64,000 bases of DNA from Pseudomonadota bacterium (lineage in GTDB: Bacteria; Pseudomonadota; Gammaproteobacteria; QQUJ01), in contig QQUJ01000029.1 of assembly GCA_008501635.1 (NCBI GenBank), forward strand, positions 1-64,000. Direction: 5' to 3'. The translations under genes were made by a program, and so were the position numbers. This document shows positions 1-64,000 of the stretch, in pieces. The notes under the pieces were generated by a model. It did no database searches, was not told the DNA's origin, and saw nothing but the letters and a program-made list of their open reading frames with translations. Every line of letters starts with the position of its first letter. Position 1 is the stretch's first letter.

Positions 1-338
1 TCCAGCAGATGACGAAAATTGAGAATCGTCGTCTCGTCGGGAACCGGCTCACGCCCAAGGTCAATGCCGGCGAAAAGACACATGGAGCGAGATTCATACA
101 ACGCTTCCTCGGCGCCTGGATCCGACAGGTTGAACCAGTGTTGGAGGAAGTAGATGCGCAACATCCGTTCCAGTTCAATGGGTGGGCGCCCGTTTCCCGC
201 TTTGGGGTAGTGGGGTTTGATGAGCTCACAAAGCTGATCCCATGGAACCACAGCATCCATCTCCGAGAGAAACTTCTCTCGCCGGGTTGGTTTTCGAAAT
301 TGCTCAAATTCCCCCGCGGCAAACGTTTGCTGTTTCAT
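1..338 (-). CDS. IS5-family transposase, N-terminal part
   Basis: The reading frame on the minus strand begins MKQQTFAAGEFEQFRK and runs open off the left edge of the window. The visible ~112 residues carry the hallmarks of the DUF772 N-terminal domain of IS5-group DDE transposases: VPWDQLCELIKPHYPK, GNGRPPIELERMLRIY and DETTILNFRHLLE, in that order and spacing. The catalytic DDE core would lie outside the window, so intactness cannot be judged. It catalyses cut-and-paste or replicative movement of its own element. It lies in a stretch full of IS debris next to tRNA genes. The family call is strong; the element name is unknown. Confidence 0.88.
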   Translation of the reverse strand, partial: MKQQTFAAGEFEQFRKPTRREKFLSEMDAVVPWDQLCELIKPHYPKAGNGRPPIELERMLRIYFLQHWFNLSDPGAEEALYESRSMCLFAGIDLGREPVPDETTILNFRHLL

Positions 339-385
339 CGTTTTCTACCGGTTCCAAATAATGCGTGTATTGTCGCAAACTTTGG

Positions 386-403
386 GACTTAATCAGAGAT
401 GCC
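386..403. repeat. Probable terminal inverted repeat of the IS5 element
   Basis: Read on the minus strand, the 18 bases ending at the outer edge of the IS5 transposase leader are GGCATCTCTGATTAAGTC, preceded by CTAA. IS5-family elements usually duplicate a YTAR tetranucleotide (TTAG on the plus strand at 404-407 fits). The other end is outside the window, so neither the repeat nor the target duplication can be confirmed. Confidence 0.5.
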
Positions 404-598
404 TTAGATGTGTAACCCCCCCCTAAAAAAAATCGCGGCAGGATGTGGAATTTTCTAGCAATAGGAGATTCTATGAATGAAGAAGCCGAGATTTAAGGGG
501 AATCAGATATCTCAGGCGTAAGCTTCCCTGAAAGTTGGCGGATTAACTCCCGTCGAAGCCCTACAACAGGCCAGAGTCTCTACTTTTGAGTTGTCTAC

Positions 599-611
599 TT
601 GACGGGGAAGC
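599..611 (+). repeat. 13-bp inverted repeat, left copy
   Basis: TTGACGGGGAAGC here is an exact inverted match to the sequence at the end of the IS3-family remnant 0.8 kb to the right. The two copies bracket the AhpD-like gene. This may be a leftover end of a second copy of the same IS type. Confidence 0.6.
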
Positions 612-646
612 TTACGACTAAAGCGGGCTTTTGGTACTCCCGTCCC

Positions 647-1198
647 TCACAGCAGGCGGTCCACGCCCGGCTCCAGGTCGATCTGCAACGCGTCGTTGAG
701 CCGGTTGAAGAAGTTGGCAAGACCGATACGCACGGTCAGTTCGACCAGCTGGGCTGTAGAGAATCGAGCGCGCAACTCCTCGAAAAGGGCATCTGGAACC
801 CGGCGGGCGTCGAGAGTCATCTGCCGGGCATAGGCAATGACCAGCCGCTCGACGGACGAAAAATGGGGGCTGTCGGGGGCCGGGCCATTCTCCAATTCGG
901 CCAATGCAGCATCGGAAAGCCCCGCGGTCTGGCCCAGGGGCGTGTGATGGCTGACGCAGTAGACGCAGCGGTTCAGATGGCTCACAGTCAACACGGCTAG
1001 TTCGATCAGCCTGCGATCCACCAGACTTGTCGTTTGAAAGCCTAAATAAAGCGTGATCAGATCGTGGCAGATCTGGGGATGATGGGCCAGAGTGAGTACT
1101 TGATTGAGAAAGGCGGGCAGCCTTTCTTCGGCCTGGGCCACTAACGAGGCAAGTGACGGCTCAACGGAGGCAGGATAAAGGGGTGGAATGCGGGCCAT
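647..1198 (-). CDS. Carboxymuconolactone decarboxylase / AhpD-family protein
   Basis: A 183-residue protein of the AhpD-like fold. Residues 78-85 read CVYCVSHH, the CxxC plus downstream His used as a thiol redox centre in AhpD-type alkylhydroperoxidases. The flanking helices (IELAVLTVSHLNRC, ERLVIAYARQMT, FFNRLNDALQIDL) are typical of the family. It probably handles peroxides or acts as a thiol disulfide reductase in the cytoplasm; the substrate is unknown. GGAG lies 7 bases before the ATG. It is a single gene marooned between IS fragments, bracketed by 13-bp inverted repeats, so it may be cargo of a mobile element. The family is clear, the function is not. Confidence 0.82.
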   Translation of the reverse strand: MARIPPLYPASVEPSLASLVAQAEERLPAFLNQVLTLAHHPQICHDLITLYLGFQTTSLVDRRLIELAVLTVSHLNRCVYCVSHHTPLGQTAGLSDAALAELENGPAPDSPHFSSVERLVIAYARQMTLDARRVPDALFEELRARFSTAQLVELTVRIGLANFFNRLNDALQIDLEPGVDRLL

Positions 1199-1417
1199 AG
1201 ATTACTCCGGAAGTAAAAAAGTAGGAAACTGAAAAATAGTCGGAACTAGCCAATGGCATCCGCGTATAAGAAGGGTAAAAGCCCTTTTCCACACTGGTCA
1301 ACCGTCAACTCACAGGCAACATAGGGCTATACCTCCTACCATCATCACATAAAGCTCGCCAAATTCAATCCTTGTCAACAGAATTCGACACCGTCAGCGT
1401 CACTTGCCAGCCTGGAG

Positions 1418-1430
1418 GCTTCCCCGTCAA
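1418..1430 (-). repeat. 13-bp inverted repeat, right copy
   Basis: The exact reverse complement of positions 599-611. It overlaps the stop codon of the degenerate IS3-family orfB, so it belongs to the terminal region of that element. Confidence 0.6.
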
Positions 1431-2348
1431 GATGATGGTTCAAAATCAGAGTATCTGGCGGCTTGTTGGCGGGTTTCGATGGGTGTCAGGTCACCAAGCC
1501 CATCGTGATCTCTCTCCTCGTTGTACTCGATTACCCGCCGGTAGGTCGCCCCTCCAATATTGTCGGGCGATGTAAACAGATGTTGATTGAGCTACTCGTC
1601 CCGATAAGTACGAATCAACATCTCGACATAGGCGTTTTGCTTCGACTTGCCGAGCTGGATGTAGTGAATCGCCATACCAGCCGTCTTCACCCAATTCGCA
1701 AAAAATCTCGCCGAGGGACGCGGAATCACTATCCGTGCGCAGCACCTGGGGCAACTCGTGATTGATCCGAAGTTTCACGAAGATCCGAACTCGCCGTATC
1801 GAGGTGTCGATTTCTATATGCAACACCTGGCGATTAAAGTCATCGACGACATTGTAAGGTGCGGAAACGTCGACCATGGAGCCGTGCATCGCTCATACTG
1901 TCAACGAGCAAACCGTATCCGAAAGCCTGGGAACATACAGCGGGACACGAAGCCGCTTGGGCAGACGTCGCTTCACCCAGCGGCGCAGATAGTGTGTCGC
2001 TCGGCAGTACACTCGATAGATCCGTGTGTAATTCCAAGGCCGGCCCTCAACCAAAGTCGCCAGCATAGCGATGATCTCAGCATGCTGCACGGTCCAATCC
2101 TCGGGCACTCGATACCAGATGAATCGTGACAGACTGACGCAGCGGCAACTGACGGCGATCGATAGGCCTTGCTGCGACAAAAAAATCAGTTGCTTGGCGA
2201 TTCTTCGACGGCCTCAAAGCTTTCTTCCGATCAGCAACCTCATTACATCGTTCTCACCCGCAAGTTCCGCGCGCATCCGCTTGTACTGCGAGAGCTCCAC
2301 CTCGAGTTCCTTCACGTGCTGGAGGTCCAAAGCTTCCATTTCGCGTAT
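1427..2348 (-). pseudogene. Degenerate IS3-family transposase (orfA tail and orfB remnant)
   Basis: On the minus strand a 41-codon tail of an IS3 orfA (LDLQHVKELEVELSQYKRM ... LLIGRKL, stop at 2214-2216) is followed by pieces of orfB in different frames. These are the N-terminal part SLSRFIWYRVPEDW and PWNYTRIYRVYC, then the catalytic core NVVDDFNRQVLHIEID and VLRTDSDS (a decayed DNGPE), and the C-terminal end LTPIETRQQAARYSDFEP. Several frameshifts and an internal deletion before PWNYTRIYRVYC make it non-functional. Its orfA is cut at 2348 by the second IS3 element, so the rest of orfA should lie on the far side but is not seen there. The call rests on family motifs recognised in sequence order. 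Confidence 0.85.
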
Positions 2349-2398
2349 TGAATTGCCTCGGGCTTTAAAGTGGCTTCAACTCTTGAGCGAATGGAGCC

Positions 2399-2721
2399 AT
2401 GGACAAGTCGAACAAGTTTTCACCTGAGGTCCGTGAGCGTGCAGTTCGGATGGGGCAGGAGCATCACAGATGTTATCCGTCGTGGTGGGCAGCAGTAGAG
2501 TCGATTACACCGCAGATCGGGTGTCTGCCACAGACATTGCTGGAATGGGTAAAACATGCGGAGGTCGATGCCAGAACGCGAACACGTACGACCACCGCCG
2601 AGGCGCAGCGCATCCAGGAGCTGTAACACGAGAACAGGGAATTGCGGCGTGCAAACGACATTCTGCGTACGGCATGTGCGTTTTCACCCAGGCGGAGCTC
2701 GGCCGCAAACTGAAGTCTTGA
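2399..2721 (+). pseudogene. IS3-family orfA (helix-turn-helix), broken
   Basis: The start [18 protein letters not shown] and [17 protein letters not shown] are the HTH_Tnp_1 signature of IS3-family OrfA, which binds the IS ends. The frame hits a TAA directly after AEAQRIQEL. Reading through it gives HENRELRRANDILRTACAF, and then a single base is missing before the expected FTQAELGRKLKS end. With one nonsense and one -1 change the protein cannot be made at full length. The original 3' end with its TGA is preserved, so decay is by point changes rather than truncation. Confidence 0.85.
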
Positions 2722-3287
2722 ACGCCTGCATCGACCAGCACCGGAATACCTACGTGGGCGGGCTAATCTGCAAAGTATTGCAGATCGCCCCGTCGACTTA
2801 CCGGCGTCATGCGGCCCGGCATCGCAACCCTGAACTGCGCAGCGCCCATGCCAAACACGATGAGGTGCTGATGCTGCACATCGAACGTGTCTGGCAAGCC
2901 AATATGCAAGTTTACGGTGCCGAGAAGGTCTGGAAGCAGATGAACCACGAAGACATCGTGGTAGCACACTGTGCCGTGGGGCGGCTCAAGCGCCGCCTGG
3001 GTCTGGAGGGCGTACGCCGTGGCAAAACCGTCCGCAGTACCATGCCAGACACAGCGGCGCCTTGCCCGCTGGATCGAGTCAATCGACAGTTCCAGGCGAA
3101 TCGCCCCAACCAGCTCTGGGTTTCGGATTTCACGTACCTGTCGACTTGTCAGGGTTGGCTCTACGTGGCGTTCGTCGTCGGCGCGTTCACCCGATGCATT
3201 ATGGACTGGCACGTCAGCACCACCATGACCACGGAGGAGGCAAACTACTACAGGCAACTTAGCCGTCAGCCCGCCCTTGCGGCGTGA
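2718..3287 (+). pseudogene. IS3-family orfB (rve integrase core), internal deletion
   Basis: From LNACIDQHRNTYVGGLICKV the frame follows the OrfB HTH_21 domain, then PLDRVNRQFQANRPNQLWVSDFTYL with the first catalytic Asp. After HVSTTMTTE it jumps straight to the family C-terminus EANYYRQLSRQPALAA. About 95-100 codons holding the second Asp and the catalytic Glu are absent, with the frame kept, so the product would be catalytically dead. The start overlaps the orfA stop (TTG at 2718), the usual arrangement for -1 frameshift production of OrfAB. This is an in-frame deletion derivative. Confidence 0.85.
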
Positions 3288-3326
3288 CTTAAACCAAACA
3301 GCCGCCACGATACCCGGAGCGATTCA

Positions 3327-3475
3327 ATTCCTTGGTCAACAAGTGCGTCTAGTTGATCACAGTAGGCCTTTCCCTTTTCCTCATTATCAAAGCTCAGGCA
3401 AATCGGTTTTGGTAGCAATTTGCTGCGTTTGATCCAAAACTCAAAATGGTTGCCTCGCCTTCGACAGGCAGCCAT
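3327..3475 (-). pseudogene. Integrase N-terminal fragment (tyrosine-recombinase type)
   Basis: About 50 codons on the minus strand, MAACRRRGNHFEFWIKRSK ... SFDNEEKGKAYCDQLDALVD, resemble the N-terminal region of phage/island integrases, where a RRRG-x-W/F-E motif precedes the SAM-like DNA-binding domain. GGGGG lies 6 bases upstream of the chosen ATG. The frame is destroyed where the IS3 element begins at 3326; core-binding and catalytic domains are gone. It points away from tRNA-Cys, 180 bp beyond its 3' end, the standard place for an island integrase. The call is based on a short N-terminus, so moderately sure. Confidence 0.55.
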
Positions 3476-3602
3476 CTGCATCCCCCAAAACTTGTGTACA
3501 CAACAATTTGGTCCGATAAGGGTCATTTTGCTGCCCGGAATCGGGTGTTTTTAGACCATGTTAGGCGGTTTTATCAGGTATTATTTGTAATAATTACAAT
3601 GG

Positions 3603-3623
3603 AAAAAGGCACCCGTAGGTGCC
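3603..3623 (-). terminator. Rho-independent terminator after tRNA-Cys
   Basis: On the minus strand GGCACC-TACG-GGTGCC is followed by TTTTT, 30 bases beyond the 3' end of tRNA-Cys. It would end the pgsA-tRNA-Gly-tRNA-Cys transcript. Confidence 0.85.
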
Positions 3624-3653
3624 TTATCTATTTGTTTTGTTTGATCATTATAA

Positions 3654-3727
3654 TGGAGGCTGGGGTCGGAATCGAACCGGCGTCCACGGCTTTGCAGGCC
3701 GCTGCATAACCACTCTGCCACCCAGCC
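3654..3727 (-). tRNA. cysT: tRNA-Cys (GCA)
   Basis: 74 bases folding into a full cloverleaf: acceptor GGCTGGG pairs with CCCAGCC, anticodon loop CTGCAAA gives GCA, T loop is GGTTCGATTCC, and the CCA end is encoded. It follows tRNA-Gly by 53 bp as in Escherichia coli glyW-cysT. The leuZ expected next in enterics is absent and replaced by island DNA. Confidence 0.96.
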
Positions 3728-3780
3728 TATATTGGAACGAAAACGGCCCGTGAGAGGGCCGTGTTCAGAATACAAGAACT

Positions 3781-3856
<76 letters not shown>

Positions 3857-3916
3857 CCGAACAGAGGCCGCTTATTCTACCGGCGGTCCCCTGGTTGTCA
3901 AGCGCTTGCAACCTTT

Positions 3917-4504
3917 TCATTTTTCGTTGGAATCCGACTTTCCGTGACCTGCCAGAATAGGCCAGGCAGCGCGCAGATAAAGGTACATAGACCATAAAGT
4001 CAGCACGGCTGCTGCATAAAGCGAAATCACCCCTACATCATGAGTTGGAAACCCCCAAAGCGGTTCGCGGTAGATCAACAACAGTAGTGCGATCATCTGG
4101 AATGTCGTTTTGATCTTCCCGATAACAGAAACTGCGACCTTGGTACTTTCCCCTACTCCTGCCATCCACTCGCGCAGAGCGGATACGGCAATCTCACGAC
4201 CGATGATGACCACCGCCGGTAGAATCAACAGCCCGCTATTGTCGAGCTCCACCAGCAGCACCAGCGCTACAGCCACCATCAGCTTATCCGCCACCGGATC
4301 GAGGAAGGCACCAAACACCGAGCTCTGACGAAGTCGCCGTGCGAGGAAACCATCCAGCCAATCAGTCGCCGCCGCAAGCCCGAACACCGCCGTGCTTACC
4401 AGATTTGCCCAACTGAAAGGCAGATAGAAGACCACCATGAAAACCGGTATCAGCGCAATGCGCAGCAGGGTCAAGGCGTTAGGGATATTTAGCGGCAGGC
4501 TCAT
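3917..4504 (-). CDS. pgsA: CDP-diacylglycerol-glycerol-3-phosphate 3-phosphatidyltransferase
   Basis: Makes phosphatidylglycerol phosphate from CDP-diacylglycerol and glycerol 3-phosphate in the inner membrane, the committed step to PG and cardiolipin. The CDP-alcohol phosphatidyltransferase motif is visible as DWLDGFLARRLRQSSVFGAFLDPVADK, with the metal-binding Asp residues (D-x2-D-G ... G-x3-D-x3-D). Four or so hydrophobic helices follow. The ATG giving MSLPLNIPNALTLLRI matches the family start; an upstream GTG would add 15 residues and overlap uvrC. It lies 41 bp after uvrC and leads into the two tRNAs, probably as one transcript. The C-terminus ends in a short charged tail. Confidence 0.93.
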   Translation of the reverse strand: MSLPLNIPNALTLLRIALIPVFMVVFYLPFSWANLVSTAVFGLAAATDWLDGFLARRLRQSSVFGAFLDPVADKLMVAVALVLLVELDNSGLLILPAVVIIGREIAVSALREWMAGVGESTKVAVSVIGKIKTTFQMIALLLLIYREPLWGFPTHDVGVISLYAAAVLTLWSMYLYLRAAWPILAGHGKSDSNEK

Positions 4505-4545
4505 CGGGTTTCTTGTTGGGGCAAGATATGGTCGCAGCGCCCATT

Positions 4546-6381
4546 TCACTCCAGATGCAACGCATCGTAAATACGCTGCGCGAGGTTTTTGCTGATCCCC
4601 TGGATTCGAGCGAGATCTTCGACTCCCGCCCGGGTTACCCCGCGCAATCCTCCGAATTGCTTCAAGAGAACCTGGCGCCGTTTAGGACCGAGACCAGGGA
4701 TCGCTTCCAGTGTCGATACCTGTCGACTCCGTCCGCGCCGTTGCCGATGTCCCGTGACGGCAAATCGATGCGCCTCGTCCCGGATCTGCTGAATCAGATG
4801 CAGGGCCGGTGAATCCGCTGGCAGTATAGTTGGGCCGGTGTGACCCCACAAGAACAGCTTCTCCATCCCGGGCCTGCGGCCTTCGCCTTTGGCGACACCC
4901 GCAAGCACGAGCCCGGTGACCTGTAATTCTTCCAGAGTTTCCGCCACCCGGGTGAGCTGCCCCTTGCCACCATCAATGAACAATACATCGGGAATCACGC
5001 CTTCGCCCTGTTGCACCCGCTTGTAACGTCTGTGGACTGCTTCGGCAAGCGCCAGGTAATCGTCACCACCGGTGGCGGCACGAATGTTATATCGGCGATA
5101 GTCGCTGTTTACCGGTCCTTCCGGTCCGAATACAACGCACGAAGCCACTGTCGCCTCGCCCATAGTGTGGCTGATATCAAAGCACTCCATGCGCGTTGGA
5201 TAGTCATCGAGGCCCAAAGCTTCCTGTAATGCCTCGTAGCGCTGCCGCATGCCGGTGCGGCTGGCCAGACGGCTCTTGAGGGCCTGCTCTGCGTTGGTGT
5301 TCGACATGGCCAGCCAACGCGCCCGTTCGCCTCGCACGCGAGTTGCAATTGCCACGCGACGGCCTTTCTGCTCGGCAAGGACTGTTTCCAATACTTTTTG
5401 ATCAGCCACAGGATGACTCAGCACGATACAGTCGGGTATGGTCCGGTCCAGATAGTGCTGACTGATGAAAGCTGCCAGTATCTCTGCCTCGTCACTCGAT
5501 TCCGGCAACTTGGGGTAGTAGCTTTTATTTCCCAACACACGTCCCTGACGAATGAAGAGCACTTGAATACAGGCCATTCCCAGCTCTTGATGGCAGCTGA
5601 CGATATCGACATCGCCCTGATCGCCGCTGACATACTGCTTCTCCTGCACCTTGCGCAATGCGCTGATCTGATCCCGTAGTCGTGCCGCCTCTTCATAACG
5701 CTGGGCACCTGATGCCGCCTCCATGAGGCGCACCAATTCATCGATAATCTCGAGATTCTTACCGAGCAGGAAAAGCTCTGTGCGACGCACATCCTCACGG
5801 TAAGCGTCGGATTCAATCAATCCAACGCAAGGACCAGAGCAACGTTTTATCTGATACTGGAGACAGGGCCGGGACCGGTTGCGGTAAAAGCTGTCCTCGC
5901 ACTGCCGAACACCAAAAAGTTTCTGCAACAGCTGAAGGCTTTCACGAACCGCGTGAGAGTTGGGGTACGGGCCGAAGTAACGACCCTTTTTCCCCTTGGA
6001 TCCGCGATGGAAACCGAGTCGCGGAAAATCGTCATCTGCTGAAAGAAATATGTAGGGATAACTCTTGTCATCGCGCAGCAGAATGTTATAGCGCGGGCGC
6101 AGAGCCTTGATCAGATTGTTCTCAAGAATCAGCGCTTCTGCTTCGGTGTGGGTAACGGTTATCTCGACGCTGCGTATCGACCCGACCAGGGCACGAGTCT
6201 TGGGGCTCGACAGATTGCGTTGGAAGTAGCTGGCTACGCGTTTTTTCAGATTGCTGGCTTTGCCGACATAAAGAACTTCGCCGTCGTCGGCAAGCATTCG
6301 GTATACGCCAGGGCGGGTCGTTAGCGATCTCAAGAAACCCCTGGCATCGAACTGTGCTGCTTGATCCGTTGACTGTCCCAT
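4546..6381 (-). CDS. uvrC: UvrABC excinuclease subunit C
   Basis: A 611-residue nuclease that makes both incisions around DNA damage recognised by UvrAB. The GIY-YIG domain (RPGVYRMLADDGEVLYVGKASNLKKR, residues ~24-50) makes the 3' cut. The UVR motif that binds UvrB sits near residue 215 (YEEAARLRDQISALRK). The RNase-H-like domain for the 5' cut holds MECFDISHTMG and VLFIDGGKGQL, and a C-terminal helix-hairpin-helix pair (LEAIPGLGPKRRQVLLKQFG) binds DNA. A Cys cluster (CEDSFYRNRSRPCLQYQIKR start, ending RCSGPCVG) is also present. Length and domain order are normal. It is followed closely by pgsA. Confidence 0.97.
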   Translation of the reverse strand: MGQSTDQAAQFDARGFLRSLTTRPGVYRMLADDGEVLYVGKASNLKKRVASYFQRNLSSPKTRALVGSIRSVEITVTHTEAEALILENNLIKALRPRYNILLRDDKSYPYIFLSADDDFPRLGFHRGSKGKKGRYFGPYPNSHAVRESLQLLQKLFGVRQCEDSFYRNRSRPCLQYQIKRCSGPCVGLIESDAYREDVRRTELFLLGKNLEIIDELVRLMEAASGAQRYEEAARLRDQISALRKVQEKQYVSGDQGDVDIVSCHQELGMACIQVLFIRQGRVLGNKSYYPKLPESSDEAEILAAFISQHYLDRTIPDCIVLSHPVADQKVLETVLAEQKGRRVAIATRVRGERARWLAMSNTNAEQALKSRLASRTGMRQRYEALQEALGLDDYPTRMECFDISHTMGEATVASCVVFGPEGPVNSDYRRYNIRAATGGDDYLALAEAVHRRYKRVQQGEGVIPDVLFIDGGKGQLTRVAETLEELQVTGLVLAGVAKGEGRRPGMEKLFLWGHTGPTILPADSPALHLIQQIRDEAHRFAVTGHRQRRGRSRQVSTLEAIPGLGPKRRQVLLKQFGGLRGVTRAGVEDLARIQGISKNLAQRIYDALHLE

Positions 6382-6399
6382 AAGGTGTGATTCTATACT

Positions 6400-7047
6400 T
6401 CAGCCACTGGACTGGAGCCGTTCGCCAGCGAGGCGAAAGATCTCGCGGAACATCGATACGGTCAATCGCCGCGTTTGCGTGTTGTAGCGGCTGCAATGAT
6501 AGGAATCGATCAGCCAATGTCCCGATCCAAGAGCGTGCTGATGTCCGTGACCGAACTTGAACTCGGAAACTTTGTGCCCACTGGCGCGCAACACCGCGTT
6601 GTGGGCTATCGTCCCGAGCGCGATCACCACGCTTGAACCGGGCAATTGCCTCAACTCGACTCCAAGATAGTCATTACATTGCGTGATTTCCCCCCCCAGC
6701 GGCTTGTTCTCCGGGGGCAGGCACTTGACTGCGTTGGTTATGCGACAGCCCCGCAGCTGCAAACCATCTTCACGACTCACAGATACCGGTTGGGTGGCGT
6801 AGCCAAAGTCGTACAGCGTCTGGTAAAGCAGTATTCCGGCATGATCTCCCGTAAAGGGGCGACCTGTGGCATTCGCACCATGCATGCCCGGTGCGAGCCC
6901 CACAATCAGCAGTCGTGACTTCACATCCCCAAAAGGGGCTACCGGCGCGCAGTAATAGGAGGGATGTTGCTTTTTTACCTGTTTAAGGAAGGCGGCGAGC
7001 CGAGCACATCGGGCACAGTTGGGATCGAATTGCGGCGCGTCAATCAT
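6400..7047 (-). CDS. Uracil-DNA glycosylase, family 5 (UdgB-like)
   Basis: Removes uracil and other deaminated bases from DNA. Motif A is GLAPGMHGANATGRPFTGD (Gly-Leu-Ala-Pro-Gly typical of families 4/5), motif B is HCSRYNTQTRRLT close to the family-5 pattern H-P/C-S-x-x-N-T-x-T-x-x-L. Cysteines at NCARCARL, in CRITNAVKCLPPENKP and further on are placed to hold the 4Fe-4S cluster of these enzymes. An ATG two codons inside the alternative GTG (7053) is chosen; neither has a clear Shine-Dalgarno sequence. It sits between uvrC and uvrY on the same strand, where enterics have no gene, making a small DNA-repair group. Confidence 0.85.
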   Translation of the reverse strand: MIDAPQFDPNCARCARLAAFLKQVKKQHPSYYCAPVAPFGDVKSRLLIVGLAPGMHGANATGRPFTGDHAGILLYQTLYDFGYATQPVSVSREDGLQLRGCRITNAVKCLPPENKPLGGEITQCNDYLGVELRQLPGSSVVIALGTIAHNAVLRASGHKVSEFKFGHGHQHALGSGHWLIDSYHCSRYNTQTRRLTVSMFREIFRLAGERLQSSG

Positions 7048-7144
7048 GGGCACTGAGGAAATAGCTAACAGGCACGGAGCTGCAACATTCTAGCGCAGAA
7101 CGTGTGGCGGCTGTGGCGGGCGGGTAGCGGGGTGCCGGATACGC

Positions 7145-7798
7145 TCAGGCCGAGCGCATTCCTTCGATGATCCCATGGCTGATGGCCAATCGAATCAGCT
7201 CCACATCGTTTTCGACATCGAGCTTGTCATACAATCTGTAACGATAAGTGCTCACCGTTTTGGGACTGAGACACAGACGATCCGAAATTTCCTGAATGCC
7301 CTGCCCCTCGGTGAGCATCAGTAGTACTTGCATTTCGCGCTGAGAAAGCGTGTCGAAGGGCGAGGATTCGGCACCGGGCAGCAGTGCCAACGCCAGATCC
7401 TGAGCCACGTCTGTTCCCACATAGCGCTGCCCGGCGTAAACGGCTCTTATCGCCTTTATCACCTCTTCGGCTGGGCACCCTTTGGTCAGGAATCCCTGCG
7501 CCCCGCCCTTGAGTAATTGGACGGCATAGGGTTTGTCGCCGTGCACTGTGAGCGCTATTACCTTGGTTTTGGCGTGAGAGCGCAGAATTTTGCGGGTCGC
7601 CTCAATGCCGCCTATGCCAGGCATATGAATATCCATGAGCACCACATCGGGTTTGTGGGCATTGGTGGCAGATACGGCCTCCTCACCACAACTGGCCTCC
7701 GCAACCACCGTGATTCCGCTCGCATCATCCAATATGCGGCGCACGCCTGTACGCACCAGTTCGTGATCGTCGACGAGAATCACTCGGATACTTGCCAC
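7145..7798 (-). CDS. uvrY: Response regulator UvrY/GacA
   Basis: A 217-residue NarL/FixJ-type regulator. The receiver has the acidic pair DD (10-11), phospho-acceptor D56 (VVLMDIHMPGIGGIEATR), Thr in IALTVHGD and Lys in FLTKG; the C-terminal LuxR-type HTH reads LSQREMQVLLMLTEGQGIQEI and LSPKTVSTYRYRLYDKL. In relatives, the phosphorylated regulator activates CsrA-sponging small RNAs. The start is a GTG. The order uvrY-(udg)-uvrC-pgsA-tRNAs supports orthology. A likely partner kinase of BarA type is encoded at 51.4-55.0 kb of this window. Confidence 0.92.
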   Translation of the reverse strand: MASIRVILVDDHELVRTGVRRILDDASGITVVAEASCGEEAVSATNAHKPDVVLMDIHMPGIGGIEATRKILRSHAKTKVIALTVHGDKPYAVQLLKGGAQGFLTKGCPAEEVIKAIRAVYAGQRYVGTDVAQDLALALLPGAESSPFDTLSQREMQVLLMLTEGQGIQEISDRLCLSPKTVSTYRYRLYDKLDVENDVELIRLAISHGIIEGMRSA

Positions 7799-8387
7799 TA
7801 ACTACCCCCGCGCGATGAGCGTTCAGAATGACACTCTGAATCTGGCTGCCGAAAGCGCACCCGGTCATACCCCCTACTCACCTGGTGGCCATCTTCATAC
7901 GTCGCCTTAAGCGGTTAAACATACACCATGATAAATATATTGCCTATCTATTGCACGGTGCCACGGTCCTTTGGCGAGCTTGCGTCAACCCATTGTAGCG
8001 AAGCGTATTTACCCTGAAGTGCCGGCTCAGCAGTTTTTCTGATCCGTTCATCGATTACCATCGACTAAATTGCAGAGATTCCGCCACTCTATACGCAGTG
8101 TTTGACAATCCTCGACATGATGAAAAATGCGGGCACGTAGCCTTGTTTTGATTCAAAAGGTGCGAGGAAGGCTGTGCCTGCCTGTAGTCTCCCAAGGCGG
8201 GTCAATCCAAACTTTCATAGGGGAACCCGAAGCCTCGAATCCGGCAATCGGGAAATGAAGGGTGCCCCACGCGGTGACTATTCTGTTTGGCTGAGAGGGC
8301 GGGTTGAAGGGCGTCGCCCCCTCGCCGCAGCGCATCCCGCCAAACCGGCTGACCGACTCCGGTTCGCATTGATGTTCGGCCATCCTC
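7799..8387. other. Intergenic stretch without a supported gene
   Basis: About 590 bp upstream of uvrY. It is AT-richer near 7905-8160 (candidate promoter territory for uvrY, no clear box chosen) and GC-rich from 8160. Open frames occur on both strands in the GC-rich part but have no recognisable start signal or family. It may be a dispersed repeat. Confidence 0.5.
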
Positions 8388-8410
8388 AAAAAACGGGGCA
8401 CAAGGCCCCG
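8388..8410 (-). terminator. Terminator-like hairpin, outer copy
   Basis: On the minus strand CGGGGC-CTTGT-GCCCCG is followed by TTTTTT. It resembles the hairpin directly after tRNA-Ser and is followed, as there, by a tRNA-Ser 3'-end-like sequence, so the two look like one duplicated block. Confidence 0.7.
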
Positions 8411-8424
8411 CTCTTTGACAGCGA

Positions 8425-8443
8425 TGGTGGAGAGGGTGTGATT
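8425..8443 (-). repeat. Partial duplicate of the tRNA-Ser 3' end
   Basis: TGGTGGAGAGGGTGTGATT matches the CCA end, acceptor strand and start of the T arm of the intact tRNA-Ser (8610-8628) at 17 of 19 positions and in the same orientation. The rest of the tRNA is not present. Such a direct repeat of a tRNA 3' end is the usual trace of an integration site. Confidence 0.6.
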
Positions 8444-8578
8444 ACTCGGGCCCTTGGCCCTCACCCCTGCGGGGCCGCCGACGCTTGGCGTCGGCGTTCT
8501 GCGCCGCCTGCGGCAGCTGGTCGAACCCGCTGTTTGAATCGGCCCGTGGATTCGAATCCGGACCATCACAAACGATAG

Positions 8579-8604
8579 AAAACGGGGTGCAGGACCCCGT
8601 TTTT
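8579..8604. terminator. Hairpin terminator after tRNA-Ser
   Basis: ACGGGGT-GCAGG-ACCCCGT flanked by AAAA on one side and TTTTT on the other, so it can act in both directions. It begins 6 bases beyond the tRNA-Ser 3' end. Confidence 0.8.
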
Positions 8605-8609
8605 ATTGT

Positions 8610-8697
8610 TGGCGGAGAGGGTGGGATTCGAACCCACGGAACCGCAAGGTTCAACGGTTTTCAAGACCGCCGCTTTCGACCACTCAGCCACCTCTCC
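8610..8697 (-). tRNA. tRNA-Ser (UGA)
   Basis: 88 bases with a long variable arm as expected for tRNA-Ser: acceptor GGAGAGG/CCTCTCC, D arm GGCTGAGTGG, anticodon loop CTTGAAA (TGA), variable arm GAACCTTGCGGTTC, T arm GGGTTCGAATCCC, encoded GCCA end. Confidence 0.95.
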
Positions 8698-8847
8698 AAC
8701 ACGGTTGAGCGATGCGCCGCAAGGCAGCGTTGTTCACCACTATGAAGTGGGGAGTGCACCCGCCAGGCATCACCGCAAAAACGGCTGGGAAGTCTAACAT
8801 AGATAGGCCCGGTCTCTGAGTAGTACTCGCTGCCCACGAAGTCCGCT

Positions 8848-8875
8848 ATTGATCTTTGATTGGCTACCGGTATGC
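8848..8875 (+). promoter_or_regulatory. Weak sigma-70-like promoter before the yccA-like gene
   Basis: TTGATC and TATGCT are separated by about 16 bases some 75 bp before the start codon. Each box matches four of six consensus positions. This is a suggestion only. Confidence 0.25.
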
Positions 8876-8948
8876 TAGGAACCAATTCTACAAGAATCGT
8901 TCTAACTCACCCGAGTGGTATCCCATTATTTTCAGGAGGTTAAAGGCA

Positions 8949-9620
8949 ATGAGACAGGTTCAATCGGCTGTTGCACGCAGCACCGAGAGCGTGCTTGGCA
9001 CCAACAAGCTGATTCGCAACACCTACACGCTGTTATCGATGACACTGTTGTTCAGTGCGCTGATGGCCGGTGTATCGATGGTGCTGCAGCTGCCCCCCAT
9101 GGTTTACATGATCAGTTTTGGCGGATCGATACTGTTGTTGTGGCTGGTGCTACCCCGTACCGCCAACTCCGCCGCCGGCATCGGCGTGGTATTTGCCATC
9201 ACGGGCTTAATGGGCCTGGGTCTTGGTCCGATTCTCAATTTCTACGCCAACCTGCCCAATGGTCCGCAGATTATCGCGACGGCGATGGGTGGTACAGGTG
9301 CCATTTTCCTGGCGCTGTCGGGCTATGCGCTGACCACAAAACGTGATTTCAGCTTTATGGGCGGGTTTCTCTTCGCCGGACTGGTCGTGGTCCTCATTGC
9401 GATCCTGGCCAATATCTTCCTCGCCATCCCCGCGCTGTCGCTGGCGATCTCAACCATCGTGGTTCTGCTGATGAGTGGATTGATCCTGTTTGATACAAGC
9501 CGCATGGTTAATGGGGGTATTGATAACTACATCCTGGCAACGGTCTCCCTTTATCTGAATATCTATAATCTATTCATACACTTGCTGAGCCTGCTTGGCA
9601 TCCTCGGCGGGGATGAGTAA
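8949..9620 (+). CDS. Bax inhibitor-1 / YccA-family integral membrane protein
   Basis: A 223-residue protein with seven predicted hydrophobic helices and the family features: NTYTLLSMTLLFSALMAG near the N-terminus, TALTTK/YALTTKRDFS midway (here GYALTTKRDFSFMGG), and a C-terminal SLYLNIYNLFIHLLSLLG helix with the conserved Asp in LILFDTSRM. E. coli YccA interacts with FtsH and protects SecY. AGGAGG lies 8-9 bases before the chosen ATG; an in-frame ATG 31 codons earlier has no Shine-Dalgarno. It is followed by a strong terminator, so it is probably monocistronic. Confidence 0.9.
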   Translation: MRQVQSAVARSTESVLGTNKLIRNTYTLLSMTLLFSALMAGVSMVLQLPPMVYMISFGGSILLLWLVLPRTANSAAGIGVVFAITGLMGLGLGPILNFYANLPNGPQIIATAMGGTGAIFLALSGYALTTKRDFSFMGGFLFAGLVVVLIAILANIFLAIPALSLAISTIVVLLMSGLILFDTSRMVNGGIDNYILATVSLYLNIYNLFIHLLSLLGILGGDE

Positions 9621-9642
9621 GCACCTGATACGCCGCTCAAGC

Positions 9643-9667
9643 GCCCCGGCCCCGGCCGGGGCTTTTT
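9643..9667 (+). terminator. Rho-independent terminator after the yccA-like gene
   Basis: GCCCCGGCC-CC-GGCCGGGGC followed by TTTTT, starting 22 bases after the stop codon. Confidence 0.9.
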
Positions 9668-9691
9668 CTGTCCGTGCACAGGAGTCATGCG

Positions 9692-9883
9692 TTGGAAACC
9701 TGGATGAAGATCGCCTGGGCGATTGCCATCGCGCTGATCATCGCTTTGACCTGGCCGATGGCACGACATTGGCTACGGAACGGCCCCAAGGGGAGCACTG
9801 ATGACTGGAGTGCCGCCCTGCTTGCGCTCGCCGGCGTCGTGGTATTCGTGGTTCTCCTGATTTTGATGGTCAGGGGTTTTTAA
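9692..9883 (+). CDS. Small two-helix membrane protein, unknown
   Basis: A 63-residue protein with two hydrophobic stretches, IAWAIAIALIIALTWPM and ALLALAGVVVFVVLLILMV, joined by a short polar loop (RNGPKGSTDD) and ending RGF. A TTG start is chosen because AGGAG precedes it by 6-7 bases; the next ATG (9704) would drop four residues. It lies after the terminator of the yccA-like gene and just before the convergent end of the Cas6-like operon. No family is recognised; it could be a subunit or regulator of a membrane complex but nothing in the sequence says which. Confidence 0.55.
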   Translation: METWMKIAWAIAIALIIALTWPMARHWLRNGPKGSTDDWSAALLALAGVVVFVVLLILMVRGF

Positions 9884-9911
9884 GTGCCGCCAACGAATCG
9901 GATTATAGAAT

Positions 9912-10472
9912 CTATCTCAACTCCACAGCCATCAGGCTGACGGCGGGACGCATGTATTGCTTGACCGCATAAGGGGCCTCCACTTCCACAACCTGTTCCA
10001 TCAACCAGCGGCGATCGATTTCAGGGGCCGCTGCGCACACCCCCGCGCCCAGGCAACGAAAAAAGTTCATCCCCGGCGTATCCTCCTGCACCAGGCACTC
10101 AGCGTACTGACGCCCAATCTCGTTGACACGTGCGATAAACTTCTTGCGCCTGCCGACGCTGTCGACCCGATCCTGGGCGTTGTCTTCCAGCGTTTCCGCT
10201 AAACGGTTCGCCATGGCCTGTACCAGGCGTGCCCGTCGTAGATCATCCATACGACGCTGCGCCAGCCGATCGGTGAAGTGAATCAGGAATGCCAGCCATT
10301 CCTCGAGTATCGCAAACCGGTGTTGTTCGCCCAGGAAATCAAACTCGGCCGCCAACAGGCGTTCGACACTTTCGCGCGCCACCTTCCACGCGGATACGCC
10401 CAGCGCCTGCCCAACCTCTTCCGCCGTTCGGGCACGCGTGGTGCTGTGCCAGGCCTTACGCAGCCGCGCCAT
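9912..10472 (-). CDS. Conserved-looking hypothetical helical protein
   Basis: 186 residues, mostly predicted alpha-helical and charged, with no signal peptide or membrane segment. Features are ESVERLLAAEFDFLGEQHRF, EEWLAFLIHFTDRLAQRR, EIGRQYAECLV and a patch FFRCLGAGVCAAAPEIDRR with two Cys. No family is recognised. GGAG stands 8 bases before the ATG, and the gene starts right after the stop of the Cas6-like gene, so the two are translationally linked. It is the last gene of a leftward three-gene unit whose end faces the small membrane gene. A role tied to the Cas6-like protein is inferred only from position. Confidence 0.7.
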   Translation of the reverse strand: MARLRKAWHSTTRARTAEEVGQALGVSAWKVARESVERLLAAEFDFLGEQHRFAILEEWLAFLIHFTDRLAQRRMDDLRRARLVQAMANRLAETLEDNAQDRVDSVGRRKKFIARVNEIGRQYAECLVQEDTPGMNFFRCLGAGVCAAAPEIDRRWLMEQVVEVEAPYAVKQYMRPAVSLMAVELR

Positions 10473-10474
10473 GG

Positions 10475-11161
10475 TCAATTCTCCACGAACAGATCGCGAA
10501 CTGCTTTATGGGGTAGGAACACACCGCACCCCAAACGTCGCTCCTCTCCCATACCGAGTTGCTGGATTCGAATCGCATCCTCCTGGCGCAGATTGGCCAA
10601 CATAAGGCTGCGCGTCTGGTAGCTGTGTCGCGGTGTCGAAATGACCGACTCGCGGCCTGCCATCATTTTGCGGCAGCGGATCCCCATCTCCTCCAGTGTT
10701 TCCGCGGCCCACGCCAGAAAGCTGGTCTCGGAAGGGTCTTGCGCGCCGCTCAACATATGACGGGCGTGCAGTGTGGTGTGGAGGCTGAGGAAACGAATCT
10801 CGCTTTCCCCGACCGTCAGCGGGTAACCGTCAATATCCAACGACCGGCCGGCAAGCAATCCCGCCTCCATAACGCGTTCTTGAGGAATCCTCAGGGTCAG
10901 TCGTGCACGACGCGGCAGGTACATAGTGATGCCATGAGCGTCCTCCGGGCAATACCACCCGTTCCCGGAAGCCGCGGGATGGATCAGATGCAACCCGTGG
11001 CACGGATCTTCGCCAAACCAGGGCAAATGTTCCCTGATTTCATTCATCAACGCCCAGGCATGGTCGCAGGGCAGCTCTCGCCCCTGAAGGTGAAACACCA
11101 GATCGACGATTTCGCCTGAGACCGTTTGTCCACCCGTTTCGGAATCTTCTTGCCAGTACAT
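10475..11161 (-). CDS. Stand-alone Cas6-like (Cmx6-type) RAMP protein
   Basis: 228 residues resembling Cas6 of the Cmx6 subgroup: an N-terminal VDLVFHLQGRELPCDHAWAL with a His near residue 34 at the place of the subgroup motif LP-x-DH, a core of LTLRIPQERVMEAGLLAGRSLDI type, and the glycine-rich C-terminal loop LGMGEERRLGCGVFLP that in Cas6 contacts RNA. Cas6 proteins cut CRISPR precursor RNA at the repeat hairpin. Here there is no CRISPR array or other cas gene in the window, and the protein sits between two hypotheticals, divergent from the dsr operon. It may be a RAMP-fold RNA-binding protein with another target. The fold is moderately sure; the substrate is unknown. Confidence 0.6.
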   Translation of the reverse strand: MYWQEDSETGGQTVSGEIVDLVFHLQGRELPCDHAWALMNEIREHLPWFGEDPCHGLHLIHPAASGNGWYCPEDAHGITMYLPRRARLTLRIPQERVMEAGLLAGRSLDIDGYPLTVGESEIRFLSLHTTLHARHMLSGAQDPSETSFLAWAAETLEEMGIRCRKMMAGRESVISTPRHSYQTRSLMLANLRQEDAIRIQQLGMGEERRLGCGVFLPHKAVRDLFVEN

Positions 11162-11168
11162 CGGCTGT

Positions 11169-11387
11169 TCACTCTCCTGTCGGCTGCCTGTCTGCCCAGT
11201 CCACCATCAACTGCCCCCAGTGCCGTGCGGTTTCAGCATCCAGATCGACCATGGTAAAGCGGCTCCGTTCCCGAATACGCACGCGAAGCAGATGAAACCC
11301 GTTGTCGTAGATCGCCTCCTGAACCTTGATTTGCTTGCTGAAGGGAGCAGGAAACTCCTCGATATCGATCACTTGCTCATTGGACAT
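11169..11387 (-). CDS. Small hypothetical protein, first gene of the Cas6-like unit
   Basis: 72 residues, acidic, no signal or membrane segment: MSNEQVIDIEEFPAPF, then a beta-rich part FHLLRVRIRERSRFTMVDLD and a final helix ARHWGQLMVDWADRQ. It resembles small uncharacterised proteins of proteobacteria but no function is known to me. It ends 7 bp before the Cas6-like gene, so both are surely cotranscribed. Its promoter would lie in the 545-bp region shared with dsrA, so the two units could be coregulated. Coding is supported by its tight operon spacing and plausible protein composition. Confidence 0.65.
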   Translation of the reverse strand: MSNEQVIDIEEFPAPFSKQIKVQEAIYDNGFHLLRVRIRERSRFTMVDLDAETARHWGQLMVDWADRQPTGE

Positions 11388-11932
11388 GCCAGCACCCTAT
11401 TTGTTGGTAAACCGTGAAAACTGTTCAGGACTCATCGTACTGCAAGCTTAAGCCCCACGTTCGACCACCCAAAAGGAGATACGCTGCCCACCTCTTCGGC
11501 AAAGTCCCCTTTCTCATGCTTTATTACTTATAGTCATGTTTGTCGGATGTGTCGGACGCATTGCACCACCCGTCACTGACATACCGCCACAACCCTATCC
11601 ATAGTGGATAGCTTGGGAAAGTGATCTATCTCCACAGAGACATGAGATTGGCCTTGCTCCCAAAAAGCAGTTCTCTTAGACTGCCACTACGTTAGGATCT
11701 ACTTATATTCTAATACAAGATTCTAATTGGTAGGGTTTTTATGCATCTCGACAGGCTAGAGCCGCGAGGTGGAACTGAGGAGGAGGAAGGCAATACGCTC
11801 TAGGGGGCTACTGAAGCCTTCGGGATGCACGCAAGCCAAATTGTCGAGTCGAACTCGCTGCTGGCTGGAACGTCCCACCATGAGCCTGCCGCCATTCCTC
11901 TCCTTCGATTCATCAGACAGGAGCCCGGAATA
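11388..11932. promoter_or_regulatory. Divergent control region between the Cas6-like unit and dsrA
   Basis: 545 bp without a supported gene. It holds an AT-rich block at 11690-11740 (TTATATTCTAATACAAGATT) about 200 bp before dsrA, which is the best place for the dsr promoter, though no convincing pair of boxes at proper spacing was found. AGGAG at 11919-11923 is the dsrA ribosome binding site. The last 110 bp are open in the dsrA frame but have no family-like residues. Confidence 0.5.
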
Positions 11933-13189
11933 ATGGCAAAGAAACAGTACGACACACCGAATCTGGACCAGCTCGAAAGCGGTCCATGGCCCAGCTTTGT
12001 TACCGGCCTGAAGCGTCTGGCTGAAAACAACGACATGACCGTTGATCTGCTCGGACAGCTGGAAACCTCCTACCAGACCAAAAAGGGTTTCTGGAAAGGT
12101 GGTACCGTCGGTGTGTTTGGCTATGGCGGCGGCGTTATCCCGCGCTTTACAGAACTGCTGGACGAAAAGGGCAAACCCAAGTATCCAGACGCTGCCGAAT
12201 TCCATACCCTGCGGGTCATGCCCCCACCGGGAATGCACTACGATACGGCCACGCTGCGCAAATTCTGCGACATCTGGGAGAAATACGGTTCAGGCCTGAT
12301 CGCCCTCCATGGCCAGTCGGGCGATATCATGTTCCAGGGCTGCTCGACGGAAAATGTGCAGAAAGCCTTCGACGAAATCAACGAAATGGGATTCGATCTG
12401 GGCGGTGCCGGTCCCGCACTGCGCACCTCGATGTCCTGCGTTGGCCATGCGCGCTGCGAACACTCCTGCTACGATACGCACCGCGGCAATCGTCAGATCA
12501 TTAACGCATTCCTTGACGATATGCATCGCCCGTCGCTGCCTTATAAGTTCAAGTTCAAGTGGTCGGGCTGCGCCAACGATTGCATGAACTCCATCCAGCG
12601 CTCTGACTTCGCCGTCATCGGAACCTGGCGTGACGACATTCAGGTCGATCAAAAAGAGGTCCAGGCTTTCGTCGCCCAAAAGGGCCGCAAGTATGTGGTC
12701 GACAACGTCATCACCCGCTGCCCGACCAAGTGTCTGAGCCTCAATGATGACGATACGCTGGATATCGATAACCGCAACTGCGTGCGCTGCATGCACTGCA
12801 TCAACGTCATGACCAAGGCGCTGGCGCCGGGCAAAGACCGTGGCGTAACGGTGCTGATTGGCGGCAAACGTACGTTAAAGATTGGTGATCTGATGGGCAC
12901 CGTGGTGGTCCCCTTCATGAAGCTCGAATCTGACGAGGATTGGGAGAAGATGGAAGAGTTGGGCGGCAAGGTCATCGACTTCTTCGCCGAGAACGCCCTG
13001 GAGCACGAGCGCACCGGGGAAATGATCGAACGTATCGGGCTTGCCAACTTCCTCGAAGGCATCGGTGTCGAGGTCGATCCCAACATGATCAGCCACCCAC
13101 GTACCAATCCCTACGTCCGCGCCGACGGCTGGGAGGAAGAGGCTGCGAAATGGGAACAGCGCAAACGCACCGTGGGTAGCGACGAGTAA
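11933..13189 (+). CDS. dsrA: Reverse-type dissimilatory sulfite reductase, alpha subunit
   Basis: With DsrB forms the cytoplasmic alpha2beta2 siroheme enzyme that, in sulfur oxidizers, takes sulfane sulfur to sulfite. The siroheme/4Fe-4S ligand sets are visible as C169-x5-C175 (CVGHARC) and C213-x3-C217 (CANDC). An inserted ferredoxin domain has C263PTKC267 and C283VRCMHC289. The 418-residue length matches the family. The ATG with AGGAG 9 bases upstream gives MAKKQYDTPNLDQLESGPWPSF, the usual DsrA start; a longer upstream extension is unlikely. It is the first gene of the thirteen-gene dsr operon and contacts DsrB, DsrC and DsrL. Confidence 0.98.
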   Translation: MAKKQYDTPNLDQLESGPWPSFVTGLKRLAENNDMTVDLLGQLETSYQTKKGFWKGGTVGVFGYGGGVIPRFTELLDEKGKPKYPDAAEFHTLRVMPPPGMHYDTATLRKFCDIWEKYGSGLIALHGQSGDIMFQGCSTENVQKAFDEINEMGFDLGGAGPALRTSMSCVGHARCEHSCYDTHRGNRQIINAFLDDMHRPSLPYKFKFKWSGCANDCMNSIQRSDFAVIGTWRDDIQVDQKEVQAFVAQKGRKYVVDNVITRCPTKCLSLNDDDTLDIDNRNCVRCMHCINVMTKALAPGKDRGVTVLIGGKRTLKIGDLMGTVVVPFMKLESDEDWEKMEELGGKVIDFFAENALEHERTGEMIERIGLANFLEGIGVEVDPNMISHPRTNPYVRADGWEEEAAKWEQRKRTVGSDE

Positions 13190-13249
13190 CTGCAAGCAGC
13201 AGCGGTTCGTCTTTCGAATTAACGAGATCAGGATTAGTCGGAGGAAACG

Positions 13250-14320
13250 ATGAGTCAGCCACGCCAACCTATTGAAAGCGGTGTACCGGACCACATGCCC
13301 TATCTGCACCCGCTGATGAAGAAGAATTACGGTCAGTGGAAGTGGCACGAACGTCCGCGCCCCGGTGTCCTGCGTCATGTCGCGGAGAGCGGCGACGAGA
13401 TCTGGACCGTACGCGCCGGCACGCAGCGGCAGCTGGACGTCTTTACGATTCGCAAACTCTGCGATATCGCCGATGAGTTTGCTGAAGGCTTCGTGCGCTT
13501 CACCATCCGCAGCAACATTGAGTACATGGTGAGCGAACAGTCCAAGGTGCAGCCACTGATCGATGCACTGACTGCCGCTGGCTTCCCGATCGGCGGTACC
13601 GGTAACTCGGTGTCGATGATCTCTCATACCCAGGGCTACCTGCATTGCGATATCCCGGGAACAGACGCTTCGGGTGCAGTGAAGGCACTGATGGACGACC
13701 TTATTGAAGAGTTCACCAAAGAGGAGATGCCCAATCGCGTACGTATCACCACCTCCTGCTGCGAAATCAACTGCGGCGGTCAAGGCGATATCGCGATCAA
13801 CATCCAGCACACCAAACCACCGAAGATTAACCACGATCTGGTGGCCAACGTTTGCGAACGCCCTTCCGTGGTGGCGCGTTGTCCGGTTGCGGCTATCCGC
13901 CCGGCACTGGTGAACGGCAAACCCTCGCTGGAAGTGGACGAGCGCAAGTGTATCTGCTGCGGCGCCTGCTACCCGCCCTGCCCACCTATGCAGATCAACG
14001 ATCCGGAACATACCAAGTTTGCGATCTGGGTCGGCGGCAAGAACTCCAACACCCGCAGCAAGCCTACATTCCACAAGTTGGTCGCTTCGGGGATCCCCAA
14101 CAACCCGCCACGCTGGCCAGAGGTCTCCGAGGTGGTGCGCAAGATCCTCTCTACCTACAAGCAAGATGCGCGCGAGTGGGAGCGGATGAGCGAATGGATC
14201 GACCGTATCGGTTGGCCGCGTTTCTTCGAGTTGACCGACCTACCGTTCACCAAGTATCACATTGATGATTGGCGCGGTTCGCGGGCGACATTGAACGCCT
14301 CAGCGCAGATCCGTTTCTAG
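13250..14320 (+). CDS. dsrB: Reverse-type dissimilatory sulfite reductase, beta subunit
   Basis: The 356-residue partner of DsrA; in known enzymes the catalytically active siroheme lies between the subunits. Visible cluster residues are C133 (YLHCDIPG), the pair and third Cys in TTSCCEINCGG (C170, C171, C175), and the ferredoxin-domain run CICCGACYPPCPP (from C234). Residues of the IRSNIEYMVSE and VRITTSCCEINC type mark the substrate channel and the oxidizer-type lineage cannot be set by eye but is implied by dsrEFH and dsrL. GGAGG lies 6-7 bases before the ATG and the gap to dsrA is 60 bp. Confidence 0.98.
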   Translation: MSQPRQPIESGVPDHMPYLHPLMKKNYGQWKWHERPRPGVLRHVAESGDEIWTVRAGTQRQLDVFTIRKLCDIADEFAEGFVRFTIRSNIEYMVSEQSKVQPLIDALTAAGFPIGGTGNSVSMISHTQGYLHCDIPGTDASGAVKALMDDLIEEFTKEEMPNRVRITTSCCEINCGGQGDIAINIQHTKPPKINHDLVANVCERPSVVARCPVAAIRPALVNGKPSLEVDERKCICCGACYPPCPPMQINDPEHTKFAIWVGGKNSNTRSKPTFHKLVASGIPNNPPRWPEVSEVVRKILSTYKQDAREWERMSEWIDRIGWPRFFELTDLPFTKYHIDDWRGSRATLNASAQIRF

Positions 14321-14344
14321 GCCCTTGACTGTGGGGGGAAGGGC

Positions 14345-14737
14345 ATGAAGTTTTCGATCATGGTCAGCGAAGGGCCATACACGCATCAAGCGTCGGACAC
14401 GGCCTACCAATTCGCCAAGGCGGCGTTGGAGAAGGGGCACGAGATTTACCGTATCTTCTTCTACCACGATGGTGTGAACAACGCGACGTCCCTGACTACG
14501 CCACCGCAGGATGACCGTAACATCGTCAATCGGTGGTCGGAGTTGGCGGAAGCGCACAACCTTGATCTGGTGGTGTGTATTGCCGCTGCTCAGCGCCGTG
14601 GCATTGTCGATGAGGATGAGATGAAACGCCACCGTAAGGATGGCCATAATCTTGCCAAAGGGTTTCGAATCTCGGGACTGGGTCAGTTGATCGAGGCCGG
14701 CATCGATGCTGATCGCCTCATTGTATTCGGCGACTGA
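14345..14737 (+). CDS. dsrE: Sulfur carrier subunit DsrE
   Basis: 130 residues of the DsrE/TusD family. The conserved active-site Cys is C78 in LDLVVCIAAAQRRGI, which in characterised homologues receives sulfur from rhodanese/TusA and passes it to DsrC. The Rossmann-like start MKFSIMVSEGPYTHQASDTAY and the phrase FFYHDGVNNA are typical. With DsrF and DsrH it forms a hexamer in the cytoplasm. Its presence is a marker of sulfur oxidation rather than sulfate reduction. It follows dsrB by 24 bp; a GGGGGAAGGG stretch gives the ribosome binding site. Confidence 0.97.
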   Translation: MKFSIMVSEGPYTHQASDTAYQFAKAALEKGHEIYRIFFYHDGVNNATSLTTPPQDDRNIVNRWSELAEAHNLDLVVCIAAAQRRGIVDEDEMKRHRKDGHNLAKGFRISGLGQLIEAGIDADRLIVFGD

Positions 14738-14748
14738 GGGGGCGGAAC

Positions 14749-15153
14749 ATGGCAACCAAAAAATTTCTCTATGTCAATCGCAAAGCCCCGTACGGGACGA
14801 TCTATGCATTGGAATCACTTGAGGTCGTATTGATTGGAGCCGCTTTCGAGCAGGATGTCAGCCTGGTTTTCATGGACGATGGCGTCTTTCAACTCACCAA
14901 GGGCCAGAATGCCAAGAGCGCGGGGATGAAGAATTTTTCCCCAACTTATGCTGCTCTGGGAGACTACGATGTCAACAAAATCTATGTCGACAAAGAGTCC
15001 CTTGAAGAACGCGGCTTGACCCTCGACGATCTCCAACACCTGACCTGGGAAGACGAAAACGAAGATTGGGCGGAGAAGGATTCCATCCGTCTCGTCACTC
15101 GTGCCGAGATCGCCGAGATCATGGACACACAAGACGTTGTTCTTAGTTTCTGA
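14749..15153 (+). CDS. dsrF: DsrF, TusC-like subunit of DsrEFH
   Basis: 134 residues of the DsrE/F-like fold, close to TusC: starts MATKKFLYVNRKAPYGTIYALE and contains VSLVFMDDGVFQLTKGQ. The chain contains no cysteine, so it cannot carry sulfur itself and is expected to be the structural subunit of the DsrEFH hexamer. The start lies 11 bp after dsrE with GGGGGCGG as a ribosome site. The C-terminal acidic segment WEDENEDWAEKD precedes a TusC-like end LVTRAEIAEIM. Length and order match Allochromatium-type operons. Confidence 0.96.
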   Translation: MATKKFLYVNRKAPYGTIYALESLEVVLIGAAFEQDVSLVFMDDGVFQLTKGQNAKSAGMKNFSPTYAALGDYDVNKIYVDKESLEERGLTLDDLQHLTWEDENEDWAEKDSIRLVTRAEIAEIMDTQDVVLSF

Positions 15154-15165
15154 GGGCCCCCAACA

Positions 15166-15468
15166 ATGATGCTTCATGTGATCAACAAATCACCCTTCGA
15201 ACGCAACTCGTTGGCCAGCTGCCTGCGGACAATCAAAGAGGGCGCCTCGGTACTGCTGATCGAAGACGGTGTCCTCGGGGCGCTTGAGGGTACCGCGGTA
15301 TCCGGCAAAGTGCGCGAAGCGATGGAAAACGTGAAATTCTACGCTCTGCAGTCCGACCTTGAGACGCGTGGTGTCAGCGACAAACTCATGAAGGGTATCG
15401 AGTGTATAGATTTCGGCGGTTTTGTCGATCTAACCGCCGACCATGACCTGGTTCAATCCTGGTTGTAA
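15166..15468 (+). CDS. dsrH: DsrH, TusB-like subunit of DsrEFH
   Basis: 100 residues (99 if the second of two adjacent ATG codons is used). The start HVINKSPFERNSLASCL holds the conserved Cys (C19) at the place of the functional cysteine of DsrH, and EGASVLLIEDGV is a TusB/DsrH hallmark. It completes the DsrEFH sulfurtransferase that hands persulfide to DsrC. It begins 12 bp after dsrF; the preceding GAGGG gives a Shine-Dalgarno. The C-terminal FGGFVDLTADHDLVQSWL is nearly the family consensus. Confidence 0.97.
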   Translation: MMLHVINKSPFERNSLASCLRTIKEGASVLLIEDGVLGALEGTAVSGKVREAMENVKFYALQSDLETRGVSDKLMKGIECIDFGGFVDLTADHDLVQSWL

Positions 15469-15536
15469 CGACTAGTTATCGGGGATTTGCTGCGACAGAT
15501 ACCCTGCCCAATAGAGCAAACCGGAAGGAGAGTACA

Positions 15537-15869
15537 ATGGCAATTGAAATCAATGGCAAAGCGATTGAAACCGACGAAGAGGGCTACATCATCAACCTCG
15601 CCGACTGGAATGAAGACGTAGCCAACTACCTCGCCAAAGAGGAAAACGTGGATATGTCTGATAGCCACTGGGAGGTCGTCAACTTCCTGCGCGAGTACTA
15701 CGATGAGTACCAGATCGCTCCCGCCGTGCGCGTGCTCACCAAGGCAATCGGCAAAAAGCTCGGGCCCGACAAAGGCAACAGCAAGTATCTCTACGAACTG
15801 TTCCCCTACGGACCAGCGAAACAGGCCTGTAAGATCGCCGGCCTGCCAAAGCCGACCGGCTGTATCTAG
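15537..15869 (+). CDS. dsrC: DsrC, TusE-family persulfide carrier
   Basis: 110 residues ending KQACKIAGLPKPTGCI. The two redox cysteines of true DsrC are both present: penultimate C109 on the flexible arm and C98 eleven residues before it, the spacing needed to form the DsrC trisulfide. It carries sulfur from DsrEFH to DsrAB and is reoxidised or reduced by DsrK. A strong AAGGAGA lies just before the ATG and a 68-bp gap separates it from dsrH, enough for its own promoter, consistent with the high DsrC levels known in relatives. Tight match to the family throughout. Confidence 0.98.
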   Translation: MAIEINGKAIETDEEGYIINLADWNEDVANYLAKEENVDMSDSHWEVVNFLREYYDEYQIAPAVRVLTKAIGKKLGPDKGNSKYLYELFPYGPAKQACKIAGLPKPTGCI

Positions 15870-15953
15870 TTATAGATCGCACGTACTAAACAGCATATGA
15901 CCGGGGGGCACCCGCCCCCCACGCTTTCACGACCAACGGAGGGGGAGATCCGC

Positions 15954-16685
15954 ATGGCGTTGCTCGATATCGTCTACAGCTTGGCCTTTTACGCGGTCAC
16001 GGCGGTGTTCGTACTCGGCCTCGCATTGCGTATTACGCTCTACGTCCGCTCCCCCGCGCCGCTCAAGATTCCCACCATGCCGGCACCGCTCACCAAACAA
16101 GGCGTGGCGTTGCGGATGTTCCGCGAGGTGGCGTTCTTCGAGAGCCTGTTCCGCTCCAACAAGTGGATCTGGCTCTTCGGTTGGGTTTTTCACGTCGCAC
16201 TGGCTCTCGTGCTGTTACGCCACCTGCGTTACTTCACCGATCCGGTATGGAGTTGGGTGGTGCTGGTACAACCCTTTGGAATGTATGCGGGATTCGCCAT
16301 GCTGGCAGGGCTTGTGGCCCTCTGGCTGCGCCGTGTGCTGCTGGAGCGGATTCGCTACATCTCGTCACCCTCGGATCATCTGATGCTGGCGCTGCTGATA
16401 TTCATCGCCATCAGCGGTTTGATGATGAAGTTCGTCTCGCACACCGATGTCGTGGCGGTAAAGGCGTTCATGCTGGGTCTGATACGTTTCGATTGGCAAC
16501 CCATGCCTCACGATGCACCATTCATGATCCATTTGACCCTGGTGATGCTGCTGATGGTAATCTTTCCGTACAGCAAACTTTTGCATGCGCCGGGGGTGTT
16601 CTTCAGTCCATCACGCAATCAGGCGGACGATTCACGTCAGCGCCGCCATCTCGCGACCTGGGCTCGCGATATGGAGGCTAACTAG
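15954..16685 (+). CDS. dsrM: DsrM, membrane cytochrome b subunit of DsrMKJOP
   Basis: 243 residues with about five hydrophobic helices, NarI-like. His residues in FGWVFHVALALVLLRHLRY and MIHLTLVMLLMVIFPYSKLLH are suited to bind two b hemes. It passes electrons between the quinone pool or the periplasmic DsrJO and the cytoplasmic DsrK. The start giving MALLDIVYSLAFYAV is chosen because GGAGGGGGAG precedes it; a longer upstream frame has no family residues. The stop overlaps the GTG start of dsrK by one base, so the two are translationally coupled. Confidence 0.95.
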   Translation: MALLDIVYSLAFYAVTAVFVLGLALRITLYVRSPAPLKIPTMPAPLTKQGVALRMFREVAFFESLFRSNKWIWLFGWVFHVALALVLLRHLRYFTDPVWSWVVLVQPFGMYAGFAMLAGLVALWLRRVLLERIRYISSPSDHLMLALLIFIAISGLMMKFVSHTDVVAVKAFMLGLIRFDWQPMPHDAPFMIHLTLVMLLMVIFPYSKLLHAPGVFFSPSRNQADDSRQRRHLATWARDMEAN

Positions 16686-18175
16686 TGGCCGACTTCGAGA
16701 CACCGGCTCTGCGTGAATACCCCGTCATTCCGCATCTGAAGCGGGATGCGACGGCAGGGCTCTCACCCTTTGTTGCCAAACCCGAACACCAGGAGCGCCT
16801 TGGCTTTCCTGGTGAACTGCTGGACAACTGGGAAGATGTCGCCATCGCCAAGATGGGCGAGCTGCTGGAAAAGTATCGCGCACTCCGTGTCTATCTGGAT
16901 AGCTGTGTCAAGTGCGGAGCCTGCACGGACAAGTGCCACTATTTCATCGGCACTGAAGACCCGAAGAACATGCCAGTCGCGCGCCAGGATCTACTGCGCA
17001 GCGTCTACCGCCGCTATTTCACCTTTGCCGGCAAATATTTCCCCAGGCTCGTCGGTGCCCGCGATCTGACGCGTGAAGTTCTCGATGAGTGGTACAGCTA
17101 CTTTCACCAGTGTTCACAATGTCGTCGCTGTTCGGTCTTTTGCCCCTACGGTATTGATACCGCCGAGATATCCATGGCGGCGCGTGAAATCATGGATGCG
17201 GTTGGTCTCGGTCAGAAGTACTGCAACGAAATCATTGGCAAGGTTCACAAGATTGGCAACAACCTCGGACTTCCCGGTCCGGCAATGCAAGACACTCTGG
17301 AAGGCCTGGAAGAGGACATCAAGGATGACACCGGCATCGACGTAAAGCTGCCGTTGGATGTGGAAGGCGCCGACGTGCTGCTGGTCACCCCATCTGCCGA
17401 TTTCTTCGCCGAACCACACATCGATGGACTGATCGGTTACGCCAAAGTGTTCCATCAGGCGGGCATATCCTGGACGCTGAGCACTTACGCTTCTGAAGCC
17501 GCTAACTTCGGGATGTTCATTGGCAGCTACGAGAACATGCGCCAGGTTTCACTGCGCATTCGCAAGGCGGCCCTCGATCTTGGCGTCAAGCGCATTATCT
17601 TCGGCGAGTGCGGACACGCCTGGCGTGTCGCTTACAGCTTCCTCGATACGCTGGCCGGACCCTTTGATTTTCTCGATCCGCGCTATCCGGTACCGCAACA
17701 CATTTGCGAGTTCACCTACGATCTGATTCAACGGGGCGCACTGAACCTCGATCGATCCGCCAATGACCACATGGTGGTGACATTTCACGACTCCTGCAAC
17801 GTGGCGCGCGCCTCGCGTATGGGGAGCATGCCGGGTGGCCAGTTCATCATCCCGCGCGAGGTGATCAAAGCGAGCTGCAACAATTTCGTGGATATGCGCC
17901 CTGACACCATTCACGATCAGACCTTCTGCTGCGGCGGCGGCGGAGGACTGCTGACCGACGACCTGATGGAGATTCGTGTCAAAGGTGCCCTGCCCCGCAT
18001 GGAGGCACTGCGCGAAGTTCAGCAGGAGTACGGTGTAACCCACCTGGCAGCCATCTGCGCAATCTGCAAGAGCCAGTTTGCCAAGGTATTGCCCTACTAT
18101 GACTTTCCTATGGACATGATCGTCAGCGTCCACCAACTGGTGAGTAACGCAATTCAATTGGGAACCAAAGAATAG
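16685..18175 (+). CDS. dsrK: DsrK, HdrD-like iron-sulfur subunit of DsrMKJOP
   Basis: 496 residues, GTG start overlapping the dsrM stop. Two classical 4Fe-4S motifs are visible, CVKCGACTDKC from C74 and CSQCRRCSVFC around residues 143-153. The C-terminal half contains one clear CCG-type motif (TFCCGGGGGLLTDD, ~414) and an earlier FGECGHAWRV plus FHDSCNVARA, together building the noncubane 4Fe-4S cluster of heterodisulfide-reductase-like proteins. It oxidises or reduces DsrC in the cytoplasm and is bound to the membrane through DsrM. Length and composition are typical. Confidence 0.97.
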   Translation: MADFETPALREYPVIPHLKRDATAGLSPFVAKPEHQERLGFPGELLDNWEDVAIAKMGELLEKYRALRVYLDSCVKCGACTDKCHYFIGTEDPKNMPVARQDLLRSVYRRYFTFAGKYFPRLVGARDLTREVLDEWYSYFHQCSQCRRCSVFCPYGIDTAEISMAAREIMDAVGLGQKYCNEIIGKVHKIGNNLGLPGPAMQDTLEGLEEDIKDDTGIDVKLPLDVEGADVLLVTPSADFFAEPHIDGLIGYAKVFHQAGISWTLSTYASEAANFGMFIGSYENMRQVSLRIRKAALDLGVKRIIFGECGHAWRVAYSFLDTLAGPFDFLDPRYPVPQHICEFTYDLIQRGALNLDRSANDHMVVTFHDSCNVARASRMGSMPGGQFIIPREVIKASCNNFVDMRPDTIHDQTFCCGGGGGLLTDDLMEIRVKGALPRMEALREVQQEYGVTHLAAICAICKSQFAKVLPYYDFPMDMIVSVHQLVSNAIQLGTKE

Positions 18176-18217
18176 CTGGAGTTTTCACTCCCCCGCTTCG
18201 CAGAGGAGACACTTACG

Positions 18218-20170
18218 ATGGCCGCATCGCCCGACAAGATGGATCAGGAACAGAAAATAACTTGGCGCCGCTACAAGGATGGCGATTCCGAGTTCGATTC
18301 GATGACCGACATGATATTTCAGGCCAGCTGGACGCATAAGTGCCCGACCTATATTCAGCGCACGCCGCCGTGCCAGGCGAGTTGTCCGAGCGGGCACGAT
18401 ATTCGTGGCTGGCTCAACATCGTGCGCGGCCTGGAAAAGCCACCCGAAGGGATCACCTGGCAGGAATACGCCTTCCAGCGCTATACCGAGGCCAACCCCT
18501 TCCCTTCGGTGATGGGTCGAGTCTGCCCTGCTCCCTGCGAGGACGGCTGCAACCGCAATGAAGTGGACGATACAGTCGGCATCAACTCGGTCGAGCAGTT
18601 TATAGGCGACTACGCGGTGGCCAATAATTTCGCCTTCCCCACGCCGGAGAAGGAGAGCGGCAAGCGCGTGGCCATTATCGGTGGCGGACCTGCGGGACTC
18701 GCCTGCGCGCATCAGTTGCGCAGCATGGGCCACGGGTGCACGGTCTTTGAATCGGCCGCCGAACTGGGCGGTATGATGCGCTACGGAATTCCCGGCTACC
18801 GCACCCCGCGTGAACTGCTCGATGTCGAGATCAAACGCATCATCGACATGGGCGTCGAGGTCAGAACGAACTGCAAAGTCGGCCGCGATATCACCATGGA
18901 CGAACTGGAAAAGGAGTTCGACGCCGTGTTCTGGGCCATTGGTGCGCAATCCGGTCGCGCACTGGATGTTCCCGGCGGTGATGCGCCCAATTGCATCACG
19001 GGCGTTGCGTTTCTCAACGCGTTCAACGATGGTCGACTCAAACACGTATCGGGCCGGGTGGTGGTAATCGGCGGTGGCGACACCTCCATCGATGTCGCTT
19101 CGGTCGCTCGCCGTTTGGGACACATCAAAAACATCCCCGAGAAGGATCGTCCCGAGAACGCCGTAATCGGTCAGGTCGCGCACGACGTTGCAACCACGGC
19201 CCGACGCGAGGGTGCCGAGGTCTTACTGGTAGCCCGCCGTCCGATCGAAAGCATGCACGCTGCCAAGAAAGAGATAGACGATGCCCTGCGCGAAGGTGTA
19301 GAGATCCGCGGCGGAATGAACCCGAGCGAAATCATACTTGGCGAAGACGGCCGTGCCGTAGCGCTCAAGCTCATTCAGTGCGAAGAAAAATCCGACGGCA
19401 GCGTGGTCTGCTACCCCGGAACCGATATCGAGGTGGAAGCGGATCTCGTGGTATCGGCCATTGGCCAGCAGGGTGACTTCGAGGGTATCGAGACACTCAA
19501 AAACAGTCGTAACCTTATCGATGCCGACAAGCACTTCCAGATTCCCGGCCACCAGGGTCACTTCGTTGCCGGCGACATCATCCGCCCGCATCTACTGACC
19601 ACGGCGATCGGTCAGGCACGTATCGCCGCAATCAGCATCGATTATTACCTGCAGGGCAAGGAGATGCCCAAGCGGCCCAAGATCGACGCCAACCATTTCA
19701 GCCTGTTGCGCAAACTGCACGAGGCTGGGCTGGATCCAGAGGAGATTCACGAGCCCACGCACGGCACCTCTGAAGCCAAGTTCGCAGTTCATAATTTCGA
19801 CTCGCGCGCAGCTCAGGAGGTAATATCCGCCGACGAGCTGTATCTCGGCTACTTTAACCACACGCCGCGTCTGCTCCGCGAGGAGCGTCACGTCACCGCC
19901 GACAATGTCTTGGGCGATTTCGGTGAACGCATCGTCAGCCTTACCGAGGAGCAAGCGATCGAAGAGGCTAAACGCTGCATGAGCTGCGGCCTGTGCTTCG
20001 AGTGTGACGCTTGCGTGATCTATTGCCCCCAGGTTGCCGTGTTCCGCGTTCCAAAGAACGAGCGTACCACCGGACGCTACGTGGACACCGATTACACGAA
20101 GTGCATCGGTTGCCACATCTGCCAGGATGTTTGCCCCACAGGCTATATCCAGATGGGTTTGGGTGAGTAG
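18218..20170 (+). CDS. dsrL: DsrL, NAD(P)H-dependent flavoprotein oxidoreductase
   Basis: 650 residues of the glutamate-synthase-small-subunit-like family. N-terminal Cys groups CQASCPSGHD and CPAPCEDGC hold Fe-S clusters. An FAD site (VAIIGGGPAGLACAHQL, ~150) and an NAD(P) site (VVVIGGGDTSIDVASVARR, ~281) follow. The C-terminus adds two ferredoxin-type sites, CMSCGLCFECDAC (from ~587) and CIGCHICQDVC (from ~629). In sulfur oxidizers it couples DsrAB to NAD(P)+ and is essential. GAGGAG precedes the ATG. Its location between dsrK and dsrJ is the Allochromatium arrangement and supports oxidative operation. Confidence 0.97.
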   Translation: MAASPDKMDQEQKITWRRYKDGDSEFDSMTDMIFQASWTHKCPTYIQRTPPCQASCPSGHDIRGWLNIVRGLEKPPEGITWQEYAFQRYTEANPFPSVMGRVCPAPCEDGCNRNEVDDTVGINSVEQFIGDYAVANNFAFPTPEKESGKRVAIIGGGPAGLACAHQLRSMGHGCTVFESAAELGGMMRYGIPGYRTPRELLDVEIKRIIDMGVEVRTNCKVGRDITMDELEKEFDAVFWAIGAQSGRALDVPGGDAPNCITGVAFLNAFNDGRLKHVSGRVVVIGGGDTSIDVASVARRLGHIKNIPEKDRPENAVIGQVAHDVATTARREGAEVLLVARRPIESMHAAKKEIDDALREGVEIRGGMNPSEIILGEDGRAVALKLIQCEEKSDGSVVCYPGTDIEVEADLVVSAIGQQGDFEGIETLKNSRNLIDADKHFQIPGHQGHFVAGDIIRPHLLTTAIGQARIAAISIDYYLQGKEMPKRPKIDANHFSLLRKLHEAGLDPEEIHEPTHGTSEAKFAVHNFDSRAAQEVISADELYLGYFNHTPRLLREERHVTADNVLGDFGERIVSLTEEQAIEEAKRCMSCGLCFECDACVIYCPQVAVFRVPKNERTTGRYVDTDYTKCIGCHICQDVCPTGYIQMGLGE

Positions 20171-20182
20171 ATACGGAGCCGG

Positions 20183-20566
20183 ATGATGATGTCCTGCATG
20201 GTCAAACGCTTCACTTCGTTTCTGGCGTTGATGGCGCTGCTGGCAATCGCCGGAAGTGTCATTGCCGCAGAGTCGCGGGTACCGCTGCCACAGCTCAGTA
20301 CCGCGTTGGGGGAGCGCTGCGTGGAAGAGACGGATTTCATGCGTCGCAACCATATGCAGCTCCTCAAGCACCAACGTGACGAGACCATGCACCGTGGCAT
20401 CCGCACCGAGCGGCACAGTCTCAAGAACTGCCTTTCGTGTCACGCACCCGAGCGGCCGGCGGCTGATCAGCAGGAGCAACAACACTTCTGCCGGAGCTGT
20501 CATGTATACACAGGCGTGCGTCTTGACTGTTTTGGGTGTCATGCACGTTATGCCGAGCCCAAATAA
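20183..20566 (+). CDS. dsrJ: DsrJ, periplasmic triheme cytochrome c
   Basis: 127 residues with an uncleaved or Sec-type N-terminal hydrophobic segment (FLALMALLAIAGSVIAA). Three CxxCH heme sites are seen at C83-H87 (CLSCH), C103-H107 (CRSCH) and C116-H120 (CFGCH). C46 in ERCVEETDFMRRNHM lies where the unusual His/Cys-ligated heme of DsrJ takes its cysteine. It belongs to the DsrMKJOP transmembrane complex on the periplasmic face. Three ATG codons in a row begin the gene; GGAG is 8 bases before the first. Confidence 0.96.
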   Translation: MMMSCMVKRFTSFLALMALLAIAGSVIAAESRVPLPQLSTALGERCVEETDFMRRNHMQLLKHQRDETMHRGIRTERHSLKNCLSCHAPERPAADQQEQQHFCRSCHVYTGVRLDCFGCHARYAEPK

Positions 20567-20581
20567 TAGGCAAACCGAGTC

Positions 20582-21340
20582 ATGAGTGATACCAAATCTT
20601 CCACTCCGGGTGCCGTCAACGAAAACCGCCGCCGCTGGTTGCAGGGGGGTGCCGCTGCCGCGATGATCACAGTGGCACCTGGCGTGCTCCTCTGGCGCTC
20701 ACCAGCCGCCCGCGAAGCGGATCAGGCCGTCACGTCAGCCGTACGTTGGGGCTTGTTGATCTACACCTCTCGCTGCGAGGAAAACTGTTCGGCGTGCGTT
20801 GACGGTTGCAACCAGGAGCACGGCCTGAAGGGTCATGGCCGTCCGCAAACAGATGCCCAATGGATACGCAAAATCACACTGCGTGACCCGACTAGCGGTC
20901 ATGTCCGATCGCTGCCCGTGATGTGCCAGCACTGCGAACATCCTCCCTGCGTCGATGTCTGTCCGACAGGCGCCTCGTTCAAACGAGCCGACGGGATCGT
21001 GTTGGTTGACAAGCACATCTGCATAGGCTGCCGCTACTGCATGATGGCGTGTCCCTACAAAGCACGTTCTTTCGTTCATGAAGAACTGACCGATCAGAAA
21101 CCCCACTCCCCTCGCGGCAAGGGGACCGTTGAGTCGTGCACGCTATGCGTACACCGCATAGATGCCGGAGGCATACCTGCCTGTGTCGAAGCTTGCGAAC
21201 GTACCGGTCATCAGGCGCTGGTCTTTGGCGATCTGAACGATCCCGACAGCCTGATCAGCACGAAACTACGCGAACTGGGCGCCACTCAAATTCGCGACGA
21301 TCTTGGAACCAACCCCGGCGTCTATTACCGCGGGATCTGA
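20582..21340 (+). CDS. dsrO: DsrO, periplasmic iron-sulfur protein
   Basis: 252 residues with a twin-arginine type leader (ENRRRWLQGGAAAAMITVAPG), so it should be exported folded. Four Cys groups for 4Fe-4S clusters are visible: CEENCSACVDGC, CQHCEHPPCVDVC, CIGCRYCMMAC and CTLCVHRIDAGGIPACVEAC, the pattern of NrfC/HybA-type electron-transfer subunits. It links DsrJ to the membrane protein DsrP. The start is 16 bp after dsrJ. Nothing unusual in length or motifs. Confidence 0.96.
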   Translation: MSDTKSSTPGAVNENRRRWLQGGAAAAMITVAPGVLLWRSPAAREADQAVTSAVRWGLLIYTSRCEENCSACVDGCNQEHGLKGHGRPQTDAQWIRKITLRDPTSGHVRSLPVMCQHCEHPPCVDVCPTGASFKRADGIVLVDKHICIGCRYCMMACPYKARSFVHEELTDQKPHSPRGKGTVESCTLCVHRIDAGGIPACVEACERTGHQALVFGDLNDPDSLISTKLRELGATQIRDDLGTNPGVYYRGI

Positions 21341-21360
21341 GACAGCGACGAGGACAGACC

Positions 21361-22575
21361 ATGTCGATTACCAAGTTTCGCACCATCGAAGGCAGGAGTC
21401 CGGGCTACCTGGCGCTGCTCGGCGCACTCGGCGCATTGTTGCTGGCGGGACTGGGTTCGGCCTGGTATATGGAACACAATGGGCACTATGTTACAGGCAT
21501 GAGCAACCAGATCGTCTGGGGCATGCCACACGTCTTCGCGGTATTTCTCATCGTGGCCGCTTCCGGCGCTTTGAATGCCGCCTCGATAGGTTCCGTATTC
21601 GGTAAACTCGAGTACAAACCGCTGGCTCCGCTCTCAGCACTGCTGGCAATGGCCCTGCTTGCCGGGGGCCTCGCTGTGCTGGTACTGGACCTGGGTCGAC
21701 CCGATCGTCTGATCGTCGCCATGACCACTTACAACTTCAAATCTATTTTTGCCTGGAACATCTTTCTCTATGTTGGCTTTCTTGCCATCGTCGCGGTCTA
21801 TCTATGGTGGATGATGGAGCGCCGAATGTACCGCTACCATCGGATCGCCGGATTCGTGGCTTTCATCTGGCGATTAACGCTGACCACGGGTACGGGCTCT
21901 ATCTTCGGTTTTCTCGTCGCACGAGAGGCTTACGACGCCGCCGTAATGGCACCGCTATTTATAGCGATGTCGCTATCCTTCGGGTTGGCCATTTTCATAC
22001 TGGTGCTCGACTTCAGTTGCCAACGCACCCATCTGCCAATCAATCACGAAATGCTGCAGCGTCTAGCGCGGCTACTCGCGATTTTTATCGCTGCCGTGCT
22101 CTACTTTACTGCCGTTCAACATCTGACCAATCTCTATGCCGCGGAACATCAAAACGTCGAGCATTTCATTCTCTTCTCCGGCAACAAGTACTCGCAGCTG
22201 TTCTGGATCGGTCAGGTTCTGTTTGGCGGCTTCATCCCGCTGTTAATACTGCTTCATCCTGACTACCGCGCAACACGAGCATGGGTAACGATTGCCTCGG
22301 TGCTCGTGATCATCGGTGGTCTTTGCCAGATCTACGTCATCATCATCGGCGGCCAGGCCTATCCCCTGGAAATGTTCCCGGGTAAAGAGGTGAGCAGCGG
22401 ATTCTTTGACGGCGAGGTGAGCACGTACTCGGCTACCCTTCCGGAGTTTTTACTGGGCCTGGGAGGCGTTGCCCTCTCGCTGCTTATCCTGTCGCTTGCT
22501 GTCAGGGTGCTGCCGTTACTACCCCAATGTCTGGAACCCCCCCGTCCAGCGGGCGAAGAAACGCCGGCCTCCTGA
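21361..22575 (+). CDS. dsrP: DsrP, NrfD-like quinone-interacting membrane subunit
   Basis: 404 residues with about ten hydrophobic helices of the NrfD/PsrC family, for example LALLGALGALLLAGLGSAWY, VFAVFLIVAASGALNAASI and LLAMALLAGGLAVLVLDLG. The LDLGRPDR phrase is a family signature near the quinol site. It anchors DsrO and exchanges electrons with menaquinone or ubiquinone. The ATG with GAGGAC shortly upstream gives MSITKFRTIEGRSPGY; the longer open frame upstream only shadows dsrO. The last 25 residues are polar and proline-rich. Confidence 0.96.
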   Translation: MSITKFRTIEGRSPGYLALLGALGALLLAGLGSAWYMEHNGHYVTGMSNQIVWGMPHVFAVFLIVAASGALNAASIGSVFGKLEYKPLAPLSALLAMALLAGGLAVLVLDLGRPDRLIVAMTTYNFKSIFAWNIFLYVGFLAIVAVYLWWMMERRMYRYHRIAGFVAFIWRLTLTTGTGSIFGFLVAREAYDAAVMAPLFIAMSLSFGLAIFILVLDFSCQRTHLPINHEMLQRLARLLAIFIAAVLYFTAVQHLTNLYAAEHQNVEHFILFSGNKYSQLFWIGQVLFGGFIPLLILLHPDYRATRAWVTIASVLVIIGGLCQIYVIIIGGQAYPLEMFPGKEVSSGFFDGEVSTYSATLPEFLLGLGGVALSLLILSLAVRVLPLLPQCLEPPRPAGEETPAS

Positions 22576-22581
22576 TATGCC

Positions 22582-22627
22582 CTAACAAATTCGGGGTTTT
22601 CTGCCTCCGCTCTGCCCCGTTTGTTAG
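22582..22627 (+). promoter_or_regulatory. Long hairpin in the dsrP-dsrN gap
   Basis: CTAACAAA-TT-CGGGG pairs with CCCCG-TTTGTTAG across an 18-base loop: 13 paired bases with only a two-base bulge. It fills nearly the whole 61-bp gap and ends 9 bases before the dsrN ATG, covering the ribosome site region. It lacks a T-run, so it is more likely an RNA processing, attenuation or translational control element than a simple terminator. Confidence 0.55.
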
Positions 22628-22636
22628 ACTGCGCTT

Positions 22637-24049
22637 ATGCCCCACCTCTATATTTCCGCTACACGTCAGACCTCTGGTAAAACGGCGGTCAGCATAGGAC
22701 TCGTTGCCGCACTGACCGCCCGTGGTGTAGTCACCCAACCGTTCAAGAAAGGTCCCGACTATATCGATTCCATGTGGCTGGGTCGTGCCGCCGATCGGTC
22801 GTGTATCAACCTCGATTTTCATACCATGTCCACGGACTGTATTAGTGCCACATTTGCGCGTTATACCGCATCCGCACAGATCGCCGTGATTGAGGGGACA
22901 AGAGGCCTTTTCGACGGACTTGACCTCGATGGCAAGGACAGCAACGCCGCTCTTGCCAAGCAGCTTAATGCACCGGTTGTACTGGTAATCGACTGCAAGG
23001 GCATGACTCGCGGCATTGTTCCACTCCTCCTGGGTCACATACATTTTGATCCCCAGGTAGCCATTGCAGGGATCATTCTCAATAATCTGGGTGGCACGCG
23101 CCACGAAGCCAAACTCCGTGCGGCACTATCCCGCTATACGGAACTCCCTGTGCTCGGCGCCATCCCCAATGATCCACGCATGGAGTTGACCATGCGCCAT
23201 TTGGGATTGATGCCCAGCAACGAAACGCAGGACGTGGAGAGCCGCATAGCGGATCTCAGGGCGTGTGTCGAATCCCATGTGGATATCGATGCGCTACTTG
23301 CCATCGCCCACAAGTCATCTGCTCCCATGTACCATCCTCAAGCGCAACCCCAACGGCAGCCCCCGGCGCCGGTGCGCGTCGGCATCGCTCGCGATTCCGC
23401 ATTCGGCTTTTACTACCCGGACGATCTTGAACGCCTGCGGGAAGCGGGCGCCGAACTTATCCCCATTAACATGCTGCGTGATAAACATCTTCCGGTGATT
23501 GACGGCCTGTTGATTGGAGGTGGGTTTCCCGAAACGCATCTGGCCGAGTTGCAGGCAAACACCACTTTGCGCGATGAGATCCGATCCGCCATCGAAGCCG
23601 GTTTGCCGTGCTATGCGGAGTGTGGCGGATTGATGTATCTCTCACGTTCAATCGCCTGGAAAGGGACGATCTTCGATATGGCGGGCGCATTACCGGGCGA
23701 AATCGTCATGCATGCCAGGCCGGTGGGCAAAGGCTATACACGTTTGGAGGAGACCCGGGATCATCCGTGGGGCTCGCTGTCCACAAGTGAGCATCCGCAG
23801 ATATTCAATGCACACGAATTCCACTACTCCTCGATACAGGGTTTGCCCGCCGATACGCGCTTTGCTTTCCGGATTCACCGTGGAGTCGGTGTTAACGGCA
23901 CCCATGATGGCATCGTGCACAATAACCTGCTGGCCTGTTACTGCCATCTTCGTGATGTGGGGGGGAATCAATGGACAAGACGTTTTGTCGACTTTATTCG
24001 CCATCACATGGGGCTCGCCCACACTCCCGACGCCAATGCGGGCGGCTGA
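22637..24049 (+). CDS. dsrN: DsrN, siroheme amidase (CobB-like)
   Basis: 470 residues of the cobyrinic acid a,c-diamide synthase type. It uses glutamine and ATP to amidate a side chain of siroheme, giving the siroamide of DsrAB. The P-loop-like start YISATRQTSGKTAVSIGL, the KKGPDYIDSMWL phrase, and the C-terminal class I amidotransferase domain with Cys in GLPCYAECGGLMYLS and His in NAHEFHYSS are visible. No Shine-Dalgarno is obvious: a hairpin occupies the leader, so translation may be controlled. It is the last gene of the canonical operon; dsrR and dsrS do not follow. Confidence 0.95.
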   Translation: MPHLYISATRQTSGKTAVSIGLVAALTARGVVTQPFKKGPDYIDSMWLGRAADRSCINLDFHTMSTDCISATFARYTASAQIAVIEGTRGLFDGLDLDGKDSNAALAKQLNAPVVLVIDCKGMTRGIVPLLLGHIHFDPQVAIAGIILNNLGGTRHEAKLRAALSRYTELPVLGAIPNDPRMELTMRHLGLMPSNETQDVESRIADLRACVESHVDIDALLAIAHKSSAPMYHPQAQPQRQPPAPVRVGIARDSAFGFYYPDDLERLREAGAELIPINMLRDKHLPVIDGLLIGGGFPETHLAELQANTTLRDEIRSAIEAGLPCYAECGGLMYLSRSIAWKGTIFDMAGALPGEIVMHARPVGKGYTRLEETRDHPWGSLSTSEHPQIFNAHEFHYSSIQGLPADTRFAFRIHRGVGVNGTHDGIVHNNLLACYCHLRDVGGNQWTRRFVDFIRHHMGLAHTPDANAGG

Positions 24050-24092
24050 TACACGCTGAACATCCTGGTGATCTATCCCTTTTGGGTAAGTC

Positions 24093-24113
24093 GGTTGAGG
24101 GGTATACTCAACC
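24093..24113. promoter_or_regulatory. Perfect 7-7-7 palindrome before the sensor kinase gene
   Basis: GGTTGAG-GGGTATA-CTCAACC, a perfect inverted repeat that overlaps TATACT, a good -10 box, 37 bp before the kinase start. No good -35 accompanies it. Its symmetry and overlap with the -10 suggest an operator, possibly for the adjacent NarL-type regulator, but this is inference. Confidence 0.4.
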
Positions 24114-24149
24114 CAGTAGCCTGAATTGCGAGTTCCGTGACACACAGCG

Positions 24150-25790
24150 ATGACAACAGCCATCGAAACTCAGTCCATACCTAGCGCTGGTCGAAACGAG
24201 AGCGCGAACAGCGAGCCTAGGGGGCTCGGCCAAGAGGTATCGGGCGCTGTCATCGGGTTAGGTCTTGTATTTATTGCGCAGGCCACGCTCGGCTATGTCG
24301 GTTTGTCCGGCTGGCTGGCCGCGGGTTGGTTTCTGCTCGCGCAGGCTGCCTTGCTTGGCGTTGCCGCATGGCTGGCGTTTCGCCTGCTGCGAATCATACG
24401 CCAGCGATACTCCTCGCCCCTGAACGAGATCCGCCGCTGGGCACTGCGCATGCGCGGTGGCAACCTCAACGCTCGTCTACCCGCTGCCGAGGCAACCGCC
24501 GCTGGGAGTCTTGTCCACGACATCAATAGTCTGGCTGATGAGTTTCAGCGCCTCGCTCGTGATCTTGACCGCGAGGTAACCCGCCACACCGAACGCCTCG
24601 CACTTAAAACACGCTCGCTGCAGATCCTCTACGACGTAGCGGCCAGTGTGAACATGGCACGCGATCTCGACGAGCTTCTGACCCGTTTTCTCTACACATT
24701 GGTTGATCTGGTCAATGCTCGTGCCGGTGTGGTCAGATTGCTTAACGAAAATCGACAAATGCGTTTGATCGCCGCGACCGGTCTGGAACCCGAAGTACTG
24801 GAAAAGGAGGCTCTGGTACCGGTCGGGAGCTGTCTCTGCGGACAGGCGGCAGATACCAATCAGCTGCTTGTCGATAGTGAGAGCCGTTCCTGCCAAGGCT
24901 ATTTGGGTCGCTCGGCACTGGACAACACTGCGGCGACCCTCATAGCGGTGCCCCTGCAGTATCGCGGTGAAACGCTGGGAGTCTACAATCTGTTTCTTGA
25001 TCAGAATGTCGAACCAGGCGATGACCTTCGCGAACTGCTCATCAGCATCGGCCGTCATCTGGGTATGGCGATCGAAAAGGCACAGGTCGACAAGAAGGCC
25101 CAGTTCCTCTCCATCATGCAAGAGCGCACCATGCTCGCGCATGAGCTGCACGACTCCGTAGCCCAAACAATCGCCAGCCTGCGTTACAGGGTACGGGCCA
25201 TGGATGAGTTATTGCCAGCGAATGCCACCGCCAAGGTACGGGCGGAACTGCTGCAAATCCGTAGCACGTTAGACGAGGCCCATACCGAACTGCGCGAGCT
25301 GATGGTTCACTATCGCGCCCCCATGGACGAGCGCGGATTACTGCCTGCGATAGAAGATCTGATCGATCGCTTTCGTCGTGAAACCGGCATCACTCTATTC
25401 GTACAACGCGACTGCGGGAGATCCAATCTCCCTGCCCTACTCGAGATGCAGGTTTTGCGCATCATTCAAGAGGCGCTTGCTAATGTGCGCAAGCATAGCA
25501 AAGCGCAAACAGTACGCATTCTCATGCGTTGTACCGATGGCGAATACTACCGTGTTCTTATCGAGGACGATGGCACTGGCTTCTCCAAATCCCCCGACAG
25601 TGGACGGCTAGGTGAACACGTCGGGCTCGGGATTATGCAAGAACGTGCCCAGCGTCTGGGCGGTACCCTCACCATCGAGAGCGAACCCAACGAGGGCACG
25701 CGCGTCGAGCTGACTTTTCGACATCGCCGAGATCCTTCTCATAATCCTGAAAGCAAAAGAGAGAATCATCATGCGTGTGCTGATCATTGA
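24150..25790 (+). CDS. Membrane sensor histidine kinase (HAMP-GAF-HisKA_3)
   Basis: 546 residues. Two membrane helices (from ~30 to ~82) are separated by only a short outer loop, so there is no periplasmic sensor. HAMP and a coiled coil come next (EIRRWALRMRGGNLNARLP). A GAF domain (~165-305) contains VPVGSCLCGQAADT and SESRSCQG, three cysteines. HisKA_3 has the phospho-His in MLAHELHDSVAQTIA (~332), and the HATPase has NVRKHSKA and IEDDGTGF. This is the NarX/NreB class. The gene overlaps the next regulator by 20 bp and follows dsrN by 100 bp. Sensing is probably cytoplasmic through the GAF; the signal is unknown. Confidence 0.88.
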   Translation: MTTAIETQSIPSAGRNESANSEPRGLGQEVSGAVIGLGLVFIAQATLGYVGLSGWLAAGWFLLAQAALLGVAAWLAFRLLRIIRQRYSSPLNEIRRWALRMRGGNLNARLPAAEATAAGSLVHDINSLADEFQRLARDLDREVTRHTERLALKTRSLQILYDVAASVNMARDLDELLTRFLYTLVDLVNARAGVVRLLNENRQMRLIAATGLEPEVLEKEALVPVGSCLCGQAADTNQLLVDSESRSCQGYLGRSALDNTAATLIAVPLQYRGETLGVYNLFLDQNVEPGDDLRELLISIGRHLGMAIEKAQVDKKAQFLSIMQERTMLAHELHDSVAQTIASLRYRVRAMDELLPANATAKVRAELLQIRSTLDEAHTELRELMVHYRAPMDERGLLPAIEDLIDRFRRETGITLFVQRDCGRSNLPALLEMQVLRIIQEALANVRKHSKAQTVRILMRCTDGEYYRVLIEDDGTGFSKSPDSGRLGEHVGLGIMQERAQRLGGTLTIESEPNEGTRVELTFRHRRDPSHNPESKRENHHACADH

Positions 25791-26436
25791 TGATCATGCC
25801 CTGTTCCGGGTCGGGCTCCAGGAACTGCTGGAACGCCGCGGCATTGAAGTTTGCGGCGCGGTCGGCGATGGCGAAGAGGGTCTGCAGCTTGCCGGCGAGA
25901 TAACGCCCGACATCGTGCTGTTGGATCTGCGAATGCCCAATACCGATGGCCTGACTGTGCTGAGAGCCATGCGCGCTGCAGGGCTGAGTATGCCTGTCGT
26001 TATGCTCACCACAAGCAGCGATGAACGTGATCTGGTCGAATCGCTGCGCTCGGGAGCGCAGGGCTATCTGATCAAGGACATGGAACCCGACGAGGTTGTG
26101 AACGCACTTGGCGAGATCATCACCGGTCATACTGTCGTCGCGCCCGGCCTGACCAGTGTGTTGGCCGATGCGGTTCGTTCTGACCACGGTGAGGGCAATG
26201 TGAGTTCCAGTCCTTTTGCCGAACTCACGCCGCGCGAAACCGAGATTTTATGCCATTTGGCCGAAGGTCAAAGCAACAAAGTAATCGCGCGCAACCTGGG
26301 TATCTCGGACGGTACTGTCAAACTTCACGTCAAAGCCATTCTGCGTAAACTTGGAGTGCACTCGCGCGTGGAGGCTGCGGTGATGGCGGTCCAACATGGT
26401 CTCAACCGCAAGCAGGTGGAGATCCAGAGCACCTGA
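25771..26436 (+). CDS. NarL/FixJ-family response regulator
   Basis: 221 residues. Receiver: acidic pair in IIDDHALFR, phospho-acceptor D52 (IVLLDLRMPNTDGL), Thr/Ser in VMLTTSSDERD and Lys in YLIKDMEPDE. Output: LuxR-type HTH, LTPRETEILCHLAEGQSNKVIARNLG followed by SDGTVKLHVKAIL (continuing to LRKLGV). The 20-bp overlap with the kinase gene makes it the cognate partner. Position right after the dsr operon makes the dsr promoter, the palindrome at 24093 and the rhodanese candidate targets; no binding site can be proven by reading. Confidence 0.9.
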   Translation: MRVLIIDDHALFRVGLQELLERRGIEVCGAVGDGEEGLQLAGEITPDIVLLDLRMPNTDGLTVLRAMRAAGLSMPVVMLTTSSDERDLVESLRSGAQGYLIKDMEPDEVVNALGEIITGHTVVAPGLTSVLADAVRSDHGEGNVSSSPFAELTPRETEILCHLAEGQSNKVIARNLGISDGTVKLHVKAILRKLGVHSRVEAAVMAVQHGLNRKQVEIQST

Positions 26437-26464
26437 GAAACTGTTTCTTTATACACCGTTCAGA

Positions 26465-26938
26465 ATGGCTACTTTTCGTGATTTTGTCGAGGCGTGCCGG
26501 CGTGAAGTCGAAGAACTCTATCCATGGGATCTTGCCGACGCCCTAACGCGGGGGGAGCCCTTGCTCCTGATTGACGTTCGTGAGCCGTACGAATTTGCGG
26601 CGCTCAATATCGCCGGTTCTATCAATGTCCCGCGCGGAATACTCGAACCCACCTGCGACTACGGCTACGAGGAGACTCTGCCAGAATTGGTTGAGGCGCG
26701 GAATGCTCCCATCGTGCTCATCTGCCGCTCGGGAAATCGCAGCTTGCTGGCTGGTAGCGTTTTGAAGCAGATGGGTTTTCGCAACGTACGCTCCCTGGCT
26801 ACCGGACTGAAGGGCTGGAACGACTACGATCAAGCCTTGGTCAACGAACAACAGGATACTATCGATGCGGATGTAGCTGAAACTATTCTTTCTCCCCCAC
26901 TGAAACCCGAGCAACTCGCCCCAAAAGAATCGAGCTGA
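26465..26938 (+). CDS. Rhodanese-domain protein
   Basis: 157 residues with one rhodanese domain: LLIDVREPYEFAALNIAGSINVPRG and the active-site loop ICRSGNRSLLAG, where the Cys carries the persulfide. A 25-residue N-terminal helix and a ~35-residue acidic tail flank the domain. No signal peptide, so cytoplasmic. ATG at 26465 is preferred to an upstream in-frame start that would overlap the regulator by 41 bp. Next to dsr genes, it could charge DsrE/TusA with sulfur, as rhodanese does in Allochromatium; the role is inferred. Confidence 0.85.
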   Translation: MATFRDFVEACRREVEELYPWDLADALTRGEPLLLIDVREPYEFAALNIAGSINVPRGILEPTCDYGYEETLPELVEARNAPIVLICRSGNRSLLAGSVLKQMGFRNVRSLATGLKGWNDYDQALVNEQQDTIDADVAETILSPPLKPEQLAPKESS

Positions 26939-26945
26939 TTAGACG

Positions 26946-28931
26946 TTACGAGATAACGCGATAAGCCTCTGCTTCGATAAACACCTTCACCAACCGTCGA
27001 TCTATCTTGCCGGCGCCAACCTCCTGGTGAAGGATATCGAGTGCCTGATCTTCGGGCAGGCCGCGCTTGTAAGGTCTGTCACCCGCTGTGAGAGCGTCAT
27101 AGATATCAGCGACCGTCATGATTTTCGACTGCAGCGGTATTTCTTCAGCACCCAAACCCAACGGATAACCCGAGCCATCCAGTTTTTCATGGTGTGCATA
27201 GGCAATATCCGGCACGTTCTGCAGGCTGCCACTCCACGGAATCAGGCTGAGAAACGCGTAGGTATGACTGACATGCGATTCGATCTGCAAACGCTCGTCC
27301 GGGCTCAGGCTGCCCTGAGCCGCAGTTAGATCCGAGAACTCAAAATCCTCCAGTATGGGCGCTTCCTTACCCTCTTCGGTGGGGAAGGTGTAAGAAAGCA
27401 GTTCGCTCAGTTCGGTGGGTACTTCACGGCGTGAAACGCTGGGTTCGTTACTTTTGAGTATCAGACCGAGGAAACGGTCGAGGCGTTTGCGCTCTTCCGA
27501 TATGGCCTCTTCGGTCGCGCGCCGGCACTCTACCAGTTCCTTGTCGCTATAGGTCCCCATTTCGTGCATCTGTATCAACTTTTTATAAGCTCGTCGTTCA
27601 TGACTGGCTCTGGCATAGGCAAAGCGCTGCTGAATCAGATTCAATTGATGAGGAAAAAGCTTTTTCGGTTTTGTCAGCACATGTTCCCGTACACCAACCT
27701 TGCCAAAATCATGCAACAACGAGGCGTAACGGAGTTCGCGCATCTGATCGACGGAAAAAATCGCATCCTTGAGACCGTGGTCCTGTGTACGATCGACAGC
27801 CGCCGCCAGCCGCTCGGTGTACTCTGCCACGCGGAACGAGTGGCCGGCGGTTACCGGGTCTCGCGCTTCTATGGCCTGCACCGAGGCTCTGATGAAGCTC
27901 TCGAACAACTCCTCGATATCAGAGTAGAGCTGCGCATTGCGCACAGCGATACCGGCCTGAGCACATATCCCCGTCAGAATCTCCAGATCGGCCTGATCGA
28001 ATGCCTTGGGATCGGTCGCGTTATCGACCTGCATCAATCCCAACACCTCGTCACCTATCAGCAGTGGAGCGCACATCATGCTGCGAATCGAGAGATTGAT
28101 TATCGAGTCACGCGCCCCAAACCGCTCATCGCCCAAGGCGTCAACCGACAATATGGCTTGTTTATGCGAGACCACCTGTTCGACGATAGTGCTGGAGATC
28201 GCGATCTCGGGCTCTTCGTCGTCGATGCCGCTTCTTGCTTTCTGGGCAATGGGCATCAGTTGATCGCTGTCACGGGACCTGAGAAGGACAAACGCCCGCT
28301 CAGCACCCGGGAAGATATCGAAGATGTAGTCCAACATCTTCTGCATCAGTAGCTCTCGATCGTCCACCGCGCCGAGTGCAACACTCACTTGAGCTAGTGC
28401 CTGCAGGCGACGCAATGCCTCCGCCAGCGATTCATCTGCCCGCTGATCCAGGCTAAGTCGGGCCATGACGCTTTTGGAGGCATCGAGCATCACGCTCATA
28501 TGCGCGGGGGGTGCATCGTCCAGACGCAATCCAGTACGGCCCTGCTCGGGATGGCGACTGAAGACACCGCCGTGAGGTCGGCCCGTTGTGGTCAATCCTT
28601 GGCCAATCATGGAACTTTCATCCCGCTGCACCCGGTAAACCAGCATGGTCAGTGAGATGCGGATCTCATCACCATCCCTCAGGGCTCTTGGCTGCCTGGC
28701 GGGCAACGGCTCACCATTCACCAGCGTACCATTGGTGGATCCAAGATCCTCGATCACATATCCCTTGTTTTCTTTACGTATATGCGCATGCCGACGGCTC
28801 ACCTGACCGTCGGGCAGGGGCAGAAAAATGCGCGGGTCGACCCCCTCCGGCGAGCGTCCCAAATAGACTTCACCGGACAGTTTGAAAACGCGTCCCGCAT
28901 CGTGTCCTTCGCGAATTTGAAGGGTGGCCAT
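26946..28931 (-). CDS. FHA-GAF-HD-GYP signalling protein
   Basis: 661 residues. An N-terminal FHA domain (YLGRSPEGVDP, VSRRHAHIRK, DLGSTNGTLVNG) binds phosphothreonine. A GAF domain follows (~190-340; AFVLLRSRDSDQLMPIAQKA, MCAPLLIGDEVLGLMQVDN). The C-terminal HD-GYP part has the H-D pair in LLHDFGKVGV, HHEKLDGSGYPLGL, and VADIYDALTAGDRPYK, which fits cyclic-di-GMP hydrolysis. Unusually about 110 residues are inserted between KPKKLFPHQLNLIQ and the SPDERLQIESH helix. ATG at 28931 has GAGG upstream; one 12 codons earlier has none. It diverges from the kinase/PilT operon and probably belongs to it functionally. Confidence 0.88.
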   Translation of the reverse strand: MATLQIREGHDAGRVFKLSGEVYLGRSPEGVDPRIFLPLPDGQVSRRHAHIRKENKGYVIEDLGSTNGTLVNGEPLPARQPRALRDGDEIRISLTMLVYRVQRDESSMIGQGLTTTGRPHGGVFSRHPEQGRTGLRLDDAPPAHMSVMLDASKSVMARLSLDQRADESLAEALRRLQALAQVSVALGAVDDRELLMQKMLDYIFDIFPGAERAFVLLRSRDSDQLMPIAQKARSGIDDEEPEIAISSTIVEQVVSHKQAILSVDALGDERFGARDSIINLSIRSMMCAPLLIGDEVLGLMQVDNATDPKAFDQADLEILTGICAQAGIAVRNAQLYSDIEELFESFIRASVQAIEARDPVTAGHSFRVAEYTERLAAAVDRTQDHGLKDAIFSVDQMRELRYASLLHDFGKVGVREHVLTKPKKLFPHQLNLIQQRFAYARASHERRAYKKLIQMHEMGTYSDKELVECRRATEEAISEERKRLDRFLGLILKSNEPSVSRREVPTELSELLSYTFPTEEGKEAPILEDFEFSDLTAAQGSLSPDERLQIESHVSHTYAFLSLIPWSGSLQNVPDIAYAHHEKLDGSGYPLGLGAEEIPLQSKIMTVADIYDALTAGDRPYKRGLPEDQALDILHQEVGAGKIDRRLVKVFIEAEAYRVIS

Positions 28932-29317
28932 TACCCTAGCCTCTTGTTTCCCCGGTGTTAACTTCATGCGTTACTATACCAATCACCCACAAGTTACCAG
29001 AATTGTTAGTGAAACTCGACAGTATTTCTGTGATTTTAACGGGATCTGCTGTCTGGTCGGTGATTCCAACACTATGGTAGAGTAGCCCCAAAGAAATCGC
29101 GTAAGTACGGGCCATTGGAAGGAATTTCCCACCCGTCGAGGGGCCCGACAGACTAAAGTTTCTGGACAGGACGCTCAACTGAGAATCCTCGCACTGGACG
29201 GCTGTGTGGCCAACCGGCCGATTCTCCACTTGTGTTGTTGCTTGCACATCGAAACCGAGACCACCAGAACTGGCCCGTGGGCGGAGTGTCCGAAAACAGG
29301 TAATTGTAGGGATAACA
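28932..29317. promoter_or_regulatory. Divergent region between HD-GYP gene and kinase/PilT operon
   Basis: 386 bp with no supported gene. It should hold the promoters of both divergent units. No sigma-70 boxes or sigma-54 sites stood out clearly. Confidence 0.4.
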
Positions 29318-29785
29318 ATGGGATCCGATAAACTAGTTGTTCCAAAACAGCTCAGCCAGGTGACACTGTGGGTGCACCCCGAAGGGATCGTGGAAGGCGC
29401 TCTGTTTGTCAGCATTGAGCACGACCCTTCGCATCCTGAGGACCCGGCGCAGGTGCTCAATCACACCTCTCCCTTCATTGTGGTGCGCCGCGAAAACCCG
29501 GACGAGCTGCGTTTTTACAACAAGAGTTCAATAGTGCGCGTGCACTATCGTGCGAACGAGTCAACGACACCCGATCTGCAACCGTTGAGATGCACTCTGC
29601 ACATGATGGACGGCAGTCTGTTGCGCGGCGAAATTCGGCGCGAACTGCCACCCGATCGCTCCCGTTTCTATGATTTTCTGAATCTGGAGAAAGAGCGCTT
29701 CGCTAAACTCTATTTGGAAGAGGATCAGGTTTGTTTGGTCAATAAGTCGTATATCGTTTGCGGTTTGGACGAGAGCGTCCGCTGA
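29318..29785 (+). CDS. Hypothetical protein with two related beta domains
   Basis: 155 residues, no signal or membrane segment. The two halves look alike. The first runs VTLWVHPEGIVEGALFVSI to FIVVRRENPDELRFYNKSSIVRV; the second runs CTLHMMDGSLLRGEIRREL to FAKLYLEEDQVCLVNKSYIV. The repeated NKS-x-IV at each end and G-x-hydrophobic strands recall small Sm-like or PilZ-sized barrels, but the family is not named. The ATG with GGG 6 bases upstream is chosen over a longer open frame. It begins the unit with the HEAT-kinase and PilT genes, 56 bp upstream of the kinase, so a role in the same module is likely. Confidence 0.75.
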   Translation: MGSDKLVVPKQLSQVTLWVHPEGIVEGALFVSIEHDPSHPEDPAQVLNHTSPFIVVRRENPDELRFYNKSSIVRVHYRANESTTPDLQPLRCTLHMMDGSLLRGEIRRELPPDRSRFYDFLNLEKERFAKLYLEEDQVCLVNKSYIVCGLDESVR

Positions 29786-29841
29786 ATGGCCCTATCCAAC
29801 ATAGAGCCGAACACGATACTTGAAGCGGAAATCTACTGACT

Positions 29842-32289
29842 ATGGGGATACTGGACGGGTTCCGCATCAACAAAGCGGTAGCAACTATCGTCAAGGCCAA
29901 AAGTGCAGCCACTTCGGATGTTGCGGACGCTGTATTGCAGCTTAAACAATCTGGCGAGGGCGCAACCGAGAAATTGATTGAGGCGCTGGGTCGCACCCGC
30001 ACGCCAGGCACTGTCGTTGCCGTTCTCGGCACCTTTCTCGACAACTCGACGCTCCACTATTTCGCCAATGCGCTGACCAGCAAAGATGCAACTATCGTCG
30101 ACGGCGTCGCGAAAGTGTTGGCCGCGGGTAAGCGTTATGACCCCAACCTCCTGCTCGAAATCTACGCCGACCCCGCCAGCCCTAAAGGCCTGTTGTCCCG
30201 AATTCTTCTGGCCCAGCGCGAACGCCTCAACATCCGATCGCTGCTGCGCTTGATGGGAAAGATCCCGCCCGAGGCGCGCACCGGTGTCTTCCGTATCATG
30301 GAGGAGGTTGCGTCGGCGGAAAACGTTAATGATCTAATCGGTTTCGTCGAGAGCGATGACCCTGTCATCCGGCTGCATACCGCACGCGTTTTACGTCGCT
30401 TCAGTACCGAAGCGGTGCGTGATGCATTGATGAAACTACTCAGTGACTCCGCGAAAGCCGTTCGACTTGAAGCGTTGACCGGTCTTAGCGAACTCAGCAT
30501 CCCAGTCGACATCGAACCACTATGCAAAATGCTGCGCGATGCGGATATGACAGTGCAGAGCAAAGCCATCGACACGATCATACGCATCAATTCACCCGAT
30601 TCCGTCCAATATCTCCTTGAAGTGCTCCAGGATGATTCCGAATATGTACGTCGCGCCGCTGTCGAAGTGCTCAACGAAGTCGGCAATACCAATGCGATCA
30701 AAGATCTAATCACCGCGTTGCGCGATCAGGATTGGTGGGTACGGGTGCGGGCTGCCGACGCTCTGGGCAGCATTGGCGGACCTCGTGTAGTCGAATCGGT
30801 GCTGTCCCTGATCAAGGATGAAGACGAATTCATTCGCCGTTTTGCTATCGAGATCCTGAATTCAACCAAGGACAGCCGCGCAAAGAACTATCTGGAGGAA
30901 GCACTCAAAGATGACGATTGGTGGGTGCGTGAGCGTGCCGTTGACGCTCTGGCCGCGATTGGCGATGTATCGGTCCTGCCTAAACTGGTCGAACTGATGA
31001 AACGCGACAGCCGGGCCGCGCCGGTTGTGATAAAGGCCCTGACAACCCTTGGCGACAGTCAGGCCGTCAAGCCCATTATGGAGATGTTACACAGCGCGGA
31101 CACCGGCATCCGCAAGGAAGCGTTGCGGGCGTTGGCGGTCCTCGCGGATGAGAACAATGTCGACGAAGTCCGACGCGCCGCGCAAGAACTCTGCAACTCA
31201 TCCAACGACGATATCCGTGCTCTAGCCGATACGACGGTCAATACCTTGATTGCCAAGCCGAATGCAGCACAACGCGCCAAAGACATCAGCAGGGAACCCG
31301 TGCGTACTGGATCAACAATGCTTCAGGCGCACTCGATGTTGGGTGGCGAAGTCTCCAGTAGTACCAGTGACGCAACGATCATCGCCGAAACCAAAATGAC
31401 CAGCGAAGGGCATGCAGCGGTCGACGCGATCGATGCGGCAAAACTTAAACCCGGCGAAGTGATTGCCGATCGCTACCGTATTATTCGACACATTGGTCGC
31501 GGCGCATTCGGTGTTGTGGTACTGGTGCAGGACATGATGGTGCATGAGGACATCGTCCTGAAATTCATCACTCCCCAACTCACTTCGAGTGAAGATGTTA
31601 TCAAGCGTTTCGTCCTGGAGATGAAATACGCCCGCAAAATCACTCACGAAAACGTTATCCGCATCTACGATTTCATCACCTTCGGCAGCTCCTACGCCAT
31701 GTCCATGGAGTACTTTGAAAGCCACTCCCTGGCCGCCGAGCTCAAATCCGGCAAACCAATGAGTCTGCAGCGCGCCCTGCGCATTCTGCTGGACATCTGT
31801 TCCGGCATGATCGTCACGCATAAAGGAAATCTGGTTCATCGTGATCTCAAGCCCTCGAACATTCTCATCGATGAGAATGATCTGGTTAAAATCGTCGATT
31901 TCGGCCTGGCCGCAGCGGCTCGCGAAGGTGAGTCGCGTTTGACAAAAACGGGGATCATCCTCGGGACGCCGACTTACATGGCACCCGAACAGGTTAAGGG
32001 CGGGAAGGTGGATTCCCGCACCGATGTCTACAGCTTGGGGATCATAATGTACGAAATGTTCACCGGCCGCCCCCCTTATGTGGCCGACGATCCTATGGGC
32101 ATTCTGTTCCAGCACATGGAAGGCAAGGCCAAGCCGCCGCGCGAACAAAACACCAGTCTGCCCGAAGACCTCGACGCTCTGATTCGCAAGGCCATGGCCC
32201 GCAAAGCCGAAGACCGCTTTGCCAATATGGATGAACTGCGTCAGGCGGTTGCACAACTCCTCGAAAAATTGGGGGATGATCGGGAATGA
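29842..32289 (+). CDS. HEAT-repeat Ser/Thr protein kinase
   Basis: 815 residues. The first ~480 residues form a HEAT-repeat solenoid (repeats such as DDSEYVRRAAVEVLNEVG, QDWWVRVRAADALGSIG, DDDWWVRERAVDALAAIG). A low-complexity linker rich in Ser/Thr (~480-540) follows, then a Hanks-type kinase (~545-810) with IGRGAFGVV, the Lys in VLKFI, HRDLKPSN (~666), DFGLAA, and GTPTYMAPEQ. All catalytic residues are present, so it should be active. No membrane helix, so cytoplasmic. It overlaps the first PilT gene by 4 bp. HEAT repeats probably bind the partner; FHA proteins nearby are natural readers of its phosphorylation. Confidence 0.9.
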   Translation: MGILDGFRINKAVATIVKAKSAATSDVADAVLQLKQSGEGATEKLIEALGRTRTPGTVVAVLGTFLDNSTLHYFANALTSKDATIVDGVAKVLAAGKRYDPNLLLEIYADPASPKGLLSRILLAQRERLNIRSLLRLMGKIPPEARTGVFRIMEEVASAENVNDLIGFVESDDPVIRLHTARVLRRFSTEAVRDALMKLLSDSAKAVRLEALTGLSELSIPVDIEPLCKMLRDADMTVQSKAIDTIIRINSPDSVQYLLEVLQDDSEYVRRAAVEVLNEVGNTNAIKDLITALRDQDWWVRVRAADALGSIGGPRVVESVLSLIKDEDEFIRRFAIEILNSTKDSRAKNYLEEALKDDDWWVRERAVDALAAIGDVSVLPKLVELMKRDSRAAPVVIKALTTLGDSQAVKPIMEMLHSADTGIRKEALRALAVLADENNVDEVRRAAQELCNSSNDDIRALADTTVNTLIAKPNAAQRAKDISREPVRTGSTMLQAHSMLGGEVSSSTSDATIIAETKMTSEGHAAVDAIDAAKLKPGEVIADRYRIIRHIGRGAFGVVVLVQDMMVHEDIVLKFITPQLTSSEDVIKRFVLEMKYARKITHENVIRIYDFITFGSSYAMSMEYFESHSLAAELKSGKPMSLQRALRILLDICSGMIVTHKGNLVHRDLKPSNILIDENDLVKIVDFGLAAAAREGESRLTKTGIILGTPTYMAPEQVKGGKVDSRTDVYSLGIIMYEMFTGRPPYVADDPMGILFQHMEGKAKPPREQNTSLPEDLDALIRKAMARKAEDRFANMDELRQAVAQLLEKLGDDRE

Positions 32290-33386
32290 CAGCGGCGCGT
32301 ATCGATGCCTTCCTGCAATTAGGCCGCGAGCAAGGTTGCTCCGACATCCATCTTGCGGTTGGCATGCCACCCATTCTGAGGTTGCACGGTGAGCTGACAC
32401 CGGTGCGTTATCGTGAACTCGATCCCGATGAGTTGGAGCGACTCCTCGACGAGATTCTCAATGACGAGCAGCGTACTCAATTCAATAAGGGAGGGGATCT
32501 CGATCTGTCCTACGAAAGCGAAGACGCTGGCCGCTTCCGCGTCAATCTATTCCGTAAGGTGGGCGGCCTCGGAGCGACATTTCGTGTCATTCCAGAAGAA
32601 ATCCCGTCACTCGAAAGTTTGAACCTTCCACCTGTCATTCAAAAGTTTACGGATCTGCATCAAGGCCTCGTGCTGGTAACAGGTGCAACAGGCACGGGTA
32701 AAACGACGACGCTTTCATCGATGATTCATCACATCAATCAGCATCGAAAGCTCACCATCATTACCTTGGAAGATCCCATAGAGTTCGTGCATAAAAGCGC
32801 TGAATCACTGATCGTTCAGCGCGAGGTGGGAGTCCATGTGCCCAATTTTGCGGAGGGACTTCGGGCCGCGTTGCGCGAAGATCCAGATATCATTCTGGTA
32901 GGTGAGCTGCGTGATCTGGAAACGGTTTCGCTCGCGCTGATCGCGGCTGAAACCGGCCATCTGGTGCTCGGCACCCTGCACACCACTACAGCCACCAAGA
33001 CGCTCGATCGTATTATCGACGCCCTGCCGGTAGAGCAGAAACTCCAGGGTATGACCTCGCTTTCGCAGAACCTGCGTGCTGTAGTCAGTCAATCATTAGT
33101 ACGCACGCCGGACGGTCGGGGCCGCAAAGCTATTTGCGAAATCATGGTCATGACACCCGCCATTTCTCACCTGCTGATGAGCGGGAAAGTGTTCCAGATC
33201 CCCAGCAAACTGCAAACCGGCCGCGATCAGGGAATGCAGTTGCTTGATCAGGCATTGCTCGAGGCGGTTCAATCGAAGCAGATAGATCCTGATGATGCCT
33301 ATCGTCACGCGGTGGACAAAAAACAGTTCCAGCGTTTCGTCACTGATCCCACCCTATTGCCGACAGTAAACCTGGTGGGACAGTAG
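32286..33386 (+). CDS. PilT/PilU-type ATPase, first copy
   Basis: 366 residues of the PilT retraction-ATPase family. N-terminal PAS-like part GCSDIHLAVGMPPILRLHGEL, Walker A GATGTGKTTT, the Asp box ITLEDPIEF, Walker B DPDIILVGELRD, and the His box GHLVLGTLHTTTA are all intact. Such hexamers power type IV pilus disassembly at the inner membrane. The start overlaps the kinase stop (ATGA), so production is coupled to the kinase. The closest known role is twitching or DNA uptake, but no pilus structural gene is near, and this pair could drive something else. Confidence 0.9.
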   Translation: MTAARIDAFLQLGREQGCSDIHLAVGMPPILRLHGELTPVRYRELDPDELERLLDEILNDEQRTQFNKGGDLDLSYESEDAGRFRVNLFRKVGGLGATFRVIPEEIPSLESLNLPPVIQKFTDLHQGLVLVTGATGTGKTTTLSSMIHHINQHRKLTIITLEDPIEFVHKSAESLIVQREVGVHVPNFAEGLRAALREDPDIILVGELRDLETVSLALIAAETGHLVLGTLHTTTATKTLDRIIDALPVEQKLQGMTSLSQNLRAVVSQSLVRTPDGRGRKAICEIMVMTPAISHLLMSGKVFQIPSKLQTGRDQGMQLLDQALLEAVQSKQIDPDDAYRHAVDKKQFQRFVTDPTLLPTVNLVGQ

Positions 33387-33389
33387 GCC

Positions 33390-34499
33390 ATGGAACCGCA
33401 TGACACCCCAGCCACCTCCAGTTCCGCGATCCAACATCGCATAGACACCTTTCTCGAACTGGTGGTGAACCAGGGGGGATCCGACCTGCATCTGATATCG
33501 GGCAATCCACCTCGGATCCGGCTTTTTGGTGAAGTTGTCACCATCAAGTACCGCTCCCTTTCGCCCGACGAGACGCAGGACCTGCTCTACGAAATCATGC
33601 CACCCATGGCTAAACGTACGTTCGAGAGCGAACATGGTGTCGATTTCGCGTACGAGATCCCGCGCATGTCGCGCTTCCGCGTCAACGCGTTTCGCCATTT
33701 AGGCGGCATAGGCGCGGTATTTCGCGTCATACCCTCTAAGGTCCCCTCGCTGGAATCCATGCGTCTTCCCCCTATTTGCCGGGCTTTATGCGAAAACCGC
33801 AAAGGTCTGGTATTGGTCACAGGGCCCACCGGGTCGGGTAAATCCACCACATTGGCAGCCATGGTGGATCACATCAACGAGTCGCGAAAAGCCCATATCA
33901 TCACCATCGAAGATCCGATCGAATACCTGCATGATCGCAAAAGCAGTTTGATCAGTCAGCGCGAGGTGGGTATTCACACCGAGAGCTTTGCCGCTGCTCT
34001 GCGCTCAGCTTTGCGTGAAGACCCGAATGTGCTGTTGGTTGGTGAGATGCGCGACCTCGAGACCATTCACTTGGCCGCAACGGCCGCCGAAACCGGTATT
34101 CTGGTAATGGGTACACTCCACACCAACGGGGCGGCGGCCGCGGTCGATCGCATGATTAACGTGTTCCCGGCCAAGGAGCAGGCGCTGATTCGAACCATTC
34201 TCTCTACCTCGCTGGTGGGGGTCTTGTCACAGCAACTGGTGAGGCGTATCGATGGTCGTGGGCGACTCGCCGCTATAGAGGTGATGCTTAACACTTCCGC
34301 AGCTTCGAACATGATCCGTGAGGGCAAGACTGAACAGTTAGCCAATGTCATACAGGGTGGCGGCCTGATGGGCATGCAGAGCATGGATACCGCGCTGCGG
34401 CGACTGCTGGATGCCAAGCAGATTACAGGGACCGAAGCGTACATGAAATCGACCAACAAGGCCGATTTCCAGCAGTACTGCGAGGATCCGCTGGAGTAG
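33390..34499 (+). CDS. PilT/PilU-type ATPase, second copy
   Basis: 369 residues, the same family and arrangement as the gene 3 bp upstream: GGSDLHLISGNPPRIRLFGE, Walker A GPTGSGKSTT, ITIEDPIEY, Walker B DPNVLLVGEMRD, His box GILVMGTLHTNGA. It looks like a paralogue rather than a recent copy because many positions differ. Paired PilT-PilU genes exist in pilus clusters and can form mixed or stacked motors, but here they sit behind a kinase. Both Walker motifs are intact so both should hydrolyse ATP. The C-terminus ends FQQYCEDPLE. Confidence 0.9.
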   Translation: MEPHDTPATSSSAIQHRIDTFLELVVNQGGSDLHLISGNPPRIRLFGEVVTIKYRSLSPDETQDLLYEIMPPMAKRTFESEHGVDFAYEIPRMSRFRVNAFRHLGGIGAVFRVIPSKVPSLESMRLPPICRALCENRKGLVLVTGPTGSGKSTTLAAMVDHINESRKAHIITIEDPIEYLHDRKSSLISQREVGIHTESFAAALRSALREDPNVLLVGEMRDLETIHLAATAAETGILVMGTLHTNGAAAAVDRMINVFPAKEQALIRTILSTSLVGVLSQQLVRRIDGRGRLAAIEVMLNTSAASNMIREGKTEQLANVIQGGGLMGMQSMDTALRRLLDAKQITGTEAYMKSTNKADFQQYCEDPLE

Positions 34500-34616
34500 G
34501 TCTATCCCGCATAGGGACATTGCCAGCAATAATTTTTTGCTGATAATGGCTATAAGAACCTTGTGGGCCGAAGAAACAGGACAATTGAGCACAAATAGAG
34601 GCAGGAGTTTGACTTC

Positions 34617-35288
34617 ATGGCAAAGCTGATATTGACCCTGGATGGAGCGGTCATTAAGGAAATTGTTCTGGATCGCGACACCCTCAGCATCGGTCGCCGT
34701 CCAGGCAACGACATTCAACTGAATGATCTGGCGGTCAGCGGACGCCACGCGCTGCTGACGGCGTTGCACAACACCTATGTTGAAGATCTGGGTAGCACCA
34801 ATGGCACGCTGGTCAACGGTAAGAAGATCAAGAAGGCGATCATCAAGCACAGTGACGTCATCCAAATCGGCAGTCATCAGTTTACTTACCTGTCCAAGGA
34901 GGAGGTCGCGTACGAGCCGACCATGTTCCTCAAAGCTGAATTTGAACCCACCATGATGCTGGATACCGGAATGGGGAGCCGCAAGGTCACCGCGGATACC
35001 CGTGGCGGACCTCTGGGCGCGGTCAAGATTATGAGTGGGCCAATGAGCGGGAAAGTTCTGGAGCTGCGCAAACCGTTCAATACCGTCGGTATCAACGGGG
35101 TTAAAGTTGCATTGATCTCACGCGAAAGCGAAGGCTACACCATTCACGGTATCAAAAGCCGTAAACTGCGCCGCGCATCTGATTTGCCCACTGTAAACGG
35201 AACAGCTGTCGGTGATGGAAGTGTTCGTCTCAAAGAAAAAGACATCATCGAAATGGTGGAAACCAAAATGCAGTTCTTTTTTATGTAA
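34617..35288 (+). CDS. Double-FHA-domain protein
   Basis: 223 residues. A clear FHA domain occupies ~20-95: LSIGRRPGNDIQL, VSGRHALLTALH, DLGSTNGTLVNGKK. The C-terminal ~90 residues (GKVLELRKPFNTVG, SRESEGYTIHGI, TVNGTAVGDGSVRLKEKDIIEM) have the layout of a second FHA domain lacking the canonical Ser/Asn phosphopeptide residues. No membrane segment. It follows the second ATPase by 117 bp, possibly from its own promoter. By position it should read phosphothreonine marks laid by the HEAT-kinase; this is inference. Confidence 0.85.
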   Translation: MAKLILTLDGAVIKEIVLDRDTLSIGRRPGNDIQLNDLAVSGRHALLTALHNTYVEDLGSTNGTLVNGKKIKKAIIKHSDVIQIGSHQFTYLSKEEVAYEPTMFLKAEFEPTMMLDTGMGSRKVTADTRGGPLGAVKIMSGPMSGKVLELRKPFNTVGINGVKVALISRESEGYTIHGIKSRKLRRASDLPTVNGTAVGDGSVRLKEKDIIEMVETKMQFFFM

Positions 35289-35307
35289 CAGAACCCGTGT
35301 GTTCTGT
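35288..35307. terminator. Hairpin between convergent FHA gene and cysG
   Basis: ACAGAAC-CCGTGT-GTTCTGT is a perfect 7-bp stem starting at the FHA stop codon and ending 20 bp before the cysG stop. No T-run follows, so any terminator activity would be modest. Confidence 0.4.
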
Positions 35308-35327
35308 CGGTCACCAATAGCAGCGAT

Positions 35328-36731
35328 CTAAGTGTTGGCTGCCTGCCAGCCCTCGAACCATTGCAGTTTCTCGCGTAGCCTGACCACTTCGCCCACGATA
35401 ATCAGCGTGGGCGGTCGGATCTCCTGTCCTTCCATCACCTGATCCATGCTTTCCAGGGTACCGACCAGCACTCTCTGGTCGGCCGTCGTCCCCTTCTGCA
35501 CCAATGCGATGGGTGTCCGGGGTGGCATACCATGGGCGATCAATTGTTTACAGATGATTTTCAGGCCGTGCAGCCCCATGTAGAACACCACCGTCTGTTG
35601 CGGGTGGGCCAGTGCCTTCCAGTTAAGATTGGCTGTCCCGTCTTTAAGATGCCCGGTGACGAAGACGCAGGCCTGGGCGTAATCGCGATGGGTGAGCGGT
35701 ATACCTGCGTAGGAGGCGCAACCCGCGGCAGCGGTAATGCCGGGAACGACCTGAAAAGGTATCCCCTCCTCTGCAAGCGTTTCGATCTCTTCGCCTCCGC
35801 GGCCAAAGATAAACGGATCGCCGCCCTTCAGGCGCAGCACGCGCTTGCCATCCCGGGCCAATCTAACCATCAGTTGATTGATGTCGTCCTGCGGCAGGGT
35901 GTGACGATCGCGCTCCTTTCCAACATTGATTCTTTCCGCATCCCTGCGTGTCATATCGAGCACCTGCGGTGCCACCAGACGATCGAACAACACCACATCC
36001 GCCTGCTGCATGAGTCTCAATGCCCGGAAGGTCAGCAAATCGGGATCGCCAGGGCCACCGCCCACCAGATAGACCTCGCCGCTGGGTTGCTTGACGTGGT
36101 CTGCAGCCAACGCCTCTTCCAATGCCGCTTCGGCCGCTCGTTCCTGGCCACTGAAAACATACTCGGCGACCTGCCCCTGTAAAATCCGTTCCCAAAAGAT
36201 GCGACGATCTTCACCGTTCGAGAATCGTGCTTTGACCCGATCACGATACCGGCTGACCAGCTCGGCCAATCTGCCATAAGCCGCAGGTACCATCGATTCC
36301 AGGCGCGCACGTATCAGGCGCGCGAGCACCGGCGAGGCACCACCACTGGAAACTGCGGCGATCACGGGTGAACGATCCACGATCGCCGGCATTATGAAAC
36401 TGCACAAAGCAGGGTTATCGACGACATTGACCGGGATATTGCGTCGCTTGGCCTCCTCGGAAATCAACCGGTTCGTCGCCTCGTCGTCGGTTGCGGCATA
36501 GACCAGGGCATAGTCGCCATCGAGATCCTCGACCGCCGCCGTGCGTTCTGACCACTCGACTTGCCCCGCCGCATGCCACTCTTTCAGGCTGTGACTCAAC
36601 TCGGGGGCCACTACCACGACCTGCGCACCTGCCTGCAGAAGCAGCGCTACCTTACGGGCTGCAACTTCGCCACCGCCGACCACCAGGCAACGGCGTTGTT
36701 TCAGATTGATAAAAATCGGCAAGTAATCCAC
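35328..36731 (-). CDS. cysG: Siroheme synthase
   Basis: 467 residues, the fused trifunctional enzyme. The N-terminal dehydrogenase/ferrochelatase module starts [27 protein letters not shown]. The C-terminal uroporphyrinogen-III methyltransferase starts near residue 217 with [20 protein letters not shown] and includes [16 protein letters not shown] and [20 protein letters not shown]. It makes siroheme from uroporphyrinogen III, needed here for DsrAB and then amidated by DsrN. It stands convergent to the FHA gene and upstream of nothing obvious in the dsr operon, so it is not part of it. Length and motifs are complete. Confidence 0.96.
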
Positions 36732-36768
36732 GGGGACTCCCGTCTAGTTATCTCGATTGAGCACAGTT

Positions 36769-38360
<1,592 letters not shown>

Positions 38361-38403
38361 CACAATTTCCCGTCGATGGTTGGCTGCTCGCAGCAGAACG
38401 GCA

Positions 38404-38781
38404 TCATAGCTGGCGCGCCAGTGCAACTCCAACCCAGGCGGCACCTATGCACAATACGACGCTCAGCAGGACGTTGAGCCCGGCACGGAGCAGCGCCCCC
38501 TCCTCCAGCAGATTCAGTGTTTCCATGGAAAAGGTCGAGAACGTTGTGAAGGCTCCGAGAAAACCGATCAACAGGGCGGCCCGCCACTCTGCGCTAAGTG
38601 CCACACGGTCAAGCAGCCAGATATAGAGGAAACCCATCGCCAGCGAACCGACAACGTTGACTGCCAACGTTCCGTAGGGGAAACCCCGGCCCAGCAGTGC
38701 GTAGACCCCTGACGACATCCAGTAGCGTGCGAGCGCCCCTGAGGCGCCGCCCACGGCAATGGCTAATGTCTGATAGATCAT
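38404..38781 (-). CDS. crcB: Fluoride ion channel CrcB/FluC
   Basis: 125 residues with four transmembrane helices. The fluoride-channel motifs are visible: [13 protein letters not shown] in helix 1, [16 protein letters not shown] with the conserved Asn, and [16 protein letters not shown] with the Phe-box and Na-site Thr/Ser region. It exports fluoride to the periplasm as a dual-topology dimer. It overlaps the rarA stop by 4 bp (ATGA), so translation is coupled to rarA. No room exists for a fluoride riboswitch immediately upstream. Confidence 0.93.
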
Positions 38782-40121
38782 TTCCTGCCGGTACTTCGGT
38801 CGCGAGCCCGCAGCGCCCTGAGATGCTCACCGATCCGTTGCTCCAGTCCCCGCTCCACCGGTTGATAGTAGGTACGTTCCGGCATCCCTTCCGGGAAGTA
38901 GCGCTCACCCGCCGCGTAACCGTCGCTCTCATCATGGGCGTAGCGGTAGTTCTCACCGTGACCGAGCGTTTTCATCAAAAGAGTCGGGGCGTTGCGCAGA
39001 TGCATGGGCACTTCGAGCGATCCGTATTTCTCAGCATCCTTTTGAGCTGCACCAAAAGCGACGTAGCCCGCGTTACTCTTTGGTGCACAAGCGAGATAGA
39101 GTACTGCCTGGGCCAGCGCCAACTCCCCTTCGGGACTGCCCAGGCGCTCTTGCACATCCCAGGCCGCCAGAGCCAGCTGCAAGGCGCGTGGGTCTGCATT
39201 CCCAACGTCTTCGCTGGCCATGCGAACCAGGCGCCGGGCAATGTACAGAGGATCGCAACCCCCGTCCAGCATCCTTGCCAACCAGTAGAGGGCGGCATCG
39301 GGCGCGGAACCACGAACCGATTTATGCAGCGCCGAAATCTGATCGTAGAACGCCTCCCCCCCTTTGTCGAAGCGGCGTAAGCCGCCACTCAACACCTCGG
39401 TCAGTATCTCATTGGATATCCGGTTGTCATCGTCGGCAAGCTCAGCGGCGATCTCCAGAAAGGTCAATGCACGACGGGCGTCGCCATCGGCCGCCGCGGC
39501 CAGGAGTTCGAGTGCGCCCTTCTCCAACCGCAATTGGCGCGCCCCAAAACCACGGGCTTCATCGGCCACCGCTCGCGACAAGAGCGCTCGAATGGCTTCG
39601 TGATCGAGCGATTTCAGTACATGGGTGCGCGCCCTGGACAGCAGGGCGTTGTTCAGTTCAAACGACGGGTTCTCCGTCGTCGCGCCGATAAAGGTGATGG
39701 TCCCATCTTCGACAAAGGGCAAGAAGGCGTCCTGTTGCGCTTTGTTGAACCGGTGCACCTCATCGACGAAAAGCAGGGTGCCATTGCCGTAGAGATCACG
39801 ATACTGATGTGCCTGGTCGATGGCAGCGCGAATCTCTTTGACACCGGATAAAACCGCCGAAAGCTGCAAGAACTGTGCGTTACCGCGGTTGGCGATGAGT
39901 TTGGCGAGCGTGGTCTTACCGGTACCCGGGGGGCCCCAGAGAATCATCGAATAGGGTTTGCCTGCCTCGATGGCCTTGCGCAGCGGTTTATCCGGGCCGA
40001 GAAGATGATCCTGACCTACGATGTCGTCAAGCTGCTGCGGGCGCATGCGGTCTGCGAGTGGACGCCCTGCCTCGCTTTCTTCGCGCGCAGGCACGGCAAA
40101 GAGATCACTGCCCGACGACAT
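38778..40121 (-). CDS. rarA: Replication-associated recombination protein A
   Basis: 447 residues, AAA+ ATPase of the RarA/MgsA/WRNIP1 group that acts at stalled forks. Visible are [23 protein letters not shown], Walker [13 protein letters not shown], Walker [17 protein letters not shown], sensor 1 [15 protein letters not shown] and the C-terminal tetramerisation part with [17 protein letters not shown]. The ATG giving MSSGSDLFA overlaps the lolA end by 17 bp; seven residues more would come from an earlier start. The lolA-rarA-crcB-serS order is common in gammaproteobacteria. Confidence 0.95.
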
Positions 40122-40725
40122 CGACACCCGCAGGAGGAACAAATTGGAACCGTGCTGCAGCGACGGGGGGATCGACCTCCACCTCGGTAAACCGGAATCG
40201 TGTCAATTGTCCAAAACTGTCCACCAACTCCATGGTGCTGAGTTTTCTTTTCACAAACCCGATACGCACTTTCTCGAAGTTGCTGTCAGGCTCCTTGGGT
40301 ATCAATTCCACCCATTCAGCGCCGTCGCGCGTTCCCATGGGCTGATAGGTAAAGCTGGCGTCAAGTTCGATGCCGCCGCTCAACAGCAACGACGGGGCGC
40401 TGCCAAGAGCGGTTGAAAGTGGTTTTACAGTCACCTGTTCGAGTTCGGTGTCGTAAATCCATATGCGTTCCCCATCGGCAACAATCTGCTGCGGGTAGGG
40501 TTTCTGGTAGTCCCAGCGGAAGCGCCCAGGCCGCAGCAGTTCCAAGCGTCCCGACGAGCGTAATATGCGCTTGCTTTGGGAATCCTCCACACTCTGCTCG
40601 AAGGCGGCTTTGAGACTGCGGGTCTGCTCGACAAGGACGCGCAGCGAGGCCACTGCGTCGTCCGCTGCCGCTGCCGGCACCGTCCATGTCAGGAGCACTC
40701 CCACCATCAATATCGTGAGTCGCAT
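40105..40725 (-). CDS. lolA: Outer-membrane lipoprotein carrier LolA
   Basis: 206 residues with a Sec signal peptide [21 protein letters not shown]. The mature part has the open half-barrel features: [47 protein letters not shown], and C-terminal [10 protein letters not shown]. It carries lipoproteins released by LolCDE through the periplasm to LolB. It starts 8 bp after the ftsK stop, overlapping rarA at its end, so all three are cotranscribed. An alternative start four codons upstream is possible. Confidence 0.93.
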
Positions 40726-40733
40726 AGCAGAGA

Positions 40734-43052
40734 TCAATCCTTGGGTGGAGGGGGTGCCAGCACCTCGCGGGCGCCATTGGACTGCATGGAACTGACAATG
40801 CCAGCGCGCTCCATCGCCTCCACCAGGCGCGCCGCCCGGTTATAGCCGATCTTGAGATGACGCTGCACGCCCGAGACCGATGCCCGTCGCGTATCGGTCA
40901 CTATCTGCACTGCCTGATCGTACAGCGGATCTTCCTCGGCATTGCCGTTACCACCGTTGCCATTGATACTGAACCCGCCGCCATCATCGCCACCCTCGAC
41001 GAGAATCTCATCCAGGTAGTTGGGTTCGCCACTCGTCTTCAAGTGGCTCACCACCTCATGGACTTCGTGATCAGCCACGTACGCCCCGTGAACGCGCTGA
41101 GGGATTCCAGTACCCGGCGCCAGATATAGCATGTCGCCGTGTCCGAGCAGTTGTTCGGCCCCCATCTGATCCAGAATGGTGCGCGAATCAACCCGCGAGG
41201 AGACCTGGAACGCGATTCGCGTCGGTATGTTTGCCTTGATCAGGCCGGTAATTACATCCACCGAAGGCCGCTGGGTCGCCAGAATCAGGTGAATGCCCGA
41301 GGCACGCGCCTTCTGCGCCAATCGAGCGATAAGCTCTTCCACCTTCTTACCCACCACCATCATCATGTCGGCCAGTTCATCCACCACCACGACAATGAAA
41401 GGCATCGGCTCGAGGGTGGGAACCGCGGTCAATGCAGGATCGGCCCCGGTGGCCGCCAGATCCCACAAGGGATCGGGAATCGGCGCTCCACCATCGATTG
41501 CCTCCTGAACCTTGCGGTTATAGCCGGCGAGGTTGCGCACACCCAAAGCCGCCATCAACCGGTAGCGGCGCTCCATCTCCCCGATGCACCAGCGAAAGGC
41601 GCTCGCCGCCTCCTTCATATCGGTTACCACCGGTGTCAGCAGATGCGGAATCCCGTCGTAGATCGAGAGCTCGAGCATCTTGGGGTCGATCATGATGAGT
41701 CGCACCTGACTCGGAAGCGTCTTGTAGAGGATGCTGAGCAGCATGGCGTTGAGCGCCACCGACTTACCCGAGCCGGTGGTACCCGCCACCAGCAGGTGGG
41801 GCATTTTGCACAAATCCACCACCACTGGCTGGCCGCTGATGTCTTTCCCCAATGCCAGGGAGAGGGGTGAGATCGCCTTGTCGTAATGGCGTGACTTGAG
41901 GATCTCGCTGAGGTAGACCAACTCGCGGTGTTCGTTGGGAATCTCCAGGCCGACGACCGATTTTCCCGGCACCACTTCGACCACGCGCACGCTCACCACC
42001 GACAGCGAGCGCGCCAGATCCTTGGCCAGATTCGTGATCTGGCTGACTTTCACACCCGCCGCCGGTTGCACCTCGAATCGGGTAATGACCGGACCGGGAT
42101 TGACGGCCACCACCTCAACTTCGACACCGAAATCATGCAGTTTGATCTCGACTAGACGCGACATCGCCTCGAGCGTTTCAGTGGAGTAGCCCTGGCCGGA
42201 GCTCTGCGCCTTATCGAGCAGCGTCAGCGGTGGCAATTCGTTGCTGGATGGCGCCCGAAAGAGTTCCACCTGGCGCTCTTTCTCGACTCGTTCGCTCACC
42301 TCCACCGGTTTGATCACCGGCTCGATCCGCACCGGTGTCCGTTCCCTGCGTTTGACGGTATCGGCAATCGTAACCTTCTCGCGTTCCACCTTGGATTGAC
42401 GGCCCGCCCAGTAGTCGCGAACGCGGTCGAATCCGTGCGAGAGAGCACTCATCGCCGCGAGCGTGTAGTAGCCCACCGCATCCATCACCGCAAGCCAGGA
42501 AAGATTCGTAAGTAGCGTGACTCCGACCAGAAACAGCGCAAGAAGAAACAGCGTAGCCCCCAACACGTTGACTACATGGACCAAACCGCCCGCCACCCCG
42601 GCGCCCACTATCCCACCAGCCGTTTCCGGCAGCGCCAGCATCACCGGATTGAAGTGCAGTGCCGCCAGGCCGCATCCCCCCATCAGTGTCAGTAGAAATC
42701 CCCCGCCACGGAGACTCAGCCTCCGGGGATCGAGGTGCGGATCGGCCTCCGAATCCTTGAACACCAGCCAGCCGACATAGATGAAAAGTATCGGCAGGAG
42801 AAAGGCCAGATAGCCGAACAGGTAGAGCACGACGTCGGCAAACCATGCACCGGCCATACCCCCGCTGTTGGCCACCTGCGGATTGGTGCCGCTGAACGAC
42901 CAGCCCGGATCGTTGGGATCGTACGATCCCAACGAAATGAGCAGATAGAGTGCGATAACGGCGCAGATCAACAAGACACCTTCGCGCAATCCGCGAGAGA
43001 GGTGTCGGGTGAGCTGCGGCCCGACGCTTTTCTTTCGTGTCGCTTGGGCCAA
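40734..43052 (-). CDS. ftsK: DNA translocase FtsK
   Basis: 772 residues. Four N-terminal helices (from [20 protein letters not shown]) hold it at the septum. A short linker is followed by the motor: Walker [17 protein letters not shown], Walker [16 protein letters not shown], and [26 protein letters not shown]. The C-terminal gamma domain ([24 protein letters not shown]) binds KOPS sites and activates XerCD. The linker is shorter than in E. coli FtsK, like SpoIIIE/Pseudomonas types. It is read convergently away from trxB, with a 400-bp gap between. Confidence 0.96.
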
Positions 43053-44422
<1,370 letters not shown>

Positions 44423-44423
44423 T

Positions 44424-44927
44424 TCACTCCTCGATCAAGACTCGCATACCCACCGGTATCCGATCGAACAGTTCCACGATATCCGTGTTGCGCATGCGTA
44501 TACAGCCGTGTGACTCCGGCCTTCCCATGGGCTCGCTGTCGGGGCAACCGTGGATGTAGATAAACCGGCGCATGGTATCAACAATGCCGAGTCGGTTGCG
44601 GCCAGTCTCGAGGCCGCTCAGCCATAGAATGCGGGTCAGTATCCAGTCTCGCCCCGGATGGGCGGCGGCCAACCGCGCTGTATAGACTTCACCCGTAGGG
44701 CGTCGCGCTGTGAACACTGCGCCGTGTGGCTGCCGCGCTCCGATCTTGGCACGCACCTGATGCCACCCCCTTGGGGTCTGCGCGCTGCCCGACCGTTCTC
44801 CGGCACCCGCTTTTCCCGTCGATACCGGGTAGCTCGCCAGGCACTGAGCATCCGCGATAATCTCCAACCGTTGCTGCTTGAGATCGATACGCAGGTAGTG
44901 CCGCGGGCGGTCGATGCTTGCTGTCAT
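44424..44927 (-). CDS. L,D-transpeptidase (YkuD), no signal peptide
   Basis: 167 residues with a complete YkuD domain: LRIDLKQQRLEII, YPVSTGKAG, TPRGWHQV, and the catalytic HGCP ... SHGCIRM with the active Cys after SHG. Such enzymes cross-link peptidoglycan or anchor proteins. The predicted start MTASIDRPRHYLRID lacks an export signal, odd for a periplasmic enzyme; a longer frame upstream gives no signal either because it overlaps the CYTH gene. It overlaps that gene by 4 bp, so the two are coupled. Confidence 0.88.
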   Translation of the reverse strand: MTASIDRPRHYLRIDLKQQRLEIIADAQCLASYPVSTGKAGAGERSGSAQTPRGWHQVRAKIGARQPHGAVFTARRPTGEVYTARLAAAHPGRDWILTRILWLSGLETGRNRLGIVDTMRRFIYIHGCPDSEPMGRPESHGCIRMRNTDIVELFDRIPVGMRVLIEE

Positions 44928-45394
44928 GCCCACTCCCGATAAGGGTGTTCCGCAAGATAGGCGTTGTAATAGCGTGGATCGTCGGAGACTTCCGCTCCCG
45001 CCCAATCGGGCAGGACGAATGTTTCGTCGGCATGCTGCAGTTCGATTTCCGCCAGCACCAACCCGCTGTTGCCACCCGCAAAAACATCGACCTCCCAGGT
45101 GTGCTCGGCGCAGGGCACCCAGTAGCGCGTTTTCGCAATATGTCGTCCACCACAATGAAATTCGAGTAACTGTTCAGCATCTTCCAGCGGAACCAGGTAT
45201 TCAAATTCCGCTCGTGAGATACCGCTGCTGCACCCCTTGATCGTAATCCATGCCTGATCGCCGGCTACGCGCACTCTGACGCTGGCCTCCGGTCCGCGCG
45301 CCAGATATCCCTGACGTACCGCGACCGATCGCACCGCGCGCGCTTTCCAGCCATCCGATCGGGTCAGAAATTTACGTTCAATCTCGATTCCCAT
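44924..45394 (-). CDS. CYTH-domain phosphohydrolase (inorganic triphosphatase-like)
   Basis: 156 residues. The start MGIEIERKFL is the ExExK motif that binds the triphosphate in the CYTH tunnel fold. Alternating charged strands VRVRVAGDQAWITIKG, EFEYLVP, WEVDVF and LAEIELQHADE supply further metal and phosphate ligands. Members hydrolyse inorganic tri-phosphate or other triphosphates; which one is unknown. An upstream in-frame start is possible but adds unlike residues. It is coupled to the L,D-transpeptidase by a 4-bp overlap and diverges from the gene at 45446. Confidence 0.88.
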   Translation of the reverse strand: MGIEIERKFLTRSDGWKARAVRSVAVRQGYLARGPEASVRVRVAGDQAWITIKGCSSGISRAEFEYLVPLEDAEQLLEFHCGGRHIAKTRYWVPCAEHTWEVDVFAGGNSGLVLAEIELQHADETFVLPDWAGAEVSDDPRYYNAYLAEHPYREWA

Positions 45395-45445
45395 CGCCAC
45401 GCCACCCGCCCCTGGTGCCGCCCAGTGTATCCTTGTGGGTAGGTT

Positions 45446-45880
45446 ATGGTCAGCCTCCAAACCATGGAAAACCGCTCTACCCTGCTGTTCGTCTACGGCA
45501 CCCTGCTTACCGGTACGGGTGATGCGGCGCTGGATCGTCTGTTAAAGCGCTGTCTTGTACCGCTCAACGATGCCGTCGTACGGGGTAGGCTATATCGATT
45601 GGGCGGCTATCCGGGTGCGGTTCCCGACCCCGAGTGCCAGACCAGGGTTCCTGGCGTCATCGTTCATGTCCGCCACGCCAGGTTCTGTTGGCCGAGATTG
45701 GATCGTTACGAAGATTGCGGAAGACTCTACACGCGGGAACGCATTACTGCTTTTGCGCTCCCGGGCGGCGTACCGGTCTCATGTTGGATCTATCGCTACC
45801 GCGGGCGAACCCGGTTCCGTCAACGCATTCGTTCCGCTGAATATCAGGCCGTGCGCAGGTACAAGTCACCCCCTGCTTAA
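45446..45880 (+). CDS. Gamma-glutamylcyclotransferase-like protein
   Basis: 144 residues, GGCT/AIG2-like fold. The signature FVYGTLLTGTG is near the N-terminus and the family's catalytic Glu region may be LDRYEDCGRLYTRERI. Members act on gamma-glutamyl amines or peptides to release 5-oxoproline; the substrate here is unknown. A basic C-terminal tail (YRGRTRFRQRIRS, AVRRYKSPPA) is not usual. A start six codons later (45464) is equally possible. It starts 51 bp from the divergent CYTH gene and ends 39 bp before the convergent rlmD stop. Confidence 0.78.
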   Translation: MVSLQTMENRSTLLFVYGTLLTGTGDAALDRLLKRCLVPLNDAVVRGRLYRLGGYPGAVPDPECQTRVPGVIVHVRHARFCWPRLDRYEDCGRLYTRERITAFALPGGVPVSCWIYRYRGRTRFRQRIRSAEYQAVRRYKSPPA

Positions 45881-45919
45881 CCACCCGCCTGGGACGCCAA
45901 CCAGCCGCATCCCCCGCGG

Positions 45920-47257
45920 TCATCCCCTGTCGAATACCGCAATCGATTCCACATGAGCGGTATGTGGAAACATATCCATTACGCCGGCTCCCGTCAGGCG
46001 GTACCCGTGCTCCTGCACCAGTAACCCGGCATCACGCGCCAGTGTCGCCGGATTGCACGAAACGTAGACGATGCGCGGCGCCGCAATGCGGGGGATATGC
46101 CGCAACACCTCGAGCGCTCCGACGCGCGGTGGATCGATCAGTAGACGATCGTAGGGTGCGTGCAACCAGTCGACATGCGCCAGGGTCGCTGTCAGATCCG
46201 CAACCTGAAACTCGGCGTTGGCAATACCGTTCAACCGGGCATTGTCGCGAGCCCGCGCGATCAACTGGGCATCGCCCTCGATTCCGACAACCTTCCCGGC
46301 TACGCTGCGTGCAAGCGGCAGCGTAAAGTTACCCAGTCCACAGAATAGATCCAGTATCCGGTCGCCCGGCGCGGGTTCCAGAAGCTCAAGTGCCCTGTCG
46401 ACCATCTTCTGGTTCAGGCTGGTGTTCACCTGGGTGAAATCGGTCGGCAGGAACTGCAATCGAACGTCGTGAGTTTCCAGCCGGTAGTCCAGTTCGGGGC
46501 ACTCCGGCCAGAGGGGCAGCAGTGAATCCGGTCCCGCTGGCTGGAGGTAGATCTGCATATCGTACCGCCGGCCGAAGGCTTTCAGCAGCTCACAATCCTC
46601 GGCCGTGGGTTGATCCAGGCTGCGAAACACCAATGCCACGGCATTGTCGCCCACGGCCACTTCGATTTGCGGAATCCTGTCGATCAGCGTCAGCTGACCT
46701 ACCAATGAAGACAAATCGAGAAGACGGGTGCCAACCCGCGGATCCAGTACCTCGCACCGGTTCAGCTCGGCGACGTAATTGCTGTTTCTTTCCCGAAAAC
46801 CCACCAGCACGCGGCCCTTCTTCGCCACATGGCGCACCCCCAGGCGTGCCTTGCGTCGATACCCCCACACTTGCGCCGTCAACGGTTCGAACACGTGCTG
46901 CGGTTCAATCTTACCGATCCGTTTCAGTTGTTCGAGCATGATTTGCTGCTTGGCTGCGATCTGGGCCATAGGCTCCATATGCTGAAGGCTGCACCCTCCA
47001 CACCGATCGGCATGCAGGCACAGCGGGTCAACACGATCGCCCGCCGCCTCGATCACAGCAATGGCTTCCGCACTCTCGTACTCGCTGTAGCGCGCAACCA
47101 TGCGCGCCTGAACCACCTCGCCAGGCAGTGCTCCATGCACCAGGACCGCTTTACCGTTGCGATGGGCGACCCCCCTGCCTTCGTGCGACAAGGACTCGAT
47201 GCTCAGAAGAACCGGTTCCTCGGGTATTCGACGTCGATTTCGTCTATTACGAGCCAT
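45920..47257 (-). CDS. rlmD: 23S rRNA (uracil-1939-C5) methyltransferase
   Basis: 445 residues. TRAM domain at the N-terminus (IESLSHEGRGVAHRNGKAVLVHGALPGE), the 4Fe-4S cysteines CLHADRCGGCSLQHM, and the SAM fold with LDLFCGLGNFTLPLAR. The catalytic Cys is in VYVSCNPATLARD near the C-terminus and the DPPR loop is seen in RLLIDPPRVG. It methylates U1939 of 23S rRNA (formerly RumA). Basic N-terminus MARNRRNRRR may help RNA binding. Synteny with cysM and a BarA/GacS gene is typical. The gap to cysM is 57 bp. Confidence 0.95.
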   Translation of the reverse strand: MARNRRNRRRIPEEPVLLSIESLSHEGRGVAHRNGKAVLVHGALPGEVVQARMVARYSEYESAEAIAVIEAAGDRVDPLCLHADRCGGCSLQHMEPMAQIAAKQQIMLEQLKRIGKIEPQHVFEPLTAQVWGYRRKARLGVRHVAKKGRVLVGFRERNSNYVAELNRCEVLDPRVGTRLLDLSSLVGQLTLIDRIPQIEVAVGDNAVALVFRSLDQPTAEDCELLKAFGRRYDMQIYLQPAGPDSLLPLWPECPELDYRLETHDVRLQFLPTDFTQVNTSLNQKMVDRALELLEPAPGDRILDLFCGLGNFTLPLARSVAGKVVGIEGDAQLIARARDNARLNGIANAEFQVADLTATLAHVDWLHAPYDRLLIDPPRVGALEVLRHIPRIAAPRIVYVSCNPATLARDAGLLVQEHGYRLTGAGVMDMFPHTAHVESIAVFDRG

Positions 47258-47314
47258 AAAGATTACCCGACGATCGCGGTCAACGGACCGCGAGCCATTT
47301 CACCGCGAGAAGAT

Positions 47315-48205
47315 TCAAACTGAGAAGACGCCCGTAGAGAGATAACGATCGCCGCGATCGCAGACGATACATACAATAACCGCGTCCTCGACCTCGCCCG
47401 CAAGCCGCAGTGCTGCGGCCACGGCACCCCCGGAAGAGATCCCGGCAAATATACCTTCCCTTGCGGCCAGCGTTCGCGCGGTGTTCTCTGCTTCGGTTTG
47501 ATCGACATCGATCACACGGTCAACCCGTTCGGGTTCAAAGATTTTCGGCAGATACGCCTCCGGCCAACGCCGTATCCCAGGGATACTCGACCCTTCGGTG
47601 GGTTGGACTCCAACTATTTGAATCGATGGGTTCTGCTCTTTGAGGTATCGCGACACCCCCATAATCGTTCCGGTGGTTCCCATGGAACTGACGAAGTGGG
47701 TGATGGTACCCTGAGTATCGCGCCAGATCTCCGGACCGGTAGCCTCATAGTGCGCAAGAGGATTGTCCTTGTTGGCGAATTGATTCAGCACCCACCCCTT
47801 CCCCTCACGCCCCATTTGGTCGGCCAGATCACGCGCGCCTTCCATACCCTGTTCACGGGTCATCAGGATTATCTCCGCACCATAGGCCTTCATAGAGGCC
47901 AGCCGCTCCGTACTCATATTGTCCGGCATGATCAGAACCATGCGATAACCACGTATCGCAGCGGCCATGGCCAACGCGATACCGGTGTTGCCGCTGGTCG
48001 CCTCGATCAGCACGTCACCAGGTTTTATCTCACCGCGGGCCTCGGCATACTGGATCATGCTCAATGCCGGTCGATCTTTCACCGAGCCGGCCGGATTGTT
48101 GCCCTCCAGCTTCACAAGCAGCGTGTTGCGCTTGCCAGTCGGCAAGCGCTGCAATCGGACCAGCGGTGTACCCCCGACAAAGGATTCTATTGTTGGATAG
48201 TTCAT
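47315..48205 (-). CDS. cysM: O-acetylserine sulfhydrylase B-type (cysteine synthase)
   Basis: 296 residues, PLP fold type II. The Schiff-base lysine is K43 in NNPAGSVKDRPAL; the substrate loop TSGNTGIALAM and PLP phosphate loop SSMGTTGTIMG are in place, and GISSGGAVAAAL ends the fold. It makes cysteine (or sulfocysteine) from O-acetylserine and sulfide (or thiosulfate), suiting a sulfur oxidizer. The start MNYPTIESFVGGTPLVRL matches the family; a 56-codon longer frame upstream is rejected. Its next neighbour upstream is the divergent TonB receptor. Confidence 0.93.
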   Translation of the reverse strand: MNYPTIESFVGGTPLVRLQRLPTGKRNTLLVKLEGNNPAGSVKDRPALSMIQYAEARGEIKPGDVLIEATSGNTGIALAMAAAIRGYRMVLIMPDNMSTERLASMKAYGAEIILMTREQGMEGARDLADQMGREGKGWVLNQFANKDNPLAHYEATGPEIWRDTQGTITHFVSSMGTTGTIMGVSRYLKEQNPSIQIVGVQPTEGSSIPGIRRWPEAYLPKIFEPERVDRVIDVDQTEAENTARTLAAREGIFAGISSGGAVAAALRLAGEVEDAVIVCIVCDRGDRYLSTGVFSV

Positions 48206-48343
48206 AGTACCCATTTTAGCGGATTGCGGTGTCCAAAACGACGCAATGATTGTCCTCTCAATGACATGCGGAATACTGCTGGGGTAGGATAAGCCAAAAT
48301 TCGAAAAGGGATTTCGCACCAATTCGTTCATGTGGGGGGACCC

Positions 48344-50392
48344 ATGCCACGAACTGCTGATTTTCCAAAGCAAGTATCAACCGGACTACACCGGTGGACC
48401 GTGCTTCTTGGGCTGCTGGTCCTGCAGACCCATGCGGCGACAGCCGGGGGAGAAACCGCCCCAGGTTCGGGGGAGGACGACGTCTATTTTGGCGACCTGC
48501 CCATCGTCCTGTCCGCCACGCGCCTCAGCCAGCCGCTAACTGAAGTGCCGGTTGCCATCACCGTAATCGACCGTGAGATGATCGAAGCATCGGGAGCCCG
48601 GGAACTCGCCGATGTGTTTCGGCTGGTACCGGGTTTCGTGGTCGGGTCCGTTAACGGCCACCAGCGCATGGTGGGTTATCACGGTCTTCTCGATGCATTC
48701 AATCGGCGTATGCAGGTTCTGGTCGATGGCCGCTCCGTCTATACCTCTACTTTTGGAGGTGTCAGGTGGACCGATCTCTCGCTTGCCTTGGAAGATATCG
48801 AGCGTATTGAGGTAGTACGCGGACCAAACGCAGCCACCTACGGTCCGAATTCATTTCTTGGGGTGATCAGCATCAAGACACGTCATGCGCTCGAAGATGG
48901 TGGCAACGCCGTCAAGTTCAACATGGGTAGCGATGGTATCGCCGACGCCTATTACCGACATGGGGGCAGCGTAGGCGATTTTGACTATCGAGTGAGCGTT
49001 AAGGCAGCAGCCGACTCAGGGTTTGAGAATCACCACGATGACAAGTTGGTACAGCTCATCACCTTCCGCGGCGACTACCAGGCCTCTAACGAGGACAGCT
49101 TCGAATTTCATGCCGGGGTAAACAAAGGGCCCCGTGAGGTAGAAGCAACCCTCGAGCGCGAAGAACAAGGTTCAAGCTATTTTGTCCAAGGATTGTGGCG
49201 ACATGCCTTCAGTTCGGGCAATGAGGTTCGGCTACAGCTCTATCATAACAACTACACCACCAAGGATACTTTTTTTACATCCGAAACAGCGACCGTACCA
49301 CCTTTTGGTCCCATTGCGATTAGTTCCGATATTGATTTCAGCCGCACCGGGCGGCGTACCGATATTGAATTTCAGCATGTCTTCACCGCATCCCCGGATA
49401 TAGACGTAGTGTGGGGCGCCGAACTGCGTCGTGACGAGGCAATTTCTCAGACTTTCTGGAATTCACCCGACCCTATTACCAACGATGTATCGCGCCTGTT
49501 TGGAAATCTAAACTGGGAATTCTCACCGGGCACACATGTGAGCTTCGGTGTCATGGCGGAAGAGAACGACATTACGGGCACATCGGTTTCTCCACGTCTG
49601 GCGCTGAATCATCAAGTCAAACCTGGCCATACGTTGCGCGCATCCTACTCAACAGCAACACGTACGCCATCCCTTTTTGAATCACGTGCCTACTATGGGA
49701 TCCTCATTGACACACCACTGGCCCCTCCGTTGGATCAACTGGCGCTTTTGCAGTATATCGGTCCCGATACATTGGATGCGGAGGAAATTGAAGCTATCGA
49801 CCTGGGCTATATATTCTCGTTGCCCCGGTATCATCTGACAGGTGATCTGAGATTGTTCCGCGAAAAAATCGAAAATCTGTTCACCGACCGCGACCTGCTG
49901 CCTGCAGAGTACCCAGCCGATTTTAACGGTGTCCCCATTCTCACTGGTTCGTCTCAACTGCATACAGGTGTCAATGGCGATTCGGTAGTTATTCGTGGCC
50001 TTGAAGTCCAGCTTGAGTATCGCCCGACGAGCAGGGATCGGCTCTATCTGGGATATGCTAATTTAGATGCCGACAGCACCAATCTATACGACCGCTTTCA
50101 GACATCGGTTCCCGAAGAAACTTTCAGTCTGATGTGGCTGCATCGATACGCTGGAGGCGCTTCGACGGTTCTGGCCTACTACTCCGTCGACGAAATTCAG
50201 TATACCGACAACAGTCAAATAATCGAGGAACAACATCGTCTCGATTTTCGTGTTGTGCAGTCACTGAAACTGGGTGGGCACCCTGCCGAGTTTTCGCTCA
50301 CATTTCAGAATATTCTCGGTCAATATCAAGACTATTCTTCCACCAATCTATTCGATACACGCGCCTATATCAGTATCTTAATGCAATTCTAG
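48344..50392 (+). CDS. TonB-dependent outer-membrane receptor
   Basis: 682 residues. A signal peptide-like start (WTVLLGLLVLQTHAATAG) and plug domain (LPIVLSATRLSQPLTEVPVAITVID, DVFRLVPGFVVGSVNGHQ, ERIEVVRGPNAATYGPNSFLGVI) are followed by a barrel ending LFDTRAYISILMQF with the terminal aromatic. It imports a ligand with TonB energy. The ligand is unknown: no heme- or cobalamin-specific motif was seen. ATG at 48344 with a purine-rich GGGGGGA upstream is chosen. It comes 27 bp before the binding protein gene, so they are one unit with the kinase. Confidence 0.9.
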   Translation: MPRTADFPKQVSTGLHRWTVLLGLLVLQTHAATAGGETAPGSGEDDVYFGDLPIVLSATRLSQPLTEVPVAITVIDREMIEASGARELADVFRLVPGFVVGSVNGHQRMVGYHGLLDAFNRRMQVLVDGRSVYTSTFGGVRWTDLSLALEDIERIEVVRGPNAATYGPNSFLGVISIKTRHALEDGGNAVKFNMGSDGIADAYYRHGGSVGDFDYRVSVKAAADSGFENHHDDKLVQLITFRGDYQASNEDSFEFHAGVNKGPREVEATLEREEQGSSYFVQGLWRHAFSSGNEVRLQLYHNNYTTKDTFFTSETATVPPFGPIAISSDIDFSRTGRRTDIEFQHVFTASPDIDVVWGAELRRDEAISQTFWNSPDPITNDVSRLFGNLNWEFSPGTHVSFGVMAEENDITGTSVSPRLALNHQVKPGHTLRASYSTATRTPSLFESRAYYGILIDTPLAPPLDQLALLQYIGPDTLDAEEIEAIDLGYIFSLPRYHLTGDLRLFREKIENLFTDRDLLPAEYPADFNGVPILTGSSQLHTGVNGDSVVIRGLEVQLEYRPTSRDRLYLGYANLDADSTNLYDRFQTSVPEETFSLMWLHRYAGGASTVLAYYSVDEIQYTDNSQIIEEQHRLDFRVVQSLKLGGHPAEFSLTFQNILGQYQDYSSTNLFDTRAYISILMQF

Positions 50393-50419
50393 TAAACAAC
50401 CGGTTCACTGAGGATGTAA

Positions 50420-51418
50420 TTGGCAACAGGAATGCGCAAACTTCGCATCAAAGCAGTCATTATCAGAGCGTTCAGAGTAATTGTGCGGTCTGTTGCGATC
50501 GCGTGCTCCCTGCTTGTTTTGCCAATCGCCGATGCATCAGAAACCTCTGGATCGATAGGTGTTCTCTACTCAGGAGAATCCACTATCCACGAATCAGTTA
50601 TTGCAGAGCTGGAAAAAAGACTCAACCGTATACTAACAATTGGCGGTGTCCCGCGAGTGGTTCGTTACGATAATGAACAGCTACCGCTCAACAACGCGAC
50701 GCACTCTCTGTGGATAACCGTTGGGCTCAATGCCGCGCTTCAAACAAAAAGTCTCGAACGACGTACGCCCCTGGTGCATGGCTTATTGCCCAAATTGTCA
50801 TTGGAAACATTTCTAAAAGACGTCGACGGTAGCACTCAGTCTGTTACAGGCATTCACCTCGACCAACCACCGTATCGTCTTCTCAACCTGATTAAACTGG
50901 CAATTCCGGATGCACGTGATTTGGGCGTGGTACTGGGCCCTTCTTCCGCCGAATCACTTCCTGAACTGCAGAAACACGCGAAGAGGTTAGGGCTGACCTT
51001 GCATATCGAACAGATATCTGATCAATCGGAACTGATCCATGCACTGGAACGTGTATTGCAGAAGGGGCAGGTTCTTCTGGCCCTGCCCGATCCCTTGATC
51101 TACAACCGGTTTACCGTACAAAAAATCCTTCTGACGACATACCGGCGCCGCGTTCCGATTGTTGCGTTTTCAGCCGCTCTGGTACGTGCAGGCGCTACGT
51201 TAGCGGTGCATTCGTCACCCGAACAGATAGGTCGCCATATGGCGGAGGAAGCCGCCTCTCTTCTCCGGACACCAGATAATGGACGTTTTCGCATACAGGC
51301 ACCTCGTTACTACTCTGTATCCGTCAACCGGCAGGTAGCTCGTTCACTTGGCTTGAACATCGGTGAAGCAGAGGAACTACTCAATTCCATGCTGGAGTTG
51401 GAAAAACAGCACCAATGA
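50420..51418 (+). CDS. Periplasmic ABC-type substrate-binding protein, orphan
   Basis: 332 residues of the ABC_sub_bind (DUF534) type. A basic start and hydrophobic segment [20 protein letters not shown] suggest a signal peptide. Typical phrases are [43 protein letters not shown], and [32 protein letters not shown]. No permease or ATPase gene follows, so it likely delivers a signal rather than importing a substrate. TTG at 50420 with GAGG upstream is used; the ATG four codons later is possible. Its stop overlaps the start of the hybrid kinase (ATGA). Confidence 0.85.
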
Positions 51419-54400
51419 AACTTGGGATTCGAAAACGCGTACTTTTGGTGGCTCTGGTACCCGCGCTGGTCATATCCCTGTTCATGTTGAGTTATTTCGT
51501 CGTCAGCCGCCTGGATGCGGCAGAAGAAAATCTAAGAAACCGGGGGCTTAGTTTCGCGCATCAGCTCGCTACCATGAGCGAGTACGCTGTTTTTTCCGGC
51601 AATCTTGCCTACCTGCGGTTCCCGGGTGTTACCGTACAAATTGACGAAGACCCGAATATTCAAGCTGCAATTATTCGCGACGCCAGCGGCATGGTGTTGA
51701 TGACCTATGGCGACACCGATCTGCATCTGGGTGAAATTGATCAGATTGAAGAACAGCGCGGTTCTCGCACCACTGCTCGTGGAACAATACTTATTCATCA
51801 GCCCATTGACTTGACCTCGGTCGCGATGAGCGATTACGACGAAGAGATCAGGGCAGGACAGGAAAACCCCCGCCGCAGCACTCCGCAGTTAGGTTGGGTT
51901 AGCGTCGAAATGTCAATGGCGGCGTTAAAAAACGAACAACGAAGTATTGTCCTGCGAGCAGTCGGATTTCTGTTCGGCGGACTTTTATTGAGCGGGTGGG
52001 TTGCCTATCGACTGGGTCGTGGTGTAGTGGATCCTATACTTTCTCTGACGGAGGCTGTACGACGAATTGAGACCGGCGACCTCGCGACAAGGGTCAAGCA
52101 AAGTTCGGAAGGCGAATTGCTGGAACTCGAAACGGGAATCAATCGGATGGTCTCTACGCTGCAGTCTTCTCAGGCGCAGTTGCAGGAACAGGTGCAGAAC
52201 GCCACTGAAGGCCTCCGCAATTCACTGGAAGCCCTGGCGGTTCAGGAGTCACGCTATCGTGAACTCGTGCAAAACGCCAACAGTTTCATAATGAAGCTGG
52301 ACCCTGAGGGACGCATTCTTTACGTTAATCCCTACGCCGAAATGTTTCTCGGTGTCTCATCGGAACAACTGCTGGGGCGTGATGTCGTCGGCACTGTATT
52401 CCCGGAGGAGGCCGCTACCACTCTTACAGCAGTATTGAGCAATCCCGATTTGGCCTTGATACCCGACGATATTACGGTTACCAAGGACAATCGCCGCGTT
52501 TATATATCGTGGTCGAATCGTCCGGTTCTGGATATCGATGGCAACCTGGTCGACATCATCTGCATCGGACACGATATCACCGAACGCCGCAATATCGAGA
52601 TAGCCATGGAATTGCTCGCTTCTGCAGGAGGTACCGACCGGCAGGTGTTCGACGACATCGCCCGATCCACTCAAGCAGGCCTCGATTCGTTTGCCGCTTT
52701 TGTATTGTCCAAGAGTGAGGAAGGGAAGGTTACTTGCACTGGCCACTGGGAGCGCAACAGAAAGGCGTCCCCCGCTTTTGCTGTTGAGAGTGTTGGAGAA
52801 CTTTTGACCTTGGCGGAAAGCTCGGGAATTTCACTATTCAATAAATCTAACTGGAATCTTTTATCCGAGCGCAAATTCCTTGATTCGAACAATATTTCTT
52901 CGTTGGTCGTAGAACAGGTATTGGACAGCGGTTCCTCCGGAACTGTCTGGTTATTGGCTTACGACGTTAAGGCGATCTCCATGACACCGGCTCGGCAAGC
53001 CTTTCTTCATCTGGTTTCGCGGCGCGCGGCAATAGAAATACAACGCATAAAGGCCGAACGCGAACTTGCCGATGCCCGCGATAGGGCTTTATCGGCATCA
53101 CGCGCCAAATCTGAGTTTCTTGCCAACATGAGTCATGAAATTCGCACGCCTATGAATGGTATCGTCGGCTTCACGAATCTTCTGCTACGCAGTCGATTGA
53201 CGCGCGAACAGCAGAATTATGTATCTACTGTCAGAAAGTCGGCACACAACCTGCTATCTATCATTAACGATGTATTGGATCTCTCGAAAATCGAATCGGG
53301 GAAACTGAACATCGATGTTGTCTCTTTTGACTTGCGTGAGTGTGTTGAAGATGCCGTATCTCTACTGGCACCATCCGCCGCAGAAAAACAGTTGGAGTTG
53401 GTGACTTTGATCTACTCCGATGTACCATGTCAATTGTTTGGCGACCCGGTGCGGGTGCGTCAGATCCTTATCAATCTCATTGGCAATGCAATAAAGTTCA
53501 CTCACGACGGATCAGTTATTGTTCGAGTCATGCTTGATGAACAGAACGGCGAAGACGTGTTTCTGCAAATAAGAGTTACGGACACCGGGATAGGGCTGAG
53601 CGAGCAGGATAAAAATCGCCTTTTCACCGCATTCGCACAAGCAGATACTTCTGAATCCCGCCGCTTCGGGGGTACAGGCCTTGGCTTAGCCATTTCGAAA
53701 AAACTCGTTGAACAGATGAACGGCGATGTTGGAATGGAAAGTGAATTGGGAGCGGGGTCCAGTTTTTGGTTCACGCTGCCTTTCAAACAAGATCTCTCTA
53801 CTCAGTCCGCTATTCCAAAATCTCCTAATCCACTATCCGGTCTGCGTGCATTGGTGCTTGATGGATCATCCATCGCCCGTCTCGCCATACGGCATACATT
53901 GGAAGTCTTCGGTTTTACCGCGGAAGAGGCCCCCGATATCAAATCGGCACTGAAGTTAATCAAACAAGCAAAGAAGCGGAACAACGCGTTTGACGTCATT
54001 GTTGTTCTTTTACATAAGAGCAATTCTGAAAAAATGGAGTGCAGGGCATTTGTCAGGGAATCATCGGCACTTACAGAAGCGCCCGTGATTATTCTTTCCA
54101 ATGCCTATACCCAGGAGGAGATCAACCACGAATGCCAGGAACTTGGTGCGCTGTGCGTATCCAAGCCTATACGTTCCGAACAGCTCTACAACCGCCTCGC
54201 GAGCCTCGTCTGCCCGGAGGTTCGAAAAAACGAATGCGATTATGCAACAGATTCATCCCTAATTGATGCTAAAAAAGGACCGCGACTCCATGGTTTGAAA
54301 GTATTGGTCGTAGAGGACAACCAAATCAACGCGCATCTTCTGAATATCATATTGCGAGATGCAGGCATAGATGTACATCATGTGGAGTCCGGAATGGCTG

Positions 54401-55047
54401 CCGTGGAAATCGCCAAAACACAGGACTTCGATCTCATCATTATGGATATACATATGCCTGAGATGAGCGGACTGCACGCAACCGAAGAAATACGGGTCAA
54501 CGAGGGACCAGACAGGCACATTCCGATTATTGCATTGACAGCCAACGCTCAACCGGGCGAGCGCGAAAGAGTGCTGAAGGCGGGCATGGATGAATTTCTT
54601 GGCAAGCCTGTTGATGAGCAGCTTCTTCTACGGATGATATACCGACTGGTAGTAGCGAATTCCAATAGGGAGGACGTGCACGTTGCCACTCCTCCCGTAT
54701 CACGTCTACTGATTCGTGATATCCCTGCAGCGACTCGAACCAGTGGCGGGAATACCAAACTGGCGGAAGAGTTGTTTGGTATGTTGCTCAATCAGCTGCA
54801 ATCGCATCGTCTGACTATTCAGAAGCTCTTTAAAGAGGGCGCGTGGTCTGATCTGCGCGAAGAGATACACAAACTGCGGGGGTCGGCAGCCTACTGTGCG
54901 TTACCAGCGCTGCTACAGGCCACCCAGGCCTTGGAAATGACTCTTGATGAAGAATTGGGCGAAACCGTCTATCATCGGAACGTGCTCGCGATTTACCGCG
55001 AGATTGATCGGCTTTTGACTGCATACGATGCGCAATCCAGCCGCTAG
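51415..55047 (+). CDS. BarA/GacS-like hybrid histidine kinase with extra domains
   Basis: 1210 residues. N-terminal helix [21 protein letters not shown] and second helix [19 protein letters not shown] enclose a ~150-residue periplasmic part. Then HAMP, a coiled coil, PAS (~283-400), a GAF-like part (~395-545), HisKA with [15 protein letters not shown] (H ~574), and the HATPase ([21 protein letters not shown]). A first receiver (~812-930) lacks the Asp (VVLLHKSN) and is probably a pseudo-receiver. The second is canonical ([14 protein letters not shown] ~1011). The Hpt ends the chain ([13 protein letters not shown] ~1152). The N-terminus resembles BarA; UvrY is a plausible target. PAS and pseudo-receiver are extra relative to BarA/GacS. 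Confidence 0.85.
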
Positions 55048-55080
55048 AGTCTATACCTTTCGCAAGAGGGCATAATTCGT

Positions 55081-55461
55081 TCAATCGGTCTCCAGAACGA
55101 CAAACGCCAGCGCGTAGTGCTTCTCATCAGACAGGCTCAACCAGGTTCGCGTGATCTGCATGCGCTCGCAGGCAACCCGTGAACCTCCGGTGACGACCAG
55201 GAGGGGTTTACCCAAATCATCGTGCCTCACGGATATATCGCGCTTCGCAATTCCGAGTTGGAATCCCGTTCCCAGTGCCTTTGCCGCCGCTTCTTTGGCT
55301 GCGAACCGTTTCGCCAGAAATGTCGCAGCCCGTTCCACCTGTAAATACTCCTCGTACTCGACATCTGAGAGAATCCGCTTTGCAAATCTGTCGCCATAAC
55401 GTTGAACCAAGGCTTCTACTCGTGGAATCGAAACGATGTCCGTGCCAATTCCCGCTATCAC
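55081..55461 (-). CDS. acpS: Holo-[acyl-carrier-protein] synthase
   Basis: 126 residues. [16 protein letters not shown] holds the metal-binding Asp, and [19 protein letters not shown] the Glu and Lys of the active site; [17 protein letters not shown] ends the fold. It transfers phosphopantetheine from CoA to apo-ACP. The start overlaps the pdxJ stop by 4 bp (ATGA). This pdxJ-acpS pair closes the leftward lepA-to-acpS block, and the convergent hybrid kinase ends 33 bp away. Length typical. Confidence 0.95.
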
Positions 55462-56216
55462 CCCTTTCGTCCTTCGGTCATCAGACGTTTCATCTCCGCG
55501 ACCGCTCTGTCCAATCCGACGAACAGCGCACGGCAGACAATGGCGTGTCCAATATTAAGTTCCCGGATCCATTTGAGTGCCGCTACTGACTTCACATTGT
55601 GGTAGTTCAAGCCGTGTCCTGCATTCACCTGAAGACCAAGTTCCTTCGCATACTCCACCCCTTCCGCGATACGAGTCAGCTCCTTTTCCGCTTCCTCTCG
55701 ACTCGTGGCATCTGCATAGGCACCGGTATGAATCTCCACCACCGGGGCACCTACCGCCGCAGCAGCGTTGATCTGAACCGGATCCGGGTCGACGAAGAGA
55801 GACACGCAGATACCCGCCGCACTCAATTGCGTCACGGCCGCTCTTACTCGGTCCTGACTACCCGCCACATCGAGACCACCTTCAGTGGTCAACTCTGCTC
55901 GTTTCTCCGGCACCAGACAACAGTGCTGTGGTTTGATCTTGCAGGCCAGTTTCAACATTTCATCGGTAACCGCCATCTCCAGATTCATGCGAGTCTGCAA
56001 AGTTTCACGGAGTAATTGAATATCACGATCCTGAATGTGACGACGATCTTCTCGTAAGTGAACGGTAATTCCATCCGCGCCCGCCATCTCCGCCGCATAC
56101 GCTGCCTGTATCGGGTCTGGGTATCTGGTACCACGAGCCTGCCGTAGGGTAGCAATATGATCAATGTTGACGCCTAACGCGATATCACCAGTGCAATTGA
56201 GTGTGTGATCAGTCAT
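55458..56216 (-). CDS. pdxJ: Pyridoxine 5'-phosphate synthase
   Basis: 252 residues, TIM barrel. The start [21 protein letters not shown] is the PdxJ signature, with [25 protein letters not shown] and [15 protein letters not shown] carrying catalytic Glu/His residues. It condenses deoxyxylulose 5-phosphate with 3-amino-2-oxopropyl phosphate to form PNP for vitamin B6. It follows recO by 9 bp and overlaps acpS. The end [17 protein letters not shown] is usual. Confidence 0.96.
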
Positions 56217-56225
56217 TGGTTAGTG

Positions 56226-56987
56226 TCACCCCTCCGAGTTGCCTGGCCCTGAAGGCCTTCCTGTTTTTTTCTGGTTATGTTGCACATGCAATAGCTCACG
56301 ACTCTTTAACGGTTTTTCACCAAGATAGCGGGATAGCACTTTTTGGAGTAGAAATCGCGCCTCGCGCAACTGCTCCACGCTCATCGCTTTTCCATGATCC
56401 ATAGCAATCAACGTCGCTCCACTGACACTGATACGACCATCGCCTTCCGTTGCAGAAGCCATGGGGCCCACCTCAGGATGATAATCATAGCGAATGTCTG
56501 CCTGAATAGCGGCACCACTACTGACATCGTGATCGAGGATCAGTCCATAGCCAATCTCATCCAGCAGCCTCCTTTCGAACAATCTTAGCGCATGGGTCTG
56601 CTGATCGTGATCCACGATGCTTTGCAAGGTCACTTCGTAACATTCGAAAAGCTGTGGATGTGGATCATGCCGCGTCAGCAATCGAATAAGCAACTCGTTG
56701 AGATAAAATCCGCAGGCTAGCGCGCGCCCTTGCAAACGATTAGGGGCAACTTCCCTCTCGACTGCAGTCAATGTCCCCAAATCTCCCCGGGCAACCCAGG
56801 AGATTTTTACTAATGAGAACGGTTGCAGTAGCGCTCCATGGGCGTACTTGCCTGAACGCGCACCTCTTGCAACCACACCGACTCGCCCAAAGCGGTGTGT
56901 AAAAAACTCTACCAAAAGACTGGTTTCACGGAACTTGCGGGCATGCAACACGAATGAGGGTTGCATTTCCGCGGTTTGCCTTTGCAT
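56226..56987 (-). CDS. recO: DNA repair protein RecO
   Basis: 253 residues. N-terminal OB fold (SFVLHARKFRETSLLVEFFTHRFGRVGVVARGARSG split over the first 50 residues) and a helical C-terminal domain with LNELLIRLLTRHDPHPQLFECYEVTL and LLDEIGYGLILDHDVSSGA. Works with RecF/RecR to load RecA onto SSB-coated DNA. The zinc-binding cysteines found in some RecO proteins are absent, as in other gammaproteobacterial homologues. Start with GGAG 7 bases upstream. The basic C-terminal tail HNQKKTGRPSGPGNSEG is atypical but plausible. Confidence 0.93.
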   Translation of the reverse strand: MQRQTAEMQPSFVLHARKFRETSLLVEFFTHRFGRVGVVARGARSGKYAHGALLQPFSLVKISWVARGDLGTLTAVEREVAPNRLQGRALACGFYLNELLIRLLTRHDPHPQLFECYEVTLQSIVDHDQQTHALRLFERRLLDEIGYGLILDHDVSSGAAIQADIRYDYHPEVGPMASATEGDGRISVSGATLIAMDHGKAMSVEQLREARFLLQKVLSRYLGEKPLKSRELLHVQHNQKKTGRPSGPGNSEG

Positions 56988-57027
56988 TCAAAGTCTCCGT
57001 GACGAACCTGGATAGCCGTTTCGAGGC

Positions 57028-57921
57028 CTATGAACCCGAATAGCCCAACGAACGCAAAGCGCGTTCGTCGTCCGACCAGCCTTCCCGCACCTTAACCCAC
57101 AATCGCAAAAATACTTTGTGGCCCAGCATGGCTTCTATGTCGATTCGAGCCAACTCACCCACCTTCTTCAACATATGCCCGCCCTTACCAATCACAATTG
57201 CCTTTTGTCCATCGCGCTCGACCCAGATAATTGAACTGATTGTTGTCAGCTCATCCTCTACTTCGAATTGTTCGATTTCTACAGTGAGCGCATAGGGTAT
57301 CTCTTTGCCGAGAAGACGCGTCAGTTTCTCCCTGATAATCTCTGCCGCCAGGAACCGTTCGCTGCGGTCGGTTATTTGATCATCTGGGTAGAGAAATTCC
57401 CCTTGTGGCAATACATTTATCACAGCGTTTTCCAGCGTGCTTACCTGATCTCCGTTCAGGGCAGACAGCGGTACGATATCTTGATAGTCGCGCTTTTTCG
57501 ACATTAACCCCAATACCGGTAACAGCTGATTCTTATCTTTAATCTGGTCGACCTTATTTACGGCCAGAAAGACGGGCGCTTTGACCCGCTTCAGCCGTTC
57601 AAGGACAGACTCGTCCTCTTCCGTCCACCGTGTTGCTTCGACGACAAATATTACGGCATCTACGTCTTCCAACACCGCGGCTGCCGTACGGTTCATATAG
57701 CGGTTCATGGCCCGCTTGGCGTCTGTATGAAGTCCTGGGGTATCGACATAAACCACCTGGGCGTTCTGGACGGTATGAATACCCAATATAGCGTGCCGTG
57801 TGGTTTGTGGGCGTCGGGAGGTAATACTGATTTTATACTTCAGTAGATGATTGAGCAGTGTCGATTTGCCAACATTGGGTCGACCAACAATAGCCACGTA
57901 GCCACTGCGTTTGTTATTCAT
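57028..57921 (-). CDS. era: GTPase Era
   Basis: 297 residues. GTP-binding motifs are GRPNVGKSTLLN (G1), the TTRHAILG switch (G2), DTPGLH (G3), NKVDQIKDK (G4) and SAL (G5). The C-terminal KH domain with VIGKGGHMLKKVGELAR follows. Era binds the 3' end of 16S rRNA and helps 30S assembly. Its start overlaps the end of rnc by 8 bp, the universal rnc-era coupling. The C-terminus WSDDERALRSLGYS is normal. Confidence 0.97.
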   Translation of the reverse strand: MNNKRSGYVAIVGRPNVGKSTLLNHLLKYKISITSRRPQTTRHAILGIHTVQNAQVVYVDTPGLHTDAKRAMNRYMNRTAAAVLEDVDAVIFVVEATRWTEEDESVLERLKRVKAPVFLAVNKVDQIKDKNQLLPVLGLMSKKRDYQDIVPLSALNGDQVSTLENAVINVLPQGEFLYPDDQITDRSERFLAAEIIREKLTRLLGKEIPYALTVEIEQFEVEDELTTISSIIWVERDGQKAIVIGKGGHMLKKVGELARIDIEAMLGHKVFLRLWVKVREGWSDDERALRSLGYSGS

Positions 57922-58597
57922 CGTGAGCGTCGCTCAGTAGCGCGAGCGCCCTCTGTGCCGCCTGCTGTTCCGCACGGCGCCGACTACTACCCTCACCCGC
58001 AACGACATGTTCGAACCCAGGCACTCTACAAATAACACTGAAGATCTGGTCGTGAGGCTGACCCCTTACATCACTCACTTCGTACTCGGGCAATTCTCTC
58101 TGACGCGCCTGCAGATATTCCTGGAGCCTGGTCTTGGCATCCTTGAGTTCATCGACGTCCTCTAACTCATCAATTCGTTCGCCAAGCACCCGCAACACCA
58201 ACGCAGCGGCTTTTTCAAATCCGACATCAAGATAGACAGCACCAATAATGCTCTCCAGTGCATCTGCGAGAATGGAGTCACGCCGAAAGCCACCGCTTTT
58301 CAGCTCACCTGATCCGAGGTAGAGGTACTCACCTAAATCAAGTTCTCGTCCTACTTCGGCCAACGTTTCACGCCGCACCAGACGTGCACGGTATCTGCTT
58401 AACTCCCCTTCGTCTGCCTGGGGGAATCGTCGATACAAAGCCTCAGAAACCGCTAACCCTAGTACGGCATCACCCAGAAATTCCAATCTTTCGTTGTTGC
58501 GACTATCCGCGCTACGGTGTGTCAACGCCTGCCTGAACAACGCTGAGTCGCCAAAATCAACTTCCAGCTTGCGCAGCAATCTGGAATGGTCGACCAT
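57914..58597 (-). CDS. rnc: Ribonuclease III
   Basis: 227 residues. The RNase III signature NERLEFLGDAVLGLAVSEAL (metal Asp/Glu) is present, with the second metal set in ADALESIIGAVYLDVG. The dsRBD runs from about 150 to the end (LQEYLQARQRELPEYEV and the RRRAEQQAAQRAL helix). It processes rRNA precursors and other double-stranded RNA. Start overlaps the preceding DUF4845 stop by one base and its end overlaps era. Complete and ordinary. Confidence 0.97.
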   Translation of the reverse strand: MVDHSRLLRKLEVDFGDSALFRQALTHRSADSRNNERLEFLGDAVLGLAVSEALYRRFPQADEGELSRYRARLVRRETLAEVGRELDLGEYLYLGSGELKSGGFRRDSILADALESIIGAVYLDVGFEKAAALVLRVLGERIDELEDVDELKDAKTRLQEYLQARQRELPEYEVSDVRGQPHDQIFSVICRVPGFEHVVAGEGSSRRRAEQQAAQRALALLSDAHDE

Positions 58598-58968
58598 CAG
58601 CGGGTCGCCACCTCGATACTGTCGGAGAAGACCACTACCGCATCGACATTCAACATAATGGGCACACGCACTTCGTATTCCACTGCAATCTTGAGCAGAC
58701 CGCTTTTCGCATCCTTTGCCACAGTGACATTCTCTCTCTTCACATTAGTGACGTCATTGATATCGAAACGGCGCTGGAGAAGGTTTCTTATCTCTCCTGG
58801 ACTCTTATCCTTGATGCCCACTTCCTGCTGCAGTGATTTCAACGACGAAGTAACGTTGAAGTTCTCCAGATAGGGTGGTACCAGTCGCAGCACCAGCAAG
58901 GTAAAAAAAGCGATCAAGGCCAAGACCATGAGGACACCGACCGCGGTCATCCCCTGTTGCTTTTTCAT
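58597..58968 (-). CDS. DUF4845 membrane protein
   Basis: 123 residues. A single N-terminal transmembrane helix of pilin-like character (MTAVGVLMVLALIAFFTLLVLRLVPPYLENFNV) is followed by a small soluble part with IKDKSPGEIRNLLQRRFDIND. This is the DUF4845 pattern, common between lepB and rnc in gammaproteobacteria; its function is unknown. The ATG with AGGA 8 bases upstream is chosen; a start three codons earlier has its AGGA too close. It ends on the rnc start. Confidence 0.85.
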   Translation of the reverse strand: MKKQQGMTAVGVLMVLALIAFFTLLVLRLVPPYLENFNVTSSLKSLQQEVGIKDKSPGEIRNLLQRRFDINDVTNVKRENVTVAKDAKSGLLKIAVEYEVRVPIMLNVDAVVVFSDSIEVATR

Positions 58969-58998
58969 TGCGCTCATCCTGTGTTTCCCCCTTGGTGT

Positions 58999-59826
58999 TT
59001 ATTCAATACTGTTACCTATTCGATCCCACTCTACTCCACCGTTCCAGTTCATCCAGATCATAAACGCCTTGCCGACCAGGTTTTCCTCGGGTACCGCGCA
59101 CCAAACACGACTATCGTTACTGTTATCACGATTGTCCCCCATAACGAAGTAGTGACCCTCAGGGACTGTGTACTCGCCGTTTTGCAGGCAGGGAGTGGAC
59201 ATATCTCCTGTGGGATCGACAAGTATCTGATGCTCGACATCGCCCAGTTTCTCCCGTAGCAACGCCAACTCCAGCGAATAGCTTGGATTGTTGTCGATGA
59301 TGTATTTGCCTTCAATCTTTAGATCGACCGGTGTTCCATTGATATAGAGGCGTTTTCGATCATAGCGCAAATGATCTCCCGGCAGTCCGATCACGCGCTT
59401 GATGTAGTCCAGTGAGGGATCGCGAGGAAACCGGAACACGACAACATCACCTCGCTGCGGTTCGCCAATATCCAATATCTTGGAATGCGCAACAGGCAGA
59501 CGAAGTCCATAGGCATATTTTTGCACCAGTATGAAATCGCCGACCTGGAGCGTGGGTATCATCGATCCAGAGGGAATTCGAAAGGGCTCGATGACAAACG
59601 ACCTGAGCACAAGAACCGCCAGTAAAATCGGAAAGAACGAGCGCGCATACTCGACAACAACCGGTTCGCCATGCCGAGAGTCCGTGGCATGTTCATCTGT
59701 TTGCGATTTTCCGCCTGCGTCGGATGCAACCCTGCGTTTTGGCGCCCACACCAGAGCATCGATGGCCCAGATCACGCCGCAAATGAGCGTGGTCAGAACG
59801 AGAATGGTTGCAAAATCAAAGTTCAT
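58999..59826 (-). CDS. lepB: Signal peptidase I
   Basis: 275 residues. Two N-terminal helices (FATILVLTTLICGVIWAIDALVW; FFPILLAVLVLRSFVIEPF) precede the catalytic part: Ser in RIPSGSMIPTLQVGDF, Lys in LDYIKRVIGLPGD, and the box YFVMGDNRDNSNDSRVWC. It removes signal peptides from secreted proteins at the inner membrane's outer face. It lies 50 bp after lepA, the usual order, and 30 bp before DUF4845. A long polar stretch (~30-60) links the helices. Confidence 0.96.
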   Translation of the reverse strand: MNFDFATILVLTTLICGVIWAIDALVWAPKRRVASDAGGKSQTDEHATDSRHGEPVVVEYARSFFPILLAVLVLRSFVIEPFRIPSGSMIPTLQVGDFILVQKYAYGLRLPVAHSKILDIGEPQRGDVVVFRFPRDPSLDYIKRVIGLPGDHLRYDRKRLYINGTPVDLKIEGKYIIDNNPSYSLELALLREKLGDVEHQILVDPTGDMSTPCLQNGEYTVPEGHYFVMGDNRDNSNDSRVWCAVPEENLVGKAFMIWMNWNGGVEWDRIGNSIE

Positions 59827-59876
59827 GACGAAATCGTATTTCCTGTTGTTCGAATTACTACGTTGAGAAACACTGG

Positions 59877-61682
59877 CTACTGCTTTTTACCCACTTTGAG
59901 AACCGCAAGAAACGCGTCCTGCGGGATTTCCACCCGCCCTACCTGTTTCATGCGTTTTTTGCCCGCCTTCTGCTTCTCCAAAAGCTTGCGTTTGCGAGTC
60001 GCGTCCCCGCCATAGCATTTGGCGGTCACATTTTTGCGCAATGCCTTGACGGTGGTACGAGCCACCACCTTGGAACCAATAGCCGCCTGGATCGCCACCT
60101 CAAACATCTGCCGTGGAATGAGTTCCTTCATCTTCTCGGTGAGATCCCGGCCGCGCTGTTGCGAAAAATCGCGGTGCACAATAGTCGAGAGCGCGTCCAC
60201 GGTCTCACCATTGATGAGAATATCCAATTTGACCAGCGGCGCCGCCTGGAAGCGGACAAACTCGTAATCAAAGGACGCATAGCCGCGGCTGACCGACTTA
60301 AGGCGGTCAAAAAAATCCAAAACCGCCTCATTCAAGGGCAATTCATAGCTTACTGCAACCTGATTTCCCAGGTACTGCAGCTTCTTCTGCACGCCTCGCT
60401 TCTCTATGCAGAGATTGATCACTGCACCAAGATGCTCCTGTGGAACCAGAATGTGTGCCTCGATGATAGGCTCACGGATTTCTTGAATCATGTTGGGCGT
60501 GGGGAGATGCGCCGGATTGTCAACGTAAACTGTGTTACCGCTGGTATCCAGTACTTCGTAGATGACAGTAGGCGCTGTCGTAATCAGATTGAGGTCGTAC
60601 TCGCGTTCCAGCCGCTCCTGAACTATCTCCATGTGCAGCATACCGAGAAACCCGCAGCGAAATCCGAAACCCAATGCCTGTGAGGTTTCAGGCTCGTAAT
60701 GAAGCGCGGCATCATTGAGGCGCAGTTTCTGCAGAGCGTCTCGAAAATCTTCGTAGTCATCGCTATCGACCGGATAGAGTCCAGCGAACACGCGGGGCTG
60801 AACCTGTTTGAATCCAGGAAGCTGCTTGACGGCCGCCCTGCCCGCCTCGGTGACGGTATCACCGACCGGCGCCCCGTCAATCTCCTTGATCCCCGCTATC
60901 AGATACCCAACCTCACCAGCACGCAGCTGCGGTTGGCGTACCATACGCGGTGTGAAGATCCCGATCTGCTCCGCCTGATAATTGCGGCCCGTGGACATGA
61001 TGCGCAGCTTGGCCCCCTGCTTCATTACACCGTTCACCACACGCACCAACGAGATGACGCCGACGTAGTTGTCGAACCAGGAGTCTATGATCAGCGCCTG
61101 CAGGGGCGCATCCGGGTCGCCTTTGGGTGGCGGTATCCTCTGCACCAGTTGCTCAAGAAGATCGGGAACTCCCAATCCGGTCTTCGCGCTGACCCGTAGG
61201 GCGTTGCTTGCATCCAATCCGATGATTTCCTCTATCTCGTGGCAAACACGATCAGCATCAGCCGAGGGGAGATCGATCTTGTTGATAACGGGCAGTACTT
61301 CCAGCTCCTGGTCGATAGCTGTATAGCAATTGGCAACACTCTGCGCTTCGACCCCCTGGGCCGCATCCACCACCAGCAGCGCACCCTCACAAGCCGCTAA
61401 TGAACGGGATACCTCGTAGGAGAAATCCACGTGACCCGGGGTATCGATAAAGTTGAGCTGATACGTCTGGCCGTCGCGGGCTGTGTAGCCCAAGGTGACA
61501 CATTGCGCCTTGATGGTAATTCCCCGTTCGCGCTCCAGGTCCATCGAATCGAGAACCTGCTCCTTCATTTCACGCGCGTCGAGGCCCCCACATATCTGTA
61601 TGAATCGATCTGCCAGTGTGGATTTACCATGATCGATGTGGGCAATGATGGAAAAGTTACGAATGAGATCGAGATAGCTCAC
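59877..61682 (-). CDS. lepA: Elongation factor 4 (LepA)
   Basis: 601 residues. GTPase motifs [17 protein letters not shown] (G1), RERGITIK (G2), [11 protein letters not shown] (G3), NKIDLPSAD (G4) precede domains II-III and the LepA-specific C-terminal domain ([23 protein letters not shown] at its end). It binds the ribosome and affects translation under stress. Length is normal. It is preceded, on the transcription path, by a strong terminator after the grx gene, so lepA-lepB may start from their own promoter in the short gap. Confidence 0.97.
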
Positions 61683-61713
61683 GGCGCTGCAAATCGGCTT
61701 TGGTCGTGCATCA

Positions 61714-61754
61714 ATGAAAACAGGCCGCGTCCGGGCGCAAGCCCCGGCGCGGCC
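61714..61754 (-). terminator. Terminator after mucD-grx
   Basis: On the minus strand GGCCGCGCCGGGG and its complement CCGGACGCGGCC close a GC-rich stem over a short loop, followed by TGTTTTCATT. It separates the grx/mucD unit from lepA. Confidence 0.75.
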
Positions 61755-61796
61755 TTCCTAAAGGCGCACTAGTATAGCCGATCCCCCCGTGGCGAG

Positions 61797-62066
61797 TCAG
61801 CGATCCAACGCTTGCGAAGGTCGGGTTTCCTCAAGCGCGGCCGCAAGCGCCGTTTCATCGAGAAAATAGTGGCAAATCTCCCGCTCACCCAGCATCAGCA
61901 CCGGGATTCGCTCGCCAAAGCGCCGCTCCAGCGCTGTGTCCCCTTCGATGTCAACGAAGACCACTTCAAAACCATAGCGTTGACGCCACGGCTCCAAGGC
62001 ACGGCGCATCTCATCGCACAAATGGCAGTAACAATTGCCGAACAGACGCAACAGCACCCCGGTCAC
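61797..62066 (-). CDS. Glutaredoxin-family protein
   Basis: 89 residues with the thioredoxin-like fold and redox site C-H-L-C in LFGNCYCHLCDEMRRAL, then RIPVLML with the cis-Pro. Glutaredoxin-2-type small proteins (DUF836) of this kind often sit between mucD/degP and lepA in gammaproteobacteria. It probably reduces disulfides or binds Fe-S in the cytoplasm; the partner is unknown. The start overlaps the serine-protease stop by 4 bp, so the two are coupled. Confidence 0.87.
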   Translation of the reverse strand: MTGVLLRLFGNCYCHLCDEMRRALEPWRQRYGFEVVFVDIEGDTALERRFGERIPVLMLGEREICHYFLDETALAAALEETRPSQALDR

Positions 62067-63493
62067 TCAGGTATTTTCATCGCCAGGAACATCGGGCCGG
62101 TCTTGCGATAGACCAGAACCGCAACCGATTTGCCTTTGGGGAGCTTGTCTACCAGCTCATTGAACTGCTTGAGACCGGTAATCTTTTCATTGTTGATGCT
62201 GGTTATGACATCACCGGCACGCACGCCGGCCGCCTGTGCAGGCCCTTCCTTGAGCGACTTAACGATCAGTGCACCCTTATCGAGCCCCAGTTCCTGACGC
62301 TGTTCTTTTGTGAGCTCCTCAACTTCGATGCCTAACCGGTTGGTGCTGCGCTTCGACTCCTGGCTCTGACTGACGCGCACCTCGTCTTCGGCCGGCAATT
62401 CGCCGATCTTGACGCTCAATTTGGTTGTGCGTCCGTTACGCAGCACTTTGACCGGCACGCTGTTACCAACCGGCGTCTGCCCCACCAGCGGCGGTAATGC
62501 ACTTGAGCTGCTGACCTCGCGGCCATTGAACTCGAGCACCACATCGCCCACCTCAAATCCGGCCTCTGCGGCCGGGCTGTCGGGTAGTACGCGCGCCACC
62601 AGTGCGCCGCGGGGCTTATCCAACCCGAAAGACTCCGCCAGTTCACGTGTCACATCCTGAATCAGGACACCCAGCCACCCGCGAACGACTTTGCCGCGCG
62701 TCTTGAGCTGCTCGACCACATTCATCGCCACATCCATGGGTATGGCGAATGACAGACCCATAAAACCGCCCGTACGGCTATAGATCTGCGAGTTGATGCC
62801 TATCACTTCGCCATCGAGATTGAACAGCGGCCCACCTGAGTTACCCGGATTGATGGCGACATCCGTCTGAATGAACGGTACATAATTCTCGCGCGGCAGA
62901 CTGCGGCCCTTGGCACTCACGATCCCCGCCGTCACCGAATGATCGAATCCAAAGGGGGAGCCAATAGCAAGCACCCATTCGCCGACCTTGAGATCGCCGG
63001 AACTTCCCATCCGTACCACCGGGAGATCACCGTCGGTGGTTACCTTGAGCAGGGCGATATCGCTGCGCTCGTCGAATCCGATCACTTTGGCCTCCAACTC
63101 ACGGCGGTCACTGAGGCGCACGATGATTTCGTCCGCCCCCTTCACCACATGGGCATTGGTCAGCAGGAATCCATCCTTGGAGATAAAAAACCCGGAACCA
63201 AGCGACTTCGAATCAAACTCCTCGGGAATTCCTCCTTCACCCTCCTCACCGAAGAAATGGCGAAAAAGATCGCCGAACGGGCTGTTTTCAGGCAGTTCCG
63301 GAACGCGCAATCCCGGCGGAATCCGGTTGCTGCGCTGCACCTTCTGAGTGGTGCTGATGTTGACGACGGCTGCACTGTTCTGCTCCACCAGTTTGGTGAA
63401 ATCGGGCAGACTCCGGGCCTGCACCTCCTGTGCAATCAGCAACAGCGGCAGAATCACCCATGCACTTGTTCGTAAAAGACTATATGACATCAC
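62063..63493 (-). CDS. mucD: Periplasmic serine protease of the DegP/MucD type
   Basis: 476 residues. Signal peptide MSYSLLRTSAWVILPLLLIAQ leads to a trypsin-like domain: His in LLTNAHVV, Asp in RSDIALLKV, Ser in NPGNSGGPLF. Two PDZ domains follow (GWLGVLIQDVT ... and LGIEVEELTKEQRQELG). It degrades misfolded envelope proteins, activated by sigma-E. The order rseC-mucD-(grx)-lepA matches the Pseudomonas alg/muc arrangement, so the sigma factor and anti-sigma genes are expected beyond the right edge. A 90-bp gap separates it from the rseC gene. Confidence 0.94.
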   Translation of the reverse strand: MMSYSLLRTSAWVILPLLLIAQEVQARSLPDFTKLVEQNSAAVVNISTTQKVQRSNRIPPGLRVPELPENSPFGDLFRHFFGEEGEGGIPEEFDSKSLGSGFFISKDGFLLTNAHVVKGADEIIVRLSDRRELEAKVIGFDERSDIALLKVTTDGDLPVVRMGSSGDLKVGEWVLAIGSPFGFDHSVTAGIVSAKGRSLPRENYVPFIQTDVAINPGNSGGPLFNLDGEVIGINSQIYSRTGGFMGLSFAIPMDVAMNVVEQLKTRGKVVRGWLGVLIQDVTRELAESFGLDKPRGALVARVLPDSPAAEAGFEVGDVVLEFNGREVSSSSALPPLVGQTPVGNSVPVKVLRNGRTTKLSVKIGELPAEDEVRVSQSQESKRSTNRLGIEVEELTKEQRQELGLDKGALIVKSLKEGPAQAAGVRAGDVITSINNEKITGLKQFNELVDKLPKGKSVAVLVYRKTGPMFLAMKIPE

Positions 63494-63584
63494 TCAACAC
63501 TCCTCATGGACGATCCAGCCCTTGCCGATCGACGATCAAATCAATACCAGATGTTTCCCGTATACGGCTCCCGGTCACTACACG

Positions 63585-64000
63585 TCAGCGGGCGGAGGAT
63601 CCCGCACGACGCAGGATGACAGGCTGATACCTCTGCAAGCGGGCTGCGCGCCCACCAAATCCACGCACCCACCACAGCCCGGCGACAAAACCGGCAACCC
63701 CGCCGAGCAGAGCGGACAGATCCCCGACACCGGATACGGCAGTCGCTCCCACCAGCGCACCCAACAGCAACCCGAGCAACGGGATCAGATAGACCGCGAA
63801 CGAACTCTTCAGCAGCGCGTCTTCGCGCACACCCAAAACGATACACTCACCGGGTTTGAGGTGAGCGTTGTTGACAACCTGAACCTCGGCAAACTTTCTT
63901 CCGAAGGTTTTGCCGAGCAGCGCATGACCGCAGCCCGCTTGCGCAGAGCAGTCACCGCAGCTCGAACGTCGCTCGGTCTCCACCCAGGCGCGTTCCCCAT
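63585..64000 (-). CDS. rseC: RseC/MucC-family protein, N-terminus beyond window
   Basis: About 138 residues visible; the frame is open to the right edge (GERAWVETERRSSCGDCSAQ). The Cys set SSCGDCSAQAGCGHALLG and the two helices FAVYLIPLLGLLLGALVGATAVSG and LSALLGGVAGFVAGLWWVRG are the RseC pattern, with a basic cytoplasmic tail. RseC/MucC tunes sigma-E and affects SoxR reduction. The start, usually about 20-25 residues upstream, is outside. It precedes mucD as in the rpoE-rseABC-mucD order. Confidence 0.88.
   Translation of the reverse strand, partial: GERAWVETERRSSCGDCSAQAGCGHALLGKTFGRKFAEVQVVNNAHLKPGECIVLGVREDALLKSSFAVYLIPLLGLLLGALVGATAVSGVGDLSALLGGVAGFVAGLWWVRGFGGRAARLQRYQPVILRRAGSSAR

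Follow-up and report, generated by a model that had tools for sequence, protein, structure and literature searches.

A conserved Ser/Thr kinase and FHA protein cassette around an additional pair of PilT-type ATPases in gammaproteobacteria

The window, a gammaproteobacterial stretch of 64,000 nucleotides, carries at positions 26946–35288 an operon that codes, in order, for a tandem DUF6812 protein, a HEAT-repeat Ser/Thr kinase, two PilT-type ATPases (PILT1 and PILT2) and a double-FHA protein (FHA2), with an FHA-GAF-HD-GYP gene diverging from it on the opposite strand (Table 1). The gene content and positions are those of the original prediction, and the two junctions it described are real: kinase and PILT1 overlap by ATGA, and a gap of 3 bases separates PILT1 from PILT2. 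Its statement that pilin and pilus assembly genes are absent also holds at the locus. No consensus sigma-70 site was found in the divergent intergenic region, and a scan for promoters and terminators returned signals that were not in excess of those in shuffled sequence.

Table 1. Features of the locus, in window positions
Feature	Position	Strand	Details
FHA-GAF-HD-GYP protein	26946..28967	-	673 aa; Pfam FHA 4.5e-18, GAF 2.9e-15, HD_5 1e-31
FHA-GAF-HD-GYP domains	FHA 28862-28656, GAF 28355-27942, HD-GYP 27848-26991	-	
Divergent intergenic region	28968..29317	.	350 bases; presumed site of both promoters, from gene arrangement
Tandem DUF6812 protein	29318..29785	+	155 aa, operon gene 1
HEAT-repeat Ser/Thr kinase	29842..32289	+	815 aa; HEAT_2 5e-85, Pkinase 2e-52; kinase domain 31474-32229
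PILT1, PilT-type ATPase	32286..33386	+	TIGR01420 432 bits
PILT2, PilT-type ATPase	33390..34499	+	TIGR01420 452 bits
FHA2, double-FHA protein	34617..35288	+	223 aa; Pfam FHA 1.6e-20
FHA2 predicted disordered linker	34917..35003	+	Thr102 34920-34922, Thr112 34950-34952

The DUF6812 gene most likely starts at the ATG at 29318, which has AGGGA upstream and where its homologues also begin. Both halves of the product are DUF6812-like, with 30 of 31 members matching PF20660 (best 5.9e-7; 0.0038 for the window copy alone), and the AlphaFold model (pLDDT 84) consists of two small beta-barrels with the same strand order in both repeats. Comparison with the PDB gave no significant structural match and no sequence match, and assignment of this protein to a fold known from the PDB was rejected, the Hfq-like (Sm barrel) matches being weak, with E above 0.6. 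The kinase combines eight HEAT_2 stretches with a Pkinase domain at residues 545–796, in which the kinase lysine, HRDLKPSN, DFG and APE are conserved among 64 homologues. It has no membrane-spanning stretch and its hydropathy is low. The linker between HEAT repeats and kinase domain is rich in Thr, and [DE]-x-P-T or D-A-T motifs recur in it; it could not be aligned, and no conserved Thr could be assigned within it.

Both ATPases exceed the TIGR01420 (PilT/PilU) cut-off of 319 bits, and Walker A, Asp box, Walker B and His box are intact in the consensus of 58 PILT1 and 54 PILT2 sequences. PILT1 and PILT2 are respectively 47% and 49% identical to PilT of the source genome and 36% and 38% identical to PilU. 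They form sister clades (support 100/100 for PILT1, 100/96 for PILT2 and 97/88 for the pair) that fall outside both canonical clades on a long stem branch of 0.65 changes per column. The C-terminal AIRNLIRE motif of PilT proper, which is also missing from PilU, is mostly lost from PILT1, where the sequence reads tpAIanLI..., while PILT2 reads A.sNiIREGK, the N-x-IREGK being a remnant of the motif. Among candidate phosphosites, PILT1 has no Thr that is both conserved and specific, and PILT2 has one, the invariant Thr273 (34206-34208), at a position where canonical PilT has Glu. Pfam recognizes no domain other than T2SSE in either protein, and thus no MshEN-type c-di-GMP domain. An apparent fusion of the two genes in loci L158 and L068 proved to be an open frame 5′ of PILT2. 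As in the PilT/PilU pair of type IVa pili (PMC6762196), two PilT-family ATPases with intact motifs are adjacent, and the N-domain, T2SSE core and PilT length are kept; in contrast to that pair, PILT1 and PILT2 are additional to canonical pilT-pilU and form clades of their own, AIRNLIRE is absent from one and partial in the other, and their operon is shared with a kinase and an FHA protein.

FHA2 is composed of a canonical FHA domain, a linker and a degenerate FHA-like sandwich. The phosphothreonine-binding residues are conserved (G-R, S-G-R-H and S-T-N-G; GR/S-H/N), and the closest matches to the FHA domain in both structure and sequence are those of GarA and OdhI. The linker bears an invariant motif, Y-E-P-T-M-F-x-x-A-E...E-T, with T102, M103, F104, A107, E108 and T112 unchanged across 37 FHA2 sequences, and residues 101–129 are predicted to be disordered (pLDDT below 50). 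From this conservation Thr102 (EPTMFLKAE) and Thr112 are proposed as candidate phosphorylation sites. The kinase-target segment of GarA/OdhI is ETTSVFRADF (PMC8546545), which EPTMFLKAEF matches better than do 99.96% of the Thr-centred 10-mers in the other proteins of the loci, in a comparison made post hoc, once the motif was known, and over as few as 10 residues. There is no ETTS-type segment N-terminal to the FHA domain; the similar EPTMF.KAE sits C-terminal to it, before the second FHA-like domain. The idea that the kinase marks partners and the FHA proteins read the marks gains a candidate site in this conserved Thr motif, the marking itself being a prediction. The PilT pair lies no more than 3 kb upstream of every FHA2 gene that has the motif (69 genes in 53 loci, some loci being counted twice), although co-location with the pair was not a search criterion, and it is this gene order that suggests a connection between FHA2 and the ATPases. 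The likeness to GarA/OdhI and their kinases PknB/PknG in Actinobacteria (PMC8546545) extends to a small, soluble protein with an FHA domain closest in sequence and fold, an E-x-T segment conserved within sequence predicted to be disordered and a cognate PknB-type kinase. FHA2 differs in the C-terminal placement of its motif, ahead of a second, degenerate FHA, in the HEAT repeats on its kinase and in its expected target, a PilT-type motor rather than 2-oxoglutarate dehydrogenase.

The divergent gene, which more probably starts at the internal ATG at 28931, encodes FHA (residues 36–104), GAF (205–342) and HD/HD_5 (374–659) domains. Both the HD pair and HHE..DG.GYP are present, LLHDFGK...HHEKLDGSGYP being conserved in 22 homologues, and the linker between FHA and GAF contains no conserved Thr. 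This gene adjoins the core in about 21 of about 50 loci; the remainder have a PP2C phosphatase, an FHA-nucleotide cyclase or neither, and these partners sometimes join HD-GYP. It had been suggested that c-di-GMP sets the activity of the ATPases. This is not sustained, as the ATPases are T2SSE only and HD-GYP is found at fewer than half of the loci; direct control by c-di-GMP was rejected, with Pfam finding neither MshEN nor PilZ domains in the operon. A role as one output among several suits the HD-GYP protein better. Bdellovibrio DgcB, an FHA-GGDEF protein in which the FHA domain is proposed to gate the c-di-GMP enzyme via a phosphorylated peptide, offers a precedent (PMC6733907), with the difference that here the FHA domain shares a protein with GAF and a c-di-GMP hydrolase domain (HD-GYP), and a candidate kinase gene lies next door.

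Of 274 gammaproteobacterial genomes (GTDB sense), 34 have a PILT1 orthologue. The gene directly 5′ of PILT1 is assembled in 33 of these and is the kinase in 32, the exception (L190) having the PilT pair with no adjoining kinase. The genes are tightly spaced, mostly with overlap or abutment at the kinase-PILT1 junction, and their order is the same across families at 40–70% identity. As this order recurs in dozens of distant genomes, the arrangement is not a product of chance. Throughout the family, the kinase, both ATPases and HD-GYP keep their catalytic motifs intact. Judged from these comparisons, the DUF6812x2-HEAT kinase-PILT1-PILT2 core is ancient and has been inherited as a unit, largely vertically. 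FHA2 of the family-specific type lies 3′ of the core in most lineages; an outer branch (L154, L164, L171 and L173) has no FHA2 near the core, and there the protein is thus dispensable. Among 398 genomes drawn from the phylum without a breakdown by class, a DUF6812 profile matched the source genome alone. The original prediction that a PilT-type pair is the centre of a phospho-signalling module is supported by this distribution and by its conservation beyond one strain; no pilus assembly genes were found beside PILT1-PILT2 in the loci tested, and in none of these did the two genes stand next to pilB/pilC or pilMNOPQ without the kinase, which had been named, with lack of conservation, as evidence against the module.

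The pilM...pilQ genes, pilB-pilC and canonical pilT-pilU are found on other contigs of the source genome, making PILT1-PILT2 an extra set. The canonical pilus set of this genome is complete without the pair, a point that had previously been overlooked. PilQ is encoded in 32 of the 34 PILT1 genomes and in 232 of 274 genomes of the class (Fisher p = 0.13), a co-occurrence that is not significant, given how widespread PilQ is among these genomes. Every DUF6812-bearing genome (27/27) has further PilT-family genes.

The reading that we favour, and to which we give an even chance of being correct, is that the canonical genes build a type IV pilus at whose base a dedicated additional pair of PilT-type hexameric motors acts, under the control of a soluble Ser/Thr-kinase/FHA switch. 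The kinase would sense a signal through its HEAT and DUF6812 parts and phosphorylate Thr102/Thr112 in the FHA2 linker; further possible targets are Thr273 of PILT2 and the Thr-rich sites between the kinase's own HEAT repeats and catalytic domain. The phosphorylated linker may then fold back on the FHA domain of FHA2 or dock on another FHA domain, as in GarA/OdhI, whereby a motor partner would be released or engaged. The FHA-GAF-HD-GYP protein, or the FHA-cyclase of other lineages, could read the same marks and couple this state to c-di-GMP or cAMP/cGMP levels, while the PP2C phosphatase that adjoins in some lineages would erase them. In favour of this reading are the near-constant place of the kinase next to PILT1, the invariant linker motif with its likeness to the GarA/OdhI segment, and the T4P genes of the source genome; against it stand the outer branch that lacks FHA2, the kinase-free pair of L190, the C-terminal placement of the motif and the non-significant PilQ co-occurrence. 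More tentatively, the kinase and the GarA-like FHA protein might toggle the alternative PilT-type pair at an existing T4P, so that cells would exchange retraction motors through protein phosphorylation, with the FHA-HD-GYP or FHA-cyclase protein reporting the state of the motor to second-messenger pools.

Alternatively, the hexameric ATPases could have left pili altogether and been co-opted for signalling or partition, for example as an unfoldase-like or secretion-accessory motor regulated by the FHA/kinase set. The separation of the pair from pilus genes in all loci tested, its long stem, the loss of most of AIRNLIRE from PILT1 and a PilQ co-occurrence no higher than the class background all agree with this, but canonical pilT-pilU of the source genome (L174) likewise adjoins neither pilB nor pilQ, all ATPase motifs and the PilT length are retained, and PilQ and further PilT-family genes are nearly always present in the same genomes, so that we consider such a role rather unlikely. 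The motors might also serve a second filament rather than the main T4aP, such as the TfpB-type T4P or MSHA/T2SS-like set on contigs C18 and C13; besides PilB, the source genome encodes a TfpB-type assembly ATPase above its cut-off, GspE and another GspE/PilB-like ATPase, and we allow this a small probability.

An anti-phage defence cassette with kinase and ATPases is very improbable. The kinase domain strongly matches the PD-T4-6 and mad6 kinase models of PADLOC, but these matches are confined to the generic kinase domain, which led to rejection of a defence identity; the partner genes of PD-T4-6 and MADS are absent, the other genes match no defence family beyond P-loop similarity, and the module is largely vertically inherited in a stable order. 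That the genes are independent and adjacent by accident agrees only with the variation in HD-GYP, PP2C and cyclase partners and is scarcely credible, given the gene overlaps, the order kept across families and an FHA2 motif type exclusive to loci with the PilT pair; for the kinase-PILT1-PILT2 core it is already refuted.

If the favoured kinase/FHA switch exists, the cassette would provide a counterpart to the GarA/OdhI switch that is Gram-negative and linked to motility. A limited phrase search of the open-access literature found no report of phosphorylation of PilT or PilU, and no paper on the kinase-PILT1-PILT2-FHA2 cassette was found there, in agreement with the earlier view that the combination is not a described system; the cassette points to a phosphorylation switching of pilus motors that is not yet described. 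Because kinase, likely substrate sites, reader and motors form one conserved cassette, such switching is directly testable, and candidate kinase-substrate pairs are supplied for many mostly uncultured, little-studied gammaproteobacteria. Kinase-PP2C-FHA cassettes of the PpkA/PppA-like grouping similarly cluster kinase, phosphatase and FHA reader, but they lack PilT genes; those at L076–L078, whose FHA proteins have no EPTMF motif, were set aside as PilT-free, and the source genome also has a kinase-PP2C-FHA cassette, at C10:558-560 kb.

The joint occurrence in other genomes of the HEAT-repeat Ser/Thr kinase and the two PilT-type ATPases, PILT1 and PILT2, on which the original prediction depended, was borne out well beyond this strain. 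An independent PILT1 search matched 34 of 274 gammaproteobacterial genomes at E ≤1e-139, clearly apart from the canonical PilT (~1e-95 in this genome), and the kinase lies directly upstream of PILT1 in 32 of the 33 genomes where that place is assembled. The 34 comprise all 27 genomes encoding the DUF6812 protein and seven others, six having kinase-PILT1-PILT2 with no DUF6812 gene detected and one (locus L190, genome G162) having the pair with no neighbouring kinase. L190 is a natural test case for motors that lack an adjacent kinase. In the gene maps, order and strand are constant (DUF6812x2, kinase, PILT1, PILT2, then the double-FHA protein FHA2), gaps are short, and the kinase and PILT1 frequently overlap.

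All six genes of the module are present as first described, with two corrections. The duplicated-domain protein most likely has a revised start and is a tandem DUF6812 protein (PF20660 is matched by 30 of 31 relatives), predicted to fold as two barrels of identical strand order, and the second FHA domain of FHA2 is degenerate, with Pfam detecting one FHA only and the structure model having two beta-sandwiches. No obvious membrane-spanning stretch was seen in any cassette protein. Across the family the kinase retains its lysine, HRDLKPSN, DFG and APE; PILT1 and PILT2 retain the Walker A, Asp, Walker B and His boxes; and the HD-GYP protein retains HD and HHEKLDGSGYP.

Locations of features in the window and on contigs C10, C13 and C18
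Feature	Location	Remark
DUF6812x2 protein, start	window 29318	most likely start; 155 aa
PILT1	window 32286-33386	
PILT2	window 33390-34499	
PILT2 Thr273 codon	window 34206-34208	invariant in PILT2 clade
FHA2	window 34617-35288	
Canonical pilT-pilU	C10:338.8-340.9 kb	
pilM-to-pilQ cluster	C10:15-20 kb	PilM and PilQ above cut-offs
pilB and pilC-type gene	elsewhere in genome	TIGR02538 above cut-off for pilB
TfpB-type T4P assembly ATPase and further GspE/PilB-like ATPase	C18:306 kb, C13:40 kb	
Kinase-PP2C-double-FHA cassette	C10:557.9-560.4 kb	no PilT genes seen
Apparent dissimilatory sulfite reductase cluster	window 11825-24049	two NIR_SIR subunits, DsrK, DsrL-like flavoprotein, CobB/DsrN-like protein
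HAMP-GAF-HisKA_3 histidine kinase and LuxR-type response regulator	window 24150-26436	adjoin sulfur genes; rhodanese gene next

Because canonical pilT-pilU and pilus genes sit elsewhere in this 3.93 Mb genome (window on contig C29; sole representative of its order among the genomes compared), the window pair is an extra one. The TfpB-type and further GspE/PilB-like ATPases suggest more than one pilus system, and T2SS-type ATPases are likewise encoded. The separation of the pair from pilB, pilC and pilMNOPQ, on which the original prediction also hung, held throughout: queries with this genome's PilB N-terminal, PilC, PilQ and pilM-P proteins found no pilus gene beside it in 82 loci, the sole matches being a penicillin-binding protein (encoded beside pilMNOPQ), a weak match to another near-pilMNOPQ ORF (L041) and antisense ATPase shadows. 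In a rooted ML tree PILT1 and PILT2 each form one clade (100/100 and 100/96) and group together as sisters (97/88), separate from both canonical proteins, PilT and PilU, their exact attachment being uncertain with such long outgroup branches; by identity both are closer to PilT than PilU. Since they belong to the PilT family and pilus genes are present, the motors probably act on a type IV pilus; PILT1-PilQ co-occurrence was not statistically above background. Distances of the kinase and of both ATPases correlate with one another (r 0.83-0.88), and somewhat less well with those of canonical PilT (0.68-0.80), as would be expected of a unit inherited largely vertically.

The partners of this unit vary. 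Among ~50 loci with sufficient upstream sequence (duplicates merged by hand), the divergent FHA-GAF-HD-GYP gene occurs in ~21, a PP2C phosphatase adjoins the core in 7 that lack HD-GYP and lies past the HD-GYP gene in several more, and ~24 have neither. Such variable presence argues against HD-GYP as the essential input to the motors, whose activity was first proposed to be set by c-di-GMP. Downstream, the main group carries FHA2, at times as a tandem pair, and an outer branch (loci L162, L163, L165, L167, L183 and L188) a class III nucleotide cyclase fused to FHA; no FHA was found near the core in L154, L164, L171 and L173. This variation marks kinase-PILT1-PILT2 as the core and the FHA-linked second-messenger enzymes as attachments. 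An extra ORF separates PILT2 from the cyclase in L163 and L188; the one in L163 looks retropepsin-like by eye. The second kinase-PP2C-double-FHA cassette, on C10, holds the only PP2C found in this genome and might therefore act in trans for the window module.

The FHA2 scan gave 78 loci, with ~45 true relatives, and in the class-wide profile search all high-scoring matches (E <1e-96) fell in genomes of the DUF6812 set, with none between 1e-96 and 1e-58. Between its FHA domains, where residues 101-129 are predicted to be disordered, the consensus reads YEPTMF[ILV][KRQ]AE..[DE]T, with T102, M103, F104, A107, E108 and T112 invariant in 37 sequences; the scan patterns contained parts of this motif, biasing its frequency upward. 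PilT adjacency was not a selection criterion, and the pair lies just upstream of 69/69 motif-bearing copies (53 loci, some fetched twice). The motif resembles ETTSVFRADF, the segment around the phosphorylated Thr of actinobacterial GarA/OdhI (PMC8546545); 6 of 16,248 Thr-centred 10-mers match that segment at least as well. Among solved structures GarA/OdhI are closest to the FHA domain of FHA2. Made after the fact, this comparison is suggestive of similarity rather than a claim of membership, the FHA2 segment lying on the opposite side of the FHA domain.

Composition, order, conservation, intact active sites and the conserved Thr motif, in a linker predicted to be disordered, are shown by the sequences, and on them a mechanism may be built. 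The kinase would phosphorylate the FHA2 linker, which would then fill an FHA site, intra- or intermolecularly, and so alter how FHA2 holds the two motors; phospho-marks would also be read by the FHA-HD-GYP protein or the FHA-cyclase, which would tune second messengers, comparable to the FHA gating proposed for Bdellovibrio DgcB (PMC6733907). PILT2 Thr273, a Glu in canonical PilT, is a possible direct phospho-site, where phosphorylation could mimic the Glu back.

No description of this gene combination was found in searches of open-access full text, nor, within the phrases tried, any report there of PilT or PilU phosphorylation. The named organisms with FHA2-scan loci are metagenome-assembled Chromatiales, Ectothiorhodospiraceae and unclassified Gammaproteobacteria, which may be why no report on the cassette was found. 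Just upstream in the window, the apparent sulfite reductase cluster points to a sulfur-metabolising organism.
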